From NCBI RefSeq assembly GCF_026151205.1, contig NW_026971804.1, positions 1 to 40,000 on the forward strand: a stretch of 40,000 nt of DNA, in the 5' to 3' direction. Positions 1 through 40,000 of this stretch are shown one piece after another. Under the pieces are notes generated by a model. It searched no databases, was not told the origin of the DNA, and worked only from the letters and a program-made list of their open reading frames with translations. A program made the position numbers and the translations under genes. Position 1 is the stretch's first letter. Every line of letters begins with the position of its first letter. Origin of the DNA: Bolinopsis microptera (lineage: Eukaryota; Ctenophora; Tentaculata; Lobata; Bolinopsidae).

Positions 1-5
1 CCCCC

Positions 6-58
6 ACGTGATGGAGTTATTAGCCTTTTTCAGGATATTCATTACTATCAATGCCATC
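6..58 (+). repeat. Direct repeat D, copy 1
   Basis: About 53 bp beginning GTGATGGAGTTAT and ending near ATCAATGCCAT. It matches 8219-8275 in the same orientation with a few mismatches and small indels. It lies outside the left arm of the giant inverted repeat. Its partner lies beyond the right arm, so the pair brackets the whole block. Confidence 0.6.
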
Positions 59-82
59 AGTAAATTTTTAAATTTTCCCTGT

Positions 83-85
<3 letters not shown>

Positions 86-147
<62 letters not shown>
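86..147 (+). repeat. Poly-C tract of about 62 bases
   Basis: An uninterrupted run of C after GTGGG. The following 150 bases are rich in C, T and A homopolymers. The length could be biological or a sequencing artefact; the over-long homopolymers across the next 2.8 kb favour an artefact contribution. Confidence 0.9.
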
Positions 148-148
<1 letters not shown>

Positions 149-299
149 AAATAAAAAATGCCCCCCTGAGGGCCCCCCCTTCCTTTTTTTTTCCCCAAAC
201 CCAAAAAATTAAAAACAAATTATTTGTTTTTAGAAGGTACCCCCGGAAAAATCTCTAAAAAAGTTTTATATCTAGAAAAAAACGCCATTTTTTTGGGGC

Positions 300-3200
300 C
301 CAATTTTCCCAAAATTTTAACGAAAATTTTAGGGTTCGGCGCCAAATAATGCTATTGAGCGCTTTTCGGCTTTTTTTTTAAAAAACCCTTTTTTACAATC
401 GTTTTTTTTTACGATTTTTAAAGGTTAAAAAAAAAATCGTTTATAATCGACTATAATCAAATTTTTAATTTAAAATAAAAGCGTTTTTTGAAATTTAAAA
501 GCGCTTTTATTAAAAACCCCGGGTAATAACGATAATAAGCCCCCCGCTAAAACGTTTTGGAAATTAAAAGCGATTTTCCAGTGTATTGGCCAAAAACGGG
601 TGGATAACCCGGTCGGCCAGATGGGGCGATTCTTAGGCGCTTTTTTGCCCCCTTTTTAAACAAGCGATTATAAGCGCTTATAAGTGGGGTGTTTTAGTTG
701 TTTGTAAAGCGAAAATTTAAAGGCCTAAAAAAGCGCTTTTTTTTTTTTGATTCGGGGAAAACGCTTAAAAGGCAAAATTCTCGCTATTTTAACCGTTTTT
801 TTACCGCTTTTCCTTCATCCGGGCCGGGTTGAGCGGGAATTTAAAGAGGCTTAAACCGTTTTTTTCGATTTTCCCAAAACCGGTGGGTTGGGGCCCAGCA
901 TCGCTTTTTTGATCACATTTCAAGTTCAAAATAAGTTAAAAAATCAATGTTTGTTGGGTGTATTAAAACCAATTTTCCATAAACGATATTTTTATTATCG
1001 GGCCCAATAATCGCTTTTTGGGCGTTTTATGGGCCCGTTTTAAAAAAACCCCCCCGTTTACAATGGGCTTTTTTTAAAACGATTATAAACGGTTAAAAAA
1101 AATCGCTTTATAATCGATTTAAATTGGTTGTCATAGTTCAAAAAAGGGGTTTTTTTAAATTTAAAAAAAGCATTTAAATAACCCTTTTTAAAGCGCTTAC
1201 TAGGTCGCTGAGCGTTTTGAAAGGGGTTTTTTCCTTAAAAGGGCCCCAAAAAAAACGGGAGGAAAAGGGGGAATTTGGGCCCCGGAAAAGGCGTTTGTAG
1301 GCTTTTTTTTAACCCATTTATAAGCATTAAAAGCGCTTAAATTGGGGGTCCCTTTTACCCTGTTTGTAAAGCGTAAATAAAGCGTTTTTAAAAAGCGTTT
1401 TTAAAAAATTGAGTCGGGAAAACGCTATTTTTCATCTTATAACCGTTTATAATCGTTTAAAATAACCCCTTTTTTTTTTTTTGGAAATCGTTTTTCGCAA
1501 ATTCTTTCGCTATTTCCCCCCGCTTTTACCGCTTTTCCATACCCATGGCCGGGTTTGGCGGGAATTAAAAAAGCGTTTATAAGTTTTTTTTCGAGCTCCC
1601 CCAAACCCTGGGGGAAACGGGGTAGTCCCCCGGAAATTTTAAAAGCGCTTTTAAAGCTTTTTTCTTTTTTCCCCCCTTAAAACCTGGTGGGAAACTTGCA
1701 TGTGTTTTTTCTGAGAAACCCGGTTTTAAACCGGCGATTCAGGTTTTTTAAAAAGGCTTTTTAGGCGCCATAAATCGCTTTTATCCCCTTTTTTCCTATC
1801 ACCCATGTCTGGGTTGGAAGAATTATAAAGGGGCTTATAAGCTTTTTTTTTCCAATGCTCCCCCTTACCTGGTGGGAGGGGGGATTCCCCGGGAATTTAA
1901 AAGCGCTTATAAGCCTTTTTAAAATCCCCCCCTAACCGGGTGGGAAAGGGGGGAGTGCCCGGTTTTTAAAAGCGCTTATAACGATTCTAAATTCCCCCTT
2001 AAAACCTGGTGGGAAAACTGGAGGATTTCCCACTTGAATGTGCTTTTCTGAGCAATTGGGGTGCACCGGCAGAGTGGGTTTAAAAAACGCTTATAGGCGC
2101 TTATGATGCTTTTTCCCACTTTTCCTATCACCATGTCAGGGGGTTGGCAAAAATTTATAAAGCGCTTATAAGCTTTTTTCAACGGGGCCCTTTACCGGGG
2201 TCGGAAGGGGGAAGTCCCCGAAATTTTAAAAAGCGTTATAAGGGGTTTTTTCAAGCCCCCCCAAACCGGTGGGAATGGGGTAGGGGCCCGGGAAATTTTA
2301 GAAGCGCTTTTTAACGATTTCTAAATTTCCCCCTTTAAACCCGGGTGGGAAATGGAGGTCCCCCTTCCCATGTTTTTTCCTGAAAAACCTGGGGTGCCCC
2401 CGTTAGGAGCAGGTTTTAAAAAGCGCTAAAGGCGCTTATGATCGCTTTCTACCGTTTTTTTCCCATTACCCATTTTTATTGGCAAGAATTATAAGCGTTT
2501 AATTAAGCGCTTTTTTAAATTTCTGCCACTAACCGGGTTTTTTTTCCCCCCCAAAACGGAGGGGTGCCCCGGATTAAAAGGCGCTTAAAAACCTTTTCAA
2601 TGCTCCCCCTAACCTGGTCAACCTGGTGGGAAAATGGAGATTTGCCCACTCTTTATGTGTTTTTCTGAGCAACCGGGGGTTAACCCGGGAAAGAGTAAAG
2701 GTTTTAAAAAAGGCTTATGGCGTTTTATGATCGCTTATCTTGTATCTCCCGTTTCCCCCCTTCACCCATGGGCTGGTTGCGGAATTAGAAAGACTTAAAA
2801 TGCTTTTTTTTTGCTGCCCCAAAGGTTAAAAAGCGGTTAAAACCAATTAAAAAATCATTTTTTAATTGCGGGTTTTTTTAACTTTTTCCCGTTTTATCAA
2901 TTTTGGGCAAAATGGATTTAAACTTTTGTTTGACTGGCGTTTGGGAAGCCAACCCAAGTTTGCAAAGTGAAAGGCGGAAAAAGTTCCCCAAACAAAAATT
3001 TCAGAAATTGAAAAGCGTTTTTCAACGTTAATTTATTGTTGTTAAGGGTGGTGGTTGCCCTGGGGGCCCGGTCGTGCGCGCGCGTCATGGACATCTTCAT
3101 ACACACTTCAATTCAAAAACTTCAAAAAAAAAATATAGTAAAATTAAAATTTAAAAATTAATTGCGCTGGGCCAGCTCAGTCTTAAACCCGAGAAAGGAC

Positions 3201-3656
3201 AAGCCTTTTAAATCGGGCATTCCAAGGAATCTCTATGGGGGGCCTGAGCGAGTCACGAGGGTTGGGGAAAAAAGGGGGGGTTCTCATTAAAAGTTAGTTG
3301 TTGCTCCCCCAAATTCACGAAACTTTTCTTAATAAATTTCTTGAACAAAAGAACAAGTGCCGTTTTGACTCCCAAAATGGGGAAAAAAGTAATAAATTTT
3401 TAAAATCCCGCTAGTAAAGCCCCGCGGGGGTGCGGGGCTTTTTTTGGATACTTGAAAAAATTTGGTTATTAGATAGTTATAGTAAAACTGCAACAAATAA
3501 ACCGCGCCAGCTTGCGCGTTTGAGTAGCTTCTACGAAATCGCTCGCCCAAATTTTAAGAGAATTCTTGTGAAAAAGCCGTTGGGTATGACATTGATCTAA
3601 ATTGGAGTATTTTTTGGACGCTGATCCCGAATCACCGGCCATGACGTAGGGTAAAA
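300..3656 (-). repeat. Left arm of giant inverted repeat (degraded copy)
   Basis: Read on the minus strand, this arm follows 4557-7235. For example, 2090-2180 in reverse matches about 5810-5890, 3051-3110 matches about 5040-5110, and 3481-3656 matches 4557-4735 at roughly 90% identity. The part between about 300 and 1560 contains two successive copies of the material found once at about 6780-7230, so this arm is about 680 bp longer. Homopolymers are consistently longer than in the right arm. No gene is supported here; the short ORFs are repeat translations. A 73-residue minus ORF at 3329-3550 mirrors one at 4662 in the other arm. Confidence 0.8.
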
Positions 3657-4556
3657 ACCGTGTTAGTCACGTGACAGGCTAGTAAAAACATGATTTCGAT
3701 TGTTTTAGGGCTCATGTTAGGGTTTGGGTTGTGGTACGCGGGTTAGCTTCGGGGTTATGTTTGGGATTAGGGTTGATGTAAAATTGTTTTGTACTGCAAA
3801 ACCATAAAAACCAAGGTCACGTGAAATTTTTGGGCGAGCGAAATAGCAAGAGCCGGTTTTTATACAAAAATAAGCGTACACATGATATACAATGCAATAA
3901 AATAGGTAGTGCGCCATGCATCGACAGTGAGCCGCGCGTGCCGACTGTAGGATGGTTTTTTAGCGCTAATTTCGGCGAGCACAATTTTCTTCAAACAAAT
4001 AAATATTGAATATCCTTCCCGACCTTTGATTGCTACAAAAATTGTTAAGCTTACTTATAAACTTACAAGAAAGGTGTCCGAAAAGTTTAAAGCATATCCA
4101 ACCATCAGACTGAGACATTATGTTACAGCTAAAAGCAGCGTATTTTGCTCCATTTTGATCACTATATTAACTCCGATATCCACCAAATTTTTCGGACAGT
4201 TGTGAAAGCCCTATTGGAAGGTCGTCGCCAATTTCAGAATGATCTCATTCAAGGAACTGAAGATATATCCAAATAATACGACAAAAATCAACGAATTTGG
4301 TCAAATTTGGTCAAATTTCGCAACTTTTACAGCTAATTTTGCTCCAAAAGCCGCGCACCATCAAATATGGCACCTAGGCGAAACTCACTGATCTTTCCAA
4401 AAAGGTATGACAAATTTGGTATTGTGAAAATTCTCACAGTCTCTAGAAAACAATGGTACAAAAAATTTTAAAATCCGAGCAAGTTTATTTTTATGGTGCA
4501 CCCCCTAAATAAAGCTAAGAGTAAGCTAAGAGTAACTCCAAACTCTCCAGGGAAAT
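3657..4556. other. Spacer of giant inverted repeat, no gene seen
   Basis: About 900 bp of non-palindromic sequence between the two arms. It contains degenerate TTAGGG-like words near 3715-3780 and two CACGTG motifs near 3670 and 3819. Two overlapping 60-odd-residue ORFs at 3717-4009 lie on opposite strands and resemble nothing I know. Confidence 0.6.
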
Positions 4557-7235
4557 ATTTTACCCTACGTCATGGCGGGTGATTCGGGATCAGCGTCTAA
4601 AAATACACCGATTTAGATCAATGTCATACCAAAAGCCTTTTCACAAGAAGTTTCTTAAAATTTGGGCGAGCGATTTCGTAGGAGCGACTCAAACGCGCAA
4701 GCTGGCGCGGTTTATTTGTTGCAGTTTTACTATTTAATAACCAAATTTTACAATTTTATCTCAGCACGCCTGCACGCGCGCGGCTTTACTAGCGTATATA
4801 TACATTACTTTTTTTTCTTATTGGTAGTCAGCGTGTACTTGTTTTTATGTCCAAGATTGATTATGAACAAGTACGTGAATGCTGGTCACGCACACATGCT
4901 AACTTTCAATGAGTACCGCACTTTTTTCAGACGTCGTGATTCGCTCAGCCCGACTAGAGATTCCTTGGAATGACATGATTGAACAGGCTTGCAATAATTT
5001 AATTTCATATACTATATTTTTCTTTTGCAAGTTCTGAATGTGAAGTGTGTATGACTGATGTCGATGACGCAGCGCGCATCGACCGCCACCAGGACAACCA
5101 CCACCATTAACAACATATAAATTAACGCTTGCAAGCGCTTTACAATTTTTGACAATTATTGGTCGGAGAACTTTGCCGCGCCGTGCACTTAGCCTTCTTG
5201 CTTGGCTTCTAGATCGCCAGTCAACAACTATGTTTAAATCCATGTTGATAAATGATAGATAAATCGGTAAAAACCAGCAATAAAAGTGAATGTAATCGCT
5301 TATAACCGCTTTTCAAATCCTTAGGGGCAGCATTAAAAAAGCGCTTATAAGCGCTTTCTAATTCCTGCCAACCAGCCCATGGGTGATGCCGATGGGAAAA
5401 GCGGTAGATAAGCGATCATAAGCGCCTATAAGCGCTTTTTAAATCCTGACTCTGCCGGTGCACCCCAGGTTGCTCAGAAAAGCACATACGAGTGGGCACT
5501 CTCCAGTTCCGACCAGGTTGAAGGGAATTGAGAAATCGCTTACAAGCGCTTCTTAATTCCGGGCACTCCCCCCGTTGCGACCAGGTTAGGGGCAGCATTG
5601 TAGCGCGATGCGTTACTGAGCCGCGCCGCGCACTCAATAAGGCTTCTCACAGCGACATGATCGGCGAAATGCGCTACCTGTGCCGCGCCGAGCTGCCATG
5701 AATTGACATCGTCAATTAAGGGGCAGCATTGAAAAAGTGCTTATAAGCGCCTTTTAATTCTGGGCACTCCCCCGTTGCGACCAGGTTAGTGGCAGCATTG
5801 AAAAATCAAAAAGCGCTTATAAGCGCTTTCTAATTCCTGCCAACCAGGCCATGGGCGATAGGAAAAGCGGTAGAAAAGCAATCATAAGCGCCTAAAAGCG
5901 CTTTTAAATCCTGACTCTGCCGGTGCACCCCAGGTTGCACAGAAAAGAACTTATAAGCGGGCACTCTGATTTCCAGTTCCGACCAGGTTAAGGGGGATTC
6001 AGAAGTCGCTTATAAGCGCTTATTAATTCCAGGCACTCCCCCGTTCCGACCAGGTTAGGGGCAGCATTGAAAAAACGCTTATAAGCGCTTTATAATTCTT
6101 GCCAACCAGGCCATGGGTGATGGGAAAAGCGGTAGAAAAGCAATCATAAGCGCCTATATGAGTATAAGCGCTTTTAAATCCTGACTCTGCCGGTGCACCC
6201 CAGGTTGCTCAGAAAAGCACATGCAAGTGGGCACTCTCCAGTTCCGACCAGGTGGAAGGGAATTGAGAAATCGTTTATAAGCGCTTTTTAATTCCGGGCA
6301 CACCCCCGTTCCGAACAGGTTAGGGGCAGCATTGAAAAAACGCTTATAAGCGCTTTATAATTCTTGCCAACCAGGCCATGGGTGATAGAAAAAGCGGTAG
6401 AAAAGCGATCATAAGCGCCTATAAGCGCTTTTAAATCCTGACTCTGCCGGTGCACCCCAGGTTGCTCTGGGGTGCACTCTCCAGTTCCGACCAGGTTAAG
6501 GGGAATTGAGAAATCGCTTATAAGCGCTTTTAAATTCCGGGCACTACCTGAGTACCCCGTTCCGACCAGGTTAGGGGCGGCATTGAAAAAGCGCTTATAA
6601 GCGCTTTTAAATTCCGGGCACTCCCCCGTTCCGACCAGGTTAGGGGCAGCATCGAAAAAGCGCTTATAAGTGCTTTTTAATTCCTGCTCACCTGGCCATG
6701 GATGATAGGAAAAGTGGTAAAAGCGGTGAAATAGCAATGAATTAGCCGTAATAATAAGCGATTTCTAAAAAAACGCTTATAATCGATTATAAGCGGTTAT
6801 AAGATGTAATATAGCGTTTTCCTGACTCAATTTTAAAAGCGCTTATAAGCGCTTTATTTACGCTTTACAAACAGCTAAATTGCACCCCAATTATAAGCGT
6901 TTATAATCGCTTATAAATGGTTCAAAAAAGCGCCTACGAATCGCTTATCCGGCCAACCGCTTATCCACCCGTTTTTGGCGCCAATCCTACTGGAAAACCG
7001 CTTTCAAATCGCTCAGCGACGCTAGTAAACGCTTAAAAGCGCTTATAAGCGCTTTTAAATTAAAAAAGCGCTTTTTTGAATTATGACACCAATTATAGTC
7101 GATTATAAGCGATTTTTTTTGAACCGTTTATAATCGTAAAAAAGCGATTGTAAACGGTTTAAAAAAAAAAAGCGCCGAGAAAGCGCCCAATAAGCGATTA
7201 TTGGCGCCGATAATAAAATATCGTTTATGGAAACT
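4557..7235 (+). repeat. Right arm of giant inverted repeat (clean copy)
   Basis: Reverse complement of the left arm. The inner part (4557-5240) carries a 103-residue plus ORF at 4662-4973 and a 114-residue minus ORF at 4899-5243. Neither has a recognisable domain, and the first has a diverged counterpart in the left arm. The outer part is a tandem array (5280-6740) followed by AGCGCTT-rich sequence to 7235. Two arms with a 900-bp spacer fit a fold-back element or a palindromic duplication. Confidence 0.8.
5280..6740 (+). repeat. Tandem array of about 265-bp units with an 18-bp palindromic core
   Basis: The landmark CCATGG recurs near 5377, 5849, 6112, 6377 and 6697, and CACCCCAGGTTG near 5461, 5926, 6198 and 6452, giving spacings near 263-265 bp plus longer or shorter variants. 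Each unit holds several copies of the perfect palindrome AAGCGCTTATAAGCGCTT or close variants, separated by phrases such as GTTCCGACCAGGTTAGGGG. A 149-residue minus ORF (6288-6737) is only a translation of these repeats, with recurrent YKRFFNAAPNLVGTGEC-like blocks, and is not a credible gene. Confidence 0.85.
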
Positions 7236-7244
7236 TGCCTTAAA

Positions 7245-7610
7245 CAGCAATTGAATTTTAGGAATTCAGCACAATAGAAGTGTTATCACGAAAAAGCACT
7301 TGAAAAGGGTCATTTTTTACTAACCTTCAATTCTCGTTGAACTGGTTGAAGCTGATATCCTCTCTTTCTTCCTGTTGAACATTCGTATAGTCTTTATACA
7401 GCATCGTCTTCGTTCCTGGAGTTGGTTATTAATAACTTGAGATAAGAGTAAATTATCATTAATTGACGATATAAAGATCTTCTCGCTTTTGCCATTTGAA
7501 ATGGAAAGCACCGGATTTCCAGTCAGTTTCTAATATTTACTAGACAATATCACCAAGCTATCAATGGCGTATGTTATTACAATTGACTAGATTCTACGTA
7601 TTAAGTATAG
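7245..7610 (+). repeat. Direct repeat E, copy 1
   Basis: Starts at AATTGAATTTTAGGAATTC and runs to about GATTCTACGTA. It aligns with 8447-8825 in the same orientation, with several indels. It follows the right arm of the inverted repeat immediately. No protein is recognisable in either copy. Confidence 0.75.
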
Positions 7611-8218
7611 GTACGTACCGTAATTGTAGCTGCTGATAAAAGCTGAAAGTAGGTTTAAAAACGAAGGCAAATAAGTTTGCTTTTCTAAGGTTGTTATATA
7701 TCAGGGCTGGATAAACTTCAGCAGTTCAAAACTAATTAAAACACTACAAATCTATTACATTTATTGAGTATTATGTAACGCGATGGAAATATTTTAAGCG
7801 GGTAATATTATCCTGTCCAAACCCAGGATACATAACATGAAGACTTTGTTGTAACTTTGTATGAGAAGTATTAAAATAAGCCTAATAATGTTAAAATTTT
7901 TTGGATATTGATTGAGCAGTTTTTTGAAAGATTTCGACGAAAAGAGTAATCCTCCGCTTCTTAGCTTCTTGTACTTGCTGCTCACAGCTCATAAAATGGT
8001 CAACAAAGGATTCATATCTTTTCAGTTGAAAGGTTCGTTCCTACTAAGTAAGGGTCTGAAACAAATTGTTATAATATGATATAATAGCAATACATCAAAC
8101 CTTTGTTAAATCTTTGAATAGATTTTGAATTTAATTTAATGTTAAATACATATTTATAAATAATATGTATTTAACATTGAATAATTTTTATGAATGTTTA
8201 AAAACACAAATATGACTC
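7611..8218. other. AT-rich spacer with a small perfect hairpin, no gene seen
   Basis: Sequence between repeat E copy 1 and repeat D copy 2. A 17-bp perfect inverted repeat at 8138-8154 and 8162-8178 has a 7-nt loop. Otherwise nothing is recognisable; a 63-residue minus ORF at 7794-7985 has no known features. Confidence 0.5.
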
Positions 8219-8275
8219 ACAGTGATGGAGTTATGTGTCTTTTTTCAGGGTATTCATCACTTATCAATGCCATGA
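8219..8275 (+). repeat. Direct repeat D, copy 2
   Basis: Matches 6-58 in direct orientation. Here it is only about 170 bp upstream of repeat E copy 2. At the first locus, D and E are separated by about 7.2 kb that includes the giant inverted repeat. Confidence 0.6.
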
Positions 8276-8446
8276 AGCTCGTTTCTGTAATCTGTATTCT
8301 GAAATGGTGATTTGGTTGCTGAGTGACACATTATTTCTGGTATTGTACATGTAATTTCTGGTAATCAACACGGTTCATGTTCAAAATGTAAAATTTGGTC
8401 ACAGTTAAATTGAAAATAATTTAGATAATAGCAATGTGTTTTAAAG

Positions 8447-8825
8447 AGCAATTGAATTTTAGGAATTCAGCACAATAGAAGTGTTGCAGTATATGACGAA
8501 AAAAAACAAACACTTTAATTGGACATTTTTCTTACTACCATGAATTCTCATAGATTAATTGGAGGTGATATTCTCTCTCTTTCTTCCTGTTCATCTCTAT
8601 TCTGTCGAAATTCGTATAGACTTTATACATCATCGTCATTGTTCCTGGGGTTGTTAATTAGTAACTTGAGATAGGAGTAGATTATCTTTAGACCTTATTA
8701 AGATCTTCTGGCTTTTGTCATTTGAAATGGAAATCACCGGATTTGCGGTTAGTTTCTAATATTTGCTAGACTATATTATTAAGGGTTTATGTTGTAACAT
8801 TGAGCTAGATTCTACGTACATCTCA
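8447..8825 (+). repeat. Direct repeat E, copy 2
   Basis: Second copy of the 360-380-bp repeat seen at 7245-7610. Shared words include GAATTTTAGGAATTCAGC, CTCTCTTTCTTCCTGTT and GCCATTTGAAATGGAAA-like stretches. Confidence 0.75.
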
Positions 8826-9314
8826 CGATTGCATTAAGTGTTTTATTTTAATTTGATATATTTATGAAACAAAGTGTTTTACTATGTTAGAAAGAAAATG
8901 CATCCTTTGTTAAATTTTTGAATTTAAATTGATTTTACATTTTATTTTGCTTTGTCAAATGCTGTTGTGTTGAGATCTCAGAGCAGGTTACCTCGATAAC
9001 TTTTCTGGGGACTTATGGGTATTGGGTTTCTGCTGTCATACTTTTCCACCCGGAAAACTCCAACATCCTTTTTTATTTAGATATCTAAGTTAGATTGCAG
9101 TATCATCTGAGCTATTTGTCATAGCCCATCAACTGTAAGATTAGATAAATCAGTTTTCTATAGTAATATAGCCATTAACCAACTCTCCCCCTTAAGACAT
9201 TATTTTACCCCCTTTCACCGGTTATGCTGATACTATCCTGGTTGTATGAAGAGTTTAGTTATCCTTTTGTAGTGATGATATGGTCATTTAGCATATCCGC
9301 TTTTACAAATATAC
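8826..9314. other. Intergenic or intronic sequence, no confident feature
   Basis: AT-rich sequence. On the minus strand near 8975-9030 there is a weak hint of a decayed sushi-like fragment (VIEVTCSE), but a stop lies just upstream and it cannot be called an exon. Confidence 0.4.
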
Positions 9315-9509
9315 CTGTATTTATACACTCAGGTTCATTAAAATCGAAAATAAATTCCGTTCCTGAGGTGCAGGTCACCTCGCTGCTTCCTTTATTGAGA
9401 GCTCTGTATTCAACACAATTCACTTCCACCACGGTTCCTGGGACTACTGGGAACTGTGTTGTTGTTCTGATCGCAGTTCTCCACTCAGCCTTCAGTCCCG
9501 TACAGCTCA
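9315..9509 (-). CDS. Exon encoding a sushi/CCP-like module (partial gene)
   Basis: A 195-bp minus-strand exon of 65 codons, bounded by an acceptor CAG at 9510-9512 and a GTATAT donor just below 9315, with phase-1 introns on both sides. It translates to a module with four cysteines in the contexts SCTG, VNC, VTC and PEC, with the phrases PVVPGTVVEVNC and SSEVTCTSGTEF. The spacing fits a sushi/complement control protein fold, usually about 60 residues with two disulfides, although the tryptophan usual between the third and fourth cysteines is missing. Such modules are extracellular and typically mediate adhesion or ligand binding. It lies downstream of the ephrin-like exon at 9861-9766 on the same strand and is probably a later exon of the same gene. 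No start or stop codon of the gene is visible. The exon is well supported; the specific function is unknown. Confidence 0.72.
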
Positions 9510-9765
9510 CTGTCGATATGTCATATTAAATCACGTAAAACTGATTAATAAGGGTTATTTTGACGGTTTCTTATGTTCTCTTCCGCAGTTCCGCGATTTA
9601 GTTTTCCTGTCCCAACCCGAATCCTTTCAAGCAACCTCAAATATAACTATACTATCGTTCGCTTAGGGGTCCAAGTCTCACATACTGTATACAATTTACT
9701 ATTCTGTAGCGCAGTTAAATAAAATTTAAAACATAACAATAATATAAGATTTAAAGTTATCTTAC

Positions 9766-9861
9766 CACAGGCAGTTTTGTTAGTGTTTGGTTTCCATCCA
9801 GCTTCACATGTCTCACAGCTTGCCATAGCATCATTCCGATATGTTCCTTCCCCACACGGCT
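9766..9861 (-). CDS. Exon type A, ephrin-receptor-like cysteine module (minus-strand copy)
   Basis: A 96-bp minus-strand exon encoding 32 residues with the cysteine pattern CX12CX2CX12C, beginning EPCGEGTYRNDAM. The acceptor (AATTCCAG) and donor (GTAAG) match those of the plus-strand type A exons. Introns are phase 1, so the first Glu codon is split. The spacing matches the GCC2_GCC3/ephrin-receptor-like family of disulfide-rich extracellular repeats. It differs from the plus-strand copies by an AGWKPNTNK stretch in place of AGLTPNSDK. Its upstream intron carries the 3' half of the same B-to-A intron seen near 11204-11540, in reverse, up to about 10316. It therefore appears to be the natural continuation of the plus-strand cluster after an inversion. 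Confidence 0.75.
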
Positions 9862-10181
9862 CTGGAATTATAACGTTATATATTATTACAACTGGTAAAT
9901 CGTTGTGGAAGATAAGGAAATCGTTATTATATAAGTACACTTCAGATGTGTTTCAATTAAATTTGATTTAAAACAATAGGTGAATAATTAAATATCCACA
10001 CAACCACGGTTTTCTTATAGAATTATTACCACCCAGACCAGGGACATAACAAAAGGATTTCGCTATTATTTTGGCCAAAAATCGCGATACTGCGAATTAC
10101 ATTTCGCGGTATATTAAACTATACATAAAATTTGTCGCAAATAATGGGAAAAAACGCGATTCCGTACATGCCGCGATTTCC

Positions 10182-10316
10182 GTTTGTCCCTGACCCAGAC
10201 TCTTACGGTTCTTGTCTTTTCGTACCACAAATTTGCCTTCTTGATTCTAAGCCCTATCTGGCGCCTTATCCTTATCCCGTCTTAACCCTTAGCCTATCTT
10301 TGCCCCTCTATATCAG
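10182..10316 (-). repeat. Intronic interspersed repeat, inverted copy
   Basis: Reverse complement of about 11255-11370 and 11990-12110. It contains the word GATAAGGGTTAAGACGGGAT on the minus strand. It ends abruptly at about 10316, which is one inferred inversion breakpoint. Confidence 0.7.
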
Positions 10317-10350
10317 TTGTGTAGGATAATTTTTGACGCAATTTAAACTT
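10317..10350 (-). repeat. Left half of a split interspersed repeat at an inversion breakpoint
   Basis: Read on the minus strand this matches 18760-18790 (GTTTAAAT...CAAAAA..ATCCTACACA) with few mismatches. The continuation of that repeat is missing here; it is found at 12759-12822. Confidence 0.65.
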
Positions 10351-10516
10351 ACTAACAAAAAATACTATTAGCTTTCTCCCTGTGACCACGGGTTTTCTAG
10401 TATTGTTATAAATCTAATGTTATTGTAACACATCTTAACTGCACTTAAATAGTTATATAATAACGATTTTCTTATCTTCCACTACGATTTACCAATTTTA
10501 AATTTATTAATTCCAG

Positions 10517-10612
10517 AGCCGTGTGGAAAAGGAACATATCGGAATGATGCTATGACAAGCTGTGAGACATGTGACGCTGGATTGACACCAAACTCTGATA
10601 AAACAGCCTGTG
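10517..10612 (+). CDS. Exon type A, ephrin-receptor-like module, plus cluster exon 1
   Basis: A 96-bp exon between an AATTCCAG acceptor and a GTAAG donor, with phase-1 introns on both sides. It encodes 32 residues beginning EPCGKGTYRNDAM with CX12CX2CX12C cysteine spacing, as in GCC2_GCC3/ephrin-receptor-like repeats of extracellular proteins. It is the first recognisable exon of the plus-strand cluster. The 130 bp before it resemble the 3' half of the B-to-A introns, so it once followed other modules. No start codon or signal peptide is visible upstream. It is very close to the type A exons at 10800, 11541 and 12279, which shows recent tandem duplication. Confidence 0.72.
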
Positions 10613-10799
10613 GTAAGATAACTTTGAAGCTTATTAAATTAAATATTATTGTTATGTTTTAAATTTGAATTAACTGTGCTATAGAATGAAAACTGAGGAC
10701 ATTGGTACTCACAATAACTTCTTGATATTAATATACTTATATAATAACGATTTTCTTATCTTCCACAAAAATTTGCCATTTGTAACGTTATAATTGTAG

Positions 10800-10895
10800 A
10801 GCCGTGTGGAGAAAAATTATATCGGAATGATGCTATGACAAGCTGTGAGATATGTGACGCTGGATTGACACCAAACTCTGACAAAACAGCCTGTG
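10800..10895 (+). CDS. Exon type A, ephrin-receptor-like module, plus cluster exon 2
   Basis: A 96-bp phase 1-1 exon, acceptor TTGTAG and donor GTAAG, encoding a 32-residue CX12CX2CX12C module. Compared with the other type A exons it reads GEKLYRND instead of GEGTYRND and CEIC instead of CETC. The family's short glycine-tyrosine motif after the first cysteine is therefore altered, but all four cysteines are kept. It follows another type A exon directly, whereas the rest of the cluster alternates A and B. Confidence 0.72.
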
Positions 10896-11059
10896 GTAAG
10901 ATAACTTTAAAGCTTATATTTAATATTATTGTTGTGTTTTAAATTTGAATTAACTGTGCTATAGAATGAAAATCGAGGATATTGTTACTCACAATAACAT
11001 CTTAATATTACTAAGGTAGTTCAAACGAATTGCTGCTTAAAGATTTACTAATTCTTCAG

Positions 11060-11203
11060 AGCCATGTCCAGCTGGAAGCTACAAGAACATTGATATGAAC
11101 ACATGTGAAGAATGTCCTGATAACACGATCAGTTCAGAAGGAGCAGCCTTGTGTACAGCTTGTGAACTTGGCCAGGAACGAAACTCAGGGAGAACAAAAT
11201 GTG
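11060..11203 (+). CDS. Exon type B, ephrin-receptor-like module, plus cluster exon 3
   Basis: A 144-bp phase 1-1 exon (acceptor ATTCTTCAG, donor GTAAG) encoding 48 residues with six cysteines in the pattern CX12CX2CX12CX2CX12C, starting EPCPAGSYKNIDMNTC. This is one repeat longer than type A and is close to the GCC2_GCC3 consensus (PAGSY, CxxCP, ISSEGA). The following 337-bp intron contains an interspersed repeat and leads to another type A exon. The A plus B pair recurs at about 740-bp intervals. Confidence 0.75.
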
Positions 11204-11254
11204 GTAAGAATTGTTAATAAGAATCGAGCTGAGATGATTATATCTATATTATAT

Positions 11255-11415
11255 AGATGGGCAAAGATAGGATAAGGGTTAAGACGGGATAAGGATAAGG
11301 CGCCAGATAGGACTTAGAATCAAGAAAGCAAATTTGTGGTACGGAAAGACAAGAACCGTAAGAGTCTTGGTGGTAATAATTCTATCTAAAAACTGTGGTT
11401 GTGTGGATATTTAAT
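11255..11415 (+). repeat. Intronic interspersed repeat, copy between exons 3 and 4
   Basis: Contains GATAAGGGTTAAGACGGGAT and GGATATTTAA-like words shared with 11990-12160. The same sequence occurs in reverse at 10182-10316 and, partly, at 13005-13112. It was carried along when the A-B exon pair was duplicated. Confidence 0.65.
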
Positions 11416-11540
11416 TTTTCACCTATTGTTTTAAATCTTATGTAATTGTAACACATCTGAAGTGTACTGATAAAATAACGATTTCCTTATCTTCCACAAC
11501 GATTTACCAGTTGTAATAATATATAACGTTATAAATTCAG

Positions 11541-11636
11541 AGCTGTGTGGGGAAGGAACATATCGGAATGATGCTATGACAAGCTGTGAGACATGTGACG
11601 CTGGATTGACACCAAACTCAGACAAAATAGCCTGTG
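11541..11636 (+). CDS. Exon type A, ephrin-receptor-like module, plus cluster exon 4
   Basis: A 96-bp phase 1-1 exon, acceptor AATTCAG and donor GTAAG, encoding 32 residues with CX12CX2CX12C spacing. It starts ELCGEGTYRND, with Leu replacing the Pro that precedes the first cysteine elsewhere, and has KIACG instead of KTACG. The reading frame is open and the splice sites are intact, so it can be functional. Confidence 0.72.
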
Positions 11637-11794
11637 GTAAGATAAATTCAAAGCTTATATTTAATATTATTGTTATGTTTTAAATTCAAATTAACTGTGC
11701 TATAGAATGAAAACTGAGGATATTGGTACTCACAATAACTTCTAAATAAGGTAGTTCAAACGAATTGCTGCTTAAAGATTTCCCGATTCTTCAG

Positions 11795-11941
11795 AGCCAT
11801 GTCCAGCTGGAAGCTACAAGAACATTGATATGAACACAATATGTGAAGAATGTTCTGATAACACGATCAGTTCAGAAGGAGCAGCCTTGTGTACAGCTTG
11901 TGAACTTGGCCAGGAACGAAACTCAGGGAGAACTAAATGTG
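11795..11941 (+). CDS. Exon type B, ephrin-receptor-like module with an extra codon, plus cluster exon 5
   Basis: A 147-bp phase 1-1 exon, one codon longer than the two other type B exons. An ATA (Ile) is inserted just before the second cysteine, changing the first spacing from X12 to X13. A Pro-to-Ser change follows the third cysteine (CSDN instead of CPDN). All six cysteines remain and the frame stays open. The flanking introns match those of exon 3. Confidence 0.72.
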
Positions 11942-11989
11942 GTAAGAATTGTTAATAGGAATCGAGCTGGGATGATTATATCTACATAG

Positions 11990-12160
11990 ATGTGCAAAGA
12001 TAAGAAGATAGGGTAAGGGTTAAGATGGGATAAGGATAAAACGCCAGATAGGGCTTAGAATCAAGAAGGCAAATTTGTGGTATGAAAAGACAAGAACCGT
12101 AAAAGTTTGGGTAGTAATAATTCTATCAAAAACCGTGGTTGTTTGGATATTTAATTATTC
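11990..12160 (+). repeat. Intronic interspersed repeat, copy between exons 5 and 6
   Basis: Second direct copy of the repeat at 11255-11415, in the homologous position of the next B-to-A intron. It differs by small indels and substitutions. Confidence 0.65.
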
Positions 12161-12278
12161 ACACATTGTTTTAAATCTAATGTTATTGTAACACATCTAA
12201 ACTGTACTTAAATACTTATATAATAACGATTTTCTTATCTACCACTACGATTTGCCAATTTAACGTTATTAATTCCAG

Positions 12279-12374
12279 AGCCGTGTGGGGAAGGAAAATA
12301 TCGGAATGATGCTATGACAAGCTGTGAGACATGTGAAGCTGGATTGACACCAAACTCTGACAAAACAGCCTGTG
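12279..12374 (+). CDS. Exon type A, ephrin-receptor-like module, plus cluster exon 6
   Basis: A 96-bp phase 1-1 exon (acceptor AATTCCAG, donor GTAAG) encoding 32 residues starting EPCGEGKYRND, with CX12CX2CX12C spacing. It lies 738 bp after exon 4, the period of the A-B exon-pair duplication. Confidence 0.72.
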
Positions 12375-12537
12375 GTAAGATAACTTTAAAGCTTATATTT
12401 GATATTATTATTGTGTTTTAAAATTAATTAAATGAGCTATAGAACGAAAACCGAGGATATTGGTACTCACAATAACTTCTTAATAATAATAAGGTAGTTC
12501 AAACGAATTGCTGCTTAAAGATTTCCTAATTCTTCAG

Positions 12538-12681
12538 AGCCATGTCCAGCTGGAAGCTACAAGAACATTGATATGAACACATGTAAAGAATGTCCTGATA
12601 ATACGATCAGTTCAGAAGGAGCAGCCTTGTGTACAGCTTGTGAACTTGGCCAGGAACGAAACTCAGGGAGAACAAAATGTG
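12538..12681 (+). CDS. Exon type B, ephrin-receptor-like module, plus cluster exon 7 (last before breakpoint)
   Basis: A 144-bp phase 1-1 exon (acceptor TTCTTCAG, donor GTAAG), six cysteines in CX12CX2CX12CX2CX12C, identical to exon 3 apart from Lys for Glu (CKEC). It is the last plus-strand exon. Its intron starts like those after exons 3 and 5 (GAATCGAGCTGAGATGATTA) and then runs into an AT-rich stretch at about 12721-12758 and unrelated sequence. The missing remainder of the intron is found on the minus strand below 10316. The module run therefore ends at a rearrangement, not a natural gene end. Confidence 0.74.
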
Positions 12682-12720
12682 GTAAGAATTGTTAACAAGA
12701 ATCGAGCTGAGATGATTATA

Positions 12721-12758
12721 TCTATATTATTATATTATATCTATATTATTATATTATA
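12721..12758. repeat. AT-rich tandem at inversion breakpoint
   Basis: Two copies of a roughly 20-bp TATCTATATTATTATATTAT-like unit. It lies exactly between the donor-side half of the exon 7 intron and the right half of the split interspersed repeat. Confidence 0.7.
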
Positions 12759-12822
12759 TGAAGATACAGCCAATTAAAATGTTGCTCGTACTAAACAAAT
12801 CGTATTATCAACAAAACCGATC
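12759..12822 (+). repeat. Right half of a split interspersed repeat at an inversion breakpoint
   Basis: GAAGATACAG..ATTAAAATG onward matches about 18798-18862 in the intact copy. The left half of the same repeat is at 10317-10350 on the opposite strand. Confidence 0.65.
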
Positions 12823-13677
12823 AAAATGACGTTAAAACAATCATTGCACGTGCACGTGCGTGTAATAACTTAATAACCCTCGTTACCATGCAGTTACTAA
12901 GCAAATTCATATTTTTCATCTAATTTGCACGTGGGCGGTCGTACGTACAGTGTACAAAGGGAATTCTCTGAATTATAGTAGAAATGTGAAAAATTAAATA
13001 TCCACATATTCCACGGTTTTTCGAAGAAATTATTGCCACCCAGACTCTTACGAAGTTACGATTCTTGTAATTTCGTACCACAAATTTTCCTTCTTGGTTC
13101 TAAGCCCAATACTAATTCAAATTGTTATCAGTCATAAGGATTAACGCTAAAAATTCGCCTCATCAACAAACTATAAAGCAATGCCCATTGCACGATGCAC
13201 AAATTGTGTAAACTCTGCAAAATAAATATTGAACCAAAAAAGTTTTGAGTTTGTTTGGTAAAATACCTTACTGCTTATGTTCAAGATATTTTGTAAAAAC
13301 GTCAGTTTACAATTGATAATTGTTTCAACCTTAGGAGCTGAAAATGGCTTGTCTCCATGATGTCTATTACAAAATATGCAATATTTCTAAATTATAGTTA
13401 GCCATTTTGCAATCTGGAAGAATCTGATTTTATCTCATTCGTAAAATAGTAATTGATAAAATGATGACCACTTTATTAAGTTATAAATAACAATATGTAC
13501 TAACTATCCTATATCCCATATCCTATAATATATGTGTTTATGTTAAATAACTAAATAACATACTTGAAATGTACACAGAAAACACGTAATCACGAGCTTA
13601 CGAGAGAATCAGCAAGTTGGCTTATTTGTAAATTAAAGTTATTGTTTGTTAAACCAATGCTTGTTGTTATTAGTCAC
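12823..13677. other. Probable intron of the minus-strand gene, no exon seen
   Basis: Sequence between the third-module exon and the breakpoint. The minus strand of 13005-13112 carries part of the intronic interspersed repeat (TTAGAACCAAGAAGG, ATATCCACA words). The rest is AT-rich and unremarkable. CACGTGCACGTGCGTG lies near 12848. Confidence 0.45.
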
Positions 13678-14112
13678 CTGGTTGTGTTCCGTAGTAATCA
13701 GATGCTGTGTCGGCGGGATGGAATATTATCTTTGCTACGTCCCTGTTCCAGATCGTGCCCCAGTCACTGTTACTACACGTTTGAGAGAGCAGTATGTTGA
13801 GCACCTCTACCTCGTTACAGTGTATCACTAGTCTGACACCTGCAGCCCTGGTTAGAGTGATACGCCAAACCTTGTTCGTATCAGAGGGGAGATTAACAGG
13901 GAAGTTAGTCCAGGATTTGGTGCACCAGTGGAGGTAGTATTGTGGAGTAGAGCTGAAGTAGGGGTAGACTCCTCCTGCTCTCTCTCCCCCAGCAGAATAG
14001 AAGTTCACATGCACCTCATCGTCACTCCCCAGAACACTATTAGTTTGAATTTCTAAAGGTGTCGACTCAAGATCCCACTCTATTTTCACCTCACGTTTCA
14101 CTGGTAACCAAC
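13678..14112 (-). CDS. Exon encoding an uncharacterised extracellular-type module (partial gene)
   Basis: A 435-bp minus-strand exon of 145 codons, phase 1 at both ends: acceptor AACAG next to 14113 and donor GTGAC below 13678. A second in-frame acceptor at 14101 would shorten it by 12 bp. The product has three cysteines and stands out for WRITLTRAAGVRLVIHCNEVE, a tryptophan pair around SNSDWGTIW, and a closing DTASDYYG. Alternating hydrophobic residues suggest a beta-sandwich domain. I have an unverified memory of similar domains next to sushi and cysteine-rich repeats in cnidarian-type multidomain proteins, and the farnesoic acid O-methyltransferase-like (Methyltransf_FA) family is one candidate, but I cannot confirm either. 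No signal peptide or start codon is seen. It is probably the most upstream exon here of the same gene as the ephrin-like and sushi exons. Confidence 0.7.
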
Positions 14113-14221
14113 CTGTTAATTGTATGTTTAATTCATGACTACTGAGCAACGATTAATGAATATCATGAATTTAATGAAGTGTTCTAGCAAATTGTTAAGG
14201 AATTGTATGAATGTCGCACAA

Positions 14222-15693
14222 ACCTTATCGGACCTTATTTGGACGGACATTACATGAACGGACATAATTGTGAACGGACATTAATATGAACGCTCGAAGG
14301 CATTCAAAACCATCAAAAATCTGCATTTTTTCAATTTTTGACTTTTTTAAAATTTCAGCAAATGATTTTTTAATCCATTTTTTATACAGTAAGTAAGAAT
14401 AGCAGTCATTAAGCAGTAAATATGTTAAAATATGTGTACATTATCAGCGCTAGTGTCTAATATCACATATCATTTCTGTAATATAATTTTTCTGTAATAT
14501 AATTTTGGAATTTGGCCGCCAAATTTTTTTTGAGGCCTAAATAAAAAATCCGTTCTTAAAATAAGGTCGAAATGCAATTTCGAGTCAATTCCAAAAATTT
14601 CATGCAAAAATTTTGAAAACTGATTGAGTTGTTACAATTTTAATGGGATCAATTCCGCGAATATTGCAAACCGAGATAGGGGCAATTTAGTTCAATTTTT
14701 GTGGTTTTTTCGCCTTAGTATCCTCATTTAATACTACTTACCTTTCATATAAAGTAAGTTTCATTCAAAAATATTGATATTTGACCAATTTATGGGACGA
14801 AATCTACCAAATTTGGTGTGTATGCCCAAATATGGGCATATTGTTTTTGGCTCATAACTCAGTCATTTTTTGTCCGATCTTGATAAAACTTCATATACGA
14901 GTTCAGGAGACCACTAGCTACAAGTAGAGTTCCATAAACCTGGTTTTGGGCATGTTCAGGGCATTTGGCTAAATTCGGCCTAATTTGGACCAAATATGGG
15001 CGTGGCTGCCCTGCGCGCACCGTTTGGCGGTTGGGGTCCGGGACCCCCTCAAAAGTTCGGTCACTGGCCTTAGTTTGTTGGTCAACTGCTATCTCGAAAT
15101 CAAGTTTCACAAAAAAATACCCATTGCCCCCCCCCCCCCCCCCCCCCTTAACTTTTACAAGCCATTCGGCGTGAAGTGGTTTTTATCTTAGACAACTTTA
15201 GGTTAACCTTAACATCACGTGGAGCTTTCTTACTGTTTAGCACTGTTTCATTACCTCCCCTCAGTAATATGAACTATAAAAACGTCGGACAATGTCATTG
15301 GCAACACGATTTACCGTAATACTAATATCTAGAGGCTGGAACACGTTTGTCATGTTGGCGGGGACTAGTTCATGAACTATGTTGTTGAGTGCCATGATTT
15401 CGTTGACATTTTCCTCCAAGTGACCCTTGAAAACATCATATACTAGTAGAGTTTTCTGTGCCTCCGGCAGACCAAGGAGAACCTTTTCGTCGTTAACTTA
15501 CGGCACAATAAAGTTCTCATAGTTGTCATATTCTGGGTAAAAAGTTCGAAATGGAAAAGTTTTTGAAAAAATTTCAACGGACTTTAACTTGGACGGACAT
15601 TCATTGAACGGACTTTATTTGAACGGACATTAAGATGAACGCTAGGGCCTCCAGCGTTCAAGTAATGTCCGTCCAAATAAGGTCCGATAAGGT
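14222..15693. mobile_element. Non-autonomous DNA transposon-like element with 39-bp terminal inverted repeats
   Basis: The ends 14222-14260 and 15655-15693 are reverse complements with one mismatch, beginning ACCTTATCGGACCTTATTTG. Inside each end are short repeats of GAACGGACATT. The 1.47-kb interior has no transposase-like ORF; short overlapping ORFs at 14859-15191 are not convincing. It includes a 21-bp poly-C at 15127-15147. No clear target-site duplication is visible at the outer edges. The class is unknown. Confidence 0.75.
15127..15147 (+). repeat. Poly-C tract, 21 bases
   Basis: Uninterrupted C run within the TIR element. Confidence 0.9.
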
Positions 15694-15720
15694 AGTTTAT
15701 TCTCAGAATTTAAGGGCCCG

Positions 15721-16769
15721 ACCATACTATGACTGGTGTCACCATGACTGTTGTCATGGTGCGGTCAGATTTAATTACCATAATATGTACGTAGTGTGTT
15801 TATAGGGCGTGCCAGGATACGTGACAACTCCTCAGGCACTCGGCTTTTCAAAAGCCGTACCTAGCTGATAATCCGTGCCTGACGTGACTGCAGGCACAGT
15901 CTATTCAGTACTCGTGCCAACTGTCATGGATAACACGACGTCACGATTACCTAATAAGGTCAATATTTTGCGTGATATGGACATTTGCAGTGCAGAATGC
16001 AAAGATAGACGATAGTACTATAGTACAGACAGATCCGTCTAAAAAAATCGATCTACTGACAGCAGAAGCTTCCAAAGGATTTATGACGTTTTTAGGTTCA
16101 ATTTTAAGTTTCATTCGGGTGGCCAACTTTTCCAAAATTGTCCACGTGTCTTAAGGCCACTTTTTGCCACTTTTGCCACTTTTTACCTCCTTTCTTGTTT
16201 TTCAAATATCTTCAGCTGTGAACAACGTAGAAGGATACGAATTAATAGAGGGTAATTATCATATCGACGAAAAAAACTTTTGTAAGACAAATGTTCATGT
16301 CAGACACTGACAATTCGATAATTGGATAGTTACAAATTAGCAAGTAACCAAAAATCATAAAAATGTTTATTGGCTCAAAATGATCGGAATTTCTTGAAAT
16401 ACCGGGAAAGGTAGTACAGGTAGTTTATGAAAAAACTTTCGAAAATTTAAATTTTGTTTTCCGCCAAAAGTTAATTCGGATAGAAGTTCTAATGAAAGCA
16501 TCAAACCATGGTTTGGTGGCCGAACTGCATCCGACCGAATTGGTCCCCATTGGGAAACAGATTGGTCCCCACTGGGAATCGAACCCCAGTCGTCCGTGTG
16601 TGAAGTAAATGTATTAAAACAACTAAACCACCCGGCCGACGTGACAGCACTCACATTTTACTATTTTAATCCAAAATAATTTATGTTTAGAAATCGAGCC
16701 TAAAATCATGACAAATGGCAGTGTGTTAAGAGGCCGTGCCTTTACTCGTGACAACAGTCATAGTATGGT
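15721..16769. mobile_element. Putative element with 22-bp terminal inverted repeats
   Basis: 15721-15742 (ACCATACTATGACTGGTGTC...) is the reverse complement of 16748-16769 with one mismatch. The left end continues into further GTCATGG/CCATGAC inverted words. The 1.05-kb interior has no transposase; two opposite ORFs of about 60 residues at 15947-16154 are not recognisable. A tRNA-like SINE segment lies near the right end. No target-site duplication is evident, so this call is less certain than the preceding element. Confidence 0.5.
16560..16637 (-). ncRNA. tRNA-derived SINE-like segment with A and B boxes
   Basis: On the minus strand there is an A box TGGTTTAGTTG (16630-16620) and, 45 bp further, a perfect B box GGTTCGATTCC (16585-16575), the internal RNA polymerase III promoter of tRNA genes. 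The 5' end GGCCGGG followed by T8 at 16630 is in the expected position. The last T-arm pairs are imperfect and the 3' side does not pair with the 5' acceptor strand, so this is not a functional tRNA and is best read as a tRNA-derived SINE head or tRNA pseudogene. A local duplication of GATTGGTCCCCA follows it. Confidence 0.65.
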
Positions 16770-18480
16770 TCTTACTTCCTTTTCCCATAGGAAGTATACA
16801 AATTTGCGAAATTTGCGACTAAAATTATGGTATTACCAAAATGTTTGTAACCAAATTTATTGTGAACCAAATTTATTGACCTTAGTCCTTAAGGTATTTT
16901 TTATGCGATACATCGCATAAATATCATTATGGTAAACTTTTAATCAGTATATTATGTAATCATTTGATTCAACCTGTTATCCGGTTTGCAGGAACCATGT
17001 AATTCAAATTTTTCCCGATTACTTCATTTCTCGATTACTTCGCTGCCTATTAGGTGCCTTGCCGTCACTCGATAGGCAGCAGTATTTATGCGACCAGCTC
17101 TGTAAACATTGTTTCTTACAACGATATATTATGCTATCTTTTATAATCCAATATTCTAGAACTTTACACCTTGTTGTATTTGCAAAAGATCAAAGCATAC
17201 AGACTGTTACAATGCTGAAAAACAGCAAACTTTTTTCCCTAGAGCGTTAATTGTATTGACGGAGGTCACTAGTATCAAGATCTTAGTTTTAAGTTATATT
17301 TAAACAAAACACTTATTCAACAATAGATGTATCTCCAATCAAATAATGTAACTACACAAGCCACAGCAATTATAAGTCTATGATATGTAGCAATTATAAG
17401 TCTATGATATGTAGGCTAAGACATCTAGAAAATGCCGTTTTGAGTATAAGTTGTTAACTCAGAGTCAGACCCCTGTTTGTTGCAGCTGTTAGATTTAGCA
17501 TGAAGCAAACAGAAGAGTGAATTACCGAGAATTAAACAATTTGAACTTATTGTAGTGGCACCAGATCAGGATTTTTAATGTTTTCATTTAGTTCTTGATT
17601 CTTTTCTGTTTGATCCCTGTCACCCTGTGGTCAATTCAAAAATAATACTTTCGACACTTGCACTTCTACTGGATAAACTTCACCCCATTGGACACACTAC
17701 CTATAGCTCTTATCCCGACGTACACTAAGTATCAGCCCGAAAGCAGCTCAAAAATATTTCTACTGAGTTTCATTAATTTAGTTAACCTAAATTCGTTACA
17801 ATTTGCAGGCCGTGAATGAATGGGGAAAATGAGCGACCGATTACATTCCCGGTATCATTTTGCATAAATTTGAGAACGGTAACTTAAATTGATTTACTTC
17901 CTTTGTGTCTGGAAAAAGGAGATACGGTCGATGGTCCAATCTACCCAATTTTTGGTTTTGGTGAAAAGTATTTAATACTATAATTATCTCATTTCAACGG
18001 GTATAAATGATACTATTTCTATTTTCTATAACGATAAATTGTTGATCTATTTTTGATCAATGATAACTAAAATAGCAGCTCATGCATGCACATGTCACGT
18101 AGCTTACCACAGAGAGATAGCGAGATGATTTGTAGGAATATTAACTTCGTTTGAAGATTCCGCATGTCTGCCATTCTACATTGTTAGAAAAATCGATGTT
18201 TAACTTTAAACGAAATATCAACAACTGAAGATTGAGAAAAGTACATAATACAAGTTTACTAATTAACTCGCCAGAGTGCTATCACGTGAATTAAATGAAT
18301 TTGTGTATTTGCAGCGGTTTTGTAAACCCTAATCCTATCCAGTAACCATGACCCCGAAGTTGATCACTATGACCGTAATTCATGTTTTACAAGGCTGTCG
18401 TGTGACCAAAACAGTTTTTGCCGATTATAACTTCTTGGGCAAGCGTTTCAACCCTATACATTTATAGCAACCCTATATAT
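16770..18480. other. AT-rich intergenic sequence with a 24-bp tandem duplication, no gene seen
   Basis: Two perfect copies of a 24-bp unit (GCAATTATAAGTCTATGATA...) at 17366-17389 and 17390-17413. A short inverted repeat GCTGCCTAT/ATAGGCAGC lies at about 17042-17082. ORFs of 60-70 residues show no known features. Confidence 0.5.
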
Positions 18481-18488
18481 TTATAGCA

Positions 18489-18520
18489 GGTAATTCGGAA
18501 TCAGCGTCCAAAATACATCG
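18489..18520 (+). repeat. Solo copy of the inner end of the giant inverted repeat
   Basis: GGTAATTCGGAATCAGCGTC and the following bases resemble 4579-4612 (GGTGATTCGGGATCAGCGTC) and the reverse strand of about 3600-3635. This suggests that the arm end belongs to a dispersed family. Confidence 0.5.
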
Positions 18521-18759
18521 AACGAAGCTTATACTATTTTTACATACTTTTATGGCCGGGCTCTTTCCTAAACGTTTCAAATATCATTGGCGAATGATAA
18601 CTAGCAGAAAGCCCATACTCTACATCATTCTGCCATCCTCTAAAGACTAAATAAGCGGGTCTACAATCACCATCTTGCGATTAATTTTGCGACTAAATAA
18701 TTTTAATCTTACATCTTTCTAGAGGCAAACATCATATTGTATGATACTTAAAAACCCGT

Positions 18760-18884
18760 GGTTTAAATGGCGCCAAAAAATATCCTACACATGAACCGAA
18801 GATACAGACGATTAAAATGTTGCTCGCACTAAACACTTAAACACAGCGTAATTTCAACAAGCGTAGGGGCGCTTTTTCGGCGCC
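18760..18884 (+). repeat. Small interspersed repeat (intact copy of the split repeat)
   Basis: Contains two GGCGCC words (18769-18774 and 18879-18884) flanked by A and T runs. Its left part matches the minus strand of 10317-10350 and its central part matches 12759-12822, so it shows the two halves contiguous. Confidence 0.6.
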
Positions 18885-18916
18885 AACAGGCAATGTTACA
18901 CCACTGATTTAACTTG

Positions 18917-18930
18917 CCCCCCCCCCCCCC
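18917..18930 (+). repeat. Poly-C tract, 14 bases
   Basis: Uninterrupted C run. The text after it (ATAAAATCTCTAAAAAAGT at about 19021-19039) resembles 248-268 after the poly-C at 86-147, suggesting that a poly-C-bearing repeat family links the two places. Confidence 0.8.
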
Positions 18931-19089
18931 GCTGAAAAAGCTCCCTCCTGTTGGTGACCCCTCCCATTTTGGCGTCCCTCCCTAAAATTGGACAAATTTG
19001 ATGATTTTAGAGGATACGCCTATAAAATCTCTAAAAAAGTGTGTTTTTAGAGCAAAACGTGCACTTTTCATAGTACCGTAGTTAAGCTT

Positions 19090-19432
19090 TCCAAAATTGT
19101 CCCACATCACGTGTCCTTGTTTCGTAAATACTCGGTCACGCGATCACATTCGTAACGTGTCGTATGCCGAATAGAGGAATAGGATAGTCGGCATACAACT
19201 ACGTCACCAGAGCTGAAGCTACTTGATCAGGCCTTAAATGGAATAGTATATTGTATCGCGTGTAATTGGATCCAATTATAATAGGAGCTGCACAATTATT
19301 GCAGCATCTTGATCTGGTATCAGTTATTACCTTTTGAAACCTACCAGGCAGCTGAGCCAGAAATTTGAAGATAGAAGGATTTTTTGTTAATGAATATCGA
19401 AGCGAAAATCATGTAACCCTATGTTTTCGAGG
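19090..19432 (-). repeat. 340-bp repeat, copy A (inverted)
   Basis: Reverse complement of 21989-22330, including AGGATAGTCGGCATAC, GCAGCATCTTGATCTGGTAT and ATCATGTAACCCTATGTTTT. Small indels separate the copies. Together with copy B it forms an inverted pair enclosing about 2.5 kb. Confidence 0.8.
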
Positions 19433-19714
19433 ACGCTAAACAAGATAAAACTGGTTATAATTATCATACTCAAGGGCAAATTATTTAAAATGCACTTATT
19501 TTTCATATTATTATCATAAACTTGGCTGTCATAGATGATATTATAAGCTATCGGCTTATCGGATGGCACCGGTCTCTCTGCCGAATCTCAGTAATTGTAA
19601 ACAATGACTCTAGTTCTCAGCTAATGATAGTGCTTGTCAGAAGGAAAGATCTCGAGTTCAGAAGACGAAAGAAATTTTTCCAAATATTTGCCTAAGATAA
19701 ACGAATACGGATAT

Positions 19715-19788
19715 CTGTAGTAGTGGAACAGCAATACTAAGGTAATGGGACCTTAGTATACCTTAGTATTGCTGTTCCACTACTACAG
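19715..19788. repeat. Perfect 30-bp inverted repeat with a 14-nt loop
   Basis: Arms 19715-19744 and 19759-19788 are exact reverse complements (CTGTAGTAGTGGAACAGCAA at the left). The loop repeats CCTTAGTA from the right arm. It could be a miniature fold-back element or a small-RNA hairpin. Confidence 0.9.
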
Positions 19789-20320
19789 AAATAATCCCGA
19801 TAACACTCGACCTCTGCCTGATCCAGAGGATATCACCATTTTACCTTCACACAGACATCGAACGCTGTACGAAGATGACGATCAGACCTCATTATGAATA
19901 CGGATATCAACCAAAATCGAAAAGGACTATCAAGGATTTTACCGGGACTTCTATAAGCAGTATTTCAAGTCTTCATAGCGGTTTCAGGATGAACTAACAG
20001 TATTTTAGGGTTGTGTTAGGGCTGCTTACAGATAGGTTGACGCTCCTGTTATATGAACTAGCAGGAACCCGTCTAACCCTAAAGTGGTGTCAAGACTTGA
20101 GAGACTAAAATAATTATTACATATTTAATTCGCGTTTTCAAATTTTTCAAAAATTCTGGGCACTAAAATTCTTATTTCTTGGCCAATTTTTTCATGCTGA
20201 TTTGAATGCCATTAAAGCATCAGTCAAAAAAAGTTTCAGTTTTACCTCTTTTACGGTTTTTGCGGAAAGCCGCGTTAAAGTTAATACCGTAGTGTCAGTA
20301 AAATGGTACGGATCCATCCA

Positions 20321-20548
20321 TATATATCCACCAGCGTGCGCTTTTTCGTATAACAGGCTCTCACCAGCCCGCTGTCAAAGGGCCCGATATCTTTACAGCC
20401 CGCTCATGATATAGCCCGCTAACAAGTGACATTTAATTTGACCAGTAGCAATATAGCCCGGAGTTCTCTAAAATAGAGATATCAGGCCCTTTGACAGCGG
20501 GCTGGTGAGAGCCCGCTATGCGAAAAAGCGCACGCTGGTGGATATATA
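20321..20548. repeat. Long hairpin, about 72-bp arms with an 85-nt loop
   Basis: 20321-20392 and 20477-20548 are inverted with four mismatches, all transitions. Arms start TATATATCCACCAGCGTGCG. The short word AGCCCGCT recurs in arms and loop. A related phrase (GCCCGCTGGTGGATAT) occurs again at about 20912-20927. Confidence 0.85.
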
Positions 20549-20962
20549 TATTTTATTTTTGTGTCCGTTAGGGCTGCTCATGCAGCTCGTGATCAGATGA
20601 CATGATACTTTGATTTATATCAAAGTTATTATAACACACTACATATAATACACATCAGCACTATAATAATCCCCCTATTATTGATATTCATCGTCACTGA
20701 CATTACATTCATTATTCTCACAGCCCAGGAATGCAGTGCCAGTATGGATCTCTTATCTCCAGCCCCTATATACGACACAGCCCTTTATGATTGGCGTACA
20801 TTGAACACGTGACGTGTTACCATGGTTACAACAATTAGTGGCGACCTTTTCTAGAGTTGACTTTTATACAAGCTCCATTGTTTATTTATAAGATTCTATA
20901 TTAACTGTAAAACGCCCGCTGGTGGATATAATCCACATCACCTCGACCCGCGGGCGGAAAAA

Positions 20963-21045
20963 TCGTATAGCACTCGGGCCCGATGGGCCCTCCGTGCTAT
21001 ACGAAAATATGTCCTCCTCGGGCTAGCGCCCTCGGGGACATATGA
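20963..21045. repeat. Two adjacent small hairpins
   Basis: First: TCGTATAGCAC (20963-20973) pairs with GTGCTATACGA (20994-21004), with an inner GGGCCC/GGGCCC pair. Second: ATATGTCC pairs with GGACATAT within about 21007-21043, with an inner CGGGC/GCCC(T)CG arm. Confidence 0.75.
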
Positions 21046-21186
21046 AATATAGTCTCCGGTGATATGTATATATATCGCGTCTCGCTTTATATATGGTAAG
21101 ATATTGATATTGGTGAGCTTGGCCCCAAACTCACCTATATCATGCAGGGGGATTAATATAGATCGCAAATACATATTAAATCGGTA

Positions 21187-22177
21187 ACGGATTATAACTG
21201 CGAATTGATTAAACAACACGTGCACTTGAGTGGAAAATTCGAACATCAGGCGCAGGCCACAAAGAAAATTATCTCCTGCACTCCTGCAGAGCACAATTCT
21301 AGGAGTGAAGTGAGAAACTATACTAAGCGAGTAAATTCTCCGAGCCTCGACTTGAAAAATCGTAATCGACAATTTGCTCTCCTTTTTGCCGTAATTATTG
21401 TCTTTGAAAATCATGTCTTTAGCCACAAAAGTACCATTGTCAAAGCATAGAGCTGGGGATAATTTTCCAAGAAACGTTCATGCAGATGAAAATTGTTCCC
21501 AATTATCGACTAATGATTACTTTTAGATTTTTATCATGATCGTAAGTTTTATGAAGAAGCCACTACTATGAAAATTACTAAGACATTAATGTACAAGTCC
21601 AACTGTTTGTGGGTGACAAATAGTAACGTTCGCGTTACGCTATAAGCACTTGTACATAACAACGTCTTGGTTGATGCGGCTAGTGACCATTATTCAATAT
21701 TTGCTGGATGTGACCACTGACCACGTGCCATACCTTCGTCCCAGACAATTAATGGAACAATTATTTTAAATGAAAGGGTATTTTAATCTATATAAGGCAG
21801 ACCTATGAATACAATTGACCACTCGAATCATGAAGTTTTACATTTTAATTGTTTCCACTTTGGTTTTATATCATTATTATCTTGAAAGATTTCTTCGAGG
21901 AAATTTAAAAAATCAGATACGGTATGTTTTAATTTCTTTTCATCATCTAGCTCTGTATAACTGTAGTACCTATGGCTTTTATTTGGCAACGACGAAAACA
22001 TAGGGTTACATGATTTTCGCTTCGATGTTCATTGACAAAAAATCCTTCTATCTTCAAATTTCTGACCCAGCTGCCTGCTAGGTTTCAGAAGGTGATACCA
22101 GATCAAGATGCTGCAATAAAGTTGCACAGCTCCTATAATTGAATCCAATTACACGCGATACACTATTCCATGTAAGG
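21187..22177 (+). repeat. 1-kb direct duplication, copy 1
   Basis: Matches 24529-25524 at about 95% by eye, from GGATTATAACTGCGAATTGA to CCATGTAAGG. A minus ORF of up to 162 residues (20938-21426) and a plus ORF of 81 residues (21205-21450) overlap it. The shared part of the minus ORF has two amino-acid changes between the copies, the plus ORF about six, so neither shows strong constraint. No domain is recognisable. The 3' part overlaps copy B of the 340-bp repeat. Confidence 0.85.
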
Positions 22178-22330
22178 CCTGATCAAGTAGCTTGAGCTCT
22201 GGTGACGTAGTCGTATGCCGACTATCCTAGTCGGCATGCGACACGTTACGAATGTGAACGTGTGTCCGACGATTTACGAATCAAAGTCACGTGATAGGAT
22301 CACCGGTCACGTGATAAGACCGACTGTCAC
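21989..22330 (+). repeat. 340-bp repeat, copy B
   Basis: Direct-orientation copy of the repeat at 19090-19432. It ends near a cluster of three CACGTG motifs. Confidence 0.8.
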
Positions 22331-22333
22331 GTG
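22288..22333. promoter_or_regulatory. Three CACGTG palindromes at exact 20-bp spacing
   Basis: CACGTG at 22288-22293, 22308-22313 and 22328-22333, each preceded by GT. CACGTG is the canonical E-box bound by bHLH proteins. Here it may simply be a 20-bp tandem repeat; no adjacent gene is recognised. Confidence 0.4.
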
Positions 22334-22670
22334 ACCTCAGTTATCCCTTGGAATTTCAATTATTAATCTTCCACCCGTAGTCCCTAAAAATATTTTACAA
22401 CACAGAAGAGAGATTGTATAAAATAATAAAAAATTCTGGCAAGGATCATAATTCTCTATATTAACTTATTATTAAGAGCTAGAGCGGCATAGGAAGTAGA
22501 TTAAATACAGAACCGAGACTTTAACAAATTGTTGTGTATTTACGTCTTCAGTTTACAAATAAGTGAAACACAAACATACTATGCGGGGGGACTACAGACC
22601 CCCTCAAAGTCATTTGTGTTATACATACTTATATACATAGGTACTTTGTGTCATACATACTTATAGTATC

Positions 22671-22880
22671 TTAAAAGTTAGTGGTCGTGATGTACAACAA
22701 GCCTATAACTCTTTCAGTATCTAGCAACTGTAATCTTAAAGGTTAGTGGTCGTAATGTACAACAAGCCTATAACTCTTTCAGTATCTAGCAACTGTAATC
22801 GTAAAGGTTAGTGGTCGTGATGTGCAACAAGCCTATAACTCTTTCAGTATCTAGCAACTGCAATCTTAAAGGTTAGTGGC
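22671..22880 (+). repeat. Three-unit outlier of the satellite
   Basis: Three consecutive 64-65-bp units of the AAGCCTATAAC type, diverged by a few bases, ending in a broken fourth unit (GGTTAGTGGCC then unrelated sequence). It lies 2.6 kb upstream of the main array. Confidence 0.9.
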
Positions 22881-22914
22881 CGAACCGAAGCGAGCTTGGC
22901 AACACCCAATAGTG

Positions 22915-23296
22915 GAGCTCTAAGTTAATGTTGTTGTTTAAGAGATTCGCCATCAGAATTTTAAACTGTTCAACAGACCCTACTCTAAGTTAATGTTATT
23001 GTTAAAGAGATCTTTAGCTGCTACATTACTACAAACTTAAGGAAGTTGGACCCCTAGGAGTTGCTCAGAGCATGAGCACTGCCAGAGTAAGCTTTATAAC
23101 GGGACTAGGAAACTTTCCAACAGACCCTGCTCTAAGTTAATGTTATTGTTAAAGAGATCTCTAGCTGCTACATTACTACAAACTTAAGGAAGTTGGACCC
23201 CTAGGAGTTGCTCAGAGCATGAGCACTTGCAGAGTATTTGTAAGCTTTATAACGGGACTAGGAAACTTTCCAACAGACCCTGCTCTAAGTTAATGT
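22915..23296 (+). repeat. 147-153-bp tandem repeat, about 2.5 copies
   Basis: CAACAGACCC recurs at 22971, 23118 and 23271. The two full units share GAAGTTGGACCCCTAGGAGT and GCTTTATAACGGGACTAGG, with a 6-bp difference in length. A partial, diverged unit precedes from about 22915. Confidence 0.85.
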
Positions 23297-24101
23297 ACCT
23301 ACCTACTATTGATAAGGCTTAAAATCTCATCAACTGCAGCATAATCTCTGTCTCATGTCGTAGGTAACCATCGGAAGGAACAACCAACAAGCAAATAAAC
23401 ATTTTTGTAATAGGAATAGTTTAATAGAATCTTGCTAACGAACTTAATATATTTTGAAATTTACAAGGCTGAATCATGTACGATTGCCGTGTTATCTTAA
23501 CGACCCCCCCCCCCCCCCCTCCACATTATTATTATTTTACGGACCGGAGATGTCGTGCCTGAAAAACAAACATTAGTTCTCGAAGCTTGCCATCAAGGTA
23601 GAGGACACTTTAAAACCAGAGGACACTATGTCGGAGGGGGAGTACTCGGACTGGACAGTGCAGCAGAATCACACGAAACAACTCTATAAACTGAAAGCAA
23701 GAAACTGTTGAGCGCTGGTGTTAGACTAGGTTCTCAGCTCCCGAGCAAGTAAACACAAAAGGCAAAGATCACTATTCTGTTAGTCAGTAGTCTTGTTGGG
23801 GATGTTGATTTCCTGAGATCATTCATCATGAGGGTAATGTTATGTGTTCAAGTACTAATACCATTTGCCGTCTGCTATCAGTGGCTTGTCGGCTACTATC
23901 CTTCCTACTAGATCACGAGTACTAGTTTTACTTACATCACATGAGTCTCGCTTCAAGTTATTAGTCTTTCTGTAAAGGGTGTTCTGACCCGTGGCCTAAT
24001 GGTGCTTCGTTGGCTCCTTCGTCCAAGTTTAAAGTAGACTTTCACAGTGCTAGAATGTGTAGTAGAGCTGGCAAAAGAGATCATGTTATTAAGTTACCGA
24101 G
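23297..24101. other. Unassigned sequence with a 16-base poly-C, no gene seen
   Basis: A C run lies at 23504-23519. Otherwise no repeat, RNA or coding signal that I can defend. Confidence 0.5.
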
Positions 24102-24410
24102 TCAAAACCTGCATGAGGTGACCCAATTCTCCAATTGTATTTTAAACAAAAATCTCATAATCAGTTCTTTCTCGTGGATAATTAAGTCATTATCAGCCGT
24201 TATACACCACATTCCATGGTCATAAGGTCTGAACAGTGAACACCGACTGTTACACCTCATCACTCCCGTCTTGAACCGCTTTCCATTTTTATATAAATCG
24301 TTATAGAACTTAACCCTTGTTAACTCCGCACCACACCCATACTTGAAAACACGCATAACATTGTCGTATGAACTCTCTCTCTCTCTGCACTCAAAACAGA
24401 CCCCAAACAC
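24102..24410 (-). CDS. Hypothetical ORF of 102 residues, function unknown
   Basis: Single-copy minus ORF with a cysteine-rich first half (CFEC near residue 5, CGAE near 27, CNSRC near 53, MWCI near 68) and charged stretches such as RERESS. The cysteine spacing does not match a zinc-finger or EGF family I know. There is no second copy in the window and no visible splice partner. It could be an exon of an unseen gene or chance. A (CT)n run at about 24371-24384 overlaps its start. Confidence 0.2.
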   Translation of the reverse strand: MFGVCFECRERESSYDNVMRVFKYGCGAELTRVKFYNDLYKNGKRFKTGVMRCNSRCSLFRPYDHGMWCITADNDLIIHEKELIMRFLFKIQLENWVTSCRF

Positions 24411-24528
24411 TAACAGTGCCCACTCCCCTAATAAACGTAGGGTATAACATTATAGCGAATCTTACCGGGCTAACCAAATTATGCCGCTACTTATGCGGCT
24501 ACTTATACAGTAATGGGAGAAATCGGTT

Positions 24529-25524
24529 CGGATTATAACTGCGAATTGATTAAACAACACGTGCACTTGAGTGGAAAATTCAAACATCAGGCGCAGTCCG
24601 CAAAGAAAATTATCTACTGCACTCCTGCAGAGCACAATTCTAGGAGTGAAGTGAGAAACTATACTAAGCGAGTAAATTCTCCGAGCCTCGACTTGAAAAA
24701 TCGTAATCGAAAATTTGCTCTCCTTTTTGCCGTAATTATTGTCTTTGAAAATCATGTCTTTAGCCATAAAAGTACCATTGCCAAAGCATAGAGCTGGGGA
24801 TAATTTTCTAAGAAACGTTCATGCAGATGAAAATTGTTCCCAATTTTCGACTAAATATGATTACTTTTAGATTTTTATCATGATCGTAACTTTTATGAAG
24901 AAGCCACTACTATGAAAATTACTAAGACATTAATGTACAAGTCCAGCTGTTTGTGGGTGACAAATAGTAACGTTCGCGTTACGCTACAAGCACTTGTACA
25001 TTACAACATCTTGGTTGATGCGGTTAGAGACCATTATTCAATATTTGCTAGATGTGACCAGTGACCACGTGCCATACCTTCGTCCCAGACAATTAATAGA
25101 ACAATTATTTTAAATGAAAGGTTATTTTAATCTATAAAGCAGACCTATGAATACAATTGACCACTCGAATCATCATTTTACATTTTAATAGTTTCCATTT
25201 TGGTTTTATTTCATTATTATCTTGAAAGATTTGTTCGAGGAAATTTAAAAAATCAGATACGGTATGTTTTAATTTCTCTTCATCATCTAGCTCTGTACCT
25301 ACAGCTGTAGTATGGCTTTTATTTGGCAACGACGAAAACATAGGGTTACATGATTTTCGCTTCGATGTTCATTGACAAAAAATCCTTCTATCTTCAAATT
25401 TCTGACCCAGCTGCCTGCTAGGTTTCAGAAGGTGATACCAGATCAAGATGCTGCAATAAAGTTGCACAGCTCCTATAATTGAATCCAATTAAACGCGATC
25501 GGCGATACACTATTCCATGTAAGG
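24529..25524 (+). repeat. 1-kb direct duplication, copy 2, ending at the satellite array
   Basis: Second copy of 21187-22177. Its last shared word, CCATGTAAGG, is fused directly to the first satellite unit (AAGGTTAGTGG). Copy 1 continues at the same point into CCTGATCAAGTAG instead. It also carries the truncated third copy of the 340-bp repeat (about 25338-25524). Confidence 0.85.
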
Positions 25525-28500
25525 TTAGTGGCCGTGATGTACAGCAAGCTTGTAACTCTTTCAGTATCTAGCAACTGTAATCTTAAAGGTTAGTGGTCGT
25601 GATGTACAACAAGGCTATAACTCTTTCAGTATCTAGCAACTGTAATCTTTAAGGTTAGTGGCCGTGATGTACCTACAACAAGCCTGTAACTCTTTCAGTA
25701 TCTAGCAACTGTAATCTTAAAGGTTAGTGGCCGTGATGTACAACATCTTGTAACTCTTTCAGTATCTAGCAACTGTAATCTTAAAGGTTAGTGGTCGTGA
25801 TGTACAACATACCTGTAACTCTTTCAGTATCTAGCAACTGTAATCTTAAAGGTTAGTGGTCGTGATGTACAACAAGCCTATAACTCTTTCAGTATCTAGC
25901 AACTGTAATCTTATAGGTTAGTGGTCGTGATGTACAACAAGCCTGTAACTCTTTCAGTATCTAGCAACTGTAATCTTAAAGGTTAGTGGTCGTGATGTAC
26001 AACATCTTGTAACTCTTTCAGTATCTAGCAACTGTAATCTTAAAGGTTAGTGGTCGTGATGTACAACAAGCCTATAACTCTTTCAGTATCTAGCAACTGT
26101 AATCTTAAAGGTTAGTGGCCGTGATGTACAACAAGCCTATAACTCTTTCAGTATCTAGCAACTGTAATCTTAAAGGTTAGTGGTCGTGATGTACAACATC
26201 TTGTAACTCTTTCAGTATCTAGCAACTGTAATCTTAAAGGTTAGTGGTCGTGATGTACAACATCTTATAACTCTTTCAGTATCTAGCAACTGTAATCTTA
26301 AAGGTTAGTGGTCGTGATGTACAACATCTTATAACTCTTTCAGTATCTAGCAACTGTAATCTTAAAGGTTAGTGGTGATGTTGTACAACATCTTGTAACT
26401 CTTTCAGTATCTAGCAACTGTAATCTTAAAGGTTAGTGGTCGTGATGTACAACATCTTGTAACTCTTTCAGTATCTAGCAACTGTAATCTTAAAGGTTAG
26501 TGGTGATGTTGTACAACATCTTGTAACTCTTTCAGTATCTAGCAACTGTAATCTTAAAGGTTAGTGGTGATGTTGTACAACATCTTATAACTCTTTCAGT
26601 ATCTAGCAACTGTAATCTTAAAGGTTAGTGGTCGTGATGTACAACATCTTATAACTCTTTCAGTATCTAGCAACTGTAATCTTAAAGGTTAGTGGTGATG
26701 TTGTACAACATCTTGTAACTCTTTCAGTATCTAGCAACTGTAATCTTAAAGGTTAGTGGTGATGTTGTACAACATCTTATAACTCTTTCAGTATCTAGCA
26801 ACTGTAATCTTAAAGGTTAGTGGTCGTGATGTACAACATCTTATAACTCTTTCAGTATCTAGCAACTGTAATCTTAAAGGTTAGTGGTCGTGATGTACAA
26901 CATCTTATAACTCTTTCAGTATCTAGCAACTGTAATCTTAAAGGTTAGTGGCCGTGATGTACAACATCTTGTAACTCTTTCAGTATCTAGCAACTGTAAT
27001 CTTAAAGGTTAGTGGTCGTGATGTACAACATCCTGTAACTCTTTCAGTATCTAGCAACTGTAATCTTAAAGGTTAGTGGTCGTGATGTACAACAAGCCTG
27101 TAACTCTTTCAGTATCTAGCAACTGTAATCTTATAGGTTAGTGGTCGTGATGTACAACAAGCCTGTAACTCTTTCAGTATCTAGCAACTGTAATCTTAAA
27201 GGTTAGTGGTCGTGATGTACAACATCTTGTAACTCTTTCAGTATCTAGCAACTGTAATCTTAAAGGTTAGTGGTCGTGATGTACAACAAGCCTATAACTC
27301 TTTCAGTATCTAGCAACTGTAATCTTAAAGGTTAGTGGCCGTGATGTACAACAAGCCTATAACTCTTTCAGTATCTAGCAACTGTAATCTTAAAGGTTAG
27401 TGGTCGTGATGTACAACATCTTGTAACTCTTTCAGTATCTAGCAACTGTAATCTTAAAGGTTAGTGGTCGTGATGTACAACATCTTATAACTCTTTCAGT
27501 ATCTAGCAACTGTAATCTTAAAGGTTAGTGGTCGTGATGTACAACATCTTATAACTCTTTCAGTATCTAGCAACTGTAATCTTAAAGGTTAGTGGTGATG
27601 TTGTACAACATCTTGTAACTCTTTCAGTATCTAGCAACTGTAATCTTAAAGGTTAGTGGTCGTGATGTACAACATCCTGTAACTCTTTCAGTATCTAGCA
27701 ACTGTAATCTTAAAGGTTAGTGGTCGTGATGTGCAACATCTGTAACTCTTTCAGTATCTAGCAACTGTAATCTTAAAGGTTAGTGGTCGTGATGTACAAC
27801 ATCCTGTAACTCTTTCAGTATCTAGCAACTGTAATCTTAAAGGTTAGTGGTCGTGATGTACAACATCTTATAACTCTTTCAGTATCTAGCAACTGTAATC
27901 TTAAAGGTTAGTGGTGATGTTGTACAACATCTTATAACTCTTTCAGTATCTAGCAACTGTAATCTTAAAGGTTAGTGGTCGTGATGTACAACATCCTGTA
28001 ACTCTTTCAGTATCTAGCAACTGTAATCTTAAAGGTTAGTGGTCGTGATGTACAACATCTGTAACTCTTTCAGTATCTAGCAACTGTAATCTTAAAGGTT
28101 AGTGGTCGTGATGTACAACATCTTGTAACTCTTTCAGTATCTAGCAACTGTAATCTTAAAGGTTAGTGGTCGTGATGTACAACATCTTATAACTCTTTCA
28201 GTATCTAGCAACTGTAATCTTAAAGGTTAGTGGTCGTGATGTACAACATCCTGTAACTCTTTCAGTATCTAGCAACTGTAATCTTAAAGGTTAGTGGTGA
28301 TGTTGTACAACATCTTGTAACTCTTTCAGTATCTAGCAACTGTAATCTTAAAGGTTAGTGGTCGTGATGTACAACATCTTATAACTCTTTCAGTATCTAG
28401 CAACTGTAATCTTAAAGGTTAGTGGTCGTGATGTACAACATCCTGTAACTCTTTCAGTATCTAGCAACTGTAATCTTAAAGGTTAGTGGTCGTGATGTAC

Positions 28501-31500
28501 AACATCTTGTAACTCTTTCAGTATCTAGCAACTGTAATCTTAAAGGTTAGTGGTCGTGATGTACAACATCTTATAACTCTTTCAGTATCTAGCAACTGTA
28601 ATCTTAAAGGTTAGTGGTCGTGATGTACAACATCTTGTAACTCTTTCAGTATCTAGCAACTGTAATCTTAAAGGTTAGTGGTCGTGATGTACAACATCTT
28701 ATAACTCTTTCAGTATCTAGCAACTGTAATCTTAAAGGTTAGTGGTCGTGATGTACAACAAGCCTGTAACTCTTTCAGTATCTAGCAACTGTAATCTTAA
28801 AGGTTAGTGGTCGTGATGTACAACATCCTGTAACTCTTTCAGTATCTAGCAACTGTAATCTTAAAGGTTAGTGGTCGTGATGTACAACATCTTATAACTC
28901 TTTCAGTATCTAGCAACTGTAATCTTAAAGGTTAGTGGTCGTGATGTACAACATCTTGTAACTCTTTCAGTATCTAGCAACTGTAATCTTAAAGGTTAGT
29001 GGTCGTGATGTACAACATCTTATAACTCTTTCAGTATCTAGCAACTGTAATCTTAAAGGTTAGTGGTCGTGATGTACAACATCTTATAACTCTTTCAGTA
29101 TCTAGCAACTGTAATCTTAAAGGTTAGTGGTCGTGATGTACAACATCTTATAACTCTTTCAGTATCTAGCAACTGTAATCTTAAAGGTTAGTGGTCGTGA
29201 TGTACAACATCTTGTAACTCTTTCAGTATCTAGCAACTGTAATCTTAAAGGTTAGTGGTCGTGATGTACAACATCTTATAACTCTTTCAGTATCTAGCAA
29301 CTGTAATCTTAAAGGTTAGTGGTCGTGATGTACAACATCTTATAACTCTTTCAGTATCTAGCAACTGTAATCTTAAAGGTTAGTGGTCGTGATGTACAAC
29401 ATCTTATAACTCTTTCAGTATCTAGCAACTGTAATCTTAAAGGTTAGTGGTCGTGATGTACAACATCTTATAACTCTTTCAGTATCTAGCAACTGTAATC
29501 TTAAAGGTTAGTGGTCGTGATGTACAACATCTTATAACTCTTTCAGTATCTAGCAACTGTAATCTTAAAGGTTAGTGGTCGTGATGTACAACATCTTATA
29601 ACTCTTTCAGTATCTAGCAACTGTAATCTTAAAGGTTAGTGGTCGTGATGTACAACATCTTATAACTCTTTCAGTATCTAGCAACTGTAATCTTAAAGGT
29701 TAGTGGTCGTGATGTACAACATCTTATAACTCTTTCAGTATCTAGCAACTGTAATCTTAAAGGTTAGTGGTCGTGATGTACAACATCTTATAACTCTTTC
29801 AGTATCTAGCAACTGTAATCTTAAAGGTTAGTGGTCGTGATGTACAACATCTTATAACTCTTTCAGTATCTAGCAACTGTAATCTTAAAGGTTAGTGGTC
29901 GTGATGTACAACATCTTATAACTCTTTCAGTATCTAGCAACTGTAATCTTAAAGGTTAGTGGTCGTGATGTACAACATCTTATAACTCTTTCAGTATCTA
30001 GCAACTGTAATCTTAAAGGTTAGTGGTCGTGATGTACAACATCTTGTAACTCTTTCAGTATCTAGCAACTGTAATCTTAAAGGTTAGTGGTCGTGATGTA
30101 CAACATCTTATAACTCTTTCAGTATCTAGCAACTGTAATCTTAAAGGTTAGTGGTCGTGATGTACAACATCTTATAACTCTTTCAGTATCTAGCAACTGT
30201 AATCTTAAAGGTTAGTGGTCGTGATGTACAACATCTTATAACTCTTTCAGTATCTAGCAACTGTAATCTTAAAGGTTAGTGGTCGTGATGTACAACATCT
30301 TGTAACTCTTTCAGTATCTAGCAACTGTAATCTTAAAGGTTAGTGGTCGTGATGTACAACATCTTGTAACTCTTTCAGTATCTAGCAACTGTAATCTTAA
30401 AGGTTAGTGGTCGTGATGTACAACATCTTATAACTCTTTCAGTATCTAGCAACTGTAATCTTAAAGGTTAGTGGTCGTGATGTACAACATCTTATAACTC
30501 TTTCAGTATCTAGCAACTGTAATCTTAAAGGTTAGTGGTCGTGATGTACAACATCTTATAACTCTTTCAGTATCTAGCAACTGTAATCTTAAAGGTTAGT
30601 GGTCGTGATGTACAACATCTTGTAACTCTTTCAGTATCTAGCAACTGTAATCTTAAAGGTTAGTGGTCGTGATGTACAACATCTTATAACTCTTTCAGTA
30701 TCTAGCAACTGTAATCTTAAAGGTTAGTGGTCGTGATGTACAACATCTTGTAACTCTTTCAGTATCTAGCAACTGTAATCTTAAAGGTTAGTGGTCGTGA
30801 TGTACAACATCTTATAACTCTTTCAGTATCTAGCAACTGTAATCTTAAAGGTTAGTGGTCGTGATGTACAACATCTTGTAACTCTTTCAGTATCTAGCAA
30901 CTGTAATCTTAAAGGTTAGTGGTCGTGATGTACAACATCTTGTAACTCTTTCAGTATCTAGCAACTGTAATCTTAAAGGTTAGTGGTCGTGATGTACAAC
31001 ATCTTGTAACTCTTTCAGTATCTAGCAACTGTAATCTTAAAGGTTAGTGGTCGTGATGTACAACATCTTGTAACTCTTTCAGTATCTAGCAACTGTAATC
31101 TTAAAGGTTAGTGGTCGTGATGTACAACATCTTGTAACTCTTTCAGTATCTAGCAACTGTAATCTTAAAGGTTAGTGGTCGTGATGTACAACATCTTATA
31201 ACTCTTTCAGTATCTAGCAACTGTAATCTTAAAGGTTAGTGGTCGTGATGTACAACATCTTATAACTCTTTCAGTATCTAGCAACTGTAATCTTAAAGGT
31301 TAGTGGTCGTGATGTACAACATCTTGTAACTCTTTCAGTATCTAGCAACTGTAATCTTAAAGGTTAGTGGTCGTGATGTACAACATCTTATAACTCTTTC
31401 AGTATCTAGCAACTGTAATCTTAAAGGTTAGTGGTCGTGATGTACAACATCTTATAACTCTTTCAGTATCTAGCAACTGTAATCTTAAAGGTTAGTGGTC

Positions 31501-34500
31501 GTGATGTACAACATCTTATAACTCTTTCAGTATCTAGCAACTGTAATCTTAAAGGTTAGTGGTCGTGATGTACAACATCTTGTAACTCTTTCAGTATCTA
31601 GCAACTGTAATCTTAAAGGTTAGTGGTCGTGATGTACAACATCTTATAACTCTTTCAGTATCTAGCAACTGTAATCTTAAAGGTTAGTGGTCGTGATGTA
31701 CAACATCTTGTAACTCTTTCAGTATCTAGCAACTGTAATCTTAAAGGTTAGTGGTCGTGATGTACAACATCTTATAACTCTTTCAGTATCTAGCAACTGT
31801 AATCTTAAAGGTTAGTGGTCGTGATGTACAACATCTTGTAACTCTTTCAGTATCTAGCAACTGTAATCTTAAAGGTTAGTGGTCGTGATGTACAACATCT
31901 TGTAACTCTTTCAGTATCTAGCAACTGTAATCTTAAAGGTTAGTGGTCGTGATGTACAACATCTTATAACTCTTTCAGTATCTAGCAACTGTAATCTTAA
32001 AGGTTAGTGGTCGTGATGTACAACATCTTATAACTCTTTCAGTATCTAGCAACTGTAATCTTAAAGGTTAGTGGTCGTGATGTACAACATCTTATAACTC
32101 TTTCAGTATCTAGCAACTGTAATCTTAAAGGTTAGTGGTCGTGATGTACAACATCTTATAACTCTTTCAGTATCTAGCAACTGTAATCTTAAAGGTTAGT
32201 GGTCGTGATGTACAACATCTTGTAACTCTTTCAGTATCTAGCAACTGTAATCTTAAAGGTTAGTGGTCGTGATGTACAACATCTTGTAACTCTTTCAGTA
32301 TCTAGCAACTGTAATCTTAAAGGTTAGTGGTCGTGATGTACAACATCTTGTAACTCTTTCAGTATCTAGCAACTGTAATCTTAAAGGTTAGTGGTCGTGA
32401 TGTACAACATCTTATAACTCTTTCAGTATCTAGCAACTGTAATCTTAAAGGTTAGTGGTCGTGATGTACAACATCTTATAACTCTTTCAGTATCTAGCAA
32501 CTGTAATCTTAAAGGTTAGTGGTCGTGATGTACAACATCTTATAACTCTTTCAGTATCTAGCAACTGTAATCTTAAAGGTTAGTGGTCGTGATGTACAAC
32601 ATCTTATAACTCTTTCAGTATCTAGCAACTGTAATCTTAAAGGTTAGTGGTCGTGATGTACAACATCTTGTAACTCTTTCAGTATCTAGCAACTGTAATC
32701 TTAAAGGTTAGTGGTCGTGATGTACAACATCTTATAACTCTTTCAGTATCTAGCAACTGTAATCTTAAAGGTTAGTGGTCGTGATGTACAACATCTTATA
32801 ACTCTTTCAGTATCTAGCAACTGTAATCTTAAAGGTTAGTGGTCGTGATGTACAACATCTTGTAACTCTTTCAGTATCTAGCAACTGTAATCTTAAAGGT
32901 TAGTGGTCGTGATGTACAACATCTTGTAACTCTTTCAGTATCTAGCAACTGTAATCTTAAAGGTTAGTGGTCGTGATGTACAACATCTTATAACTCTTTC
33001 AGTATCTAGCAACTGTAATCTTAAAGGTTAGTGGTCGTGATGTACAACATCTTGTAACTCTTTCAGTATCTAGCAACTGTAATCTTAAAGGTTAGTGGTC
33101 GTGATGTACAACATCTTATAACTCTTTCAGTATCTAGCAACTGTAATCTTAAAGGTTAGTGGTCGTGATGTACAACATCTTGTAACTCTTTCAGTATCTA
33201 GCAACTGTAATCTTAAAGGTTAGTGGTCGTGATGTACAACATCTTGTAACTCTTTCAGTATCTAGCAACTGTAATCTTAAAGGTTAGTGGTCGTGATGTA
33301 CAACATCTTGTAACTCTTTCAGTATCTAGCAACTGTAATCTTAAAGGTTAGTGGTCGTGATGTACAACATCTTGTAACTCTTTCAGTATCTAGCAACTGT
33401 AATCTTAAAGGTTAGTGGTCGTGATGTACAACATCTTGTAACTCTTTCAGTATCTAGCAACTGTAATCTTAAAGGTTAGTGGTCGTGATGTACAACATCT
33501 TGTAACTCTTTCAGTATCTAGCAACTGTAATCTTAAAGGTTAGTGGTCGTGATGTACAACATCTTGTAACTCTTTCAGTATCTAGCAACTGTAATCTTAA
33601 AGGTTAGTGGTCGTGATGTACAACATCTTATAACTCTTTCAGTATCTAGCAACTGTAATCTTAAAGGTTAGTGGTCGTGATGTACAACATCTTATAACTC
33701 TTTCAGTATCTAGCAACTGTAATCTTAAAGGTTAGTGGTCGTGATGTACAACATCTTGTAACTCTTTCAGTATCTAGCAACTGTAATCTTAAAGGTTAGT
33801 GGTCGTGATGTACAACATCTTATAACTCTTTCAGTATCTAGCAACTGTAATCTTAAAGGTTAGTGGTCGTGATGTACAACATCTTGTAACTCTTTCAGTA
33901 TCTAGCAACTGTAATCTTAAAGGTTAGTGGTCGTGATGTACAACATCTTATAACTCTTTCAGTATCTAGCAACTGTAATCTTAAAGGTTAGTGGTCGTGA
34001 TGTACAACATCTTATAACTCTTTCAGTATCTAGCAACTGTAATCTTAAAGGTTAGTGGTCGTGATGTACAACATCTTGTAACTCTTTCAGTATCTAGCAA
34101 CTGTAATCTTAAAGGTTAGTGGTCGTGATGTACAACATCTTGTAACTCTTTCAGTATCTAGCAACTGTAATCTTAAAGGTTAGTGGTCGTGATGTACAAC
34201 ATCTTATAACTCTTTCAGTATCTAGCAACTGTAATCTTAAAGGTTAGTGGTCGTGATGTACAACATCTTATAACTCTTTCAGTATCTAGCAACTGTAATC
34301 TTAAAGGTTAGTGGTCGTGATGTACAACATCTTGTAACTCTTTCAGTATCTAGCAACTGTAATCTTAAAGGTTAGTGGTCGTGATGTACAACATCTTATA
34401 ACTCTTTCAGTATCTAGCAACTGTAATCTTAAAGGTTAGTGGTCGTGATGTACAACATCTTATAACTCTTTCAGTATCTAGCAACTGTAATCTTAAAGGT

Positions 34501-37500
34501 TAGTGGTCGTGATGTACAACATCTTATAACTCTTTCAGTATCTAGCAACTGTAATCTTAAAGGTTAGTGGTCGTGATGTACAACATCTTATAACTCTTTC
34601 AGTATCTAGCAACTGTAATCTTAAAGGTTAGTGGTCGTGATGTACAACATCTTATAACTCTTTCAGTATCTAGCAACTGTAATCTTAAAGGTTAGTGGTC
34701 GTGATGTACAACATCTTGTAACTCTTTCAGTATCTAGCAACTGTAATCTTAAAGGTTAGTGGTCGTGATGTACAACATCTTATAACTCTTTCAGTATCTA
34801 GCAACTGTAATCTTAAAGGTTAGTGGTCGTGATGTACAACATCTTATAACTCTTTCAGTATCTAGCAACTGTAATCTTAAAGGTTAGTGGTCGTGATGTA
34901 CAACATCTTGTAACTCTTTCAGTATCTAGCAACTGTAATCTTAAAGGTTAGTGGTCGTGATGTACAACATCTTATAACTCTTTCAGTATCTAGCAACTGT
35001 AATCTTAAAGGTTAGTGGTCGTGATGTACAACATCTTATAACTCTTTCAGTATCTAGCAACTGTAATCTTAAAGGTTAGTGGTCGTGATGTACAACATCT
35101 TATAACTCTTTCAGTATCTAGCAACTGTAATCTTAAAGGTTAGTGGTCGTGATGTACAACATCTTGTAACTCTTTCAGTATCTAGCAACTGTAATCTTAA
35201 AGGTTAGTGGTCGTGATGTACAACATCTTATAACTCTTTCAGTATCTAGCAACTGTAATCTTAAAGGTTAGTGGTCGTGATGTACAACATCTTATAACTC
35301 TTTCAGTATCTAGCAACTGTAATCTTAAAGGTTAGTGGTCGTGATGTACAACATCTTATAACTCTTTCAGTATCTAGCAACTGTAATCTTAAAGGTTAGT
35401 GGTCGTGATGTACAACATCTTATAACTCTTTCAGTATCTAGCAACTGTAATCTTAAAGGTTAGTGGTCGTGATGTACAACATCTTGTAACTCTTTCAGTA
35501 TCTAGCAACTGTAATCTTAAAGGTTAGTGGTCGTGATGTACAACATCTTATAACTCTTTCAGTATCTAGCAACTGTAATCTTAAAGGTTAGTGGTCGTGA
35601 TGTACAACATCTTGTAACTCTTTCAGTATCTAGCAACTGTAATCTTAAAGGTTAGTGGTCGTGATGTACAACATCTTGTAACTCTTTCAGTATCTAGCAA
35701 CTGTAATCTTAAAGGTTAGTGGTCGTGATGTACAACATCTTGTAACTCTTTCAGTATCTAGCAACTGTAATCTTAAAGGTTAGTGGTCGTGATGTACAAC
35801 ATCTTGTAACTCTTTCAGTATCTAGCAACTGTAATCTTAAAGGTTAGTGGTCGTGATGTACAACATCTTATAACTCTTTCAGTATCTAGCAACTGTAATC
35901 TTAAAGGTTAGTGGTCGTGATGTACAACATCTTATAACTCTTTCAGTATCTAGCAACTGTAATCTTAAAGGTTAGTGGTCGTGATGTACAACATCTTATA
36001 ACTCTTTCAGTATCTAGCAACTGTAATCTTAAAGGTTAGTGGTCGTGATGTACAACATCTTATAACTCTTTCAGTATCTAGCAACTGTAATCTTAAAGGT
36101 TAGTGGTCGTGATGTACAACAAGCCTGTAACTCTTTCAGTATCTAGCAACTGTAATCTTAAAGGTTAGTGGTCGTGATGTACAACATCTTGTAACTCTTT
36201 CAGTATCTAGCAACTGTAATCTTAAAGGTTAGTGGTCGTGATGTACAACATCTTATAACTCTTTCAGTATCTAGCAACTGTAATCTTAAAGGTTAGTGGT
36301 CGTGATGTACAACATCTTGTAACTCTTTCAGTATCTAGCAACTGTAATCTTAAAGGTTAGTGGTCGTGATGTACAACATCTTATAACTCTTTCAGTATCT
36401 AGCAACTGTAATCTTAAAGGTTAGTGGTCGTGATGTACAACATCTTGTAACTCTTTCAGTATCTAGCAACTGTAATCTTAAAGGTTAGTGGTCGTGATGT
36501 ACAACATCTTGTAACTCTTTCAGTATCTAGCAACTGTAATCTTAAAGGTTAGTGGTCGTGATGTACAACATCTTGTAACTCTTTCAGTATCTAGCAACTG
36601 TAATCTTAAAGGTTAGTGGTCGTGATGTACAACATCTTGTAACTCTTTCAGTATCTAGCAACTGTAATCTTAAAGGTTAGTGGTCGTGATGTACAACATC
36701 TTGTAACTCTTTCAGTATCTAGCAACTGTAATCTTAAAGGTTAGTGGTCGTGATGTACAACATCTTATAACTCTTTCAGTATCTAGCAACTGTAATCTTA
36801 AAGGTTAGTGGTCGTGATGTACAACATCTTATAACTCTTTCAGTATCTAGCAACTGTAATCTTAAAGGTTAGTGGTCGTGATGTACAACATCTTATAACT
36901 CTTTCAGTATCTAGCAACTGTAATCTTAAAGGTTAGTGGTCGTGATGTACAACAAGCCTGTAACTCTTTCAGTATCTAGCAACTGTAATCTTAAAGGTTA
37001 GTGGTCGTGATGTACAACATCTTGTAACTCTTTCAGTATCTAGCAACTGTAATCTTAAAGGTTAGTGGTCGTGATGTACAACATCTTATAACTCTTTCAG
37101 TATCTAGCAACTGTAATCTTAAAGGTTAGTGGTCGTGATGTACAACATCTTATAACTCTTTCAGTATCTAGCAACTGTAATCTTAAAGGTTAGTGGTCGT
37201 GATGTACAACATCTTATAACTCTTTCAGTATCTAGCAACTGTAATCTTAAAGGTTAGTGGTCGTGATGTACAACATCTTGTAACTCTTTCAGTATCTAGC
37301 AACTGTAATCTTAAAGGTTAGTGGTCGTGATGTACAACATCTTGTAACTCTTTCAGTATCTAGCAACTGTAATCTTAAAGGTTAGTGGTCGTGATGTACA
37401 ACATCTTGTAACTCTTTCAGTATCTAGCAACTGTAATCTTAAAGGTTAGTGGTCGTGATGTACAACATCTTGTAACTCTTTCAGTATCTAGCAACTGTAA

Positions 37501-39119
37501 TCTTAAAGGTTAGTGGTCGTGATGTACAACAAGCCTGTAACTCTTTCAGTATCTAGCAACTGTAATCTTAAAGGTTAGTGGTCGTGATGTACAACATCTT
37601 GTAACTCTTTCAGTATCTAGCAACTGTAATCTTAAAGGTTAGTGGTCGTGATGTACAACAAGGCTATAACTCTTTCAGTATCTAGCAACTGTAATCTTAA
37701 AGGTTAGTGGTCGTGATGTACAACAAGCCTGTAACTCTTTCAGTATCTAGCAACTGTAATCTTAAAGGTTAGTGGTCGTGATGTACAACAAGCCTGTAAC
37801 TCTTTCAGTATCTAGCAACTGTAATCTTAAAGGTTAGTGGTCGTGATGTACAACATCTTGTAACTCTTTCAGTATCTAGCAACTGTAATCTTAAAGGTTA
37901 GTGGTCGTGATGTACAACAAGCCTGTAACTCTTTCAGTATCTAGCAACTGTAATCTTAAAGGTTAGTGGTCGTGATGTACAACATCTTGTAACTCTTTCA
38001 GTATCTAGCAACTGTAATCTTAAAGGTTAGTGGTCGTGATGTACAACATCTTATAACTCTTTCAGTATCTAGCAACTGTAATCTTAAAGGTTAGTGGTCG
38101 TGATGTACAACATCTTATAACTCTTTCAGTATCTAGCAACTGTAATCTTAAAGGTTAGTGGTCGTGATGTACAACAAGCCTGTAACTCTTTCAGTATCTA
38201 GCAACTGTAATCTTAAAGGTTAGTGGTCGTGATGTACAACATCTTGTAACTCTTTCAGTATCTAGCAACTGTAATCTTAAAGGTTAGTGGTCGTGATGTA
38301 CAACATCTTATAACTCTTTCAGTATCTAGCAACTGTAATCTTAAAGGTTAGTGGTCGTGATGTACAACATCTTATAACTCTTTCAGTATCTAGCAACTGT
38401 AATCTTAAAGGTTAGTGGTCGTGATGTACAACATCTTGTAACTCTTTCAGTATCTAGCAACTGTAATCTTAAAGGTTAGTGGTCGTGATGTACAACATCT
38501 TGTAACTCTTTCAGTATCTAGCAACTGTAATCTTAAATGTTAGTGGTCGTGATGTACAACAAGCCTGTAACTCTTTCAGTATCTAGCAACTGTAATCTTA
38601 AAGGTTAGTGGTCGTGATGTACAACAAGGCTATAACTCTTTCAGTATCTAGCAACTGTAATCTTAAAGGTTAGTGGTCGTGATGTACAACATCTTGTAAC
38701 TCTTTCAGTATCTAGCAACTGTAATCTTAAAGGTTAGTGGTCGTGATGTACAACAAGCCTGTAACTCTTTCAGTATCTAGCAACTGTAATCTTAAAGGTT
38801 AGTGGTCGTGATGTACAACATCTTGTAACTCTTTCAGTATCTAGCAACTGTAATCTTAAAGGTTAGTGGTCGTGATGTACAACAAGCCTATAACTCTTTC
38901 AGTATCTAGCAACTGTAATCTTAAAGGTTAGTGGTCGTGATGTACAACATCTTGTAACTCTTTCAGTATCTAGCAACTGTAATCTTAAAGGTTAGTGGTC
39001 GTGATGTACAACATATCTGTAACTCTTTCAGTATCTAGCAACTGTAATCTTAAAGGTTAGTGGCCGTGATGTACAACATCTTGTAACTCTTTCAGTATCT
39101 AGCAACTGTAATCTTAAAG
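25521..39119 (+). repeat. 64-bp satellite array, about 212 copies
   Basis: Head-to-tail 64-bp unit, for example GGTTAGTGGTCGTGATGTAC followed by AACATCTTRTAACTCTTTCA and GTATCTAGCAACTGTAATCT TAAA. Most interior units differ only at R (A or G). The left edge (25525-27200) and right edge (36110-39119) are enriched in 65-bp AACAAGCCT variants. A TGGTGATGTTGTACAAC variant is confined to about 26340-28320. The unit has stops in every frame when read straight through. The array ends at AATCTTAAAGG before unrelated sequence at 39121. Confidence 0.97.
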
Positions 39120-39120
39120 G

Positions 39121-39700
39121 ACGAGCCAATTCCAGTTTACGGTACTAATTTAGCACGCTGTACTGATACTGTGTGTTGTTAGTGACAATCTAGTCCAAAT
39201 CTGGTGTTTCTATCTGCTTCCTACGCCTTATTAGGGCTAAATAAAGAATATGAGGTGATACGTAAATCTGGCCCCGCTATTAACACGCACTCTCACGTCA
39301 CTGTGTAAACACGTTATATTTGATACTGTGTGCGTTGTTTTGGTTTCGTATTGTACACGTAATTTACTGAATATTTGAGTGATAATGCCTACGGAGTGGC
39401 GGGTATTAAAATTAATGACATTTATATTTGCAACAAATTGTAATATCTACCATGATATATTAATACAGTGTTAACGTAAGATTATACTAAAGTTTATTAT
39501 AGAATGACATGAAAACAGTGAGAAGTACTCTCACATTCTTGACTTTCTCTGCTCATGCATAGCTTCTTTTCGGGAAGGGTTGCTCCGTGAAATGTTTTGG
39601 GGATAGCTTTGCGGATAATATGATATGTTGTATTGAGGTTGTACATTAAGACTGTGTTACTCTTAATTTTTTCTTCGATATCCACAATCAAGGCCTTTTT
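39121..39700. other. Sequence after the satellite, with one short unassigned ORF
   Basis: No repeat or RNA gene recognised. A 64-residue minus ORF at 39497-39691 (contains YNLNTTYHIIRKAIPKTF) has no known family and may be chance or a gene fragment. Confidence 0.4.
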
Positions 39701-39764
39701 GAAGGAAAGATATCATAAGTCCTCCTGTTCTTTAGAATGTAAGATTTCAATAAGTTATGTGTCA

Positions 39765-40000
39765 GTCCTCCTTCTCTACCTCCTCTTCCTCCTCTACCTC
39801 CTCTTCCTCCTCTTCCTGGGTCCTCCTCCTCAGTCCTTCTCCTCAGTCCTCTTCCTCCTCCTCCTCCTTCCTCCACCTCCTCCTCCTCAGTCTTCTGCAG
39901 TCCTTCTCCTCCCCTTCCTCCCCCTCCTTCCTCCACCTCCTCCTCCTCAGTCTTCCGCAGTCCTCCTCCTCCCCTTCCTCCCCCTCTTCCTCCTCCTCCC
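39765..40000 (+). repeat. Pyrimidine-rich (CCT)n tract and 60-bp minisatellite
   Basis: From about 39765 the plus strand is almost pure C and T. From 39866 a 60-bp unit with the landmark CAGTCTTCTGCAGTC repeats with few changes and is cut by the window end. The 82-residue Glu/Gly-rich minus ORF here is a low-complexity translation, not a gene. Confidence 0.9.

Follow-up and report, generated by a model that had tools for sequence, protein, structure and literature searches.

A single two-break inversion of about 2.45 kb, to which we assign a probability of roughly 0.8, best explains overall why seven of the eight A- and B-type exons of one copy of a receptor-like gene in the ctenophore Bolinopsis microptera are read in the opposite direction to the rest of that gene. 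The window, by which we mean the whole stretch of 40,000 nucleotides analysed here (contig NW_026971804.1, below C45), carries three exons, M, A8 and S, on the minus strand, flanking a plus-strand block with the order A A B A B A B. Each of the ten exons is symmetrical and of phase 1, preceded by AG and followed by GT. The exon coordinates and strands given in an earlier note, which had singled out this plus-strand block between minus-strand relatives, stand as they were. The features are as follows (C13 and C6 denote related loci of the same genome).

9315-9509, minus strand: exon S, a four-cysteine module with the same sequence as the C13 copy
9766-9861, minus strand: exon A8, the A-type exon that closes the array, on its original strand; absent from C13
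10310-10316: left breakpoint; minus-strand intron half (CCCCTCTATAT) fused to the block start (TCAGTTGTG), 1-bp overlap
10314-12758, plus strand: inverted block of about 2.45 kb, A1 A2 B3 A4 B5 A6 B7; ends within 1 base either way; strand opposite to that of the flanks by comparison with C13 and C6
10517-10612, plus strand: exon A1, in the inverted block
10800-10895, plus strand: exon A2, in the inverted block
11060-11203, plus strand: exon B3 (ephrin-receptor-like), in the inverted block
11541-11636, plus strand: exon A4, in the inverted block
11795-11941, plus strand: exon B5, in the inverted block
12279-12374, plus strand: exon A6, in the inverted block
12538-12681, plus strand: exon B7, in the inverted block
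12720-12758, plus strand: AT-rich 19-bp unit in two tandem copies, directly at the break; missing from the matching C13 intron
12756-12762: right breakpoint; TATTATAT fused to GAAGATACAG, 1-bp overlap
12759-12960, plus strand: right portion of the interspersed repeat that the break divides; the left portion runs from 10313
13678-14112, minus strand: exon M, 435 bp, phase 1-1, predicted galectin-like fold, hypervariable

Unflipped copies and the orientation of the family

The unflipped order is present in the same genome, at C13:4.30-4.32 Mb, the closest copy, and at C6:19.43 Mb, with the broken sequences joined as predicted. At C13 the reverse complement of window positions 12759-14177 directly abuts window positions 10313-12082, and the last B intron is whole, containing AGAGGGGC, the version seen in the displaced intron half of the window, which a strict pattern finds in one of the 25 introns that it lists. 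At C6 both sides of the block are unflipped, and the first junction is also intact at C5 and C10; the rebuilt junction, as a 25-mer, is exact at four loci (C5, C6, C10, C13) among the matches listed. The window's own junction words (30 + 32 bases) were found at none of the 58 loci fetched. A simple reciprocal inversion is consistent with this picture, one flip accounting for both junctions while the unflipped order exists elsewhere, and the earlier proposal that flipping the block back would restore an intron and a repeat together is borne out by the joined order at C13 and C6. As had been claimed, the intron after B7 is cut, its likeness to the sister introns being lost at about 12727-12740; the half that it lacks is on the minus strand, at positions below about 10313; and the interspersed repeat is split, a 25-base pattern spanning the junction of the intact form having 241 genome matches at up to 3 mismatches (100 places listed) against 0 for a backwards-read control.

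In the family at large, the strand of M was compared with that of its nearest neighbours for 40 M matches (40 of 134 candidates scored, so that the counts are lower bounds, and more head-exon copies than the 40 examined likely exist). In 28 of the 40, M and the first B exon downstream share a strand; in one, the window copy, they are opposed, and in the remaining 11 no B exon is found within 10 kb. The nearest S exon, among the best 47 of 150 S rows, is on the same strand in 36, on the opposite strand in none and missing within 15 kb in four. In some cases, such as the groups at C4:15.50 Mb and C3:19.60 Mb, several M matches have a single B run or S exon in common, so that the 28 and the 36 are not all independent genes. 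None of 39 runs of at least two B exons is of mixed strand, where the B-exon search scored 150 of 943 candidates and the S-exon search 150 of 478, these counts too being lower bounds. Since the unflipped order occurs at C13 and C6 and the other loci surveyed with M and B exons are co-oriented, the flip is the derived state. The case named beforehand as refuting it, a plus-strand cluster forming an independent gene with ends of its own, is unsupported at the loci of this genome: the block is devoid of an M or S exon and comparable loci are co-oriented. A mobile element is likewise set aside: the recurrence of the initial 138 bases of the block at C6 and C13 had initially suggested an element end, but the colinear loci there are the intact gene.

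C13 is the closest copy across most of the stretch, differing at 0.6% of 1784 bases downstream and at 2.0% of the M-side intron, as compared with 3.6% and 5.6% for C6 in the same regions; between 9882 and 10228 it shows 4 mismatches in 244 and 0 in 136. The irregular A-A start is common to C45 and C13 only among the five loci read (C45, C13, C6, C3, C10), and an insertion of about 155 bp at 10038-10193 is shared by C13 and lacking in C6. Three stretches, 10317-10515, 15693-16864 and the aligned portion of 16896-17376, are nearer to C6 than to C13, and in the M exon the two loci are equally close to the window. The C13 array is shorter and lacks A8, and C13 is therefore not the exact parent of the window copy, its exons being open nonetheless. 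Across the five loci read, arrays consist of two alternating exon types with 2 to 10 B exons, and at four M matches S lies no more than 250 bp downstream, array-less relatives with no room for an array.

Breakpoints and the mode of rejoining

Both breaks fall in introns. Alignment to C13 puts the left break between 10312 and 10314, with T 10313 as the ambiguous base, and the right break between 12758 and 12760, with T 12759 ambiguous; the inversion had been placed at 10317 to 12758, of which the right end is upheld while the left coordinate is off by 3-4 bases. The ancestral-junction base C (1-3 bases) is duplicated and is found at both breaks. Recombination between inverted repeats is rejected as a cause, the longest inverted match in the 60 bases around the C13 positions of the two breaks being 7 bases, a length reached by 58% of 995 random pairs. 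Given the 1-bp overlaps, the 1-3 duplicated bases, the AT-rich tandem duplication and the absence of inverted repeats, rejoining by end joining is likely: staggered double-strand breaks, one of them within an AT-rich stretch, would have released the fragment, which end joining would have put back reversed.

Polymorphic or pathogenic human inversions that hit genes (PMC4591017, PMC12229492) are events that likewise break inside a gene and of which the unflipped form is known, that of PMC4591017 measuring 415 kb as against 2.45 kb here. The microinversions between human and chimpanzee (PMC8755829) are alike in being small and recognised by comparing related sequences, but they span 17-33 nt and are all flanked by inverted repeats, in contrast to the 2.45 kb of the window and the lack of such repeats at its breaks. 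Among the titles and abstract openings listed in a literature search, none deals with this gene family or this inversion.

Allele, duplicate or artefact

Sequence comparison suggests that C45 is probably the other haplotype of C13:4.30-4.32 Mb, and since it is so regarded the inversion is probably polymorphic. It is possible, if doubtful, that the flipped copy is instead a recent segmental duplicate with a chromosome position of its own, as C45 towards its two ends (1-7.4 kb and 20.06-40 kb) is mostly without allele-like identity to C13:4284001-4332000 and the M exons of C45 and C13 are 11.4% apart. When window 1-7600 was compared with C13 by sensitive BLAST, the matches were diverged repeats together with a few close but short pieces, and for window 1-4600, 20059-22660 and 39121-39780 no allele-like single partner was found in the genome, where these stretches match multicopy repeats only. 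Yet the same outer-flank test on two other unplaced contigs, C44 and C50, also gave repeats only, and C45 itself is unplaced. Moreover, the non-exon mismatch to C13 is a mosaic of 0.4 to 5.7%, as for recombining haplotypes, and in the Mnemiopsis leidyi assembly alternative haplotypes were considered to account for 127 of the 129 unassigned scaffolds (PMC11797021). Short allele-like pieces shared by C45 and C13 do occur, at 24865-25531 (98.2%) and 4675-4991 (98.1%). As a candidate allele C9:4143400-4148400, which matches window 19332-25525 at 90-95%, was rejected; we read it as a repeat-rich segment present in a further copy.

That a noisy-long-read assembler reversed a repeat-rich stretch of an unplaced contig is improbable. 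C45 is indeed small and unplaced, with C44 (46,345 bases) and C50 (42,873 bases) as neighbours, the gene is a tandem-repeat gene, and the assembly was made with wtdbg2, gap closing and haplotig purging (PMC10232365); against this, the breaks are precise to the base, each with a 1-bp overlap, the AT duplication next to one of them resembles repair, and a random-level inverted match of 7 bases would hardly mislead an assembler. Far less credible still is a programmed, repeatable switch of exon cassettes in the manner of a shufflon. One inverted block within a diversifying family of many loci might bring such a system to mind, but the breaks are without inverted sites, neither recombination sites at the breaks nor recurrence at sister loci were found, and the array is opposite at only 1 of the 29 M matches with a downstream B exon.

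The encoded protein and the fate of the flipped copy

The M domain is predicted to adopt a galectin-like fold. Its structural model (pLDDT 89, pTM 0.83; the other four versions scored 69.5-79.9) matches 5cbl_B over the whole domain in Foldseek (E 5.5e-5, TM 0.55) and 5xrj in VIA-align (Z 10.6, rmsd 3.2, 123 residues), and among the matches listed galectins and galectin-like lectins make up 50 of 50 Foldseek rows and 49 of 50 VIA rows, one GH32 enzyme in the latter scoring Z 10.3, level with the galectins. In sequence M differs from galectins, with which it shares this predicted whole-domain fold, at 5-14% identity; Pfam on 37 M members gave weak matches to 13 families (best E 0.01) and none to galectin, and an hhalign profile comparison with a galectin-1 sequence gave a probability of 0.1. 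M differs also in its multi-domain context and in its strands, which are hypervariable and under positive selection in 37 M exons, three of the 40 having been left out for stops (L024, L043, L050; the stop of L050 lies beyond the aligned end and may be spurious) and columns 31-76 having been picked for the test after the variability was seen. Thirteen of the 20 most variable columns fall within 33-75, across three consecutive predicted strands, whose equation with the sugar-binding strands is a register set by eye.

The exons following the head had been called ephrin-like, with good reason: joined A-B-A-B exons reach 50.8 bits against the PF07699 cut-off of 23.1, a single B exon reaching 23 bits. 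The stalk repeats thus match the ephrin-receptor-like/TNFR-like cysteine-rich repeats above cut-off, but unlike these they come as two alternating exon types in arrays; complete Eph receptors have been described in ctenophores (PMC6485061). The label 'sushi' for exon S finds no backing in Pfam, no family matching it at E up to 1. Judged from these models, the protein is probably an extracellular recognition protein with a galectin-fold head and an ephrin-receptor-like cysteine-rich stalk of variable length.

As regards the fate of the flipped copy, the gene appears not to have been killed. Because the ten exons are symmetrical and of phase 1, splicing M straight to A8 would drop the block in frame, leaving the M-A8-S frame open and the stalk 273 residues shorter, and on this reading of the exon phases the flipped gene may read through as a shorter protein. 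The earlier view of an inversion inside a modular gene holds, but the gene itself, which it described as broken, need not be so, the remaining exons staying in frame. In this respect the window case differs from the human inversions mentioned above in that symmetrical phase-1 tandem exons are involved and skipping stays in frame. We consider it unlikely that the inversion destroyed the gene and left a pseudogene with a trapped antisense block. The sense strand does lose seven of its eight stalk exons, but the three that stay, M, A8 and S, have open frames, undamaged splice borders and phases that fit together, M matches with a nearby S and no space for an array exist, and C13, without A8, still has open exons.

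We tentatively suggest that these loci form a diversified family of recognition receptors whose galectin-fold head has a binding face under positive selection and whose stalk is assembled from phase-1 exon cassettes, and in which cassette changes (inversion, array length, A8 loss) would be frame-preserving stalk-length alleles, the inversion amounting to exon removal and not to a knockout. A clean, small inversion whose ancestral junctions are readable in the same genome opens the mutation mechanism to direct study, and it suggests why symmetrical exon arrays tolerate rearrangement, as a gene-breaking flip may merely shorten the protein. Should glycans, whether foreign or self, be bound by the hypervariable galectin-like head, the family would serve for recognition in a lineage that is among the earliest branches of the animals.

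Exon order in the window and its unflipped counterparts

The gene is built from four exon types (M, A, B and S), and all ten of its exons in the window have AG/GT borders, a length that is a multiple of three and phase 1 on both sides. Borders and strands, when checked, agreed with the description in the earlier note:

14112-13678, minus strand: exon M, first in gene order
10517-12681, plus strand: seven exons (A A B A B A B), placed between M and A8
9861-9766, minus strand: exon A8, after the plus-strand block in gene order
9509-9315, minus strand: exon S, after A8 in gene order

The B exons match the ephrin-receptor-like repeat, while the sushi label once given to S finds no support in Pfam. 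The earlier note had proposed that the plus-strand block was inverted and had predicted an unflipped order, which is present in the same genome on two other contigs, C13 (join at the first, M-side junction) and C6 (both sides). DNA searches with both junction regions led to C13 at 4.31 Mb, where the reverse complement of window 12759-14177 is joined directly to window 10313-12082, and to C6 at 19.43 Mb, which has the same direct join and is also correct on the far side, the array being followed there, at 94-97% identity, by window 10038-7774 in reverse complement. The first junction on C13 reads CTGTATCTTCAGTTGTGTAGG; the last B intron there is uninterrupted and contains AGAGGGGC, a sequence present in 1 of the 25 introns listed by a strict pattern and found again in the window's displaced intron half. 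A 25-base pattern over the first junction is exact at four loci (on C5, C6, C10 and C13) among the matches listed, and with up to three mismatches it yields 241 matches against 0 for a control (100 places listed); these matches are the interspersed repeat in its intact form. The window's own junction words occur in 0 of the 58 fetched loci.

Orientation was surveyed in 40 M matches, scored from 134 candidates (at least 40 copies); these are not 40 separate genes, because some share one run. Twenty-eight have their nearest downstream B exon on the strand of M and one, the window copy, has it on the other strand; 11 have no B exon within 10 kb, among the B matches listed (150 scored from 943 candidates, so that B counts are lower bounds). 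The nearest S is on the same strand in 36 and absent within 15 kb in four (best 47 of 150 S matches), and mixed strands occur in 0 of the 39 runs with at least two B exons, again among the B matches listed. That sister copies are otherwise co-oriented, and that the unflipped order exists elsewhere, makes the flipped orientation the derived state.

Breakpoints and mode of rejoining

Alignment of C45, the window's contig, against C13 placed the breakpoints with one ambiguous base each, T 10313 on the left and T 12759 on the right, the left coordinate proposed earlier (10317) being 3-4 bases off. Both breaks carry the C of the ancestral first junction, possibly together with adjoining bases, a pattern that a staggered cut and subsequent fill-in would leave. 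The second break, in the intron after the last B exon, lies inside an AT-rich stretch, where C45 has a 19-bp unit in tandem that C13 lacks. Recombination between inverted repeats does not fit as the origin: in the 60 bases around the breaks no inverted match exceeds 7 bases, a length that 58% of 995 random pairs reach. Rejoining of the two breaks by end joining fits. We regard this 2.45-kb intragenic inversion, a known kind of event, as derived, probably real and probably polymorphic.

Relation of the window to C13 and C6

Window 7515-20058 is colinear with C13:4320324-4303561, at mismatch rates that vary along its length.

Mismatch between C45 and C13, computed without gaps
7515-9300: 0.6%
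S exon: 0
9511-9752: 0.4%
9882-10228: 4 in 244 bases and 0 in 136
10317-10515: 3.0%
12759-13675: 2.0%
M exon: 11.4%
14114-14220: 2.8%
15693-16864: 5.7%
16896-17376: 5.6%
17397-19330: 2.3%

By the same gap-free measure C6 is farther from C45 than C13 in most compared segments, equal in the M exon (11.1%), and nearer in 10317-10515 (1.5%), 15693-16864 (4.3%) and 16896-17376 (2.4%, from 170 of 481 bases aligned). C45 and C13 have in common the A-A-B start of the array and an intronic insertion of about 155 bp (10038-10193) that C6 lacks; the insertion, whose ends are by eye AGGGACA/TGTCCCT-like, resembles a small non-autonomous DNA transposon. The array on C13 consists of five exons; C13 lacks A8 with short stretches on either side (window 9753-9881, at C13:4318087-4318090), and carries about 1.9 kb (C13:4315778-4317714) absent from the window at 10220-10228, a 9-base overlap and possible target-site duplication. 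Repeats make up most of the outer parts of C45, where two short stretches resemble C13 closely (24865-25531 at 98.2%, 4675-4991 at 98.1%); the same test on two control contigs returned repeats only. We favour C45 as the other haplotype of the C13 locus, with a probability of about 0.6, over the less probable reading that it is a recent duplicate rather than an allele of C13.

The window also holds a 64-bp minisatellite (25521-39120, 212 copies, 97% matches), with short related arrays at 22668-22879 and on C9 near 4144728; a large imperfect inverted repeat (970-7237, about 72-81% similarity between the arms), the middle of which is occupied by a multicopy element of about 600 bp (3903-4507), and which has diverged relatives near C13:4326290-4331643; and a 34-bp inverted repeat with a 14-base spacer (19711-19792, 97% complementary). 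The 660 bases at 39121-39780 recur at C13:11873605-11874264 (100%, rounded) and, in two pieces, at C9:13987364-13988082 (99-100%), and are a very young copy.

The M domain and the length of the stalk

Pfam gave only chance-level matches to 13 families for 37 M members (best E 0.01). The predicted model (pLDDT 89, pTM 0.83; other four models 69.5-79.9) retrieves galectins with Foldseek (best E 5.5e-5, TM about 0.45-0.60) and VIA-align (Z 10.6, rmsd 3.2, 123 residues), one GH32 enzyme standing at Z 10.3 among 50 VIA-align rows; galectin kinship was not seen in sequence profiles (hhalign probability 0.1). The fold is given here as a predicted galectin-like one.

Among 40 M copies examined 37 are open, and in these mean dN is 0.184 and mean dS 0.136, dN exceeding dS in 569 of 666 pairs (459 of 528 after removal of four near-duplicates), an excess reversed in 15 of 1000 codon bootstraps. 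Columns 31-76, picked after inspection, have a dN/dS of 2.3 (reversed in 0 of 1000), against 0.98 for the other columns. Thirteen of the 20 most variable columns fall in 33-75, often alternating over three neighbouring predicted strands, which, judged by eye, would be counterparts of the galectin sugar-binding strands. Between C45 and C13 the synonymous sites of M differ by about 10%, against 2-3% for the flanking introns, so that selection may be accompanied by gene conversion of single exons or by long-standing balanced variants. Among the papers listed by literature searches none concerned this receptor-like family.

Joined in the unflipped order the exons give 1545 bases without a stop, and M-A8-S alone gives 726, likewise open, a difference of 273 residues. 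Arrays elsewhere contain 10 B exons on C10, nine on C3, four on C6 and two on C13, and in four M matches there is hardly room for an array, because S lies within 250 bases of M (best 47 of 150 S matches). At C3:2888162-2894460 nine closely similar A/B exon pairs stand in tandem at a spacing of 737-739 bp, which points to an array that has recently grown or been homogenised. The family is an unusual, hypervariable one, and, given the open M-A8-S frame and relatives that vary in array length, the effect of the flip may be a shorter stalk and not a broken gene.
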